In this document: positions 1 to 64,000 of the stretch, in pieces | How the letters are laid out: the number at the start of each line of letters is the position of its first letter | Position numbering within the stretch: position 1 is the first letter of the stretch | DNA from: Liolophura sinensis | Taxonomy: Eukaryota; Mollusca; Polyplacophora; Chitonida; Chitonidae | NCBI RefSeq assembly: GCF_032854445.1 | Contig: NC_088299.1 | Location: 6,115,001 to 6,179,000, forward strand | Length of the DNA: 64,000 bases | Direction of reading: 5' to 3' | Notes under the pieces: model-generated | Database searches by the model: none | What the model saw: the letters and a program-made list of their open reading frames with translations, nothing else | Told to the model about the DNA's origin: nothing | Made by a program: the position numbers and the translations under genes

Positions 1-245
1 TATTGTGAGAGGGGATCTGATGCAGTCGGTGGCGATGTCCAGTTTGGTTATAGTTTTTGGCCAGTCGTAGGGTTGCAGTGGCCACCCATAGTACACAGAT
101 AGCCAATCATGCTCAGCTATTCACAGGGTTGCAATTGCGTCCCATATACATGGATTGTCATATGCAGTTTACGCCTTGCATATGAAAGACCTCTTTGGTA
201 CATGTAGTTCTGTGCACTAACTCCCCAGTGCCTTTACCCCCACAA
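1..245 (-). repeat. Interspersed repeat, cut by the window start
   Basis: In reverse complement this matches 61,630-61,925, sharing CCCTCTCACA, the TGTCCAGTTT block, GGTTGCAGTGGCCACCCATAG and ACAGGGTTGCAATTG. Within it the GGGTTGCA...CCCATA block is itself present twice. No reading frame recognised. Confidence 0.6.
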
Positions 246-669
246 CTCTGTAACACATGAAACACAGTCATAGTTATGACAGTATAATAATTTAGGTTTT
301 TATTGTTGATTGAATGGCAAGATCTTGGCACTACATAATTAGAGGATAATATCTGTGTGTCAATCATTCCGGTATTCTCTGCATCGCTATTTAAAGGTGG
401 CATGTTTTCTGCTCATTGCATGCAAATGTGTAGAAAGATAAAAACCTTCTGATCCGACAACAAAAAGATATGATCACTTAGTGAGTTAAAGGTCCTTGTT
501 ACTGTCATGAGTATGAAAGGGGATATCCGCCAAAAAAACCATGCGTAGGCCTACAACCCTGTGTGCTGCACATTACTTAACTCAGTTAAATTAAAAGCTG
601 AGGTCTGTTTTCAGCTTTTTCTCATAAATGTGAGAAATTATTGACAATGTTGGTTAGCCGTATTTGCGT
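246..669. other. Intergenic, nothing recognised
   Basis: AT-rich sequence without repeats or convincing exons that I can see; open stretches are short and lack splice context. Confidence 0.4.
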
Positions 670-874
670 CTAACAGGACTATCCACATTCGTGTATGTAT
701 GTGGTAATGCGACATTATGACGAAAGTGGGCGCTGCTGAAATAATAATCGCTCCGTGGGTGAATAACGAGTGTACTTACGTTGAGGGGAGGGGTTATTTA
801 TTTCTTGTTACTATACCGCAGCGCCACCTGTTGTCATAGTAGCACATTGTCACATAGGTGGGTAGCCCTGTTAG
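670..874. mobile_element. Hairpin MITE-like element
   Basis: The left end CTAACAGGACTATCCAC (670) and right end GTGGGTAGCCCTGTTAG (to 874) are imperfect inverted repeats. The complementarity continues inward through TATGAC and GGCGCTGC to near the centre. The whole 205 bp could fold as one hairpin. No coding capacity. No clear target duplication seen. Confidence 0.6.
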
Positions 875-1994
875 TGACAAATGCGATCAACCACGTGGAG
901 AACACACGCGGCTCACACTATACCGTTGGGAGAATGGTGTAAAAATACATTCCATGCCCACATATACCGCCAGCCACATAGGCGCAAGCCGATAGAGGTG
1001 GTAACATTGTGCTGACGTAGCAGTTGGTAACATGCTGTAGTGTACACAGGGTTTAAAACATGTTACAGGCCTGGGATTAATATCTTTGTTGCATATGTGA
1101 TATTAAAATGACTTGAAATTAAACTCCTGACTGAGGCGCACATTTTGCAATGAATCTGAGGGTTCTATTTATCTTCTTCTTCTTTTTTTTCTTTTTTTTG
1201 GAAATGTGTTTTGAGGTTTGCATGAAAGGTACATGTCTAGGGTGATAACCTACTAAATGTTCGCGGCAGCACTAAACATAATATTTTACAGCATTAAATT
1301 AAATTTTCCTCGGGCTAAAAATGCCTATTTTTAAATCATTTTTTAAGTCATGTCGTGTTAATCATTTGATCATCAATCATTTATTTCACAAAGCAGAAAA
1401 CCTGATCTCGGTAGCTGTGGAACTTCAGACGAAAGTAGCTTTTGGGCAGGCATTTGACCGTTTTACATTTGACCGTTTTAAGTATGGAATCGCAAAACAC
1501 GCAACTAAAAAGAAAACCTTTGTTTGACCTGTTATTATGCATGACTTTAAAGAGAACTGATAGTTAAAGAGTTAGAGAGTACGGTAACTTATCCTTTGGA
1601 AATGCTAAATTTGGTGAAGCCTTCTATATTTTTTATCACTTTTCTCATATGTTTTAGACCTGTTTCATTTTTTTTTATTGTAACCTTCCAGATTGTACTG
1701 TAACATTTTTGTTGTTGTTTTTAAAGTGCATAATTAGTTTATAAGATTAGCAGTGGAATACATTGATTTTACGGATATATGTGATGACCATGGGAATGGC
1801 CACTGTGAAATATAAACAAACTTCATGCTGTTGAAACATAATTCACGGCTCGGCATATTTCTTGAATATTTGTTGCTGTATACAATTCTAACTTAATACC
1901 ATCTAACGGTAGTGACAAACTAATGGTTTCATACCAAAAGCGATCATGTTTCTACTGTCTTTTGCGAACGCGAAGCATGTTAGTTTGATTTTTG
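875..1994. other. Intergenic, nothing recognised
   Basis: Contains T-rich tracts near 1,180 and 1,670 and a 68-codon open stretch from 1,321 without splice or family support. No gene called. Confidence 0.4.
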
Positions 1995-2234
1995 TATTTA
2001 TTTGATTGATGTTTACACCGTACTCAACAATATTTCACTTATAAGACGGCAGCCACCATTATGGTGGGGGAAAACCCACGACTTTCCAAAGGTTGGTTTC
2101 ACAGTTGCCCACGTAGGACGGAGAGGAAGCCAACATGAGCTGGGCTTGAACTCACAGTGACCGCATTGGTGAGGAGCTGATGGGTCGTTGAGCCGCGCTG
2201 GTACGCAAATCACCTCGGCTGGGCTGGCCTCTGT
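1995..2234 (-). mobile_element. tRNA-derived SINE, nearly full length
   Basis: Reads on the minus strand: degraded tRNA-like head (TTGAACTCACAG block at 2,147), body with CCCACGAC and the tail CGTACTCAACAATATTTCAC at about 2,020. Same family as the complete copy at 59,678. Confidence 0.8.
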
Positions 2235-2519
2235 ATTCATCTGATTATGTCTGTCCGCTTATCACGCTTTAATCCAATCGGATATGTGCTTAAGTTTTTC
2301 ATATTTAATGAAATTCGTGATTATTATTTTTTGGTTATTTCCGGGCAGTAACTGCTCCAAGTATTTTCTGGAAAATTTTGTACTTTCGATCGAGTTTGAA
2401 AACCAGTCGGGTCCGTGCAAAAGTTGTGTAGTTAACGCTTTCTTTGACGCTGATTCAGATTGGTAGTTGGTTTCCTTGCAATATAAAGTGCTTCAAAACG
2501 ATTTTCAGAGCCAGCAACA

Positions 2520-2640
2520 AGCGGATGGTCGTGGGTAACTAATGTACGGGCTCTCTCCGGCCTCCTTCTACCAATATGACGCTCACCCTCGTATAAGTGA
2601 AATATTCTTGAGTGCGATGTTAAACATCAACGAAAGCAGT
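2520..2640 (+). mobile_element. SINE 3' fragment
   Basis: GCGGATGGTCGTGGG at 2,521 and the tail GTATAAGTGAAATATTCTTG at about 2,592, with a deleted middle. Confidence 0.7.
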
Positions 2641-2674
2641 AAATATATGTCAGATAAGGATACTGTGTATGCAA

Positions 2675-2806
2675 ATTGGTGTATACTCCCTCAAATTGGT
2701 GTGTATACTCCCTCAAATTGGTGTGTAGGCCTATACTCCCTCGAATTGGTGTATACTCCCTCGAATTGGTGTATACTCCCTCGAATTGGTGTATACTCCC
2801 TCGAAT
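2675..2806. repeat. 20-bp minisatellite
   Basis: About six copies of AATTGGTGTATACTCCCTCG with small insertions. It is the reason open frames cross it on both strands. Confidence 0.9.
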
Positions 2807-2809
2807 GTT

Positions 2810-4613
2810 AGCTTAGTCCAAGTATGCATATATGAACATGTAACTTTTGCATACGTGTATGTAGTGTAAGGTGCACCCTCAACGTCCCGCAGGAGACATT
2901 TGCCAGTTGTCAGTATTCTGTTGCTATGTGGACTACGTGAGGCACTAGACCGTGGAAACCATATGTGTAGTGGATACCGTATCCGTGACTGACTGGACCG
3001 CAGTTGACGGCATACCGAACAACTGAAAGTGTATTGCATATATCTGCGTGTTAGTCCCCGGTGATGCTTCACGCGGCTCTACTATTGAACATAAAATAAT
3101 TTTATGAGTAAAACTCTTAAACTCAACACATAGTTGTTTCATTTATTTCACACTATTCCCCTAAAAGTCTACAGCACGGGCAGTATTTTTGCCACCAACC
3201 AGCGTTTTCGGTGGCTTAATGTTACAGCGTCCGGCTCTAAGTTGAGAGGCCCGGGATCTCACCCGGGTTGGGTCATACCAAATATCAAAAGAGGCTGATC
3301 AAACGGTGCCACAAACACCAACAGACCTGTTGAGTCAGCGAGTGCATATGAATGGCTGAGTGCGAATCCTAGCCAATAATAGCCAATATGATCAAGATCA
3401 CTTTCCCAACTGTCGCCTAGAAAATGCGTCCCACGAAATAAATTCAGCTTGTTCTACATCTTCTGCGCTCGAATTTCACCGTCTAAATGTAAAGTTGTTC
3501 ACGATATTTTTTTGTAAACTCTGCTTCGTCATTTCGCTCGCTGGGCACGTGACGTTGCTTAGTAACTTTAGAACTTTGATCAGCAATTTCATAGGCCCAA
3601 GGAATCTCATTCCTAAAATGTTTATTCTTGAGCCCCACGGCGTTCCCTTCTTCAAAATAATCAACTCATAGTTGGAAATGAAAGTAAAACATTAGGTAAC
3701 ATTTTTATTATTCTTTAAATTAAGTTATTACGGTTGACTAATATTTTTTTAGGTTTATTGGTGTATAAACGAAAACAATGCTGTGTATCGTGTTTCAGCT
3801 AAATTCAATACAATGAACCCCGTTATTAAGAAAATTGTTTGCTGACAGACGAGGTGAAGATCTATAGCCCCGTCCGATACGGAGACTGAAACATAAACTA
3901 TAGCTTCTAGTGCATCGTGATCACCGGGCAAAGGATTAAGTAGCAATTAGTGTTTTCTCAATTTCGCTGGCCAAGGAAATTTTTCGAGAATTCGAGACCG
4001 CACACTTGCACGAGACCGTGACAAGCAGACGAAGAGGTGAAGGATCACATTACAAGGTATAGGGAAATGAACAACGTTAAGCGATATTCCGAGAACTACG
4101 ATTGATAATATCTGGAAATCACGCTGTATGTTAGAGAACAGGCAATTTGCACAGCATATGTAAACAAAATCTGATTTTGGACTGATGAGGCCGTGAAGAA
4201 GAGTTTTGTATTGACTCACATGTTACTTAAACAATTTTTTCAGCGCGAGAAAAGTCAGGAGTCCGAAATCTCGAATATGAAAATACGAAACGTGAAATTG
4301 CGAAATGTGCGAAAAATGCGGGAACATACTTTTTGGTGTGTGCTAAAAAACGCGAATTTAAGAAATTAAGACAACTGTACATGTGTACAGACTTCATGCA
4401 GGTAGGCCCTTATTAGATTAAGAAAAGAAGGCAATGAATAGCACGACACTAACACTGATTTATAGTGTTGTGTTAACTTCAGCACATGCCCTTGTTTCAA
4501 ATCAGCTAGTGCATCATCTGTAGGTCTACGCGCTTATACCATGTTATACCCTATAGGCCTTACAAAAAGGAAGTTGAAAGATCGGCCTGCCTCGCCTCAC
4601 CTCAAGTATATAT
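2810..4613. other. Intergenic; tRNA-like SINE head near 3,210
   Basis: GGTGGCTTAATGTTACAGCG followed by GGGATCTCACCC (3,210-3,270) resembles a degraded tRNA-derived promoter. The rest has no recognisable gene; an overlapping pair of open frames at 3,360-3,671 has no supporting features. Confidence 0.4.
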
Positions 4614-5178
4614 GTTCAGAGTTTGGCCCGTTTGCTTAAATATCTGAATGACTGAATATTCTCAAAGTATAAAGGTCCAGGGCAAAGCCCGTTTGCTTAT
4701 ATATCTGGAGTGACCGAATATTCCCAAAGTATGGAAGTTCAGAGCTAAGCCTGTTTGCTTATACATCTGGATGACCGAATATCACACGGATCTATAGGTT
4801 CAGACCTAACCCTGTGTGCTTATGTGTCTGGATGACCGAATATCCCACGTGTATATGGGTTCAGAGCTAATCCCGTTTGCTTATGTGTCCGGATGACCGA
4901 ATATCCCACGTGTATATGAGTTCAGAGCTAATCCCATTTGCTTATGTGTCTGGATGACCGAATATCCCACGGATATATAGGTTCAGAGCTAATCCCGTTT
5001 GCTTATGTGTCCGGATGACCGAATATCCCACGTGTATATGGGTTCAGAGCTAATCCCGTTTGCTTATGTGTCTGGATGACCGAATATCCCACGTGTATAG
5101 CCTATGGGTCCGGAGCTAAGGCCCTTTGCCTATGTGTCTGAATGACCGAATATCCCACGTGTATAGTTCAGAGCTAAG
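4614..5178. repeat. 61-bp minisatellite, about nine copies
   Basis: Unit contains TTCAGAGCTAATCCCGTTTG and GGATGACCGAATATCCCACG. The first copies near 4,614 are the most diverged. Confidence 0.9.
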
Positions 5179-5339
5179 CAGTGGGGAGAAAAATCCTTAT
5201 AAACAAGTTTATAAACACTTCAAGAAAAAAAGTTTCTCGCGGATATTCTGTCCAGCAGGCGATCTCTTTAGTCTGCGTGATGACACCAGGTGTAGAAGCC
5301 GATGGAGGACATCCCACTAACTCGGTACCTGGGCCTTTC

Positions 5340-5560
5340 TAATACAGGGAGCGACAGCGAGGTAACGAGGTAGCGAAGCAAGGTAACGAAGTGGCAAGGT
5401 AGCGATGCGAGACAACGAAGTAGCGAGGTAGCAATGCGAGGCAGCGAGGTAGCGATGCGAAACAGCGAGGTCTCCAGATTAACATATTCTTGCTTCCTCG
5501 CTGCCTCGCATCTCTACCTCTGCAAAAGGCGAGGTAGCGAGATGGGTAGCAATTATCATC
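5340..5560. repeat. GAGGTAGCGA low-complexity repeat, partly inverted
   Basis: Short units of the type GCGAGGTAGCGA run from 5,355 to 5,475, then appear in reverse complement (CTCGCTGCCTCGC) at about 5,500. The reverse-complement form recurs at 6,843-6,890, so the block may be part of a larger dispersed element. Confidence 0.75.
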
Positions 5561-5599
5561 ACTAGCGTGTAAGTTGGGTTCTTGCACCCCGGTGCCTTA

Positions 5600-6296
5600 T
5601 TAAATATTACATCACTCAACACGACTCAACACGACTACGTCACTGAAATATTAGCTGCCGAGAAGGTAAGAGCGCTACTGCTACTGCGGAAGGGCCTGGT
5701 ACGGTAAGGCGGAGAATCGACCCTTAGAGAGGTGCAATAAGAAAGTGCACTTTTCAAATTCCCAGCACAAGTGTGTAGATTTCAAAATCGGAAGAATACA
5801 ACTTGGTAGAAGCACTCATACAAGTTATATAACCATAAAAGAGATGGTTGCTTAGTAACAACCCGGCTAAATTGCACTCTCGTTCCAAAACGCCAAATTT
5901 TCGTTCAAACGAGGCACTGTTTTTTATTTACAGTATGAAGATCAACGTTAACCAGAAAATTGTGAATTTCTACGTACTTTGGGGTCGTGCTTTATAATAT
6001 GATCAATTTTGTTATATTTTGGCAAGATTAAAATTCGCATTTCTGCCTATCAGGCATACTTCACAGTACAGTGAACTAACCAAATCACTTTGGAGACCAG
6101 GTTGCACCTCAAAGAAGAGTTCGAATCTTTCTTGGTCTTTTTTTTTTATTTCGAAATATGTGGTAGGGTGATTTCCCCCATTCCACAGTGTCTAATTTAC
6201 AAAAAAAAACCCGATATTTCAGTGTGACTGGAGCTGGCTACCATTTTCCGATTTTATGACATATACATGTCTTCAGTGGATGTTTGGAGCCATATA
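5600..6296. other. Intergenic, no gene recognised
   Basis: A tRNA-like B-box string (GAGTTCGAATC near 6,118) suggests an old SINE. Otherwise nothing supported. Confidence 0.35.
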
Positions 6297-6368
6297 TTTA
6301 TTTATTTATTTGATTGGTGTTTTGCGCCGTACACAAGAATATTTCACTTAAACAACGGCGACCATGGA
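6297..6368 (-). mobile_element. SINE tail fragment
   Basis: TTTGATTGGTGTTTTGCGCC and CACAAGAATATTTCACTTA are the 3' end of the main SINE in reverse orientation, truncated after about 70 bp. Confidence 0.75.
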
Positions 6369-9300
6369 GCTTTTTAAGTCTCATGTTTGTCAAAAAACAG
6401 TAACAGAAGAGTAAAACATATCTGAAAAAAGAAGTGACCTTAAGAGTGTGTCTGCAGTTGTCACTCAGAGCTATATTTAATGTATCCTTTGTTTAATAAA
6501 GAATAAATCAAATTTCAGATTCCTACCACAAACCAGTACTGAAATATGGCGTAGTCAAGATTAATAGAACGGACAATGATGGAAGGAAAAGCGATCACTA
6601 TATATACCCAAACAAAAATCCTGTCCAGCGCCACACCTCACTACACTTTTTCACCCATAGCTTCCCTTCACAGCTAAACAAATGTACTGACCTAGCTGGG
6701 GCTATTATGCAATAGATCCAGCGTCTGACAATTAAACTTGTGTTGATTTTAAGCGGTATTGCATCAGGCCAGGTACAAGAATCCAACATACACGTGGCGT
6801 ATGCCTCAGCCTGACACTAAAATGATTATAACAACTGCTCCCCACCTTGCTGCCATCCTCGTCACCTCGCTGCTATCCTCGCTACCTCACCAGTATTTAT
6901 AATGTGATGGTTCACATTCCTGAACCACTTGCACAACTAAAGCTTTAGTATTCTGAAGATCAATGTTGTCATAATATTAAAACAGTGTTTGAATTTATTT
7001 ATTTATTTATTTATTTTTTTAATTTCCTCCGAATCTTTTCTCTAGGAGTTATATAGCTTGATAAAAGCGTTGCACTCGGCGAAGGAGATGTAGAAAGCTA
7101 TTGCCATTATTCATACAACATCTTTAAGCAGTCAGCATTATTTAAGCCTATGCTAAAAAGTTTTCGCATCTAGTCTTCCATTCATAATCAGCTTTTGTTG
7201 TTTTCTTATGATCTTGCGTACACAGTTTTTTTTTACAGTTAGAAGTTAGAAAAAGAGCAAGTAACCCATTTCACAGCCTCTGGCCTCTAGTTTTAATTTT
7301 AAGATGTGATAAGTAACGCATGAAAACTATGTGGGTCAGGCGTAGTGCTTGTCAACTGATTGGCCAACAGTGTCATGTACAAACGTCGCGTAAGATGGAA
7401 CATGTGTAACCATCCGGATATAGGCCACTAGAGTTCGGTAGATGTTCAGGGAAAAGGGCCCACGACTATGTTGAAAACATGGCAAGTATATCGGGCAGTG
7501 TAGCACGGATTGATAAAAAGCGCACACTAAGCCTAGGGCGGCACTTTTCTAGATCAGAGATGATGTTGAGAAATTGGCCTGTGGACATTTCTTATAGACT
7601 TACAGTGTGTAGGCCTGCTTAACGCTGTATGTAAGACTAGCCCAACGTACACTGTACGTAATATCTCACGACGAAAGAAAAGAAAATCACAACCAATACC
7701 ATGCAGGTAGGTCAGTGTACTAATTGTACTAATTCACCAATTCACACTGTCATCATATGCAGTTTTACACCAGGAGTTTGTCTGATGTGCTCATCGGACA
7801 CTAACCGCTTTCCTCCACGCATATGCAGTCAAACTGTTGGGTATAGTGTTCCAGGCATTGGAGTTATGTTCCACGTTATGTATATTACATATAGGTATAA
7901 ACAGCGATCGGACAATTCTACAGTCTATTCCGTATAAGGTCATGTAGAGGTTATCTCTACCGTCATTCTTTCGGGAAGTCCTGTGTTCTCGAAACAGGAA
8001 ACACTGATGTGAACATATATATATACTGTCGTTCTCTACCATCATTCTTTCGGGAAATCCAGGAGAAGTAAAAACAATTTGCAAGACGTGTGCAAGACTA
8101 CTGGGAGGGTATCAGGTTTGCATTTTTTCACATCGGTTGAGAAGCGTGGTAGCGTTAGTCGTTGAGGTCACCTATTTTTGAACACTGAAAGTAGAAGACA
8201 GCTGTTAGATGAAATTTTGCTTTATTTTTTCGTTACAAAGTATACTTTTTTCTGAAAATTGCAAATAATGTTCACAGATGTGCGTTTTTGGTCATTTTCG
8301 AAGGTAACGTGACCACAAGCCACTGGTGCTGTAAAACTGAAAAGTCGTCAGAAGGTACATCAACTACTGTCCTGTTTGTTCTATGGAACCATATGGCTAC
8401 GAGTGATAATTTTGTCGTAAAATGCGTTTACAAAAACTTAAATTGAGTGATTTTTTACTAATGAAATTATTCATGTAGCTTACCCAAATAACCTAGCCGT
8501 ACTTCTGCCATTGACTCCAACACAAGTTATTTTATATACGGAATAGTTATAATTGGGTTTAACCATATTTTTGACCCAAATAGCCTTAATTTTGAAGGCA
8601 GAAATCTCCACAGCTTTTGTACAGAGTACGCCGCGAGATCACTGTGAGCTGCAGCAGTGTAGCTACATGTCGTTGATATATACGTCGTTTAGTCTGTACC
8701 TAATCCATCATGCTGGCCTGCAAAGAGGCTTTTACTTCCTTGTTTAATTGAACCTCTATTCATGTTGGCTGTCGCCTTGAATTCATATACATTTTATGCG
8801 GAAATATTTTTTGGAGCCACCGGGCTTTTCGTTAGGAGCAGTAGATGATAAATAACATTCAGCTAAATGGGTGAAATGCTCATTTTGGCATATTTCTGTA
8901 AAGTTTTATCTCATTTGAAGGGCTGTGCATATTCTGATGACTTTTCCTGAAAATCTAGTAAAATGAAAGCTTAATTTTTTTGTTCCATGTTTGAATTTTA
9001 TTCAATATCAAAGCTTTATGGTAATTAGCCTGCTAAGGGCACGAGATTATAGTGAAGTGTGCACGTACCTTTGTCTAAAAACCATTACAAATTAGGCCTA
9101 AATCCATGGCACGATATCACACCATCACTCGCGCAATGTTGCTTTGTGAAGTCACCCATTCCCGATTTCACTGTTACATCAGTCACTGATGTGATTGTAA
9201 TATCGACCATTAGTGTAGATATAGCTGGGTGACAATTAAAATTTCTTAATATGAATCATTTCCATGTGTAAATTGGGCTTTGGCTGTCCAATGAAAAGAG

Positions 9301-12300
9301 GGCAAAAGTAGGTTAACTCTAAAAAAGAACTGGCCAATTAGATCGAACAAAAGCATTCTGGAGAATTCCTTTAGTCCAGGACAATAAATTTCAAAGAGTT
9401 ATTCTTGTTCAAGTTCTGGTTTTTACGTAATCGTTAAAAAAAACTTCTCAAAATTTAACATAAGGTCTTTGTGTAAGACCTGTCTAAATCGGAAATGACA
9501 ATTAAGATTCAGATTCTTTCCTTGCTGAGAGGATATTGCTAAAAACAGACGCGTTTCGAGTTGGAACTCTTTCGTCGTCAAAGGTAAAAAGAGTCCTATA
9601 GTGCCAAGTGACTTTTGAAATATGTTAGGCAACCTTTGTTGACCTTAATTTACTGATCACCTGTCTCACCCTAGACACGAGCGCACAAAGGACTGGGAAA
9701 TTCAAAGAATAAGAGCATGCATGGTGACGAGATCAAAATTTACAGTGACATAAGAGAGCGATTCCTGCCTGTTGAATTTATTGTTATAGGGCTATACTTC
9801 TGACATCACTTAGCTCAAGTTGCATGCATTTCAGTAGAGATCTGGTGAACAAGGGATGTGGTCTAATTATTTAGCCAGAGTTCACATATAAGAAAGATTC
9901 ACACTATGAAAAGAGACAGTTTCAAATAGGTGCATTGGACAATACTACAGAGGAACATATGTGACATACAGTTTATCTAGTAAATGTTACAAAGAGAAAC
10001 AAACCAAAATAAAAAATAATAATAGAAAAAGAAATACTCAAAAAAGCAGCTAAATAGGAGGGTATATAAACTGAATTTCATTTAGTTAAATATACACCAC
10101 TACCTGTCAAGTTTTCTTGGTAAGGATTGTATTTTTTCCATGAGGTTTGAAATAGTTTGAATTTTAGAGTAAATACCTGGTAAATTGTCTAATTTTTCTT
10201 TCAAAGTGTTATGCTCATTATCTAGTGAAGGAATGTTGTGCATAGCTGAGACATGCGCACTGGAAGTTCTTCGGGAATTTCTTTCAGGTTTCTTCCTGGT
10301 ACAACCTCCACAAAACCCAGAGAAATCAACTTTTAAAATCTCGTCAGAATTTTTATTTTTTGGTACTAGCAGTTGAAATTTGAACACGTTTGTTTGAAGA
10401 TCTCATTCATTGTGTGGTAAAAAAGCCGTTTTTCAAATTTTGGCTCATCTTGGTGAGTGTGACTTGTAGGCCTACATTATTTTCCCTAGAAATTCCTTGC
10501 TCCACGAAAACACGTTTTTTCAACTAAGTGATTTCACAGAAATAGAAAGGCTAGTTGTCCAGTGTAAAATTTGATGCCTTGTTTTGGTGGCATATTAAAC
10601 ATCAACTTGCTGTATGATGTTGATGCTGGCTTCACAGGATCATGTTTTCAAGAAAAAGAATAGACAAGAATAGGCTTTCGTCAGATCCGTGACTGGAAGA
10701 CAGAGAACAGAACTATATTGTTATACATTTGTTAAAATGCAGTATTTGTTACTGGTATAGATTATTAAATTAAAACATAGCTATGTGTGTAAGTCTTCAC
10801 AGTCACTGCTGTTGTAAACTTTAGTAATTAAGACTACGCATGTTTTTATTCTTAATACAGTATCAAGGGGCGCGTATTCCAACCTTCAGTGAAATATCCC
10901 AGAATAAGTATCTTGAGAATTCAGGATAACATAATGTTAATACTCCCAACATCAGTCTTAAAGTTCTCCACGGTCAAGTGTGATGTTTTGTGACATTTTA
11001 AATACCTATGTTCTTGTTCATGTTGATTCTGACTCAGCAAAATCCTGTTCTGTTTATTGAAATTCTAGGAATCGAATGACATAGTATAGATTATTTTTCC
11101 TCAGATCCTGAGTCTATTTACACAGACTGTGTACTATAGACAGTGTATCTTCTCAAAGGTGAAAATATGATGTCGAGGTCAAGCAGTCAACTGAAAATAT
11201 ACATTGATAAATTGAGGTGTCAGAGATATCCCATTTTTACATAAAGGTGTAGATCTGATTTTATTCGTGAGAAAATTAAAGGCATTCTGACGGCTACATA
11301 TATTAAATTACCGTGGCTTTCTTAGCGTACATGCATACATTAATGTTGAACTTGGGGCGTCAGCATGGCATTGTGAGGTAACTTTATCAGGGTCAATGAC
11401 ATATCTTTATTGAACATCAGCCATCTAGGCAAGCCACGTCGACAAACATTCATAGCTTTGAGCACCCAGGTTCCTCGCAAGGAGCAGGAGGTGATAAATA
11501 ACGGGGGGCTAAATGGGCGAAATGCTGACCTTGGCGGATTGCTAAGGTTTAAAGTACTACAGGACATTGAAAGTATCATATCTGAAAGCCAGATACATCT
11601 TGATTATCTTTGCCAGAAAGAATTTCTCACCTAAAAGTCATATTTTTCATTTTTATGTTAAAATTTGCTTTATTGCCCATCTCAACTGGGATCAATTCGC
11701 TTTCTATTCACCTCCAGTACAGTCACTTCATGTCACGTGACCAAAGAGTTGGCTCAGAGCAGCTATGGCTTCACTGCAAAACTATGACTAGACCTCTCAA
11801 GTATTGGCTTAGTGAAAATAACATCATATCGTTTTAAAACATGCTTTCGTTACACCCCATAACACGTTGCATTGTTGGCGTAGTTGTAGTTAAATATTTA
11901 AGGAGCAGTTTTAATACTATTGTGTAAGAACTACATGTTTAATATGATTATTTCAAATTTTAAGCAGTTTATATTTATTTTAGTCGGTCTACAAAGCCTT
12001 TGTTTCCTGGTTTGTTCTGATTTTGCGTGTTATCATGCATTCATGCATTTTATTGTCTAAAGACATATTTCCTGGCTCCAATATGTCTCGCCACGAGACA
12101 ATGTGCTGCTAAATCCTAATCAGTCATTCATTAATTTTTATTTAGAGTTCATCCCGCTTTCTCTATTTACCGGGCCTTGACAATAAGCGATCGACGACGG
12201 TCCTGTCGTCGTTAGCACAGTTCAACGTTCGTTGATGACGACTTGTCCTCTATCAGTATAGCATCCTTATGTGTGAATCGCAGTGGGCAAATTCATAAGT

Positions 12301-12535
12301 AGCTTGTGACGCATCGGTGCTTTATTCCAGACGCTTTGGTTTCCTCTACCCATAAAGCTGACCAATATCGTAAAAGTCAAAAAGCTTGAGTAAGGGGTTA
12401 AACAGCAATCAAGCCAATGATGAAGTAAATCCCATTGAACTTAACCTGAAAGCCAACATTTGGAAAAGGCGTCTCAGATGTACACTACGCATTCCGCCGC
12501 TAAATACTTCCCAAGCTCACATCTTGCCTTCGTAG
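6369..12535. other. Long intergenic region without a recognised gene
   Basis: A dispersed repeat is present twice (about 8,813-8,900 and 11,455-11,545) sharing GGTGATAAATAAC and GCTAAATGGGYGAAATGCT. A minus-strand 95-codon frame (10,387-10,100) encodes a lysine-rich, helix-forming end (NTLKEKLDNL, METIQSLPRKL-like). On the same strand at about 9,585-9,545 lies TTTGACGACGAAAG...CGAAACGCG, resembling retroelement 3' ends. None is firm enough to name a gene. Confidence 0.35.
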
Positions 12536-12599
12536 GTGGAATGTACTAAAGAAACCAGGACAAGACCAGTTTGTTGGAAAAAGCCCTTTCAGCTAAATG

Positions 12600-13555
12600 A
12601 AAAATACTTGCGCACTACACCTCCACAGTACACTTGCACACTACACCTCCACAGTAAACTTGCACAATACACCTGCACAGTACACTTGCACAGTACATTT
12701 GCCCATTACACCTGCACAATACACTTGCACACTACACGTGCACAGTACACTTACACATTACACCTGTACAGCACATTTGAACATTACACCTACACAGTAC
12801 ACTTGCACATTATACCTGCACAGTACACTTGCACACTACACCTGCGCAGTACACTTACACAGTACACTTGCACATTACACCTGTACAGTACACTTGCACA
12901 TTATATTTGCACATTATACCTGCACAGTACACTTGCACACTACACCTGCATATTACACTTGCACACTACACCTACACGATACACTTGCACATTACAGACG
13001 CACATTACACTTGCACTTTACAAACGCACAGCACACTTGCACTTTATACCTGCACAGTACACTTGCACACTACACTTGTACTGTGCACTTGCACTGTGCA
13101 GGTGCACTTGCACACTACAACTGCACAGTTCACTTGCACACTACGCCTGCACAGCACACTTGCACACTACACTTGCACATTACACCTGCACATCACATTT
13201 ACACATTACACCTGCACAGTACACTTACACATTACACCTGCACAGTACACTTACACACTATACTTGCACATTACACCTGACCAGTACATTTGCACACTAC
13301 ACTTGCACATTACATTTGCACAGTACACTTGCACATTATACCTGCACAATACACTAGCACATTACACCTGCACAGTATACTTGCAGACTGCAACTGCACA
13401 GTACACTTGCACACTACACTTGCACACTACACCTGCACAGTACCCTTGCACATTACATTTGAACAGTACACTTGCACATTATACCTGCACAGTCCACTAG
13501 CACAATACGCCTGCACAGTATACTTGCAGACTACACCTGCACAGTACGCTAGCAA
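12600..13555. repeat. 13-bp minisatellite array (about 950 bp)
   Basis: Alternating 13-mers ACTTGCACAYTAC and ACCTGCACAGTAC. As 13 is not a multiple of three and the unit lacks stop triplets, all three plus frames stay open, giving misleading long Thr/His/Cys-rich frames. It ends about 480 bp upstream of the receptor's first coding exon. Confidence 0.95.
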
Positions 13556-13614
13556 ATCTCACCCCAGGCCTGTATGTATGATTTTAGCCTGTTAAGCACT
13601 GAATGTCCATAAAT

Positions 13615-13782
13615 CAATAATATATTTATTATTTCATTGATGTTTTACGACGTACTCTGGAATATTTCACTTATACGACGGCGGTCAGAAACATGGTGAG
13701 CAGATTCCAGGAGAAACCCACGGTCATCCGAAAGTTGCCGAAAGACCTTACCACGCACGACCCAAATGGAAGTCAGCATACA
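13615..13782 (-). mobile_element. SINE, 3' two thirds
   Basis: Tail GTACTCTGGAATATTTCACT and body with ACCCACGGTCATCCG in reverse orientation; the tRNA-like head is missing. Confidence 0.75.
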
Positions 13783-14032
13783 TAAACCAGTAAACCATAC
13801 ATGTAGAAACTGACTTGTTAAATCTAAGATAATAGCCAGCTTTTATCAGATAAGTTTTCTGAGTGGTGCAACAATAAATTATGTTACTGCAAAGTAATGG
13901 TATGCTTTCTACAACACAATATCCGTTTACACCAACAAAAGTATTCTGATGGAAAATTGTGCCCCATATATAGCATTGTATCTTATAGCGGTAACATAAT
14001 TCTGCCAGTTTAACAGATGTTTTTTTTTTCAG

Positions 14033-14185
14033 TGTAAACCTTGTTATTCCGTACAGATGGCAGTTCCCCCAGATATTGAGGCGTAAGGACCATGAAAATC
14101 ATCTTGGTACAGCTTCTATGGTACATCCTCTTTCTGTCAGGACATGCAGGAGCCACTCCGGCAGTTAGTGGTGTTGAAATAGGCG
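14033..14185 (+). CDS. Receptor exon 1 (first coding exon): 5'UTR end, signal peptide
   Basis: A strong acceptor (a run of T, then CAG, ending at 14032) precedes this exon, so at least one untranslated exon should lie upstream. The ATG at 14092 has A at -3. The first residues, MKIILVQLLWYILFLSGHAG, form a classic signal peptide, with cleavage probable near Ala-Gly-Ala. The exon ends at 14185 in phase 1 before GTGAGT. Coding runs from 14092. Confidence 0.82.
14057..14086 (+). promoter_or_regulatory. Upstream ORF in the receptor 5'UTR (9 codons)
   Basis: ATG at 14057 opens MAVPPDIEA and stops with TAA at 14084-14086, five bases before the main ATG at 14092. It has G at +4 but C at -3, so its context is weaker than that of the main start. 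Such a closely spaced uORF could lower translation or force reinitiation. It only matters if the exon is spliced as inferred. Confidence 0.5.
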
Positions 14186-17100
14186 GTGAGTTGACGACTG
14201 GTCTGTACAAAAATAACGATACGATATCTCTAACGGCATGACTCCCTAGAATATGTTCAAATAAGACGCCGTGGCAATAAAAAGATCGCCGGTCAAACGT
14301 TATAGAATGCATTAGTTGCGGGTTCAAACCAGGCCTTAGTTTGGGGAATGTGTAAATTTGTAGAATGTGTAGCTTGGTGACAATTAGCTGTCGAACGTAT
14401 GTTAGATCAAATGTCTTCCATCTACCGTCGTATAAGTTAAAAAGCCTTGAGTATGGCATTTAATTTATTTATTTATTTGATTCTTTTTTAACACCATACT
14501 CAAGAATTTTTCACTTATACGATGGTGGATGGTCAGTTTTATGGGAAGAGAAAATTGGTATGACGGGGGTAAACTCCCGGCCCTTGGCAAGTTTCTGACG
14601 AACTTCCCCACACGTACCGTACAGATAAGCGCACCATATTGGTGGAGGACGAACGTTAAATTGTGCAACCGCCCACAAGAGCGTCTTCGACCCCTACACA
14701 GGACTAATATCTTGTACAAGCAGTAAGAGTGGAGGAGTACGGCATTGAACTACTGTACAATGGAATAAATAAATAAATAAATAAATAAATAAATACAGCA
14801 GAGGTTAACTGTAATTCGCAAGTCAGTCGAGCTACATGTAAGTTGTTAACCTGGTGACTAATCTGCTTAGTGCTGGTGCTCGGGATTCCACGCTACACGG
14901 TTAAATATACTTTACTTACGTTTACGTTTACTTAAAAGGTTGCAAGTTGAAATGTACATCAAAAGCATATTTTCCATTTAGTCTGTTTGCCCTGTAAGCT
15001 TAAAGGATACACAAAAATATGGTTCTTGTTTTATTATATGCAGTTTAGAATGTCTCTTAACACAAGTAAGAAGAAAAATTTTTTAGCCTCGTTCTTGGAG
15101 GCAAAAGTGGCTATATACGTCAGTCTTCCTAAGCCACCAGACCATGAATTAAATACATTTACATGTATTTGGAGTCGTGACATCCACAGGTATAACAACT
15201 CTTCGGGGTAAGAGTACAGATAGTGAGCGCTGTAAGCTGGTTCTTTTATGCCGATAAGTTCACTTCTGACATCATTTCCGAAAATTCCGACCATTGACGG
15301 AGAATATGCATACAGCAAAAGGAGGTAATTGTGAGATATATAATATACTCCATGTTTAAAAAAATATCATTTCAATCGTATTTTTTGTTTGTTTTCCACA
15401 TGAATATGATTTTCATTTTTAGAGTTACTTTTCGCAAATCGTTTAACTAATGCATGGTTTTTAACTTTCTTATTTCAGAATTGAGAAATGGTAACACAAA
15501 ATACAACAGTCGGATGGAGCACAACACATTTTGGTTATATGAAGGAGAAGAGCTAAATCTGATATGCCTGGTGAAGAACGGGTCATTCCTCGCACAAAAT
15601 AATACCTTTGTGTTTAAACACGAGCAGGGTGTTGTAAAAGAACTGGTAACGGATGGACAGGCAGAACAGTTTCTGGTTATCAAGAAAGTGACCGAAAAGC
15701 ACGCTGGTCTGTACAGCTGTCGACTTCATCCAGGGGACAGTCTCGTTGGCAGGCTAACTGTTCGCGTTTCCCCGAGTAAGTAGAACCTATAGAAGGCTAC
15801 GGGACTTCTGTGATAGGGAAGTGTACGGTACAATGGCTCAGGAGCCTCACACCAATGCGATCGCTGTGAGTTCAAGTCCACCTCATCGGCCGTACGTGGG
15901 AAAGTCTACCAGTCTGCGGATGGTCGTAGATTTCCCCTGGGCTCCGCCTGGTTCCCCCCACCATAATGCTGGCCGTCGGGGTATAAGTGTAATTATTTTT
16001 ACTCTTGGTGCAGTTTTGTCATCAAACCAGAAGGGTCCGTTTAACAGAGGTTATAGATAGGTCTGATTGTCTTTAGCTATCGTGAAATAATTTGATTTTT
16101 GAAGTAGGTTAAGGTTTTGTACTTTGTAGGGGATGTTGGGGGTAATGTGTCAAGTCGTGTGCTACGAATACATTGTGACGTGTATTATTAGTTTACTCAG
16201 TGATACTGAAATTTATCCCGCATCGGACAAAATACTCTTTGCTGGGTAAATGAAGATTACTGACACCATATATTTCCCTATCCTATCACTGAGTCACCAT
16301 GTACCGTATTTATCATGCTAAGATGATAAAGTGCAAATAAGACCCATCAACTCGGTTCAAAAGACCCATGTATAGGTGAATTGCTTCAGTGATGTGACCA
16401 TTGCATTCACAGCCCAGCAAAGGGAGATAGCCTACTTGGCCTCGGACCCCCATTAATTTTCCATAAGCGACAATGTTAACGTCTAGTGCTGTAGCTCAGT
16501 CCCAAACATTCCGTGGCCAATAAGCTTTGGTGCATACCTGGCCCAGCCTGTGAGAAAGAAGCCATAAAAATCTTGACATAGGTTGACCGTCAAAATCTGG
16601 ACCTTTCCATGCCGGCAGCTGGGAGGCGTGCCTAGCAACGCCAAGGGGACGTCACTCGCAGCCTCATCACTACCTCACACCTTGTGTCCTCTCACCCAGA
16701 ATTTCAAACTTTCATCAATAAAGCTCATACCTCCTCAAAGTTTAGACAGTTTCCAGCATTTTAATACCAAGCATGCACCTGTGCACCAAAAATGGACGCC
16801 TGGGAGCAAAAAAAGACTTTATACCCTAAAATTCACAGAACTACAATCGTCCCTACCGAAAAACGGAAGTTGTAATGGGGGTCTGTGTCCACTTATTTGA
16901 GCATTCAAATGTTACACATTTGACGTCGTTTGCAGGATTCGAGAATATATCTGTACCACACTTGACCGTTGTTGTCCAATCAAAAGCGCAACATTTTTTC
17001 TAATGCGGGATAAACGTTGCTGTGGGATAAATAGTTACACATTGCTGTTGTGTAATAGGTACACAGCCATTGTTGTTGTGCATAATAGTTACACATGTTG

Positions 17101-20100
17101 TGAAACAGACATAACACATCGTTATTATGTAATAAATACACATCATTGTTATATAACAGTCTTGAGATTTAACACGCACACGTCGTTGTGATATGACAGG
17201 TACACATCGTTGCGATATAACACGCACACATCATTATGATATGACAGGTACACATCGTTGTGATATGACAGGTACACATCGTTGTGATATGACAGGCACA
17301 CATCGTTGTGATATAACAGGTACACATCGTTGTGATATAACAAGTACACATCGTTGTGATATAACAAGTACACATCGTTGATATAACAGGTACACATTGT
17401 TGTGATATAACAGGTACACATTGCTGTGATATAACAGGTACACATTGTTGATATAACAGGTACACATTGTTGTGATATAACAGGTACACATTGCTGTGAT
17501 ATAACAGGTACACATTGTTGATATAACAGGTACACATTGTTGTGATATAACAGGTACACATTGTTGATATAACAGGTACACTTCGTTGATATAACAGGTA
17601 CACATTGTTGATATAACAGGTACACATCGTTGATATAACAGGTACACATTGTTGTGATATAACAGGTTCACATTGCTGTGATATAACAGGTACACATTGT
17701 TGTGATATAACAGGTACACATTGTTGTGATATAACAGGTTCACATTGTTGTACACAGACTGAGACGGAAAATGTTTTGTGCGGTGAAAATGTTACATTAT
17801 TTGTTTTAGAGCTGAACGTGTGACATTGCGTTTTCGAAATGAAAATGTAACATTATATGTTATAGAGCTGGGAATGTAACATTGTATGGTTTGGGCGCTG
17901 AAAATGTAACATTATATGTTTTACAGCTGAAAGTGTAACTTGGTCTGTTTTCAAGTTGAAAATGTAACATTGTATGGTTTGGGCGCTGAAAATGTAACAT
18001 TATATATTTTAGAGCCGTTGAACTGTATAGTTTATAACTGGGATAGGTTGACCTGTCGCTGGAACGTGACCAATCCGCCCGACACCCGGTTAGTTTGGAC
18101 AATAGTAGGGTAAGTTATTAAACCAATCTGTCAATGAATGCACCTAAGGGTGCATAAATCAATTGTTGGGCGTGACCGACACTTCTTGAAGTACTGAACT
18201 TATTTCCTTGAAAGTTAGAATACATCTTCCCAATTGTCTAAACTTGTGCATGATTAAGTTCAATTACATTTGTAAATATTTTTTGTAATAATGGATTTTC
18301 ATGAAATCATATATTGTCCATGCAACGCCTTCTAAAGTATTGCACGCATAGCCCTTAAACTTTGTGTATATCTTTAATATCATCTAAACATCTAGATGCT
18401 TAATAATAATAACAGTATGATTATTATTTTTATTTTCATTGCTACCCTTATTTCACCTTATTCTCATTTCTTCCTTTAAAGTGGTGGTACATACACCAGT
18501 AGTACAATCAGTGCACATCAAGAATAGTCCATGAAACAGCCTGTATGAAGAAAACTAAGCAGTATGATGTACTTTCAATGTGTTTAAGCTTTTTTTTTTT
18601 AGTTTTGTTTAGTATAATATATAGTATATAATGCGGCCTAACATATAAACTACAACAGAAATTATCAGCTGTCTTCTTGAGGCGTAAAATGGCTTTAATA
18701 AACAATAGTTTTCCTCAAGGCCCCAGAGATCAGATCGGAAATTAAGTAGCCTGCTGTGGTGACGTCAGCAGTGATAACTGTCAAAACAACTTTAGTGGCG
18801 AATTGATGGCGCTAGGCAGGTCCGCATTTCCAGTACGTTCAAGGATGACAACATTTCCGAATATTACCAGTACTGACGGAAAATCAGCATAAAATAGAGA
18901 GGCTGTTGAGATATATAAAATATGCCTCAAATATGAATATATTTTTTCTCGCTTTTTTGGCGCACCTTTTTTCATCTTCCTTAGAACGATTATACTGCTT
19001 TTACAGTACCTTTTCACGCGTCCCTGAACGTTAGACTGTGCAAATGGTCTCATGAAAATCTCGCGGGCCGATTATTGTCAGTAAGGTCTCGCAAGCAGTA
19101 TACTTTGTGTAATTTAGATTGTAAATGACGGAGTGATTCGTTCCGTTTTCATTATAGCTGCTATATGTCACATCCGATATAGTACATCATTTAAATTCCA
19201 AAATGCTAGCCATTGAAGCCAGGCATGTTCAGTATATGGGTCGGCCATTGGACTGGTTTTCGAATTTATCATTTATTTATTTCATTGACGAGTAGATGTT
19301 TTACGCTAAACGCAAGATTATTTCATTTATACGACGGCGACTTGGGAGGAAACCGAGCAGCGGAAACCCACGAACATCCGCAGGTTACTGTAAGACCTTG
19401 CTATTTACCACCGGAGAGAAGTCAGCATGAGCTGGACTTGAATTCACAGTGACCACATTGATAAGAAGCTCTTGGGTCTCTGAGCCCCGCTGGCACGCTA
19501 AACACTTCGGCAAAGGGGAACCCGTTTTCGAATTTGTGAGGTCTCACATACACAGTTCGACTGTGTTTCAGCCTTAGTCTGAAGTCACGCAAACCTGCAC
19601 ACATAATTTTGTAAAAATTGGAAACAATAATAGAGCTTTATTGCACAGAAGCCAACAACCTAAGTTAGGAAAGAGCATGAATGGCTACGCAATAACCGAG
19701 GCATACTCCTTACAGCGTGTGCGCCGTTCTCTACGTTCGCTTTACATCACTGCCACCATTGCACAAGCTTGATCGTGAGATCCTTAGACACGCACGTATA
19801 GTTCAGGCTCAAAAATTGTTAGGCTTAACCTCATCACTGTTGTCCCTGCAGGGAACTATATAATCAGCATTCATGAATGAACTTGTTTCAGGTGTTCGTT
19901 GTCATGTTGTATACGTCTGAGATGAAGAGAATGCATTTGTATAAAATATTATTAGAAACAATGGTTTTTGTTCTTTTTCTGACATCACTCCCTACCTCAT
20001 CACGTGTTCAAAATTCTAGCATCATTCAAATTAGTTTCTGTTAAATTTAAAAGATTATCAGTGATGATAATCAGTGGGACAACAGTGATGAAGCCTAACA

Positions 20101-23100
20101 GTTTTTGAACCTGAACTATACGTGAGTCTCTAAGGATCTCACGATCAAGCTTGTGCAATGCTGGCAGTGATGTAAAGCGAACGTAGAGAACGGTGCACGC
20201 GCTGTAAGGAGTATGCCTCGGTTATTGCGTAGCCATTCGTGCTCTTTCCTACTTTTGAAAGAATTCTGACATCAAGAAACTAGGCCAAATATTGTCAAAC
20301 AATGTTCTCTTTCGATTGGCTTCCTACTAGTATGGCGATAAACAAGTTTACCCAATTTTACAACTATACTTCTTTTTTCAGGGTATTTTCATAGCAAAAG
20401 TTCAGAATATATATCAAATTTCCAACAAACACTGTAATTAGGACGGATTTATTCATATTTATGGTCTCTTGAAAAGAAGGGTTATACCGCGATCGCTTTT
20501 TTTCTGTAGGTCCGTGGTCAGCGGATCAGAATTGTCTCAGGTCAAGATCGAAAGCGCCAACCCGATCAACGCCTGTTTGTATCTTTAATAAATTTCATAG
20601 TTCTCATCGGTTGTTGGATTCTGTGCAATAAAGCTCTATTATTGTTCCCAATTTTTATGTGTGCAGGTTCCGTTTGTGTGACCTCAGATTAAGGTTGAAA
20701 CACAGTCGAACTGTGTATGTGAGACCTCACAAATTCGAAAACGGGTTCCCCTTTGCCGAAGTGTTTAGCGTGCCAGCGGGGCTCAGAGACCCAAGAGCTT
20801 CTTATCAATGTGAATTCAAGTCCAGCTCATGCTGACTTCTCTCCGGTGGTAAATAGCAAGGTCTTACAGTAACCTGCGGATGTTCGTGGGTTTCCTCTGC
20901 TCGGTTTCCCCCCAAGTCGCCGTCGTATACATGAAATAATCCTGTGTTCAGCGTAAAACATCTACTGGTCAATGAAATAAATAAATGATAAATTCGAAAA
21001 CCAGTCCAATCGACAATCGATATACTGAACAATTAATGAATATGGGGTTTAAAAACAATGATCAAATAAGTAAGTATTTAAATACAATGGATGTTTTATA
21101 TCGTTTATGAGTTTTGCTAGTTTTCTAGTGTTGTTTTTTTTTCTTTTGTAGTCCTTTTTATTACGAATGTCCCCATCATGCTCCGAATTTCTGCGAGTGG
21201 AGGGTTGACGATAACAACCATCTAGATAGTTTCAAACCTTATATGTCCTATTACAAAATGTGCCTAGTCTCAACGAATGACACTAGATGTTACTACAAGG
21301 AACGTGTTTACCTGAATACCATAGGTATGTATACGGCTTTCTAGTGATACACTATGTCGAGATAAATAATTCCAACGGTACATTTCAGTACTAATTAGGA
21401 CTGTAAAACATTCATTTTCCTATTTCACCGTGGCGTAGTACAGTTTAGGTACTCTGATGTTGTCTTTGCTTAGTCTTCACATGCTACACACTTACTCTGA
21501 TGTTGTCTTTGCCTCAGTCTTCACATGCTAAACACTTACTCTGATGTTGTCTTTGCCTCAGTCTTCACATGCTACACACTTACTCTGATGTTGTCTTTGC
21601 CTCAGTCTTCACATGCTACACACTACTCTGATGTTGTCTTTGCCTCAGTCTTCACATACTACACACTTGCTCTGGTGTTGTGTTTGCCGCACACTCCTTA
21701 CATAGTACACGCTTATTCTGATGTTGTGTTCGCGTTTATTAGACACTGTACTAGACACTCATAGATGTTCAGTGTCATAAATCCTGTGCTAAAGACGTAC
21801 TCTGAGGCTGTGTTTGCCTTTATTAGAGACTGTACTAGACACTGATGAATGGTGTGTGCCTTAAAGTCTGTACAACACACTTACTTTGATGTCTGACTTA
21901 CAGTTAAGCCAGACCCTGTTCCGCTTAAAGACCTACGGTTGTCGTCGCCATCAAGCAGGACATTGGAGATCAGGGGGAATAACACTTCTAAACACAAAGT
22001 CAATTTGTTGTATCGATTCCACCTGAAAGGAGGTTCAGTAAACCAGGTGTGTCTTGTGCTTAATTTCTGCATATAAACACAAGCAAGTACATGTAACATT
22101 AGAGTTCTGGATGATGTGTTATTCACTGACTTTTTCCTGGATTATTTTGGTTTAACGTTTTTCTGTTATTTTAATTTTAAAATTTATTTAGTTTCATAAG
22201 TTCGCTTTACTCTGATACGACGACGGTCTTTTTTGGAGGGTGGAGGAATCAATGTTGCATACGGAGTAAGATACCTGATAATTCTTCCGTTTTAAACACA
22301 GAGATGGCGGGATAGGTTTGTGGATGGACAACGTAGTCCGGATATAATTCACATCGCGCGCGACCTGTTGTCTCTTGTCCGATGTGGAGCAAAAACCCGC
22401 TTGCAAGCCCATGTAGAGGTAGTTTACCGCAGAGAATCCTGTGATTTTACACATGTTTGAAACGGAATTGTTCAGATGAGAAGTTGTTGGAGAGTCTGTT
22501 AGCTAATATTCTAGATTTAAGATTTTAGCTATATTCAGCAGCCAGGGCAGCTACCCAGAGCCTAAGTATAAGAACAGGGGATTTAGTTCATATTTAATGT
22601 ACTGTCACGCATTTATTTTGGAGCTAAGTACGGGACTGAAAACTTGGCTGAAAGTTATAAATCTGGTATTTACAAAATCCAGGCCCACTTCCTTTCTGTT
22701 TATCAAGCTGTTTATAGACACTTACTCTGATAATGTCTTTGCCTCAGTCTTCACTGAGAAAATACTCAAGGCCAAAATGTTACCTATGAAGTGCCATATA
22801 CACTAGCGATGAGCATTTCTGTAATAACTATCGAGATAGTAATCACTCATTATAAAAGATTATATAATGGTATAAACTGTGCTAATATTTGATTTTATAT
22901 GTTTTAATTGTTTGATCGGTGTTTTACGCCGTACTCAAGAATGTTTCACTTATACGACGGCGGCCAGCATTATAGTTGGAGGAAGCCGGACAGAGCCCGG
23001 GGGAAACCCACGACCATCCGCAGGTTGCTGACAAACCTTCCCACTTACAGCCGGAGAGGAAGTCAGCATGAGCTGGACTTGAACTCACAGCGACCGCATT

Positions 23101-26100
23101 GCTGAGAGGCTCCTGGGCCATTACGCTGCGCTAGCGCGCTAGCGCGCTAGCCAACTGAGCCACTGAGGTCCCGCTTAGAACTGAGTCCGCGATGATGTTC
23201 AGGGAAAGATGCCCCGTTCTATCGTATAGGCAAGTCATGTTCTGTTCTGCAAGTATCGTCTCGGACGAGTAAAAATATATTCTCAAAGTATACTAGAGAT
23301 TTACAGTGAAAAGGGTGATATGATTGCTAGATTTCTAAAGATCTAAAGAGTTATAATCCTAATGACTTTAGAGGCGAACGAGTTGCATCACCATAAAGTC
23401 ATGTATTTGTATATTTGATTGATGTTTAACACCATACTCAAGAGTTTTTCAAGAACCACCGATCTTTGTTAAGTTACAAACGGGAATATATGCACACCGT
23501 ATTGGTGGAAAACAGGTAGTGCTTATTGAACAGTGCAAACAACAATTCGTGTGCTTGAATGTGTCTCAAATGTAAGAATTTTAAGTTATTCTAGACCAGT
23601 GACATGTAATTAATTGCTATTAACATCACTGCAGTTTTTGTTTCCCAAAATTCTACTGAAGCCATGGCGTTGAGTAGCATAGAAGTCATTACTGCTTAGC
23701 GACTTACTAACAGGTAGAATAAAACCGTGACTCAGTTAAATTGCCAGGGGGCCAGGTTTCGCTGGTTATGTGTGTCCATCAGCCAACTATCACACTGTTT
23801 GGTGCTGCTCTGGCTTTACTATCCATGCTGTAGTCTTTTCTGTCTTTTTCAACACGATGTTTGCAGCTTGTCTGTATTAACTTATTGAATGGCCCTACTT
23901 TTGTTTGAAGGAATGTGGACAGAGGGTTTTTTGTTGTTGTGACTACTACTCTTTAAGTAGCCCTGTGTGTCTGTTTCTGTCTTGTCTGTCTATCTGTCGG
24001 TCGTTCGGTCACACTTTGATATCCCATTTTTAAACGACATCGACCGTTTCCATGTTGTTTCTATTGCGAATCAACATTCGTCATTATTTGACGGTCAGGT
24101 TCCTTTTATGTTTTTTCTTCTCTTCAATTTCGGTTTGTCCTCCGTAAGACCTGGAACTCGACGTCGCTGTACTATCACTTCACTGGACTCACCCCATACA
24201 CAAGATATACTCTAGCGGTAACTTGTGTGCCAAAGGAGCAAAGCCAATACACAAGCGAGGCGGTTCACCTTAATCTAACCACACTTGCGGATGGTAAGCA
24301 TCCTAAGAATTTATGTTAATGTTCGCTCTCTTTTTCCTGATCCGTACATGTATACCAAGAGTAAACCGACAGCTATATTCATGATAATTTTGTTCTAACG
24401 TTGCGCTGAATATTTTTAATTTGGTAGCAAATCTCGTAAATAGGGTACACATGAATGCAAAACTTCAGCTTCGTTAGGTAAGATATTGAAGTCCAGAAAT
24501 TGGTAATTTAATTTAAATTGGCACTTTATATGCAGACAGATCATCAGCGTTAAATCAACACCCCAGTGCATTTGTGTTTTACATGCACGCAAAACTTTGG
24601 CCCAATACATGCAGTAATTTGTGAGATACCACCCCTAACATTTACTTTAACACTGATTCAGACAATTTTGTAATTTATTGTATTTAACATACGCACAGCG
24701 AATCAGCGATGTATATTTTGTCAGATTTTGTTTGATATTGATTCTAATACGCAATACATTTAGCCATGCATTTTGTAATTTGCGGTACACATCACCTAAG
24801 TGATTTGTCGGGCAAGGGGGCTCCGTGGCCGAGGGAGTTAGTCCGCCAACGCGGCGCAATACCCAGGAGCCTCCAACCTATGTTGTCGCTGTTAGTTCAA
24901 GTCCAGCTCATACTGGTTTCCTCTCCGGCCGTAAGTGGGAAGGTGTGCCAGCAGCCTACGGATGAACCTGGGTGTCCCCCGGGCTCTGTCCGGTTTCAAC
25001 CCACCATAATGCTGGCCACCGACGTATAAGTGAAATATTCTTGAGTACGGCGTAAAAAACCATTCAAATAAGTAAATAAAATACATCACATAAACGATGG
25101 AACATCCCCCTGGTGGCAATGTGCTCTACAGATGTGCAATGCTTGAGCTCAATACACACAGTACTTATTTATATACCATCCTTAACATTTTTGTATTTGG
25201 TGTATATATTTTAAGCTTTATAGACTAATGGGGACCTTTTTATGAGTTGATTTCTTCTTTTCTTGAAGTTCCGGACGGGCCACCAGGTGTCACTTCAGGT
25301 GGATTCTGGCAGGGTTTATGTCGTGACAACAATACACGTGACGTCATCGTATATTTACAGGTGCAAAACACTTTTTTCACTTCTATATCCATTAAGCTTT
25401 TGACTCCTGGCTAAGCGCCTATTTTCCGAAAAGTGCCAATTAAGACAATTAAAAGGGGAAATCTGTCACTAATCTGTCGACTAGCGAACTAAATACTGTC
25501 TCCTTTTCTGTCGACCAAGTAGTTTCAAGTATTCGAAATGTCCAACGATCTGTTCGGCAGAAAATTAATGTTACATGGTAGGCTGCATAATTTCAACACT
25601 ATACCGTGTCTTATATTTGAAGTTAATATGGACATCTCCAGTTGCCCACAACACAATGGGAGGTAACCCTGTCAAAAAAGTCTATCTTAGGCCATGTTTT
25701 TACATATAGCGACTTGAATGGAAGGTCGATGTGAGACCCCGGGTAAAACTGGGGCAATTTTCAGTAGACATACTGTCATGACTATATGTAAATGACATTT
25801 TAAATAGCAGCAATATGTCTCTTTAAAGCGTAGGCGTTTTCAGAAATGGTTGCCTTTAAATGACCTACAAGTCTGCCTCATTAACATGCACGTATTAAAT
25901 GGTTTTCTTTAAAGATCAACACAGACATTCGTATATCGCAAGATCAATTCCCAAAACAACGTTTAACACAAACCATCCCAGGTCTAAGATTTTATTTGAT
26001 TGGTGTTTTACGCCATACTCAAGAAAAAGACCCTTGAAAGTATATGAAGTACGACATTAGGGCGGATTCGTGAAAAAGAAGCAGTTAACAGTTTTCATTG

Positions 26101-29100
26101 GTGATGGTAAAACGCAAAGAGTGATCTTGGCGAATAGGTGATATTAGAATCCAGGTCGTGTAGCATGCTAGTTACTAAGTTGTGGATACTCCGACGTGGC
26201 CATCTAATTCCACACGATGACTATACAACCCCACACAGATATGACACAGAAAAGCCGGGTGAGGACATCTCGTCCCGATGGTAGAGAGCAAATCGCCCGC
26301 GAATAGTACTGTCTTCGTGCCGCGGGTCGCGAGCCTCTGGGCGAGGGGCGAAATGTCCTCATTTGGTTTCCATAGAGTAACGGTGTTGGATGGAATAAAC
26401 TTGACACGCCAGTTTTTGCAGTAATAACTTGTGACGTTGACAGTTCGTACCCACCGGAATACCTGTCTGAAAACATTTCGGTTAAAAGTAACAAAAATAA
26501 GACCATTGTGAAAGAGTTCGGATCCAAGAGCGATAATAACCATAATAACCCAACCTCGGACATGCTGAAATAATATGATAAAATGGCATGAATGAAAATG
26601 CATTGAAGTAGACGAAAATATGAAAATGATGCAACTTTCGGATATAAGATCGCGAAAAGTTATATGTTAATATGGTCTTTAATATTTTGTTTCGATTTTT
26701 CTTGCCGGAGAAAAGAGTATTTGATAATAATTTTGTATGGCTATTATGACCATCTTTTCGTATATATCGTCTTAATAATAACATTCGTAATAAGGATATT
26801 TGATAAATATATTTGAATGCAAATTTGTTTTTTTACATCTAAGCTCACGTGCTTAATCTGAATTATGATAATATATTTACGCATATATTAAAACTATAAA
26901 TATGATTAAAATTCTGGTTGAACACAACTGTTATGTGCACAAATACATTTATTACACAAGTTTAATATTCTCATGTGGAACATTATTGTGTACAGACAAT
27001 ATATACAAAAAGGTGGTCCCAAATACGCATCATACAAAAAAATACTTTCAAAAGACTATATTTGCAAATAGCTGTTCACACTCTATCAACATTTCTTACA
27101 AGAAATAAATATGCATAGAAATCTCAAGGAAGAATCAAAGAAAAACTTAATCCATTTCAATGTACTCTTTCGTGCTTTCTGCTTGCAGCCAATTGATGAT
27201 GCTCTGCGTAATGCACCGCGTATCCGGTATAATGTATGTGCGTCCGACACGGAGTTCGTGTTCGCCAAGGAGCCAACATGGGGAGACAACTCCATACAGT
27301 TACACCTAAACTGTGACGCAGAATACAAACTGAAACTGTGTGGCGAATCAGAAGTAGGAGGTTCTAATCATGGTGCCAACTTGACAATCCCTCCCTCTAT
27401 TTCTAAAGGTAAGTACATTATCTAACTTATCTAACGACCGCGCATTCCTTTCTGACATTGACCTCATATCTAATGGGTTTGCATACCTTTGTGACACATA
27501 TCCATTGGGGCTGCATATCTTTGTGACATCTGTCGAGACATCTGCTCGTATCCACTGATGGTACATGCCTTTGAGACATTTTTGAAGACACCTGATCACA
27601 TCCAGTAAGGTTGAAAACCTTAGTGTAAAATGTCAAGACGTCTGTTCATACCCAATAAGGTGCCTTGCATGCGTTAGTGTCATTTGTCAAAACGCCAGGT
27701 CATATTGAAAATGGTTGCATGCCTTTGTGAGATTTGTAAAGACGCTTGTTCACATCCAGTAAGGTTGTATGCCTTAGTGATATTTGTAAAGACGCTTGTT
27801 CATATCCAATAAGGTTGTACGCCTTTGTGATATTTGTAAAGACGCTTGTTCATATCCAGTGAGGTTGTACGCCTTTGTGATGTTTGTAAAAACGCACGTT
27901 CATATCCATTAAGGTTGTATGCCTTTGTGACCGTCGTCAAGACGCCTTCTCATATCCAATGATTTTGGATGCCATTTTTCTAGACGTTAAAAGGAAGACT
28001 TGATAATGAGGAATCATATTTTAATGCAGGTACTTACAGAAACTTTGACCTGATTGTTGAAGAGGATACAGATTTAAATGTCGTAATTATGACGTGGCCG
28101 GAATTCGCCCGAGATGTTCAACGCCTCAGCCCCGATGTTCAACACTTCACTGTGTATTACTGCAAACGTGGACATCTTGATATGCCAATCTGTAAGGTAA
28201 ACACATCATAGTAAATTCCTAAATTCATCTATACTTGTGTGATTGTTTTTAGCGTAATCCTGAAGCATTTTTTGCACTCATACGATGGCAGTCAGTTTTG
28301 TCGGTGGTGGAAACTATTGTGCTCGGGCGTGAACCACCGGACATCGGTAAATTACGGAAAATCTTTTCCACGTGTGACTTGCAGATATACACACCATACT
28401 GATGGAAGACAACATCAACGAACGTTGGGCTGCCCATACTGTCATAACAGCTTCGGCAACAGCTTATTGTCACAGGGGCCAAAACCAAATTGGCACCAGC
28501 TGGATTTGAACCTTTGTCCTCATCATGACCAGGGGTCGAGAGGCTGAGACAAACAATGCTGTATATTCTGTATATGATGTATTTAATTTTTGTTTGTAGG
28601 ACAACATTGAGTGGATACATTTACCTCCGTCAAACAACTATACGTTCAACTTAACCGAAGATTTTTTGAGGGTGACCGGCGACATAATGGTTGGATTATC
28701 CACGGACTCACAAAATACCACTGGCATTCTTTGGAGTCCGTGTGTATTCATGAAACGTGCAGGTATTTACGTAAATTTTTATATGCGAAGTCGCACTTCT
28801 TCCGTAGTGGCCGATCACTCATCGATTTACATGCATATGGATTTATCAACAGGGTTCAAATAAAGTGAGAGGCCTCGGTGGCCTACTAGTTAGCTTGCTA
28901 GGGCAACGCAATAGCCAAGAGGCCTCTCATCAATGTGGTCGCTGTGAGTTCAAGTCCAGCTTCCGCTGGCTTCCTTTCCGGTTGTACGTGGGTACGTCCA
29001 TCAGCAACCTGCAGATGGTCATTTATTTTTAATTAATGAAGAATCAGTTAAAGTACGTGACCGTGGAAAAAAATAACGTCAAAAGGCATGGAAATCAACA

Positions 29101-32100
29101 CGTAAATAGCATCCTGTATTCACAAATCCCTTACTTTCTACCTTTCATGTTTACCAAACAGATTTACAAAAACCACGGGGACTGCAGGTGACGGAGAACG
29201 AGGACCAGAATTTGGTGGTAAAGTGGAACCCCACTGAGTGTGAAGATCGCACCGGTGTTGTACAACACCCTTTTGTCAGACGATACCGTGTGGTGTACTG
29301 CGAGATAGACTCCAATATGTATTCAACTCAAGAACGACATCCGTGCCCAGGTTATTTGTTACTGTTATCTAACTAAGACGACTACTGCATTAAGTGTGTT
29401 AGTGACTTGGAATGTGGGTTTGCAAGTACATCCGTGGGATAGAAGTTAATGGATGGGTGGTACTTATGATTCTGTGGTAGTCAAATGGGCGGATAGGATG
29501 GCTGGTCGATCTGTACAGATGGGTAGTCAAATGGGCGGATTGGAGGATTGGTCGATTCTGTACGGATGGGTAGTTAAATGGGTGGATATGATGGCTGGTC
29601 GATCTGTAGGGATGGGTATTCAAGTGTGCGGACAGGATAACTTTGGATTCTGTAAGCATGGGTTGTCAAACGGGCGGATTGGATGACTGGTCGATTCTGT
29701 TGGGATGGGTTGTCAAACGGGCAGATTAAATGACTGGTTAAATATGTTCGGATGGGTAGCAAAATAGACGGAAAAGACGACTTGTCGATTCTGTACGGAC
29801 AAGTAGTCCAATGGGCGGATTGAATGACTTGTCAATTCTGTACGGATGGGTAGTCAAATGGACGGATAGGATGGCTTGACGATTCTGTGCGGATGGGTAG
29901 TCAGATGGGCGGATTGGAAGACTGGTCAGTTTAGTGCGGATGGGTATTCAACTGGGCGGATTGGATGACTGGTCAGTTTTGTGCGGATGGGTATTCAAAT
30001 GGCTGGATACGACAACTGGAGGATTTTGTACGGATGGGTAATCAAATAAATGGGTAGTATGACTGGTAAATTTATATAGGTAGTGCTGGTCAGTTGGGGA
30101 ACAAGATGACGGGTAGATTTTATCCATTTTTGTGTATATGAACAGATGGGCTGTCAGATAGACGTGTAGGTGCTCTGATGGGTTGTCAGATTGACGTGCA
30201 GATGTACTAATGGGTTGTCAGATAGACGTGCAGATGTACGGAGGGTTGTCAGATAGACGTGAAGATATACTGATGGGTTTTCAGATAGACGATCAGATGT
30301 ACTGTTGGGTTGTCAGATAGATGTGCAGATGTACTGATGGGTTGTCAGATAGACGTGCAGATGTACTGATCGGTTGTCAGATAGACGTGAAGATATACTG
30401 ATGGGTTGTCAGATAGACGTGCAGGTGTGCTGATGGGTTGTCAGATAAACGTGCAGCTAGATGTGAAGATGAACTGATGGGTGGTCAGATACACGTGTAG
30501 ATGTGCGGATGGGTTGTCAGATACACGTGTAGATGTACGGATGGGTTGTCAAATAGTCGTACAGATGTACGGATGGATTGTCAGATAGACGTGCAGATGT
30601 ACGGATGGGTTGTCAAATACACGTGCCGATGTACGGATGGGTTGTCAGATAAACGTGCAGATGTACGGATGGGTTGTCAGATAGGCGTGCAGATGTACTG
30701 ATGGGTTGTCAGATAGACGCGCAGATGTATGGATGGGTTGTCAGATATACACGCAGATGTACGGATGGGTTGTCAGATAAATTTGCAGATGTACGAATGG
30801 GTTTTCAGATGGACGTGCAGATGTACCGCTGGGTTGTCAGATAAACGTGAAGATGTACTGATGGGTTGTCAGATAGACGTGAAGATGTACCGTTGGGTTG
30901 TCAGATAAATGTGCAGATGTATGGATGGGTTGTCAGATAGACGTGCACATGTACTGATGAATTGCCGGATAGACGTGCAGATGAACTGATCGGTTGTTCG
31001 ATAGACGTGAAGATGTACCGATGGGTTGTCAGATAGAGGTGAAGATGTACTGATGGGTTGTCAGATAAATGTGCAGATGTACGCATGGGTTGTCAGATAG
31101 ACGTGCAGATGTACTGATGGGTTCTCAGATATATGTGTAGGTATACTAACATTTAATATGTAATGGGCAGATTAATGTATAAAAGGAGAGATGGGTTATC
31201 AGACAGAGCATTATATGTATAGACCCGAGGATTACGAACTTATCTTAGATTTAAGTCAAACTTAGTCTTAGCTTCAAAATAATTTATCACGCTAAAATTG
31301 TGCGGTAGGATTTTTTGGTCCACCACGGAAGGCTGTCTTAATTAGCGGTTATTAAATCCACCGTTAAGTTCAAGTTGAAGTTCAGGACTAATAATGCAAG
31401 GTAAGACTGTGTCTGACAAAAGTAAAGGTGACGCGTTGTCAAGATAATTGTGTAGCTGTAATTAGGGCCGGATGGGTCGTCAAGATAAATGTATAGCTGT
31501 AATTAGGGCCGGATGGGTCGTCAAGATAAATGTGTAGCTGTAATTAGAGCCGGATGGGTCGTCAAGATAAATGTGTAGGTGTAATTAGGGCCGGATGGGT
31601 CGTCAAGATAAATGTGTAGCTGTAATTAGGGCTAGATGGGTTTGTATTTCACACATGGATAGACAAGTGGAAGGATGCGTAGACAAGTGGAAATCAAGTT
31701 TGTACTCAACTCTACGAATCAATACCATTGACTTAAATGAAATTAAATTGCATTCAGCTTCAGAGAGAATGAAAATTGTTTCCAAGGATACCAGTGTCGA
31801 GCTCAGAAATGTGCGGCCGGGTTATCACTATGCAGTCGCTGTACAAGCCGTTGTTGAAGACAGAGATGGCCCGTGGACAGAATGGAAGGAAACACAGATA
31901 AGCCGTATGTATGAATGACACTACACCTTTGGATTATCGTAAGCATGCGCGTACCTTGTACACGTTGGTTGTGTTAAGTCTTTAACATTTTATGGACCTG
32001 CATGTGTAAGTACACAGTACCTCGATATTTTATGCGATCTTCTGGTGTGTTTTAACTGGGGCTGTTCTTAAATACTTATTCAGTACCACGTTAAACGCTA

Positions 32101-35100
32101 AGCACTCACTCACTCACTCACTCACTCTAAATACTTAGTGTTTTTGCTCGTGTTGTGTTATTTTACGTTATGTGTTTTAACTGGTGGTGTGTTTAAATAC
32201 ATATTGTGTTTTTACTCGTGTTGTTTTATATTTTGTGGTGCGTTTTAACTTGCGGTGTGTAAACACAAACTAGTAATTTGCTACTAATCTAGCATTTACA
32301 CATCTGAGACCGCAACTGAGGTAAGCTGACGAGAGGAGATATTTCATCGGAAGTATATGTGGCAGTTTGCCAATCTATCACACTGTCGTTACTACTCTGG
32401 TTTTCATCTCTGTCTTGTAGTCTTTTATATTTACCTGTGGTGTGTTTTAGTTTGCGATGTGTTACATGTATATCTTCCGGTTAGTTTTTTTTATCCGTTG
32501 TGTGTTATAATTTGTGCTGTGTTTTTACACCTCCGTGAACAAAGTTGACGGGGCGGGTGGGGGGTGGGGGGGGGGGGGTGTAACTGGAATGACCCTGTCT
32601 ATCCGATTTTCTGTAGGTGCGAATTTGCCCAAAATTTACCCAAAATACTGCGCCCTTTTCGATGGAACTATACATTTTGCCTTTCATTTGAACTTGTGCA
32701 TGTCTAAGTTTAATTGCAATCGGGTAATTATTTTCTAAAATTAATTTAGGGCTTGTCCATGTATTCAAACTTTGTCCATACAACTCTTCCTTAAGTACAA
32801 AAAATATTTCTATGAAACCTACCATACATCTTGCCTATCGTCTAAGCTCGTGCATTCTTAAGTCTAATTTAGGACTTTGCGTAAAAATGCATTTCCGTGT
32901 ATTCAGATTTTGTCCGTGCAAAACTTCCTAAAGTACTGAACCTATTTCTAAGAAAGGTAGCATACATCTTCTCTATAATCTAAACTTGTGCATGCTTAGG
33001 CTTAATTACCGTCGGGTAATTATTTTCATAATTACTCCAGTTGAGATACTTTGAGCAATAATGGATATTCATGTGCACTGTATTTTCTTTTGATTGCTAC
33101 ATTTCTCCATTCAAAATGGATGTACCAGTGGCGCAACCAATGAACACCACAATTGGTACATGAAACAATCTATGTGAAGCCACACTTGCCAACATAGTAT
33201 CCTGTCATTTCTTTGAAGTTTTTCTTAGTTTTCTTTCTTTAATTTTTGGAAATTTTGGGATATGGAACGGGGGCAGCTCGGACATCTGGATTCTAATTAC
33301 CTATGATATGTTTTTATATGTGGTGTGTTATCTTGTGGTGTGTAACGTGTGGGTTAACGTGTTTTAAGTTGTGGTTATCTTAAGTTATAGCAGGTAATGT
33401 GGTTTGTCTGTGGGATATCAGAGGTCGTGTGGTTTATCTTGTGGGTTATAACAGGTAAATGTGGTTTGTCATGTGGATTATAACTGGTAATGTGGTTTGT
33501 CATGTGGATTATAACTGGTAATGTGGTTTGTCATGTGGATTATAACTGGTAATGTGGTTTGTCATGTGGATTATAACTGGTAATTTGGTGTGTCTTGTGG
33601 GCTATAGCAGGTAATGTAGTTTGCCTCGTGGATTATACGAAGTAATGTGGTTTGTCTTATGGGATATAACAGGTAATGTGTTCTGTCTGTTGGGTTATAA
33701 CAAGTAGTGGTTTGTCTGTTGAGTTATAACAGGTAATGTCATTTGTCTGATGGATTATAGGATGTAGTGTGGTTTGTGTTGTGGGTAATGCGGCTTATCT
33801 TGTGGGCTATAAAAGGTAGTGTGATTTGTCGTGTGAGTTATAACAGGTAATGTGATTTGTCTCGTAGGTAATGTGATTTGTCTTGTGGGTTATAACAGGT
33901 AATGTGGTTTGTTTGGTGGGTTATAACAAGTAGTGTGGTTTGTCTTTGGGTTCTAACAGGTAAATGTGGTTTGTTTGGTGGGTTATAACAAGTAGTGTGG
34001 TTTGTCTTTGGGTTCTAACAGGTAAATGTGGTTTGTCATGTGGGTTATAACAGGTAATGCGGTTTGTTTGGTGGGTAATAGGTAGTGTGGTTTGTCTTTG
34101 GGTGATAACAGGCAAATAGGTAAAATATGACGGTGCTGCGACCGGACCATACTACTGTGAGCAGGGCTCATACAGTCTTCCTTGGAAACCAAACATTCCA
34201 CAATTTTTTGGGTGAAAAATGTACTCCTCTAAGAAATGTTTTACGATACCGAGCAGAAATGATTTCATTTTAAAACCTCCTCGCCTTTAGAACATGGATG
34301 CATTAACGATCTGACCCAGTTTTCATCTGCGGTATAAAAGTATTTTCTTACAGCGTTTATAGGGTGAATATGGTATTCAGTTTTTGTTCCTTATACATAG
34401 CTGACAAGATGGTGTATATTTGATGGGTTACGTCGACATCGAGGGATTTGCGAGTCTTAATGAATTGCCGGGCGTTACGCCACATCAGCAGTATATCACA
34501 GCCATTTCGTTATACAGGGAATAGACATCAGCCGCTCATTTATAGACCTGTGCACTCACCAGCCTTTTTAACAATTAACGGTCGATGTCATTCGCACAAT
34601 GCGCAAGAACACTTGCTATCTATCACACTAATGTGAATGTACGTCCGGCAAATTGTCTCAGTTTCCTCCACACATAACCCTGCCCTCTTTGTCGTGTGAG
34701 TGACAAAATTCTTAAGTGTATCGTCAAAAAAAAAAATTTATAACATTTGTTACCCCTGTGCCCAGCTTCGGTTTTGAAAAGATTTGTGCTGTTTTGATTA
34801 CCCTCACATTTGTCAGACGTTTTTCGGTTGTGAGAACTTTCAGGCCCTTAAACATATATAGGTAGGCTTTCTTTCATCTATGGGTAACAAATTCACGAAA
34901 AAGAATTTTGCTTGAGCATGCTGTGAACCGAAAAATGTTTACGATAATAGAGAAAACTTGAGCTTCTATAACGTTAGCTAACCATTCTGTGCGGTTCGGA
35001 AAAGGCCAATGAACTGTTCGGTCGGGCAATTCAGGCATTAATCATTAGCGTTTTATTCATTTCAGGAACTATAACAACAGGAGAAATAGCAGGAATTGTC

Positions 35101-38100
35101 ATTGGAAGCATTGTTGTGTTGTGTTTCTCACCTTACGGTCTGCTCGTACTCGTCAGGTAGGTACATGTATCGCACAGTACTACTGTGGTGTCTGACGCTG
35201 TATTGTTTTTAATCCTTGATCAACCTTAGGTCATATCTCGTATACGACGTTGAAAGCTATATCCCCAAATCTACTGAACCAAATCCAATGAGAAACAATT
35301 CATTGGAATGGCAGTGATGTAAAGCGAACGTAGAGAGCTGCACATGCGCTGAACAGAGTATGCATTCTCTAACGGGGTTTTCTGGCCCTCTACAAAAGGA
35401 GGTAAATCTTGTAACTCCTGAAACAGCAGCGCCCTCTACCTGCTTGGATAACACTGTGGTTTTTATCTATAATCATTTGCTGTGTCATTTAAATCGATTA
35501 TGTCTTTTTTTTTTCGTGTCGGTTTAAGAGTTTTAGGATGTGTTTTTCTGTAGTAAGGTGCCGTGGAATCTCATCATCACACTGCCATGGCGGGTTTTAC
35601 TCTCTCTGCTTTAGTGCTTTGTTGTCTATGTCTGGTCAGCAGTTTTGGGAGTTGGGAGCAAGATAAGCATGGCGAGGTGAACTTTTCCCAATATCGGCAA
35701 ACGATGATATTTGGTTGCTGATCAGGTTTTTATAAAATCTTCCTTATTGTACTCATATGGGACTAAAATATGTATGGTGAGACGAAGTGCTTCCCATATC
35801 GGCAACCGCAGAGATTTGGTACGGATGGGGTTTTTGTTTTTGTACAATCTTCTTTATTGGACTCAAATGAGAGTAAGATATGCATGGTGAGGTGTTTCCA
35901 ATATCGGCAAATGCTGAGATTTGGTGCCGATGGGGTTTTCATTGGGGTAAAATCTTCCTTATTGTACTCAAATGGGGGTAAAATAACGAGACGTGTTTCT
36001 TTCTGACTGCCATCGATTTTGACATGAGCTATATCGGTAATGATTATTTCCTTCTGTCGCATCATGGACAGTTCGGTATTTCTCATTTTTACCCCCCAAA
36101 CATTTACATTTTAGACGGATAAAGAAAAAGACGAGAGACAACTTTGTTTGTGAGTTACCACCGGAACTGGACGATTTGGTAAGACATACAAGCCAGAGCA
36201 AATCTAATTACATCAGGGATATTTTTGTCTGCCTGGGTATACTTTAATCAGTTTTTGCTACTACTTAAATACTTATTCCGCAGTTCCACATGCTTCCTTT
36301 GAGCTGCACTCCGGCAAGACGTGGGGAGGTCAGTCAGCAATCTGCGGATCGTGGATCTGCCTGGTTTCCTCACGACATAATGCTGGCCGCTTTCGTCTCG
36401 GTAAAATATTCTTGAGTACAGCGTAAAACACCAATAAAATGAAATAATTGAATTTTTTTCAGCCGTTTTAGCAAGTGATAACAGTATTTTATGAATGAGG
36501 CAGGCCTAACAGTTGAGTGCTGGTTTGTTATATTTATTTGATTAATGTTTTATGCCATGCAAAAGACAGTTCTTTCATATGTAACCCAAGGCACTTTGTA
36601 AGCCTTTTCACAAGTAACACAAGGCACATGGCAAGACTGAGCATATGTAACACAAAACACTTTGTAAGCCCATATGTAACACAAGACACTTTACAAGTCT
36701 GATCATGCATACGTAACACAAAGCACAATATGTCACATTATGTAACAGAAGACACTTTTCACACCGAAGTGTAACACAAGGCACCTTTTAAGTCTAATCA
36801 TATGTACCACAAGACAATTTAACATGCCTAATTATATGCAAGACAGGGCACTTTTACACGCCTAATTATATGTAGCACCATGCACCTTAAATGCCCAATT
36901 ATATGTAGCACAAGGCACTTTACAAGCCTAATTATAATTAACACAAGGCATATTTACATGCTTAATTATATGTAGCACCAGGCACTTTACAAGCCTGTCG
37001 GTGTAGTTGACCAGTAAGTGTTTATGTACATGTAGTCGTGTTTCTATCCATACAGAATCTCTACCCTGACTTGTCTCACTTACCTGGAAGGCTAGATGCG
37101 GCAATTACACCTGTAGACATGGCTGCAGCAAACTCTGCCCCGGTGCTCCCACGGGATGTACTACCTGTTAAGGTAGGGCTATTTTATTTATTTACTGGAG
37201 TGTAAACATTGAGCTCACTCAACAGGTGAACATCTGTGCGTGACGTGAATAAGTTCGTCAGCTACTTACCTAATGTGCGTGGTTTACTTCCTGCCTTACG
37301 GTTCCATCCAGACATAAGCGTGAATCCGCTTATGAAAACTAACCGAGGAGAATTATGAAACTCATTGAGTGTATATGCGAGACGTCAGGCGAAGTTCCGA
37401 TCCTTGTCCGATCGGTGCATAAATTTGCATACTTAATGAATCACGTGATTATTACTGGTCATTGGTTTACGTGTCGTAACTTCTCTGAATGATGTACAAA
37501 TTTCGTGTGCATCCTCCTTTTGCCCAACCTCAGATTAAGATTGAAGTGATTCGTACATATTTTTTGATGTAAATATATCATGATTGGATGTGACTCGCTT
37601 TTCTGTTATTTGCTCATATTTTGTAAGCTACTTTCAGGAGAATCGTCGAACTTCCATGTTATGTTGTGTATATTGTGAGATCATGTCATCAAAACCAACC
37701 CCCTCCGTGCATACGTTTTGTGCATGCAACGATTTCTTGTATTCTTACAGGTCTTTGGTTCCTGTGCATTACCTGCTTTAAATACTGCCCCATTTGGATA
37801 CATTTTGTGGCCAGGTTCCTCTTAAATTAATCATGCTAAAAAAACAAACTATAATTCTGCCTTAGGTTTTGCATATTCAAGTTTTGCCTCTGATTTTGAT
37901 TGGTCACTGCTTTCCATGCTACACACAGTTGTTCCAAATGTTGCCTGATTTCCCCAGACCAGGTGGCTTTTTTGTATTATTCATTTATTTATTTGATTGG
38001 TGTTTTACTCAAGAATATTTCACTTATACAACGGCAAACAACATTATGGTGGGAGGAAAGCGGGCAGAGCCCGGGGAAAATCCACGACCATCAGCAGGTT

Positions 38101-41100
38101 GCTGGGACACCTTCCCACGTACGGCCTGAGAATTTTTTTGTTTGTCAACAGATTATATTGTATATTATTATTACATACATGTATGTATGGATGTTTCAGG
38201 GGTTTACCTACGTGCTTCAATTGTTTTAAAGTGATTGTATATTAAATGTGAGGACAAATTGTGGTCTTTTTCAGGACGGGTACGTTCAGATGAGTGAGCA
38301 CCCAAGCACTAGAGCTAAGGTGGATGCTGTGAAGCTGAAAGAGACGGCGTTGCCACTTGACAGAGGACAAGGAGACAAAACCACAGGCCAGGCAAGCGTC
38401 AACCATAATTTCATCTCTCCGTCAAGCTTAGAGCCCGTTGGTGTTAAGACCACATTTCCACCAAGAACTATGGCTGTGGTGCCAGATATGAATCCTTCTG
38501 ATGGCAAAGATGAAAAGACTGGGAAATGCATAAAAACCTGCACTGAAACTTCAGTTATTACAAGCACCTTGAATAGCCAGGGTTATGTCACGGTAAACAC
38601 TGACAACACAGAACCTGGTAATTTTGACCCCAATGCAAATACAGGGGTTGATAGTTTAACGTCAGAAAGTAAAACAACAGCTAATACTATCCGGAAGGAA
38701 TGTGTTAGACCCAGTTTTCCAAAGCCTGGAAATTCGACATTTGGTAACGGAAAGAGTGAAGGAAATTATGTAACGAGAATTTCTGACAACAGAGCTACTG
38801 ATTTATACGGCAACTACAAAAATGTGGGGAGCGATTGTCCTAGGTCAGAAAATGAAACCATACATCATACTACCAAGGGAGAATATGTTAGAGCCAGTTT
38901 CCCAGAGTCTGGAAATTCAAAAATTGATAACGGAATGAGCGAGGGAATGTATGTAAGACCAATTTCTGACATCAGAGCAACTGATTTATGCGAGAGTAAT
39001 GTAAATGTGGTGATCGATTGTTCTAGGTCAGTGTCAGAAAATCCTACACTTGATACTGCAATGAGCGAAGGTAATTATACAATTTCTGACAGCATGGCAA
39101 CTGATAATCTTGGCACCAACATACATCAGGTTGCGGATTGCTCAACACCAGAAAACACATTAAGAGATGTTACCATGAGTGAGGAATACGTCAGAGCTAG
39201 TTTTCCAAATCCTGAAAATCCTACACCTGATACTAAAATGACAGAAGGGAATTATATAAGAGCAATTTCTGACAGCATGGCAACTGATAACCTTGGCTCC
39301 AACATACATCAGGTTGCGGATTGCTCAACACCAGAAAACACATTAAGAGATGTTACCATGAGTGAGGAATACGTCAGAGCTAGTTTTCCAAATCCTGAAA
39401 ATCCTACACCTGATACTAAAATGACAGAAGGGAATTATATAAGAGCAATTTCTGACAGCATGGCAACTGATAACCTTGGCACCAATATACATCAGGTTGC
39501 GGATTGCTCAACACCAGAAAACACATTAAGAGATGTTACCATGAGTGAGGAATACGTCAGAGCTAGTTTTCCAAATCCTGACAATCCTACACCTGATACT
39601 GAAATGACAGAAGGTAATTATATAAGAGCAATTTCTGACAGCATGGCAACTGATAAACTTGTCTCCAACATACATCAGGTTGCGGATTGCTCAACACCAG
39701 AAAACACATTAAGAGATGTTACCATGAGTGAGGAATACGTCAGAGCTAGTTTTCCAAATCCTGAAAATCCTACACCTGATACTAAAATAACAGAAGGGAA
39801 TTATATAAGAGCAATTTCTGACAGCATGGCAACTGATAAACTTGGCACCAACATACATCAGGTTGCGGATTGCTCAACACCAGAAAACACATTAAGAGAT
39901 GTTACCATGAGTGAGGAATACGTCAGAGCTAGTTTTCCAAATCCTGAAAATCCTACACCTGATACTAAAATGACAGAAGGGAATTATATAAGAGCAATTT
40001 CTGACAGCATGGCAACTGATAACCTTGGCACCAATATACATCAGGTTGCGGATTGCTCAACACCAGAAAACACATTAAGAGATGTTACCATGAGTGAGGA
40101 ATACGTCAGAGCTAGTTTTCCAAATCCTGACAATCCTACACCTGATACTGAAATGACAGAAGGTAATTATATAAGAGCAATTTCTGACAGCATGGCAACT
40201 GATAAACTTGTCTCCAACATACATCAGGTTGCGGATTGCTCAACACCAGAAAACACATTAAGAGATGTTACCATGAGTGAGGAATACGTCAGAGCTAGTT
40301 TTCCAAATCCTGAAAATCCTACACCTGATACTAAAATAACAGAAGGGAATTATATAAGAGCAATTTCTGACAGCATGGCAACTGATAAACTTGGCACCAA
40401 CATACATCAGGTTGCGGATTGCTCAACACCAGAAAACACATTAAGAGATGTTACCATGAGTGAGGAATACGTCAGAGCTAGTTTTCCAAATCCTGAAAAT
40501 CCTACACCTGATACTAAAATGACAGAAGGGAATTATATAAGAGCAATTTCTGACAGCATGGCAACTGATAACCTTGGCTCCAACATACATCAGGTTGCGG
40601 ATTGCTCAACACCAGAAAACACATTAAGAGATGTTACCATGAGTGAGGAATACGTCAGAGTTAGTTTTCCAAATCCTGAAAATCCTACACCTGATACTAA
40701 AATGACAGAAGGGAATTATATAAGAGCAATTTCTGACAGCATGGCAACTGATAACCTTGGCTCCAACATACATCAGGTTGCGGATTGCTCAACACCAGAA
40801 AACACATTAAGAGATGTTACCATGAGTGAGGAATACGTCAGAGCTAGTTTTCCAAATCCTGAAAATCCTACACCTGATACTAAAATGACAGAAGGGAATT
40901 ATATAAGAGCAATTTCTGACAGCATGGCAACTGATAACCTTGGCACCAATATACATCAGGTTGCGGATTGCTCAACACCAGAAAACACATTAAGAGATGT
41001 TACCATGAGTGAGGAATACGTCAGAGCTAGTTTTCCAAATCCTGACAATCCTACACCTGATACTGAAATGACAGAAGGTAATTATATAAGAGCAATTTCT

Positions 41101-42429
41101 GACAGCATGGCAACTGATAAACTTGTCTCCAACATACATCAGGTTGCGGATTGCTCAACACCAGAAAACACATTAAGAGATGTTACCATGAGTGAGGAAT
41201 ACGTCAGAGCTAGTTTTCCAAATCCTGAAAATCCTACACCTGATACTAAAATAACAGAAGGGAATTATATAAGAGCAATTTCTGACAGCATGGCAACTGA
41301 TAAACTTGGCACCAACATACATCAGGTTGCGGATTGCTCAACACCAGAAAACACATTAAGAGATGTTACCATGAGTGAGGAATACGTCAGAGCTAGTTTT
41401 CCAAATCCTGAAAATCCTACACCTGATACTAAAATGACAGAAGGGAATTATATAAGAGCAATTTCTGACAGCATGGCAACTGATAACCTTGGCTCCAACA
41501 TACATCAGGTTGCGGATTGCTCAACACCAGAAAACACATTAAGAGATGTTACCATGAGTGAGGAATACGTCAGAGTTAGTTTTCCAAATCCTGAAAATCC
41601 TACACCTGATACTAAAATGACAGAAGGGAATTATATAAGAGCAATTTCTGACAGCATGGCAACTGATAACCTTGGCTCCAACATACATCAGGTTGCGGAT
41701 TGCTCAACACCAGAAAACACATTAAGAGATGTTACCATGAGTGAGGAATACGTCAGAGCTAGTTTTCCAAATCCTGAAAATCCTACACCTGATACTAAAA
41801 TGACAGAAGGGAATTATATAAGAGCAATTTCTGACAGCATGGCAACTGATAACCTTGGCTCCAACATACATCAGGTTGCGGATTGCTCAACACCAGAAAA
41901 CACATTAAGAGATGTTACCATGAGAGAGGAATACGTCAGAGCTAGTTTTCCAATTCTTGAAAATCCTACACCCGATACTGAAATGACAGAAGGTAATTAC
42001 ATAAGGGCAATTTCTGACAGCATGGCAACTGATCTTGGTGGTTTCAACAGATTTAATAAAGTCGATTGGGCAACTTTACAAAATGTAACCACTGATGAAA
42101 TGACTGATGGAAATTCTGAAAACACACTCACTCAAAATGGATGCAAAAGCATACACATCGAAGCTAGTACAGGTAAAGCACATTCAGAATTTACAAAAGC
42201 TGAAAATCAATCTGACGAAAAATGTAGTATTATTAATTATGAAAACACTGTCAATGGCAAAAGTTCCAACGAATACTCCGATGTCAATTTCAATTGTACT
42301 ACGAACGATACGCATACAGACGCTGATGCTAATTACATTCTTACCATGAATGGTACGAATGCAAAAACAGATGACAATTATTCTCGGACGAGTAACATTG
42401 CGAATACACATCCGTATGTCAAATTATAA
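14092..42429 (+). CDS. gp130/Domeless-like class I cytokine receptor with a giant tyrosine-repeat cytoplasmic tail (16 coding exons)
   Basis: Joining 14092-14185, 15479-15775, 18013-18109, 21152-21324, 21904-22046, 24149-24293, 25269-25360, 27189-27408, 28030-28196, 28600-28762, 29162-29350, 31758-31904, 35066-35156, 36115-36178, 37056-37172 and 38275-42429 gives 6,354 nt, an uninterrupted 2,117-residue frame; every intron is GT-AG and every phase matches. Domain order: signal peptide (about 1-21), Ig-like (about 32-130), cytokine-receptor homology region (about 130-316, with C-X9-C-X-W), further Cys-containing beta-rich segments (about 317-530), a membrane-proximal FN3 (531-642, PWTEW), one TM helix (about 648-672), Box1-like ELPPELDD, then the tail. 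In known families this layout (Ig + CRH + three FN3 + TM) is that of gp130, LIFR-like receptors and insect Domeless, which signal through JAK/STAT at the plasma membrane. Odd points are the 61-residue tandem repeats in the last exon and the absence of YxxQ. Ligand and kinase are not readable from sequence. Least certain border: the start of exon 12. Confidence 0.86.
14465..14750 (-). mobile_element. Second SINE-like family sharing the main tail (intron 1)
   Basis: The tail (CCATACTCAAGAATTTTTCAC) matches the main SINE, but the body (CGGCCCTTGGCAAGTTTCTG, ACCATATTGGTGGA) differs. Related copies lie at about 23,405-23,545 and 28,244-28,545. An (AATA)n run follows at 14,763-14,795. Confidence 0.6.
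15479..15775 (+). CDS. Receptor exon 2: Ig-like domain
   Basis: The exon is bounded by TTATTTCAG and GTAAGT, phase 1 in and phase 1 out, the usual pattern for a shuffled extracellular module. It encodes about 99 residues with the two Ig cysteines in LNLICLVKNG and HAGLYSCRLH; the second is the D/H-A-G-x-Y-x-C signature of strand F. An N-terminal Ig domain ahead of a cytokine-receptor homology region is the gp130/Domeless arrangement. The codon split across the junction with exon 1 (G|AA) reads Glu. Confidence 0.85.
15821..16012 (+). mobile_element. SINE in intron 2
   Basis: GGCTCAGGAGCCTCACACCA, B box GAGTTCAAGTCC, then TAATGCTGGCCGTCG and a degraded tail. Begins 45 bp after exon 2. Confidence 0.8.
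16330..16980. repeat. Interspersed repeat interrupted by a MITE-like insert (intron 2)
   Basis: 16,330-16,434 and 16,912-16,975 together match the uninterrupted copy at about 56,425-56,590 (shared TGTATAGGTGAAT, CAACAAAGGG-type and GCAGGATTCSAGAATATATC strings). Confidence 0.6.
16444..16883. mobile_element. MITE-like insert with short terminal inverted repeats
   Basis: Left end GGACCCCCATTA and right end TAATGGGGGTC are inverted repeats, about 440 bp apart. The uninterrupted copy of the host repeat at 56 kb lacks this segment. No transposase frame. Confidence 0.5.
17020..17757. repeat. 24/21-bp minisatellite in intron 2
   Basis: About 30 copies of GATATAACAGGTACACATTG plus TTGT, some lacking three bases. 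Because units are multiples of three, minus-strand frames stay open with Cys/Tyr-rich repeats; they have no start or splice context and are not called. Confidence 0.95.
17765..18010. repeat. About 34-bp repeat abutting the exon 3 acceptor
   Basis: Units contain GAAAATGTAACATTATATG and TTTTAGAGCTG or TTTTACAGCTG. The final unit supplies the functional acceptor TATATTTTAG of exon 3. Confidence 0.85.
18013..18109 (+). CDS. Receptor exon 3: first half of cytokine-receptor D1
   Basis: The exon starts after TATATTTTAG and ends before GTAAGT (phase 1 in, phase 2 out). It encodes PLNCIVYNWDRLTCRWNVT, a textbook class I cytokine receptor C-X9-C-X-W motif. The acceptor lies at the very end of a 34-bp tandem array whose units contain similar TTTTAG/TTTTACAG strings. 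Loss of this short exon would shift the frame. Confidence 0.87.
18130..18620 (+). repeat. Interspersed repeat in intron 3
   Basis: Shares CTAAACTTGTGCATG, ATGGATTTTCATG, the GTCCATGCAA...CTTCTAAAGTA block and GTACATGAAACA-type strings with 32,650-33,250. A related copy in reverse orientation occupies 49,540-49,850. Confidence 0.6.
19226..21030. repeat. Large imperfect inverted repeat with a SINE in each arm (intron 3)
   Basis: The left arm 19,226-19,846 is matched in reverse complement by 20,076-21,030 over its whole length, from GTTCAGTATAT at the outer edge to CATCACTGTTGTCCC at the inner edge, with a 229-bp spacer. The right arm has about 355 extra bases (20,253-20,608). Each arm holds the same SINE copy (19,262-19,520 minus; about 20,745-20,990 plus), so the SINE was present before the arms were duplicated. 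Confidence 0.85.
21152..21324 (+). CDS. Receptor exon 4: second half of D1
   Basis: The acceptor is a T-rich tract ending TTTTGTAG; the donor is G|GTATGT. It enters in phase 2 so that GG|T completes a Gly, giving the continuous string WTIVGPFYYECPHHAPNFCEW across the exon 3/4 join (split here as WTIVG + PFYYECPHHAPNFCEW). Four cysteines (ECPHH, NFCEW, MCLVS, TRCYY) can supply the remaining D1 disulphides. It leaves in phase 1. Confidence 0.86.
21447..21770. repeat. 44-bp minisatellite in intron 4
   Basis: Repeats of TTACTCTGATGTTGTCTTTG then CCTCAGTCTTCACATGCTAC at 21,492, 21,536, 21,580 and on. A stray copy lies at 22,718-22,756 in intron 5. Confidence 0.92.
21904..22046 (+). CDS. Receptor exon 5: FN3-like D2, N-terminal half
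   Basis: The exon is bounded by GACTTACAG and GTGTGT (phase 1 in, phase 0 out). It opens VKPDPVPLKDLRLSS, the proline-rich linker and A strand typical of D2 in cytokine-receptor homology regions, and ends LLYRFHLKGGSVNQ. An N-glycosylation sequon (NNTS) is present. The acceptor sits right beside the end of a 44-bp minisatellite in intron 4. Confidence 0.84.
22047..22909. other. Intron 5, first part
   Basis: Apart from the isolated 44-bp repeat copy near 22,720, nothing recognised. Confidence 0.4.
22910..23172 (-). mobile_element. Full-length tRNA-derived SINE (intron 5)
   Basis: From the tail TTTTACGCCGTACTCAAGAA to the head with GCTAGCGCGCTAGCCAACTG, reverse orientation. The GCTAGCGC element is triplicated in the tRNA-like head. 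Confidence 0.88.
23405..23850 (-). repeat. SINE-like fragment and dispersed repeat (intron 5)
   Basis: 23,405-23,545 belongs to the second SINE-like family (ATGTTTAACACCATACTCAA, CACACCGTATTGGTGGAAAA). 23,775-23,840 (ACTATCACACTGT...CTTTACTATCCATGC) recurs at 32,367 and 35,565. Confidence 0.55.
24149..24293 (+). CDS. Receptor exon 6: FN3-like D2, C-terminal half
   Basis: A long pyrimidine tract ends CCGTAAG at 24148; the donor is G|GTAAGC (phase 0 in, phase 1 out). It encodes TWNSTSLYYHFTGLTPYTRY followed by TLAVTCVPKEQSQYTSEAV, the W...TS....L.P.T.Y.L.V.C run of a D2 FN3 domain. The place where WSxWS would stand reads SQYTS, so the signature is degenerate here. Confidence 0.84.
24540..24800 (+). 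repeat. Interspersed repeat part A (intron 6)
   Basis: ACATGCACGCAAAAC...ACCACCCCTAACATTTACTT matches 53,715-53,780. Confidence 0.65.
24817..25080 (+). mobile_element. Full-length SINE (intron 6)
   Basis: Head GGGGCTCCGTGGCCGAGGGA, B box TAGTTCAAGTCC, and a tail ending CGGCGTAAAAAACCATTCAA with AAATAAGTAAAT. Confidence 0.88.
25269..25360 (+). CDS. Receptor exon 7: start of third beta-sandwich domain
   Basis: Acceptor TTTTCTTGAAG, donor CAG|GTGCAA (phase 1 in, phase 0 out). It encodes VPDGPPGVTSGGFWQGLCRD and then a D-V-I-V-Y-L-Q strand. VPDGPPG is a typical inter-FN3 linker. The exon is flanked on both sides by pieces of one interspersed repeat (see findings). Confidence 0.8.
25380..25850 (+). 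repeat. Interspersed repeat part B (intron 7)
   Basis: Strings TTTTGACTCCT, TAGGCTGCATAAT, TCAAAAAAGTCTATCTTAGG and GCCATGTTT match 53,920-54,510 in the same order and orientation. Confidence 0.7.
25851..27188. other. Intron 7 remainder
   Basis: A SINE tail fragment (minus) lies at 25,990-26,024. A GC-richer patch at 26,175-26,603 is open for 142 codons on the minus strand (contains TKTVLFAGDLLSTIG) next to AT-rich sequence; it may be a captured gene or transposon fragment, but I cannot name it. Confidence 0.35.
27189..27408 (+). CDS. Receptor exon 8: rest of third beta-sandwich domain
   Basis: Acceptor TGCTTGCAG, donor G|GTAAGT (phase 0 in, phase 1 out). 73 codons including RIRYNVCASD, HLNCDAEYKLKLCGE and GANLTIPPSI. 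The cysteine pattern and alternating hydrophobics fit an FN3-like domain, but the sequence is divergent and I see no WSxWS. Confidence 0.83.
27440..27985. repeat. About 50-bp minisatellite filling intron 8
   Basis: About ten units of the type GCCTTTGTGATATTTGTAAA then GACGCTTGTTCATATCC, regular in the 3' half and decayed in the 5' half. Confidence 0.88.
28030..28196 (+). CDS. Receptor exon 9: fourth domain, N-terminal half
   Basis: Acceptor TTTTAATGCAG, donor AAG|GTAAAC (phase 1 in, phase 0 out). The split codon with exon 8 (G|GT) reads Gly. It encodes NFDLIVEEDTDLNVVIMTWP followed by QHFTVYYCKRG, matching an FN3 B strand (VxxxW) and C strand (xYxVxY). A 50-bp minisatellite fills the intron just upstream. 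Confidence 0.83.
28244..28545 (-). mobile_element. Second-family SINE-like element (intron 9)
   Basis: Reverse orientation. Tail with CACTCATACGATGGCAGTCA, then a tRNA-like B box CTGGATTTGAACCTTTGTC at about 28,500. Occupies most of the 403-bp intron. Confidence 0.6.
28600..28762 (+). CDS. Receptor exon 10: fourth domain, C-terminal half
   Basis: Acceptor TTTTTGTTTGTAG, donor G|GTATTT (phase 0 in, phase 1 out). Encodes DNIEWIHLPPSNNYTFNLTE and later GDIMVGLSTDS and WSPCVFMKRA. Sequons NYT and NLT suggest an exposed glycosylated domain. Confidence 0.82.
28865..29025 (+). mobile_element. SINE 5' part (intron 10)
   Basis: Head GGCCTCGGTGGCCTACTAG, B box GAGTTCAAGTCC, truncated after CTGCAGATGGTCA. 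Confidence 0.82.
29162..29350 (+). CDS. Receptor exon 11: membrane-proximal FN3, N-terminal half
   Basis: Acceptor TTTACCAAACAG, donor CCAG|GTTATT (phase 1 in, phase 1 out). Encodes LQKPRGLQVTENEDQNLVVK, then WNPTEC and RRYRVVYCEID, a clear FN3 A-B-C strand series. About 2.4 kb of three different minisatellites follow in intron 11. Confidence 0.84.
29420..30110. repeat. About 47-bp minisatellite (intron 11, array 1)
   Basis: Units contain GGATGGGTAGTCAAATGGGC and GATTGGATGACTGGTCGATT. Confidence 0.9.
30140..31140. repeat. 32-bp minisatellite (intron 11, array 2)
   Basis: About 31 copies of GATGGGTTGTCAGATAGACG then TGCAGATGTACT. Confidence 0.95.
31438..31640. repeat. 41-bp minisatellite (intron 11, array 3)
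   Basis: Five copies of GTCAAGATAAATGTGTAGCT then GTAATTAGGGCCGGATGGGTC-like sequence (shown in two parts). Shares GGATGGGT with the two preceding arrays. Confidence 0.93.
31758..31904 (+). CDS. Receptor exon 12: membrane-proximal FN3, C-terminal half with PWTEW motif
   Basis: The donor C|GTATGT at 31904 is clear. The acceptor is the weakest in the gene: CATTCAG at 31757 is chosen; TTCAG at 31763 is also in phase (two residues shorter), and GCGTAG at 31681 is in phase but adds about 25 residues that the FN3 fold does not need. Encodes TSVELRNVRPGYHYAVAVQ and DRDGPWTEWKE, i.e. strands E-F-G and a WSxWS-like motif directly above the membrane. Confidence 0.78.
31905..33310. other. Intron 12, first part: dispersed repeats
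   Basis: ACGTTAAACGCTAAG then (CACT)n at 32,103-32,127 is a typical SINE-like tail. 32,140-32,530 is loosely repetitive GTGTGTTTTAACTGG. 32,548-32,579 is a G-rich run. 32,650-33,250 is the interspersed repeat shared with 18,130-18,620. Confidence 0.55.
33355..34125. repeat. About 33-bp minisatellite (intron 12)
   Basis: Units of the type TATAACAGGTAATGTGGTTT then GTCTTGTGGGT. Four near-identical copies at 33,470-33,580 are the youngest. Confidence 0.93.
34126..35065. other. Intron 12, last part
   Basis: No repeats or exons recognised other than the exon 13 acceptor at its end. Confidence 0.4.
35066..35156 (+). CDS. Receptor exon 13: transmembrane helix
   Basis: Acceptor TTTATTCATTTCAG, donor AG|GTAGGT (phase 1 in, phase 2 out). 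Encodes TITTGEIAGIVIGSIVVLCF and SPYGLLVLVR, a single hydrophobic helix stopped by basic residues that continue in exon 14 (RRIKKK). This fixes a type I topology. Confidence 0.87.
35310..35445 (+). repeat. Dispersed repeat fragment (intron 13)
   Basis: GGCAGTGATGTAAAGCGAAC, GTAGAGA and the GAGTATGC block match the inner part of the intron 3 inverted repeat (20,164-20,216). Confidence 0.65.
35650..35995. repeat. About 108-bp tandem repeat, three copies (intron 13)
   Basis: Units contain CAATATCGGCAAA, GAGATTTGGT, ATCTTCCTTATTGTACTCAA and GTATGGTGAG. Open frames across it are products of the repetition. Confidence 0.85.
36115..36178 (+). CDS. Receptor exon 14: juxtamembrane, Box1-like
   Basis: Acceptor CATTTTAG, donor TTG|GTAAGA (phase 2 in, phase 0 out). 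21 codons: RIKKKTRDNFVCELPPELDD plus Leu. The basic stop-transfer cluster is followed within about ten residues by ELPPELDD, in the position where class I receptors carry the proline-rich Box1 that binds JAK FERM-SH2. The Box1 role is inference. Confidence 0.8.
36285..36446 (+). mobile_element. SINE 3' part (intron 14)
   Basis: GCAATCTGCGGATCGTGG, ATAATGCTGGCCGC and the tail AAATATTCTTGAGTACAGCG then TAAAACACCAATAAAA. Confidence 0.8.
36575..37000. repeat. About 33-bp minisatellite (intron 14)
   Basis: Units of the type ATATGTAACACAAGGCACTT then TACAAGCCTAATT. Confidence 0.88.
37056..37172 (+). CDS. Receptor exon 15: cytoplasmic linker
   Basis: Acceptor TCTATCCATACAG, donor AAG|GTAGGG (phase 0 on both sides, 39 codons). 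Encodes NLYPDLSHLPGRLDAAITPV, then DMAAANSAPVLPRDVLPVK. A hydrophobic/acidic Box2-like role is possible but not demonstrable. As a symmetrical phase 0 exon it could be skipped without a frameshift. Confidence 0.8.
37173..37978. other. Intron 15, first part
   Basis: No repeat or exon recognised in about 800 bp. Confidence 0.4.
37979..38132 (-). mobile_element. SINE (intron 15)
   Basis: Tail TTGATTGGTGTTTTACTCAA and body CATTATGGTGGGAGGAAAGC, reverse orientation, ending 142 bp before exon 16. Confidence 0.82.
38275..42429 (+). CDS. Receptor exon 16: giant cytoplasmic tail exon with 61-residue tandem repeats
   Basis: Acceptor GGTCTTTTTCAG; stop TAA at 42427-42429; 1,384 codons. It begins DGYVQMSEHPS, a YxxM site in the position of a first signalling tyrosine, then has GYVTV and a unique linker. 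From about 38,698 come two diverged 61-residue units and a fused partial unit, then sixteen regular units (39,181 onward, every 183 bp), then a unique end with NYEN, EYSDV, NYILT, NYSRT and terminal PYVKL. My hand count is about 45 tyrosines. No YxxQ is present. The array is intronless and in frame throughout, and near-identity at synonymous positions suggests recent homogenisation. The known comparison is p130Cas, whose substrate domain has many repeated YxxP sites; here the repeated motifs are YVRA and YIRA. Confidence 0.88.
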   Translation, partial: DGYVQMSEHPSTRAKVDAVKLKETALPLDRGQGDKTTGQASVNHNFISPSSLEPVGVKTTFPPRTMAVVPDMNPSDGKDEKTGKCIKTCTETSVITSTLNSQGYVTVNTDNTEPGNFDPNANTGVDSLTSESKTTANTIRKECVRPSFPKPGNSTFGNGKSEGNYVTRISDNRATDLYGNYKNVGSDCPRSENETIHHTTKGEYVRASFPESGNSKIDNGMSEGMYVRPISDIRATDLCESNVNVVIDCSRSVSENPTLDTAMSEGNYTISDSMATDNLGTNIHQVADCSTPENTLRDVTMSEEYVRASFPNPENPTPDTKMTEGNYIRAISDSMATDNLGSNIHQVADCSTPENTLRDVTMSEEYVRASFPNPENPTPDTKMTEGNYIRAISDSMATDNLGTNIHQVADCSTPENTLRDVTMSEEYVRASFPNPDNPTPDTEMTEGNYIRAISDSMATDKLVSNIHQVADCSTPENTLRDVTMSEEYVRASFPNPENPTPDTKITEGNYIRAISDSMATDKLGTNIHQVADCSTPENTLRDVTMSEEYVRASFPNPENPTPDTKMTEGNYIRAISDSMATDNLGTNIHQVADCSTPENTLRDVTMSEEYVRASFPNPDNPTPDTEMTEGNYIRAISDSMATDKLVSNIHQVADCSTPENTLRDVTMSEEYVRASFPNPENPTPDTKITEGNYIRAISDSMATDKLGTNIHQVADCSTPENTLRDVTMSEEYVRASFPNPENPTPDTKMTEGNYIRAISDSMATDNLGSNIHQVADCSTPENTLRDVTMSEEYVRVSFPNPENPTPDTKMTEGNYIRAISDSMATDNLGSNIHQVADCSTPENTLRDVTMSEEYVRASFPNPENPTPDTKMTEGNYIRAISDSMATDNLGTNIHQVADCSTPENTLRDVTMSEEYVRASFPNPDNPTPDTEMTEGNYIRAISDSMATDKLVSNIHQVADCSTPENTLRDVTMSEEYVRASFPNPENPTPDTKITEGNYIRAISDSMATDKLGTNIHQVADCSTPENTLRDVTMSEEYVRASFPNPENPTPDTKMTEGNYIRAISDSMATDNLGSNIHQVADCSTPENTLRDVTMSEEYVRVSFPNPENPTPDTKMTEGNYIRAISDSMATDNLGSNIHQVADCSTPENTLRDVTMSEEYVRASFPNPENPTPDTKMTEGNYIRAISDSMATDNLGSNIHQVADCSTPENTLRDVTMREEYVRASFPILENPTPDTEMTEGNYIRAISDSMATDLGGFNRFNKVDWATLQNVTTDEMTDGNSENTLTQNGCKSIHIEASTGKAHSEFTKAENQSDEKCSIINYENTVNGKSSNEYSDVNFNCTTNDTHTDADANYILTMNGTNAKTDDNYSRTSNIANTHPYVKL
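38698..39180 (+). repeat. Diverged edge units of the 183-bp coding repeat
   Basis: Two recognisable 61-residue units (ECVRPSFPKPGN... and EYVRASFPESGN...) and a partial third (SENPTLDTAMSEGNY...) precede the regular array. They keep the SFP, SEGxY and ATDL anchors but differ widely elsewhere. The first has Cys in place of the first Tyr (ECVRP). They read as the oldest copies. Confidence 0.8.
39181..42060 (+). repeat. 183-bp in-frame tandem repeat, 16 units (61 residues each)
   Basis: Units begin at 39181, 39364, 39547, 39730, 39913, 40096, 40279, 40462, 40645, 40828, 41011, 41194, 41377, 41560, 41743 and 41926, spacing exactly 183 bp. Each starts EEYVRASFPNP and carries GNYIRAISDSMATD, then NIHQVADCSTPENTLRDVTMS. 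Variation is limited to a few positions: ENP/DNP, TKM/TEM/TKI, DNLGS/DNLGT/DKLVS/DKLGT and A/V in YVRA. The last unit is diverged (MREEYVRASFPIL, DLGGF). Confidence 0.97.
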
Positions 42430-42639
42430 GCTTTCCAATACACCATCAAACTCAATTGCTACCGGGTTGGTAACCTTCTTGCTGTGAACTGGAACTTTAT
42501 ACAGCAAAGAATGGGCCACACACATTACCACAGTACAGAGTTTCTCATGCTTTAACAAATTGGTACTAACTATACAGGTGATCACAGCCATGTTTTACCA
42601 ACAAAACAAAGCTGTGTCTAAGCTGTGAGAGCTTGTCTG

Positions 42640-43215
42640 TGTAAATGTACGAATATCAGTATCAATTATAGCCTTACCGGTAAAAGTATGAATACAAATC
42701 CGGATGTCAATTATAACCTTGCCAATAATAGTACGAATACAGATCATGATGTCAATTATAACCTTACTGGTAAAAGTACGAATACAGACCCGGATGTCAA
42801 TTATAACCTTACCAGTAATAGTACGATTACAGATCCGGATGTCAATTATAACCTTACCAGTAACAGTACGAATACAGATCCGGATGTCAATTATAACCTT
42901 ACCAATAATAGTACGAATGCAGATCCGGATGTCAATCATAACCTTACCAGTAATTATACGATTACAAACCCGGATGTCAATCATAACCTTACCAGTAATA
43001 GTACGAATGCAGATCCGGATGTCAATCATAACCTTACCAGTAATAGTACGACTACAGATCATGATGTCAATTATATGCTTACCAGTAATAGTACCAATGC
43101 GGATCCGGATGTCAACTATAACCTGACCACTTATAGTAAGGATACAAATCCGGATGTCAATTATAACCTTACCAGTAATAGCAGGAATACAGATATAGTT
43201 GCCAATTTTAGTCTT
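42640..43215 (+). repeat. 45-bp tandem array beyond the receptor stop, open in the receptor's register
   Basis: About 12-13 units encoding NTDPDVNYNLTSNST-like 15-mers, open from 42,625 to 43,311. This frame equals the frame of exon 16, and the unit resembles the last residues of exon 16 (TDADANYILTMNGTN). Stops at 42427, about 42553 and 42619 separate the two. It is either 3'UTR derived from former coding sequence or an alternative C-terminal exon. Confidence 0.85.
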
Positions 43216-43409
43216 AGCACAAATAATGGGAGAGTCGGCAACGACATTTATGGGCTATTGGACTATATCAGGAACTATATTTTTTGCACATATCCATATA
43301 GATTTTCTTGATAATATATTTTTAGAATCTGAATGTAGTTTTCGTATTTTAACGTTATTTTGCGTTATTTGAGTTGCTGTTATTTTCAGTCTTCTCATTA
43401 TTGTATTGA

Positions 43410-43510
43410 AGGCCATTTTCTGTCTCCTGGTTCAAATATGATCTCGCCACGACATGGCTACAATATTGTCAATGAGCATGGTGTTAAACCACAAACTCTC
43501 ATTTATTCAT
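43410..43510 (+). mobile_element. Third SINE-like fragment
   Basis: CTGGTTCAAATATGATCTCG (B-box like), GTGTTAAACCACAAACTC and then CATTTATTCATTC; resembles 12,073-12,125 and the ACGTTAAACGC...(CACT)n tail at 32,088. Confidence 0.5.
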
Positions 43511-43571
43511 TCACCACTGACTATTCAGATGGCAATTCGAGAGTTACCATTAATCACAAGAACGCAAATTG

Positions 43572-44180
43572 GAAGGTTTAGACAATGATAGACCAGTGTA
43601 TTTAAAATAGAGGTTTTCTAACAATCGGAACAGTTTTGTCAAAGTTACCTAAAAAGAAACCCGTTATAATTTGTTAAATGTGCTTACCCCCATGTCCGCT
43701 AAATGTGTGTTTACCCCTATGTTAGCTAAATGTGTGCTCAACCCTATGTCAGTTAAATGTGTGCTTTCCCTTATGTCAGTTAAATGTGTGCTTAACCCTA
43801 TGTCAGTCAGATGTGTGCTTACCCCTATGTCAGTTAAATGTGTGATTACCCCTATGTTAGCTAAATGTGTGCTCAACCCTATGTCAGTTAAATGTGTGCT
43901 TTCCCTTATGTCAGTTAAATGTGTGCTTAACCCTATGTCAGTTAAATGTACCCATACGCAGATTGGAAAGTTCAGACAAGGATAGACCAGTGCATTTTAA
44001 ATAGGGGTTTTCTAACAATCGGAACAGTTTTGCCAAAGTTGTCTAAAAAACAAACATTATAATCTCTTAAATGTGTTTACCACAATGTCAGCTAAATGTG
44101 TGCTTACCCCTATGTCAGTCAAATGTGTGCTTATGCCTATGTCAGTTAAATGTGTGCTTACTCCTATGTCAATATAAAAA
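43572..44180. repeat. 27-bp minisatellite within a direct duplication
   Basis: Units of TTAAATGTGTGCTTACCCCT then ATGTCAG at 43,675-43,960 and again 44,070-44,175. The preceding 100 bp (GATAGACCAGTG, TTTTCTAACAATCGGAACAG) is also present twice (43,583 and 43,980), so array plus flank was duplicated. Confidence 0.9.
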
Positions 44181-46380
44181 TTCCTGATTTTTTGATTTGC
44201 CTTTTTCCCTAAACAAATGTATAGACATACTACGGTTATTTTATTCGTTTTGCGGTAATAATTTAAATATTGTCGTTGAATCTCTGTTGCACAATAACGG
44301 GCTTTTTAATTATTTCATGGAAGGTTTTTTTCTTGCTTTGTTTTAAGGAAATGTTATGGACAACTGAACGAATGATAAAAATAAATGATAAAAATTGGTG
44401 AAGAATGTCAGCTGTGTAATGCGCCAGTTAATATAGTTCCAAGTTGGGTAAAAACACATCATTCTCTGTTATATTACGCTTTGAGGCTTCTCAGCTACCT
44501 CTTGGCTTTACAACAACAACCTTATATAAACTGTGACATGTTACAGAAAAGAACCAGACTCATTACACTGCTTGGTGTCGGCGTTCTCCACAGATGTCTT
44601 CACGTTCGTACACTCTGATGTCTTACTGCAAAGTATAACGTTAATCTACATAAGCTGTATTGATTTTAACACAGCTAACACACGCACATATCGATAGTTC
44701 AATCTTATTTTTATTTTTTGCTAAATGTCTATTCAGTTATTATTGTAAATGTTAAATTGTTACAAATAATACACCAGCTGACTATGTTTACATGAATTGT
44801 TAATTAACTCTGTAATGTTCGTATGTATTTACTGGCACATTTATTGTATGTTTTAGTATATTTTTGTATAGCTTGATTTCTTGCAAAATTGATATATAGA
44901 GACTATCGTAACAGTGTGTGATCCGCCATGATATACATGAACATGTGTCAGCTGAAGTTGTCGGAGGTCAAGGCCGATGTGACAGGCCGACCTCATTCAC
45001 ACATGACGAGCTGATACAACATATTTTTTTACGCATTATATGATCGAAACGCATACAGTTTTTCGTGAAACAGTATACTGACTTACAGCAGCGCGAACAT
45101 GTGTCGACAAAATGTAGTTCATCTGTAGATATCTTCAGCTTGAATATGATTGTTTTATGGTTTAATTTTCATTTAATTAGTTGCCGTAGAAAACTAACTA
45201 AAATAAATTAATACAGTAAACACTCAGTTTAAACTATTACAAGGTAGTGAATTCACGAAACGCTAATAAATTCATACGCCTCAGAAATCCCCTCACGCTC
45301 TGTCATTACGTGAGAGAGACAAGGGTTATGCCTGCGAAGTTTCAATTAACGCACGGTGTGGTTTAAAATCAGATTTTGTTTTAAAGGAACGGTTACTTGA
45401 TTATGACGATCACAGTACCGCAAAATCTGCATTTATTGAAAAAGTGATCCCCGTGCGGGACACATTTTCAAAACAAAAGTTGAACATTGATTAGGCATAT
45501 CATGATGCTTGGTGGACATAAACAATGAAACTGCTGACGACTGCCAAAGTGTGTGAGCGCTGGATATACTTGTCCTTTTTACTGTTTGCATTTGGCAGAT
45601 TGGAGGCCGACAGACGCTAGTTTTCAAGAAAACGGCAAACTTTGGATCTGATTGAAACAAAATCAGCTATATGTATTTATCCCAGTATTTTTGTGTTTAG
45701 GTTGCTTAGTGAAGAAAAGGAAGGATTTTATCTAGCCAAGGTCAGTCATATTTTCACTGAACTTGAATAAATACTGTACTGTCGCGGTGCGTAACCCAGT
45801 CGAAGAAGTTAGGAGCCGAGATCAAACTTCGAGGCAATTTTGGTCTCGAAAAATTATAATGTTTCCCGGGGTTATTGAATGTATTTTTCTTAACTTAATG
45901 TTGCTGTGGTTACGTCACGCCATTTTCCGATGTTAGTTCAGGGATTGTACTGTGAAACATCCATCATCGTAATGAATTTCATTTCTCTGTGTCACACAAA
46001 TCATCGTCACAGGTGTCAATGTGTAGGCCTGTATTATTTTACACAATCAACTCCATAGAATTTATAATAAATACCATTGTACCGATATGTACTTAAGGTT
46101 CCTTCATGGAAAACTTTAAATTTTTGTTTCAATCGATCTTATATATATATAAAGTTTATTGCTATTTGTATTTTAATGCTTTATTCAAACGACGTTATCA
46201 TTTGCTCATACCCAAACAAGCCATTTTCTATGTTAAATTGAATATTCCTGAATGGAATAAATTACTAATCCTGGCGCTTATACATGTAAATTGCGTTCAT
46301 TATGTTTTTTTTATCCTGGAACTAGTATTTGTCAAGAAAAAAGTTGAATTATCAAGTTTAAAATATTGAATTCTCCTCGA
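44181..46380. other. Downstream of the receptor; no gene recognised
   Basis: AT-rich. Several AATAAA hexamers on the plus strand (for example about 45,200 and 45,766) could end receptor transcripts, but none can be chosen from sequence alone. Confidence 0.35.
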
Positions 46381-46389
46381 AAGACACGG

Positions 46390-48030
46390 CAGAACAAACT
46401 ATTCTGCTTCAAATATACTTGACAAACTTCCTGACATAGAGGCGGGGAAATACGCCATTCCTCATCAATTACGCTTGACAAACTTCCTGACATACTGCAG
46501 GACGAATCCGCTTTCTTCCCAATCAATTACACTTGATAAAAACTTCCTGATACAGTGGCCGAGGAAGGAGGTGGGGGGGGGGGGGGAATACGCCATTTAC
46601 CGTCCATTATGCTTGAAAAACTTTCCTTACACACAGTAGGGAGAATCCGCCATTCCTCATCTATTTTACCTGACAAACTTCCTGACACAAAGTGTGGGAA
46701 ATCCTCCATTCCTCGTCAGTTATACTTGCCAAACTTTCTGATACAAAGCGTGGGAAATCATCAAATTCTCGTCAATTACACTTGATAAACTTCTTCGTCA
46801 GTTAAACGTCAAACCTCTTGATACAGAACGTGGGAAATCCTCTATTCCTCATCAATTATAAATGGTAAACTTCCTGATACAGAACGTGGGAAATCCTCTA
46901 TTCCTCATCAATTATAAATGGCAAACTTCCTGATACAGAACGTGGGAAATCCACCATTCCTCATCAAATATGAATGGCAAATTTCCTGATACAGAACGTG
47001 GGAAATCCTCCATTCCTCATCAATTATAAATGGCAAACTTCCTGACACAGAACGTGGGAAATGCTCCATTCCTCATTAATTATAAATAGCAAACTTCCTG
47101 ATAAAGACCGTGCTAAATCCTCCATACCTCGTCTATTATACTTGGCAAACTTTCTGATACAGAACGTTGGAAATCCTCTATTCCTCATCAATTATAAATG
47201 GCAAATTTCCTGATACAAAACATGGGAAATCCATCATTCCTCATCAATTATAAATGGCAAACTCCCTGATACAGAACGTGGGAAATCCGCCATTCCTCAT
47301 CAATTATAAATGGCAAATTTCCTGATACAGAACGTGGGGAATCCTCTATTCCTCATCAATTATAAATGGCAAACTTCTTGACACAGAACGTGGGAAATCC
47401 TCCATTCCTCATTTATTATAAATAGCAAACTTCCTGATACAGACCGTGCGAAATCCTCCATTCCTCGTCTATTATACTTGGCAATCTTCCTGATACAGAA
47501 CGTTGGAAATCCTCTATTCCTCATCAATTATAAATGGCAAACTTCCTGATACAGAACATGGGAAATCCATCATTCCTCATCAATTATAAATGGCAAACTT
47601 CCTGATACAGAACGTGGGAAATCCTCTATTCCTCATCAATTATGAATGGCAAATTTCCTGATACAGAACGTGGGAAATCCTCTATTCCTCGTCAATTATG
47701 CTTGGCAAACTTCCTGATACAGAACGTAGGAAATCCTCCATTCCTCATTAATTATAAATAGCAAACTTCCTGACACAAAACGTGGGAAATCCATCATTCC
47801 TCGTCAATTATACTTGGCAAACTTCCTGATACAGGCCGTGCTAAATCCTCCATTCCTCGTCAATTATACTTGGCAAACTTCCCGATACAAAACGTGGGAA
47901 ATCCTCCATTCCTCATCTGTTATAAATGGCAAACGTCCTGATACAGAGCGTGCTAAATCCACCATTCTTCGGCAATTATACTCGACACTTCCCGATACAG
48001 AGCGTGGAAAAATCCTCCACAATTACACTT
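46390..48030. repeat. 56-bp minisatellite, about 29 copies
   Basis: Units contain CAAACTTCCTGATACAGAAC, GTGGGAAATCCTCCATTCC and TCATCAATTATAAATGG. The first few units (46,390-46,800) are the most diverged and include a G-run at 46,570. Confidence 0.95.
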
Positions 48031-48197
48031 GGTAAATCACAATTTTAACGCAGTAAACTGTATTCAAGTTAAGACTAATTCGAAGACGGCTTGGTGAAAC
48101 AAAAATGGATGTATTCTACACTATGTATGTGTGAGGTTGTTGGGGGGGGGGGTACCTGAGGTCAAAAAAAGGTCACTCCCTCCGATGACACTCTTTA

Positions 48198-48799
48198 AGC
48201 CTCGTCCAGACTATCCAACAAGACTCAACTTTTGTTGACTCAACAAGAGTCAACTTGAAGTTGAGGCAACAAGTTGAGCCATGTTGTGTAGCCTGGACGG
48301 GTTCTTAAACTTCGTTCAACAACACTCAATATCATCCAACATTGTTGAATCTGAAATGTGCAAATGTATTTTTTGCCAACAAGTTGAGTGAAAGTAGCCA
48401 ATCAGCGGGCGTGTAAAAATAACGTGACGGCCTTAAGGCATGTGACCTGGGCAAAATGGCGGCACGAAAGGCAAAAGAGAGAAACTTGTCTCACAATGAG
48501 ACAGTTTCGTTGATACAGGAGTATGAAAAATACCGGCTGTAGAGCACTTTCCCTAAAGGTTACAAAGACACGGACAAAAGAAAATTATTGTGTCTCATGC
48601 ACTGAAGAGAAAGATGGAAATTTCCCTCCAATTTCGGCAAAGTTTGGCAAAAAAACACAGCTCAACACACGATAACAGTGTTGGACAAAGTTGTATTACC
48701 TGATTTGTAGTGTGGACGAGACACTCGACTTACCTCAACAACACTCAACATGCTGTTGTCAACAAAAGTTGAAAGATGTTCGATAATCTGAACAGGGCT
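48198..48799. mobile_element. Nonautonomous PIF/Harbinger-type DNA transposon with degraded ORF
   Basis: Terminal inverted repeats of about 40 bp: the left starts AGCCTCGTCCAGACTATC and the right, in reverse complement, starts AGCCCTGTTCAGATTATC; both continue to CAACTTTTGTTGA. A 3-bp TTA duplication flanks it (48,195-48,197 and 48,800-48,802), as expected for Harbinger elements. Inside, ATG at 48,456 opens MAARKAKERNLSHNETVSLI then QEYEKYR before a stop at 48,540; KGYKDTDKRK follows. This resembles the Myb/SANT- or MADF-like protein that partners Harbinger transposases, broken by stops and a shift. Confidence 0.82.
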
Positions 48800-49167
48800 T
48801 TACACGTCTGGGATACCCATCAATGAATCCATGTTTTAAATTCCAATGGAGTTGGCTCATTAGTTTAGAATATATAATGCTATCAAACCAGCTATGAAAT
48901 CTCACCTCTGTGAAGTAGGCCTACATGCAGGTCAAAGGTCAAGCAGACATACACCGACGGGCAGGTCTACAACAATAGCCTTCTTTCAAAGTTGACGGAA
49001 GGGCACTACAACCGCAATCTCATTAAGACATTAAATATTCTTGGTTGTGGTGACAACATCAATCAAATATCTATAGTGTTACAGATGTGGGCTACAATAA
49101 AACTGTCCTGGGTTTGCTTAAGGAAAACACGAACATCACAAAAAAGAAAAACAAGGCAATCAGACAA

Positions 49168-49275
49168 CACCCGTAGCTCAACTGATAGAGCAGCTGGTAA
49201 AACTACATTATGTTGAGGTCAGGTGATACCTTCAAATACTGACGTCTAAACCCAAATAAAAGTAGAATGATATCA
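49168..49275 (+). mobile_element. tRNA-derived SINE fragment
   Basis: CCGTAGCTCAACTGATAGAG is a good A box. The body TTCAAATACTGACGTCTAAA recurs at 61,410-61,433 with the same flanks, so this is a SINE and not a tRNA gene; no anticodon arm can be folded convincingly. Confidence 0.6.
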
Positions 49276-49914
49276 TAATGTCAGATATTAGTCTGAAATA
49301 TTCAGATATTGTCCGTGTGAAACACAGAACATATGAGTGCAACATCACGATAATTAAATGTCTTCATGTGGCGCATTTAGCTGTATGCATGAAAAGCATT
49401 ATTTCGCCATGTGCCTGAAAGGGCGTAACTGTGAAAATAAAACTAATTATAATACTCATTGCTATGAAGCATGTAGACGTTAACTGACATAAAAGATGCA
49501 CACAAAGTTTCAGGGAAATTGGTGCAATACTTTATCCCAAACAAAACCTGTGTACACGAAAATCCATTATAGCACTAAGTACCTGCACAGGTACGGGAGT
49601 AATCATGAAACTTATCACCAGATTGTATTTTAACTTAAGCATGCACAAGTATAGATGATAGGGAAGCTGTATGCTAAGTTTCACGGACAACATCTGAATG
49701 CAAGGAAATGTAGGATTATGCAAAGTCCTAAATGGGGGTAATTATCCGACTGTCATACTTAAGCATGCACAACTTCACACGATAGGCAAAATGTATGGCA
49801 AGTTTCATTGAAATCAGGGCAGTACTTTGGGAGAAGATGCATAGACAAATTGTGGCGACAGACAATCAAGCAGAATGACAGACAAGATAATTTATATTGC
49901 TATGAAAATAGTTT

Positions 49915-51180
49915 AACGCTCAATCAGAGTATGTAAATTAACACTCTAAAGATTTGGGAGCCCAAAAAGCTTAACCTTCAATCCATGTATGAGGGTCTAT
50001 TACACAGGAGCTAAAAAAAGTTTAACCTCCAATACATCTATGAGAGTCCATTGCAAAGAAGCTAAAAAAAACTTAACCTCCAATCCATGTATGAGACCCT
50101 ATTACACAGGAGCTAAAAAAAAGCTTCAATACATGTATGAGACTCCATTTCACAGGAGCTAATAAAAGCTTAACCTTCAATACATGTAAGAGAGTCCATT
50201 TCGCAGGAGCTAAAAAAGCTTAACCTCCAATCCATGTACGAGACCCCCTTTCCCAGGAGCTAAAAAAAGCTTAACCTTCAATCCATGTATGAAAGTCAAT
50301 TTCGCAGGAGCTAAAAAAGCTTAACCTTCAATCTATGTATAAAAGCCCATTATACAGGACCGTAGAGAAAAAGTTTAACCTTCAATCCAAGTGTAACCTT
50401 TTATCAGATTATGTAAATTAACACTATCGATTTGCGAGCCCAAAAAAGCTTAACCTTCAATCCATGTATGAGACCCCATTACACAGGAGCTAAAAAAAGC
50501 TTAACCTCCAATCCATGTAGGAGGCCCTATTACACAGGAGCTAAAAAAAGCTTAACCTTCAATACATGTACAAGACTCCATTTCACAAGAGCTAATAAAG
50601 TTTAACCTCCAACACATGTACGACAGCCCAATACACAAGAGCAAAAAAAAGCTAAACCTTCAATCCATGTATGAAAGTCAATTTCGCAGGAGCTAAAAAA
50701 GCTTAACCTTCAATCTATGTATGAAAGCCCATTATACAGGACCTTAGAGAAAAAGTTTAACCTTCAATCCAAGTGTAACCTTTTATCAGATTATGTAAAT
50801 TAACACTATCAATTTGCGAGCCCAAAAAAGCTTAACCTCCAATCCATGTATGAGACCCCATTACACAGGAGCTAAAAAAAGCTTAACCTCCAATACATGT
50901 ATGAGTCCATTTCACAAGAGCTAAAAAAGTTTAACCTCCAATACATGTATGAGAGCCCATTACACAAGAGCTAAAAAAAAGCTTAACCTTCAATTCATGT
51001 TTGAGAGCCTATTAAACAGGAGCTAAAAAAAAAGCTTAACCTTCAATCCAAGTACGAGAACCCATTACACAGCAGCTAAAAAAAGCATAACTTTCAATCC
51101 ATGTATGAGAGCCCAGTACACAGGAGCTTAAAGAGAAAAAGCTTAACCTTCAATCCATGTATGAGAGTGCCATAGACAGG
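49915..51180. repeat. About 51-bp minisatellite with a 382-bp higher-order period
   Basis: Units contain CAGGAGCTAAAAAAAGCTTA and ACCTTCAATCCATGTATGAG. A marker unit with TTATCAGATTATGTAAATTA occurs at 50,401 and 50,783, and in decayed form at 49,925, showing block duplication. Confidence 0.93.
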
Positions 51181-51289
51181 AACTAATAAACATCTTCACC
51201 GGATATGACAACCCTCATCCCCCCCCCCCACTACCTCTCCTTACTTATAAAACATATAACACAAACAACGGTTCTCACGGTACAACTTC

Positions 51290-52897
51290 AGTCAGTTTTT
51301 TTTTTATTATCTTCCATGTACAGATTTGTTCTCCTGCTTATGGCAGCCAACCCGTTTCCCCGCACAGGCCAGCTGAAGATTTGGTTGTCTGATATACAAA
51401 GACTCGAGTAACACTGAACTGCTTTTAAAAAAAGGAAAACAAGCTTATAAAAACCTTTTTAATATCACCTATAGAAAAAATGGTCTAAAAATGTTTAAGA
51501 CATAAATCAAAATCCGCTGTACAAAAATATATGTAAATGTACAATGGCTACAAATCTCACGTTAACTTGTTCTGGTTATAAGCTTATTATGCAAATTTCA
51601 CCAACCAGAGGAAAACAGAACTGGTTTAAGACGTAGTATAGCAAAGGGTCCACTTAATGCCCTGGAATTCACCATTTCCTTTTGCAACAACAGCAATTAA
51701 CACTGCGATGTGCTTCAAATGAAACCACCCAACTTGACTGGCATAGATACAGTATTATACCCAAAATAGCAACCTCGCCTATGTTGGAAACAAAGTCACA
51801 ACCCCAAATATCATTTTGAAAGCAGCATAGTACAGGATAACAGTTTTACGCCAATATTCACTAGATGTAGACTGGAAAATGCCATGATCTTGAATGCTTT
51901 ATGTGCGATATTTTGCACTGATAGGTGTGCAGGAATACAAGAAAGCCTTTTAGCATTTTAGGAGTCTTGCGAGTTCAGATAAGTTTGAACGAGGCAAATT
52001 GGGGAATTTCACAAACCACCCTGGCTAAAAGGTGTGATTTTACAGTGGTTGTGAGACTGAAAGTAAATCTTGCATAGTCGGGACAGCATGTCCGTTTGCA
52101 GATACAGTGAACTCGCACCTTCAGCCGAGTTAGTTTGTGAGAGCCTCCATTATCTCAATGAAACCTGCGTGAATTAGTGAGAGTCCTGATTAGTGCCACA
52201 GTTGAAAAATTATGGGATGTCCATATGAAGTGAAATCTCGTTTCTGAACGTAAATTTTCTTCAAAATGATATGCCCGTTTCTAAACCTTGGTATAAACAC
52301 AACTCTTGCGTGGGATAGGATCAAATAGGTTGGGTTCGGGGAGCAGCACACCTCATTGGTTATGTGTGATCAAACGTCAATTTCAACACTGTCGTCGTCA
52401 CCTTTAAGCTCATCTCACCTGATATTATTCTGTACTGTTGTTACCTAATTCTATACATGTCACAGGTTTTCTTACCCCACAATGAAACGTACATGTATAT
52501 AAATGTGCAGTTAACCTCATAAGACCATATTTTCCATTACTGCAGGACACTAGAGGATTTTCATTAAAAGAATTTTTGCAACAGCTTTAATTTTGCTTGT
52601 AATCCTAACTGATTCTGACATCTTTAGAGAAGCTAACAAAAGACAGATATAGATATATACAGGTATACAGTGTTCATATACACTTATACACAGGTAAAAC
52701 AGAGATCAAGGCCCTCTTGGAGGGCAAAGAGAGAGAAGTACAGGAGAAGCTTACATTTAGAAGCTCTGAACAAAAAATTATTAAATAAATCAACAATTTT
52801 TTTATGTCATTTTCTTCCATTTTTTTTTTTGTCTTTTCATACCGCCAACATTGTCCCGGCGAAGTCGATAAGTCTGTCCGGACGGAGAGAGAGAAAC
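51290..52897 (-). other. Probable 3'UTR of the Pro/Tyr-rich gene
   Basis: About 1.6 kb free of SINEs and minisatellites, unlike everything around it, directly after the minus-strand stop. AATAAA on the minus strand near 51,305 is a possible polyadenylation signal. Confidence 0.35.
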
Positions 52898-53446
52898 TCA
52901 GTATGGAGGTCCAGGATAAGGGGAGGGGCCTCCGTAAGGGTTGTTGTAGTTAGATGAAGGATACATGGGAATACCTGGGTAACCTCTACCTGCACCCCCG
53001 GGCATAGACAGACCAGCATAGGCAGGGCTCTGGTACATTGGATTGGATGGCGGCAGCGCGGCTGAGCCATATGGGGACTGTGTGGGCACCTGGGAGGCTG
53101 GATAAGCAGCTTGGGGGTTGGGCGGGTAGCCCTGGGTGCTGGGGTATGAGGGGTTACTCATGGAGGGCATAGAAGAGTAGCCCATAGTCTGAAAACCAGC
53201 TGGGGTGGCGCCAAGCGTCGAGGCAGGGTAGCCTGTCTGTGAGGAGCCGTATGCGTTGCTGGGAGGGTAGGGCTGAACCCCTGGGTACTGCTGTGTCATG
53301 GCTGGGTAGCTGGGCTGGGGAGGCCCTGGGGGTAAACCACTCTGTGCTGGCAGGTAGGTACCTGCTGAGGGGGGATAGGACCCTGGCGGGAACATACCAC
53401 TCTTCTCTGGAGGAGGTATGTTTCCTGCGTAGTAGCTCATGTTTGT
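52898..53446 (-). CDS. Pro/Tyr/Gly/Ser-rich low-complexity protein, 180 residues
   Basis: ATG at 53,440-53,438 opens MSYYAGNIPPPEKSGMFPPG; the frame stops at 52,898-52,900 after YGGPSPYPGPPY. The composition is almost entirely P, Y, G, S, A, Q and N with YP/PY spacing, like the N-terminal regions of annexin A7/A11, ALG-2/peflin or other prion-like condensate domains. No folded domain, signal peptide or membrane segment is visible. On the minus strand a T-rich tract and TTTCTAG lie six bases before the ATG, so the exon starts at 53,446. Splicing from the candidate upstream exon (54,961-54,916) puts an in-frame TAA before this ATG, supporting it as the start. It could instead be one isoform of a longer protein. 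The family is not recognised with certainty. Confidence 0.72.
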   Translation of the reverse strand, partial: TNMSYYAGNIPPPEKSGMFPPGSYPPSAGTYLPAQSGLPPGPPQPSYPAMTQQYPGVQPYPPSNAYGSSQTGYPASTLGATPAGFQTMGYSSMPSMSNPSYPSTQGYPPNPQAAYPASQVPTQSPYGSAALPPSNPMYQSPAYAGLSMPGGAGRGYPGIPMYPSSNYNNPYGGPSPYPGPPY

Positions 53447-53589
53447 CTAGAAATACAAAAAAAAAAATATCGTCAGTATAGACATGATAGAGCTAGCATA
53501 GATTTGAAGGCTATCAAACAGCAGGGAACCACATGAATATAGAACTCCTGCCCAAAACATAAAGTACTTACACATTTACCTTAACATCA

Positions 53590-54520
53590 ATTCTAACTGA
53601 AACAAAAAAAATAATAATAATAAACCAAAAATGAGGAATTTTGTAATTTACCACAGTTAACATATATGCAAAGTATCGACACATAAACATGGACCATCTA
53701 ATTCATGGGCTTTACATACATGCACACAAAACCTTAGCAGTATGTTTTAGAAACCACCCCTAACATTTACCTTAACACTGACTCTAATATATACTAAATT
53801 ACATGTAAGCCATAAACTCTGTGATTTGCATACAGAGCATTTATATGCATACAGAGCATATTGCCGAAAGTTGGCTCAGCTCAAGTATTGATCTGCTTCA
53901 GCTAAATACAAAAATTAGTTGTTTTTGACTCCTAACTAAATGCCCTCAGGTGTATTTTCCAAAAAATCTCAATTAAAAAGAATCACAAGGTAATAATCCA
54001 TCACTGTTCTAAACAGTCCGCTCAACAAGACAATATGCAAATGAGGCAGTATAAAAATTCCCACAATGCAATATTTGCTTGTGGATCGCACATGTAAACA
54101 ATACGACAGCTTGCAAGCTAATCTTAAGTCTGGTAAACCAAATAAGGTCTTGTTTTCTGTCGATCATGTATTATGATATTCGTAATTCCCAGTGACAGGA
54201 ATGGCAGAACTGAAGTTACATGTACATATTAGGCTGCATAATCACGACACAATATCGTGTTTGACATATGAAGCTCACTAAACATTCCCCAGTGTCTACT
54301 CTACAAGGGGAGATAGCCCAGTCAAAAACGTCCATCTTCAGCCATGTTTCTAAAAGTAGCAACTTTAGTGAGTTGATGGTTGCACGGTAGCCCCAGATAA
54401 TCCTGAACATTCAACTGTCCACGCAAAGTCAGTTACATGTCAGTAGAAATCTGGAAATCTTTGCTTTAAGACAATTAAAATAGCAGCACAATTTTTTTGG
54501 CCTTGCCAATACCATATTTC
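53590..54520 (+). repeat. Interspersed repeat, contiguous copy
   Basis: Matches two separated blocks in introns 6 and 7 of the receptor (24,540-24,800 and 25,380-25,850) in the same order. Lies in the intron between the two exons of the Pro/Tyr-rich gene. Confidence 0.65.
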
Positions 54521-54915
54521 TTTTAACTTTTGGGATGCCTGGTATGCTCTTTTAGCCAACATGCATGTAATTGTAGCAGGAGTATTTAGTTTCTCTTTTC
54601 TTCTCACATGTTTAGACCATCTAAGGAACAACATACTCATATCTTTACTTTTCCAATAATCTGGGAATCAATGAAATGTAATATTGTACTTTCAGCACTA
54701 CTAATATCTGTCCCAAAAATCAGAAGAATTTGGGTATGCATCATACACACTTTTTACAAACAGATGAATAACGAAATTGGGGAAAGAATGAGCTAAAACA
54801 AATCATGTGGCACAACTGGTATGAGACGAAGTACAGACTTTATGTTGTATTTAACTCCCGTCTGTCTTCATTCACCAACTTCTGGTATGTTGAAATTGCA
54901 AGAAAAGAAACTCAC

Positions 54916-54961
54916 CAGGTTCTGTTAAGGCCTCAATGAGATGTCCACTGAGGATGAGATT
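54916..54961 (-). other. Candidate 5'UTR exon of the Pro/Tyr-rich gene
   Basis: On the minus strand, 46 bp lie between TTGGTTGTAG and the donor GTGAGTTTC. Joined to the coding exon it gives GGCCTTAACAGAACCTG then ACAAAC-ATG, in which TAA is in frame upstream of the ATG. Confidence 0.5.
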
Positions 54962-55439
54962 CTACAACCAAGAACAATCACACTCAAGAGAAATATCAAA
55001 CTTGAAAGCCCTATCAGAGACTGCATGGCTTCTATTATTACATGTTGTCAGAGAAAAACACAAAAAGTTTGAGTCTTCTGTCCTATCCCATAAATTGGAC
55101 CTACATGTCGTTCAGCTCGAGGTAATCCTACTTTGTATCAAGCTTGAAAGCCCTAATAGCTTCTATTAAACTGATGTGACCTGTACACCCGCTGTAGACT
55201 TAAATACAGTATTTAGTATTACTATGTTATCATGCAAATCACAAATTTTAGTTAAATGATCAATTTCTATCCTCATCTCTACGTACATTTTCTACTTCAC
55301 CTGTATTACAGGTTGTCCCAAGGAAACAAAAATTATGGATTTAGTTCAGTTTATAGGTAAGCCTACATTCTACCACACTTGAAGTCATATGTGAAAGGTT
55401 GTCAGAATAAGACTTGTTGGCATGGTTGTAGTTCAACAG

Positions 55440-55681
55440 ATTGTTTTCAATTTATATATTCATTTATTTGATTGGTGTTTTACACTGTTTTCAAGAATAT
55501 TTCATAACGCTGGGAGGACACTAAGCAGAGCCTGTGGGAAACTCATGAGCGACAGCCGGTTGTTGGCAGACCTTCCCACTAACAACCGAAGAGAAAGCCA
55601 CAATGAGCTAGACTTGAACTCAAGGCAATCACACTTTTGAGAGACTTCTGGGTCATTGTGCTCTACCAGCACACTAGCCTC
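55440..55681 (-). mobile_element. SINE, nearly full length, degraded
   Basis: Tail TTGATTGGTGTTTTACACTG, body CAGACCTTCCCACT and head with CTTGAACTCAAGG, reverse orientation. Confidence 0.8.
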
Positions 55682-57500
55682 CAGTTCAGGCTACAGGAAT
55701 GTTCAAATTTCAACCACCAAGATAAGCGCACTTATGATAAAAATAAATAGTTTCCGTGTCATCAGACTTACAGGCTTCAAAAAAATGAATTGGTATTTAT
55801 GCAGACAATTATCATGAAATGACACTAAAATGATCTGTTTGTGTCACTAAAGTTGCAATCTTCATAAAACTGTTAAAATTATTTTTGTACACCCCACAGT
55901 TCCCCCAGAATAGTTCAATACACTGGTTGCAGAGGCTCATGAAAGTTTAAAGTAATCATGGCAATTGCATTTCACTAAACTTGACAAATCAACCTGACAC
56001 TCAAGAGAATCTCTGACATTCAAACAAAGAAATGAAGTCACCTTAGAGAGTGTTCACTAGGTAATTTTCTGTCCCATGTGTTAAAGCTTAGGCCCGCCTC
56101 AATCCACCACTGTTACATCTGAAACTGAAGGAAAAGAAAATCATCAGTTCAGCTTATAAATAAATAAGTACGTGTATACATCCTTTTTCACATGTACCCC
56201 ATTACCTATCTATAGGCCTGATAAGATTTTTGCTTTCCTTTTACTTCAAATAAACTAAGGATTTTGGCAAAAACAGAAATGCATGCATAAATTTGTGTAA
56301 AAATTCCTGAGTAGAATAGAAACATGTATGATGTACATTTAATGCACACCCATGTAAGTAGCCACCAAATTTGAATTATGGCTGTAAGAACGAGCACCAA
56401 TTCCTGATATCAAACTTATCCTGCAAAGACCTATCAATTCAGTGCACAAGACCGATGACGGTGTATAGGTGAATCGTTTCAGGGAAGTGACCGTTGTATA
56501 CACAACCCAACAAAGGGGGACAACCTACCCAGCAGACACATTTGATGTTGTCTGCAGGATTCCAGAATATATCTGTACCCCATGTGACTAAGGAAAGCCG
56601 AGTATTTTGTCTGAAGCGAGAGAGTTAAAGCCTGGACAAAAAACATGTGTGGGAGACTGTGTTTGTCAAAATTTCATTGATAGTGGGCAAACAAGGGAGA
56701 AGTTAGACTGTAGACAAGGAGAGAATACCTATACATGCTCGAATGGAGCTAAGACAAGAGGACAAGGTGAGTAAATAAACTTCAGCAATGCTGTTTGCAA
56801 ACTCTTACTTTTTTCAAATAGAGCAACTTCTGACTCTAACTCTACAACATGCCATCAGGTATACCACAATATCTGCTGCAAGTTTCAGTCAGAATATTCG
56901 GACTAACATGACCTGAGAAACAAGACAAGCCAATTGTCGTCACACCTGTGAGGAATGCAGTCAGTTGATGACCAAAAGGTGTTACTTGTTTGTACATCAT
57001 TTGTGAAGCAGCACAGTACTGATAAGTGGCTCTACAAGACAGTATTCTTTCCAATTTATTTTCATTCCCTGTATCACTGTCATGTGACTCTAAACGTTAG
57101 AAATCAAAAGTGGAGCAGGAAGTGGAATGCAAATTGCTTCTAAAGTTATTCGCCGTCTCTATTAGTATCTACTTTTTCTTCTGCCCTGGCAATGAGCCAC
57201 CTTGGAAGGAAAATGCAAATGTTCTTATCTGGCTAATTGCCGAATGTTAACAGCTGAGAGCAAAGGCCTTATATTAATGAAGTTTTTTTATAAGATGATC
57301 TAAATCCACATATGAATCGTGTCAGGACACGAGAAAAAAAAATTCCATTGAATGCATATTATTTCAACATACGACATATCTCGTCAAACTAAGCGAATAA
57401 AAAGAAAACGCATTCTCTGTCTATAATTTACTATGATACAGATAACAGAATAAAGAGTGAAATATGGCCAAGTTTCGATTTGAAATACGGAGACATATAA
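55682..57500. other. No gene recognised; one interspersed repeat
   Basis: 56,425-56,590 is the intact counterpart of the interrupted repeat in receptor intron 2. The remainder shows no convincing exons. Confidence 0.4.
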
Positions 57501-57755
57501 CGGCAACAACAACGACAACCATTATAAAACAGTGAAGCTACGAAGAGAATGTCAGTTTAGCAACAAGGAGCCGGTACCTGTCTGTACAGGACTTAAGCCG
57601 CCTTCCGATCGGAGGAGAAAGCAGATATTACACCTTAACTTTGCTGTTATGTTTGGTAACAGAGTTATTCATTCACTCACCACACAGAAAATAGCAGAAA
57701 TCTTCTCAGAAATTTTGGCTCCTCAAAATACCAACACTGTCGTCGGGTCACAACA

Positions 57756-57835
57756 ATGGCTGCTCGCACCCAGGAGCTTCGGCTCACTGATTGGTCAATT
57801 AAGAATATGATACGGAGACAGCCGAAGGAACTTCA
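57756..57835 (+). CDS. Candidate first coding exon of an unidentified gene
   Basis: ATG at 57,756 in excellent context (A at -3, G at +4) opens MAARTQELRLTDWSIKNMIR then RQPKEL, followed by a near-consensus donor CA|GTGAGTAAA. The surrounding 300 bp is less AT-rich than its neighbours and contains ATTGGTCAAT. No downstream partner exon could be identified inside the window and I do not recognise the protein. The minus-strand Pro/Tyr-rich gene points away from here, so a shared promoter is possible. Confidence 0.38.
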
Positions 57836-57867
57836 GTGAGTAAAGGGAGATAATCTGATAGATAAGG

Positions 57868-57871
<4 letters not shown>

Positions 57872-57906
<35 letters not shown>
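57872..57906. repeat. (TA)n microsatellite
   Basis: Uninterrupted alternating AT of about 35 bp followed by a T run. Confidence 0.95.
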
Positions 57907-57915
<9 letters not shown>

Positions 57916-57969
57916 GTACAGGAAGCTACAGTCCTAAACACATGTAGCTGAAGGACGTGGTATATCACT

Positions 57970-58126
57970 GTATTTATTTATTTATGTACTTGATTACTGT
58001 TTTACGGCGTACTCAAGAATATTTCACTTATACGACGGCGGCTAGCATTATGGTGGCTGGAAACCGTGCAGAACTTGGGTGAAACCCACGACCTTCCTCA
58101 GGTTGACGACAGACCTCCCCACGTAG
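57970..58126 (-). mobile_element. SINE 3' two thirds
   Basis: TTTTACGGCGTACTCAAGAA, TCACTTATACGACGGCGG and CATTATGGTGG, reverse orientation; the head is missing. Confidence 0.82.
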
Positions 58127-59277
58127 TGATGTAAACCAACGAATCTTCTATGACACGAAATTCTTAACTTATCCAAAAGTTATTACAACTGTAGGAAGAC
58201 CTACAATTTATCTATCGAGTTTTATTTAAATTTTTTTTTTGGTAGGTTTTTTTTAGTGAGGTAGGCCTATGTAGGCCCTGTATGCACATAAAAATTGAAC
58301 GTACAATGTACCGGTATTTTATCCCCAGGTACAGACCTACCAGTAAAATGATCGAGGCTGCCCCAGTTACATGCATGGACCGTACAGCAAATTTAGCCGG
58401 TAATGTGAGAAACGAAATGACTTCTGCTGTGCTCGCATAATTCAAACCTTTCATATCTAGCCAGTCTTTATTGAAAGCAGCCTGAGTGAAAATAGCAACC
58501 TGCCGACAGTGCGAGTGTCAAGTGAAGTGTCATCTCGAAGACACCAGGCATAAAACCCCACCCAGCCACATTATACTTGAGGCCAACCAGTATTGTTTCC
58601 TTGCTCTAACCTCTCACTGGTGAACGCCAAGCGAGACAATAACAAGTACCATTTTTAAAGTCTTTGGTATGATCCGACCCGAGTTTGATACGAAGTCGAA
58701 GCGGTCAAATATACTGAAAATTTCTACATGCATATGTATGGAAACCATTACAAAACCATTGCCAGTGTATGTTTCTCCTGACAAAAGTTAAAGACAATAG
58801 TGAAAAGAAAAGTTACCTAATCAGTCCGTACACTACTCACCAGTGATAATTGTGTTCTAACGGAAAATGTCGATTGTTTGATTATTACACAATTTTCTCT
58901 TTGAATGGCGTAGAACACCAATCAATCAAATCAAACCAAACCTCTTTGACGTTTAATGGTCCACAAAAACTTTTTGTAGTAAATCTTTGTCTTACAATCG
59001 ATTTTTTGTTAAAATTATTAAAATTTACCTGCTTAATACATGTTTACAACTAAAGGTGGGAACAAGTGAGCTTATATTACACAAGTTTTTGAGTCCAATA
59101 AATCGTTTTTACGATCCTCAATAATCATGTAAAGAAATCTTTTAAGTAATTTCCTTTTGCATGACTAACGGGCAGATGCTACAATTTATAAACACATTCA
59201 GTTTTCAATCAAATCAACATCCGTTATTGGATATTTTGTGGTTTAGTAAATTAAGGCTTGAGAACGATGCAATTTGT
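58127..59277. other. No gene recognised; SINE tail fragment
   Basis: 58,904-58,940 (GGCGTAGAACACCAATCAAT) is an isolated plus-strand SINE tail. The rest holds nothing I can support. Confidence 0.4.
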
Positions 59278-59360
59278 AACAAAAACACAATTTGTAATAA
59301 TTATTACGAAAAGTCAATCTGAGAATGGCTTTTTGTAATAAATTATTACAAATTGTGTAC
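59278..59360. repeat. AT-rich inverted repeat
   Basis: ACACAATTTGTAATAATTAT near 59,286 and ATTATTACAAATTGTGT ending near 59,358 are complementary with a short loop; related CTATTACAAATTG strings flank the nearby SINE. Confidence 0.65.
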
Positions 59361-59677
59361 TAAACTCCCACAGTGCCATTTTTTTTAGTATTATTATCCT
59401 GCCAAGAAGACACTGAAAAATTTCAGTTAAAAACGACGAAACCTAAATTGGCAGATGTCGTGTAGGAATGAGAGCGACGAGATATGTGGTAAATATATTC
59501 TTATAGGAAGTCATCGTCATTATTATCATTCATACTATCTCTCAGTTTATAGGCTTGATCTTGTTCAGGTGAAATTTTCCATAGTCTTCTTGCAAGGAAT
59601 AAGTTATTGCAAAGAGGTACTCTGGGAGTTGCAACTTGTAATAATTATCACTAATTGCATGCGCTTCTATTACAAAT

Positions 59678-59938
59678 GGGGCCTCCGTGGCACAGTCGGT
59701 TAGCGCGCTAGCGCAGCGTAATGACCCAGGAGCCTCTCACCAATGCGGTCGCTGTGAGTTCAAGTCCAGCTCATGCTGGCTTTCTCTCCGGCCGTAAGTG
59801 GGAAGGTCTGCCTGCAACCTGCGGATGGTCGTGGGTTTCCCCCGGGCTGTGCCCGGTTTCCACCCACCATAATGCTGGCCGCCGTCGTATAAGTGAAATA
59901 TTCTTGAGTACGGCGTAAAACACCAATCAAAAAAAAAA
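59678..59938 (+). mobile_element. Intact tRNA-derived SINE with 12-bp target duplication
   Basis: The best copy in the window, 261 bp. tRNA-like head GGGGCCTCCGTGGCACAGTC with A box and B box (GAGTTCAAGTCC), conserved body and tail ending GGCGTAAAACACCAATCAAA plus a short A run. TCTATTACAAAT flanks it on both sides (59,666-59,677 and 59,939-59,950). Confidence 0.93.
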
Positions 59939-59950
59939 TCTATTACAAAT

Positions 59951-61367
59951 TGCGTTGTTACAAGGCTTTCTCATGCACGGGCTTTCCCATGCATTTACTC
60001 CCACTGTAACAGGGTTTTTCATGCATTTTCATGCTTTCGTGCGCACTGCTCGTTGATCACTGCTTATACTGTGATGTTACTGACATATTTAGGAATGTAT
60101 ATGCAAAACATTATTACATATATCTGCAGTTGCCTTTATCGTGAATAATAACATCAACGCGGGATTTACAATATATTTATTCATCCTTAACCTATACTGA
60201 AGAGGTACCAGTGCATGGTGTTTTACAAACCTCTTTGCTAACTGCTGCCACTAAACCGAATTATATATAAATGTAATTATAGACGTACAGCAGAGGAAAC
60301 AAATGCAAATCATGCAACGACGAGTGTGTGAAAGCTGGCAAATGGTCATAGGGCCTCTTGTCAGTTTACCTCAGTAAGGATTTATTCAAACTGTTCATGA
60401 TCATTCACCCCCTAGCACTATGGCTTAAACAGAATTAGGTAGAAAAAAATGGAGGTGTTAATTCTAATTTATTAGCGGTCTCTGGTCTAGTAATCGATCA
60501 ATGAAATCTGCAGGATCTGAAGGACCGCCAGGCTAAGACCTATACACGTAAATGAAATGCACATCTCTTGGAGATTTACATGTATACGGAGTTAATCAAT
60601 TTCAATATTCAGTAAATATCTCAAGGGCTATTTATTTTAAACACTTTCGAAACCACAGTCTTAATGAAAAGATGAACAAAACTGAGAAATGCCCGCTGTC
60701 TTTTTTCTAGCCTACCATACGCACATCAGAAAAAATGCTAATACCCACTGAATTAGGTTGATGCTCGCGAAACAGCTTGCCTTTAGATATACGATTTATA
60801 TTTCTTTGAAGGGGTAAATAATTCAAATTAAATGTACGTTTCCTTAAACTTATGCATATATCATTCAGCTAAAGTTGTAGTCATTTATAAATAATGAAAT
60901 TCAGTCAGGAAGTGCATGCCATGCGCATGACGCCTCTGTCTTGCATGCGCATGCTTGTGTAGTAAAGCCGGTCAGCTTTCGGGATGGCTTTATTATAGCT
61001 ACATGAAAATATTATATATGTTGCTGACCTTAAGCGCAGTTTTCCACATTTTGGCTTGTTAGTATTGTAAACCCAGCGAGCAAGGGAACGGGTCATCTTA
61101 ATGGCGACTACCAATAGTTACCCTTCTTGACCCAGTTGTTAAAAACTTTATTAGCATTTAAGATCGGTATTAACTTTAGTCTGGACTAAAGTGCCATTTG
61201 TTTATGTTAGGCTGAGACCGGTATTCAGATTTAAGTCGGATTTAACTCTTAATACGCTTTTGAACAACCGGTTCCTTGTCAGCAAGTGCTCTTCTTTATA
61301 GAAAAGACTGACGTGAGATAAATATATACTCTATTCTGTTTCAAGGGCGTGGCCTTCATAAAATAAA
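59951..61367. other. Intergenic, no gene recognised
   Basis: 60,405-60,470 (CCCCCTAGCACTATGG) resembles 63,520-63,585, suggesting another dispersed repeat. Nothing else supported. Confidence 0.35.
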
Positions 61368-61450
61368 GGTAGCTCGCCTGATTGATCATAATGTTCAAGT
61401 CATGTGAAACATTCAAATAATGACCTCTAAACCCCAAAAATTAGAATGAT
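61368..61450 (+). mobile_element. tRNA-derived SINE fragment, partner of 49,168
   Basis: GGTAGCTCGCCTGATTGATC then TTCAAGTCATGTGA and ATTCAAATAATGACCTCTAA. Confidence 0.55.
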
Positions 61451-61629
61451 TGACAGTGTCATACACAGATATTATCCTCCAATTATATAGTGCTAAGATC
61501 TTACCATTAAATCAACAAGATACACCAAACTTATTATACTGTCACAACTATAACTGTTGATGGCATGCGTAAGGATTGCGGAGCAGTACGTGACTTCATG
61601 TGTTATGCAGTTGTACATTATTGTGGTGC

Positions 61630-61925
61630 ACAACGTTACCGCAGAGGTCTTTCATGTGCAAATCCCGAACTGCACTTAGCAACACATGTACTATGGGAGG
61701 CAATTGCAACCCTGTGAATAGCTGAGCAAAATGTTGAGCTATGATGTAAAAGACTTCTTTGGCCTTTGATATACATGTACAAATCGCTACAATTGGCTAT
61801 TTGTGTACTATGGGTGGCCACTGCAATCCTATGATTGGCCCAAACCTTTAACTAAACTGGACACCGACACCGCCACAGCCACCGCCACCAACAACACCTG
61901 ATACCCCTCTCACACTATCTCTTCT
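61630..61925 (+). repeat. Interspersed repeat, inverted partner of the window start
   Basis: Matches 1-245 in reverse complement; ends in a CACCGCCA-rich stretch and CCCCTCTCACA. Confidence 0.6.
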
Positions 61926-62910
61926 TACTTCTTAAGGCGAGCTAAAAATCCACCTAGCACGAACAGCATTTTAGCTGTGGTTGCTGGAAGTGAAATCATA
62001 GCATTTTGTTACCTTTATAGTGTTGAAAGTAACTATGGCAAAAAAGTTTCCAGATCCATCCAAAACAGACAAAATTCTGATATATTTTAAGCAGGGGCAA
62101 ACGAACAGTGCAGAAATTTATAGTGCCTTAACAACCTAAAATGTTTGTGTGACAGTATTATCAGTGTTCCTGCACTATTCAGTTCGGAGGCAAGTCTTGG
62201 ACACATTTCCCTGAACTGCGCATGTGTAACCTTAAGCAGGTCTCGCAAGAAGCGAGTTTCGACCAGCAATCTGGTGATCACAGGTGTTTGGCCCTATCCA
62301 AATCATTTGCCAGCGCTGGGAACGACCTAATGCGAGCGTTGTTCTCCCCTCTACACGAGTATATACGTCGTACTATGCTCGCAAAAGGCTATATTCGAAA
62401 CTCACTTCGTGTGAAACCGGCTTTAGACAAGGAATTTGTAGATTCCCCCGTTTTTACTGTGGCAATAAGCTGACCACGACGCTCGTGAGGCCGTTTCCGT
62501 TGTTAACCGTTCGTTTGATATATATATGGTCTTCCACCATATGTGTTACGAAAAGTTAGTCAGCAGCTTGTCCAAAGGTTTGTCGTTCAGCTTGGGCACT
62601 CCGGCTTCTTTCAACCATTAAAAAGACCACAATCGCCTTAGCGATATATAAAAAAAACTGTTGAATATACATGGCGCGAAACAGCAATCAGAATAACAGC
62701 ATTTTATATCTGAGTTTATTTTGCCCTTCCGTACATTATTCCTGCGGCCTTGAAGGCTTTTATACATTGGAGTCTGTTGACAGATATGCTATAAGCTGGT
62801 TATAAAATTAAGTAAATGTATTCGTTACTCTGGATCCCGCCCTGCACAACAACAAGTTCACAAATTCCAGTCTAACAGCTAAGCCGTACCTAATATGCTT
62901 TTGAAACCTT
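61926..62910. other. Intergenic, no gene recognised
   Basis: Several overlapping open frames (62,145-62,559) lack splice sites or recognisable motifs and are not called. Confidence 0.35.
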
Positions 62911-62939
62911 AAATGTGTTCTGTTCACGTTGTCGTTTTA

Positions 62940-63070
62940 TGCCCACGCTTCATCGATACCTCGATGTAAGACATCGCCAACTTCATGCAAGACATCACCA
63001 CCTTCATAAACGGGATCACCAACTGCATGCATGGTATCACCAATTCCATGCACTATATCACCACCAAGAA
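62940..63070. repeat. About 23-bp degenerate tandem repeat
   Basis: Five to six copies around CATGCAAGACATCACCAAC-type units; the resulting His-rich frame is not considered coding. Confidence 0.7.
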
Positions 63071-63224
63071 GCTACAAAGAAAGGAAAGCGTTCAATAGTC
63101 GGAGGTTCCCTTGTGGTCTATTTCGTTCAAGAACAGAACAGAGCCAACTTACCGAATGCGATCGCTGTGAGTTCCAGCCCTTTCCGAGGTTCGGTTTGAA
63201 TGCGCATTTTGGGCACTGGTGATT

Positions 63225-63482
63225 GATTAATTTATTTCATTGTTGGTTTAAAACGTACTCAAAAATATTTCACTTATACGACTGCGGTCTGCATTAAGGT
63301 GGGAGGAAACCAGGCGGAGCCCAAGGGAAACCAACGACCATCCGTAGGCTGTTGACAGACCTTCACACGTAGGACCAAAGAGGAATCCAACACTCGCTGG
63401 ACTTGAACTTACAGCAACCACATTGGCGAGAGGCTCCTCGTTTATTGCAGTCCACTAGGGCGCAAACGACGAGGTCTCGGAG
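63225..63482 (-). mobile_element. Full-length SINE, degraded
   Basis: Tail CGTACTCAAAAATATTTCAC, body GGTGGGAGGAAACCAGGCGG, head with GACTTGAACTTACAG and GACGAGGTCTCGG, reverse orientation. Confidence 0.83.
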
Positions 63483-64000
63483 GCTCTCTGTAAATCATTG
63501 AAAGATATCGTCTGACTCATCCCCTAGTGCCATGGACGAAGGAGAATTATGCAAATGCAGTGATGTTAATTACAATACTAGTATATTAGACGCCAATGGG
63601 CTGGAATTATTCAAAATGCTTTGTTTTCACCACCCTTAATTAACCATTTACAAGAGCATAATACAAAGGGACCAAGCCTCGAGGATTCTTAGCTTACCAG
63701 CAGAATCTTTGTTCATGCGGGTATACATTGCAAACAGCCTCGCATGTAGACATGATATAAACCTTTAGTTTTATACATCCCAGATTCGTCCTTTTCAAAG
63801 TTGGCTTTCACAGACCTTAAAATCCGTGATTATTACGATATACGTACGTATATAGCTGAGAATCGAAATGCTAGTTCATACGGTAGGAGTTAAACCTTAA
63901 ACACAGTGACGACACAATGAATATTCAAGAAGAAAGGAGGTTTTTCGTTGGACAAGCCTAAACCATGGCGGGACTTTCAGTATTCCTCGAATTGGTGGGT

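Follow-up and report, generated by a model that had tools for sequence, protein, structure and literature searches.

The last exon of a gp130-like receptor gene in the 64-kb stretch of DNA analysed here (the window) carries sixteen tandem copies of a 61-residue segment with two tyrosines each, all of them within a cytoplasmic tail of 1,445 residues. The gene model, the coding frame, the repeat, its youth and the better conservation near tyrosines in two of three comparisons between old copies are seen directly. From its sequence, the gene is best described as encoding a gp130-like receptor whose tail has been amplified, for which a signalling role is plausible. The fuller proposal, that the tail grew to its present length by tandem duplication of the two-tyrosine segment and thereby gives SH2 docking, has in our judgement about an even chance of being correct.

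Sixteen exons on the forward strand were joined in one frame encoding 2,139 amino acids, with one stop, at the end. The parts follow in the order signal peptide, immunoglobulin (Ig) domain, four-cysteine module, FN3 domains, transmembrane segment and tail. Splice sites were scored with generic weights, and all phases from the Ig exon onward are consistent. Exon 1 (14092..14185), which joins in frame, encodes the signal peptide MKIILVQLLWYILFLSGHAGATPA and was the only candidate in positions 1-15470 under the limits applied (an early hydrophobic stretch, a donor above 4 and the right phase). Exon 2 (15479..15775) encodes an Ig-like domain matching Pfam ig with an E value of 5.5e-4, its 20.6 bits lying below the cut-off of 21.8. 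The two conserved cysteine pairs of D1 in the cytokine-receptor module are present in the sequence, the first, LNCIVYNWDRLTCRW, in exon 3 (18013..18109), where IL6Ra-bind also matches weakly, short of its cut-off (E 0.52), and the second, YYECPHHAPNFCEW, in exon 4 (21152..21324). The second FN3 domain of the module is divided between exon 5 (21904..22046), placed by splice scores, and exon 6 (24149..24293), which has a donor of 4.8 and an uncertain 5' edge at 24149 with a weak acceptor (-1.4). Further FN3 sequence is encoded by exon 7 (25269..25360), exon 8 (27189..27408; acceptor 3.4, donor 8.0), exon 9 (28030..28196) and exon 10 (28600..28762); exons 7, 9 and 10 were placed by splice scores, and exon 10 also by alignment with the sibling receptor described below (GILWSPCVF here, GIVWSPCMF in the sibling). 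The two parts of the last FN3 domain, in exon 11 (29162..29350) and exon 12 (31692..31904), form the best stretch of the Pfam fn3 match to the whole protein (E 3e-12); the 5' edge of exon 12 (31692) is uncertain, this boundary having been set by hand so that the frame holds. Exon 13 (35066..35156; acceptor 4.6, donor 6.8) contains the transmembrane segment, recognised by its hydrophobic sequence, and exon 14 (36115..36178; splice scores) the juxtamembrane sequence RIKKKTRDNFVCELPPELDDL, which is without a canonical PxP Box1. The cytoplasmic exon 15 (37056..37172) was placed by splice scores and aligned with the sibling tail, and exon 16 (38275..42429), defined by its open frame and splice site, supplies the rest of the tail and the stop.

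The features used as criteria for class I cytokine receptors were those described in PMC7444064. WSxWS was not found in D2, which ends in CVPKEQSQYTSEAVHLNLTT; the related WTEW occurs in the last FN3 domain, in exon 12. Reading by eye revealed no PxP Box1 in the first 110 residues of the tail, where ELPPEL and PVLP are present. Because D2 is without WSxWS, we call the receptor gp130-like by homology and not a canonical class I member, and because the tail is also without a PxP Box1, JAK binding by this receptor is only putative, and might take forms other than a PxP Box1. Two JAK-type FERM models gave zero matches in the genome, but as the controls were silent too, this result carries no weight. 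Among solved structures (PDB), the best direct relative is IL-31RA, with an E value of 0.013 across exons 4-7, and homology to the gp130-family ectodomain is indicated indirectly, through a sibling receptor.

This sibling is a second gp130-like receptor gene in the same genome, on contig C7 at about 10122358-10159358, first located by a weak IL6Ra-bind match that, at 15.6 bits, did not reach the cut-off of 24.3. When part of the window ectodomain was used as a query for paralogs, all six matches were to the window receptor's own exons and the sibling was missed, so that this search rules out close paralogs only. With a hand-made concatenate of exon pieces as query, the sibling's best PDB relative was gp130 (E 1.7e-8), followed by receptor phosphatase FN3 chains (5.8e-8). 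In a single comparison, the sibling and the window ectodomain aligned over 386 columns with 20% identity (E 2e-16), including the exon 10 motif given above. The sibling has a transmembrane candidate at 10149192. The pieces of its tail, which lie close to homopolymer runs, do not share one frame and were left unjoined, and the gene may be a pseudogene, be mis-assembled, or have further introns or splicing. The distal tail piece contains four tyrosines, all YV or YL (VPYVQIS, PEYVSAT, GGYVSHQ and APYLNTI), another piece contains two (YVVYDDI), and a third open piece one (AYCRG); TRF found only a 3-base repeat in this region. When compared with the first 420 of the 1,445 residues of the window tail, the distal piece aligned across the exon 15/16 junction (LPKSDL...PVIVPYVQIS against LPRDVL...PVK/DGYVQMS, the slash marking the junction) with an E value of 0.007 for that comparison; when each partner was shuffled 2,000 times, scores as high came up 33 times for the sibling piece and 24 times for the window tail. 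This match is modest alone but rightly placed at the junction, and it speaks for exon 16 as the receptor's true tail. The splice pair at the junction, 37172/38275, scores 5.1 and 3.9. An initial annotation of this DNA had taken exon 16 for the last exon of a gp130-like receptor; our exons 13-16 are the same as those it gave, and the phases of the sixteen exons, the sibling homology and the weak tail match across the junction make that assignment very probably correct. The dN/dS ratios among old copies of the repeat and the open non-repeat parts of the exon, both presented below, support the view that exon 16 has been protein-coding over evolutionary time, and we consider it highly probable that it is translated as a receptor tail.

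Exon 16 starts after an AG acceptor and ends with a TAA stop at 42427-42429, and among the 1,385 residue-or-stop positions of its frame, the sole stop is the last one. Before the units, in 38275-39174, the exon frame is open while the other five frames contain 7 to 36 stops, and behind them, in 42103-42426, it is again open while the other five contain 1 to 13. TRF reported a single array in the exon, at 39037-42033, with a period of 183, 16.4 copies, 97% matches, 0% indels and a score of 5616. Comparison of the unit sequences placed sixteen tandem units of 183 bp, or 61 residues, at 39175..42102 on the forward strand, with starts from 39175 to 41920 spaced exactly 61 codons apart in perfect register. 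The exon contains 45 tyrosines, 32 inside the units and 13 elsewhere, and exon 15 adds one to give 46 in the whole tail. The coordinates and frame of exon 16, the sixteen 61-residue units and the 32 repeated tyrosines with about 13 unique ones, all claimed in the initial annotation, are thus borne out; its claim of a fixed context for each tyrosine holds for the second, GNYIRAI in 16 of 16 units, and for the first in 14 of 16 (EEYVRAS), units 9 and 14 departing from it with EEYVRVS. Tyrosine makes up 3.2% of the tail, an ordinary density for proteins, which we count against the docking reading. The unique C-terminal part (42103..42429) contains five tyrosines, the last in the terminal HPYVKL. 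The array is not a product of chance, since among the best-scoring candidates in the 609-Mb genome all 17 matches to the unit fell within it and no copy was found beyond exon 16; likewise, when the exon's first 361 residues were the query, 16 of 16 best-scoring genome matches fell inside the exon. By eye, MSEEYVRAS and MTEGNYIRAI, the segments around the two tyrosines of the unit (39175-42102), are alike, as if the unit had perhaps been born from an older internal duplication.

A domain scan of the tail pieces 38275-39036, 39175-40089 and 42034-42426 revealed no convincing globular or kinase domain. A Peptidase_M32 match on the repeat (25.6 against a cut-off of 25.1) had no stretch passing alone and was judged spurious. 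A folded repeat domain was likewise rejected, AlphaFold2 on two units giving a mean pLDDT of 32.4 with 122 of 122 residues below 50, from a shallow alignment of 8 window rows. The tail is probably unfolded, as its richness in T, N, S, D, E and P and the pLDDT of 32 on two units weakly suggest.

About 230 bases past the stop lies another array, of twelve 45-bp copies (VNYNLTSNSTNTDPD; TRF, 42661..43200, forward strand), which is open in the tail frame. A continuation of the tail into this array is conceivable by eye; it was rejected on the substitution pattern, 16, 13 and 13 changes over the three codon positions and 10 silent changes against 11.1 expected, counted in 11 of the 12 copies with the last left out. 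On this pattern, the array is best seen as a non-coding, 3' flanking minisatellite, and the splice sites that an extension would require score poorly (donor 42413, -2.5; acceptor 42660, -2.7). To the eye, DVNFNCT, ANYILTMNG and DNYSRTSN, at the end of the coding sequence, resemble diverged copies of the 45-bp array, and the stop of exon 16 resembles a one-base shift against its register. An inserted element between the stop and the array was also considered and rejected: the 231 bases there have a single match elsewhere, 82% over 66 query bases, with no sign of a mobile family. In the 64-kb window as a whole, Rfam gave no match at its gathering threshold. A 182-residue open frame on the minus strand (52901-53446), in which P, G, Y and S are abundant, begins near MSYYAGNIPPPEKSGMFPPGSYPP and resembles the N-terminus of an annexin- or peflin-type protein.

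Within the 61-residue array, units 1-15 are near-identical and fall into five sequence types, and of the 43 differences between units 16 and 1, over 183 bases, 35 lie beyond base 114. Units 5-9 are identical to units 10-14 over 915 bases and units 2-4 to units 5-7 over 549 bases, and these identical blocks indicate that the array grew recently, in blocks of three and of five units. Directly upstream, at 38551..39174 on the forward strand, sequence comparison revealed older, diverged copies of the unit, namely P0 (doubtful and partial), P1, P2 and P3 (partial); neither these nor the 45-bp array had been recorded in the initial annotation. Their residue identity to unit 1 is 8/46 for P0, 25/60 for P1, 27/55 for P2 and 41/46 for P3. 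Among the six tyrosine positions that the old copies cover, five are kept and one is changed from Y to C, the change being counted against the docking reading.

Selective constraint was evaluated separately on old and young copies. Among the old copies, dN/dS was 0.58 between P1 and unit 1, 0.36 between P2 and unit 1 and 0.58 between P1 and P2; it was 0.71 between P3 and unit 1 and 0.59 between unit 16 and unit 1. For the doubtful P0 the ratio was 1.14 with P1 and 0.76 with unit 1, which counts against docking. The contrast between tyrosine-centred and other parts was calculated with P1, P2 and unit 1, leaving out P0, P3 and unit 16. When P1 and P2 were compared with unit 1, 20.5 of 98.7 replacement sites (0.21) were changed within five residues of the tyrosines and 71.2 of 173.7 (0.41) elsewhere, whereas silent sites were not spared near tyrosines (14.5 of 24.3, or 0.60, against 24.8 of 48.3, or 0.51, elsewhere). 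One-sided Fisher tests gave P values of 0.018 for P1, 0.007 for P2 and 0.0004 for the pooled pairs, both of which share unit 1; the pooled contrast was equalled by 5 of 60 circular shifts, and with four residues on each side instead of five the P values were 0.08 and 0.07. The third comparison, P1 with P2, displayed no tyrosine-centred contrast. The tyrosine parts are thus better kept in two of three old-copy comparisons, in line with docking sites, which makes it likely, though not proven, that the old tyrosine blocks are constrained. In the 15 young units there are nine codon differences, 7 replacement and 2 silent, with no sign of constraint. Such a ratio is, by rule of thumb, about what is expected of unconstrained sequence. 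The evidence of constraint therefore bears on the old copies and not on the number of young units.

These results must be weighed against a serious rival, namely that the array is a neutral exonic minisatellite, in which a segment of a disordered tail was duplicated by unequal exchange, the tyrosines being passengers and the length being tolerated. We regard this as quite possible. Arrays arise easily in this genome: tandem arrays with a period of at least 10 and at least 3 copies occupy 20% of the window in 24 blocks, many of them in the introns of the receptor, and in seven 10-kb control stretches of the genome their share ranges from 0 to 58%. Neutral expansion would also fit the recent identity of the 915-bp blocks, the excess of replacement over silent differences in the young units and the second minisatellite close behind the stop; the reading frame would let pass any unit length divisible by three, and the youth and homogeneity of the array are accounted for equally well. 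What this explanation does not lead one to expect is that in P1 and P2, relative to unit 1, the parts centred on tyrosines are spared by replacement changes and not by silent ones, that dN/dS in these comparisons is below 1, and that tyrosine motifs of the same type are present in the tail of the sibling.

The docking reading draws further on the motifs themselves. Patterns were taken from PMC7444064, in which the STAT5 pattern, Y[VLTFIC].., is termed promiscuous. Forty of the 46 tail tyrosines fit this pattern and 35 fit a loose SOCS pattern, 32 of these 35 lying within the array, and the repeated YVRA and YIRA match both. By comparison, YxxP occurs once among the 46, and neither the STAT3-type YxxQ nor YxxF occurs among them. 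The YxN and YxxM patterns, which unlike the others are general background knowledge, occur three times and once, respectively. Two observations count against docking: outside the array the STAT5 pattern fits 8 of 14 tyrosines, a number equalled in 384 of 10,000 shuffles, and in the sibling the YDDI tyrosine, one of six counted, falls outside it. A STAT_bind model search found one gene, with matches in two exons, on contig C1 near 88912700, and an exon beside these matched STAT5A/B alone in the PDB (4 of 4 sequences, E 0.001 or better); the sole STAT gene detected thus looks STAT5-like.

Taken together, the repeated tyrosines may or may not serve as SH2 docking sites, two outcomes to which we give about equal weight on sequence grounds. 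If they do, ligand binding would lead an associated JAK or other tyrosine kinase, on the receptor or on a partner chain, to phosphorylate many of them, and a STAT5-type STAT and SOCS-like SH2 proteins would dock on the repeats, whose sites are of two kinds, nearly equal, and number at most 32. With so many similar sites on a single flexible chain, avidity and the local concentration of STAT would rise, so that copy number might set the gain of the signal, and SOCS would presumably contend with the STAT5-like STAT for the same repeat sites. A more specific version, in which the array is a length-polymorphic, multivalent docking polymer of STAT5 type and the cytokine response varies between individuals with allele length, is put forward tentatively and seems rather unlikely. 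More doubtful still is that the array is a sink or brake, with phosphorylated repeats drawing SOCS or phosphatases, or holding STAT unproductively, so that a longer array dampens the response; the SOCS pattern fits 35 tyrosines, of which the array holds 32, and this would suit it, but that pattern is loose and sequence cannot tell a sink from STAT docking, and we consider it improbable. Finally, it is very improbable that exon 16 lies outside the receptor, is untranslated, or owes its array to the assembly: identical 915-bp blocks are of the kind that assemblers may miscount, so that the copy number may be wrong, and the sibling tail match is weak, but against this stand the scored splice pair and the single frame through sixteen exons, a tail match that spans the junction, open non-repeat parts, and dN/dS below 1 among P1, P2 and unit 1.

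If the repeats are phosphorylated, the receptor would provide a natural experiment in which signal strength can be related to how many near-identical docking sites a single receptor carries; engineered receptors with chosen tyrosine motifs have already been described. If the docking reading is true, the tails of cytokine receptors could evolve through expanding minisatellites, by which immune signalling would be tuned quickly and reversibly, and the copy number of the array is predicted to vary among individuals. Even a neutral array would show what length and valence a receptor tail tolerates.

The plan of this receptor, with signal peptide, Ig domain, cytokine module, FN3 domains, transmembrane segment and kinase-less tail, is that of gp130 (IL6ST), Domeless and molluscan IL6R-like receptors; the domain plan of IL6R and gp130 is given in PMC13203501, where IL6R is traced to Mollusca. 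The genome analysed here is itself taken to be that of a mollusc: on contig C8, eight matches to the Haemocyan_bet_s model stand one after another, and for the one compared further the best matches were haemocyanins such as KLH1. For gp130, five membrane-distal tyrosine motifs are reported (PMC13203501), and of the class I receptors surveyed in PMC7444064, IL-4R alpha has the longest tail, at 575 residues; unlike gp130, the window receptor has a tail of 1,445 residues with 46 tyrosines, 32 of them repeated, and no YxxQ. The word "repeat" does not occur in the main texts of these two papers, and among the titles and opening parts of abstracts listed for open-licence PMC papers, we recognised none that describes tyrosine repeats in tandem in the tail of a cytokine receptor. 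The sibling receptor has a homologous ectodomain and similar tail tyrosines (YVQI, YVSA, YVSH and YLNT), and the only repeat that TRF shows in its tail region is of 3 bases. The substrate motif of p130Cas is YxxP, and a parallel with it drawn in the initial annotation is not borne out at the motif level, as YxxP accounts for one of the 46 tyrosines and the repeats are YVRA and YIRA. The substrate domain of p130Cas is disordered and consists of proline-rich pseudo-repeats with substrate tyrosines (PMC3983058); it differs in belonging to a cytoplasmic adaptor and in having pseudo-repeats where the window tail has near-identical units. Tandem tyrosine segments in variable number within a disordered tail are likewise found in the EPIYA-C region of CagA, which is a bacterial effector and not a receptor, has another motif and is reported with up to six copies (PMC4623810). 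Duplication of EPIYA-C increases SHP2 binding more than hundredfold (PMC4623810), and the array described here would, if its length varies and tunes the response as tentatively put forward above, be an animal receptor counterpart of that effect.
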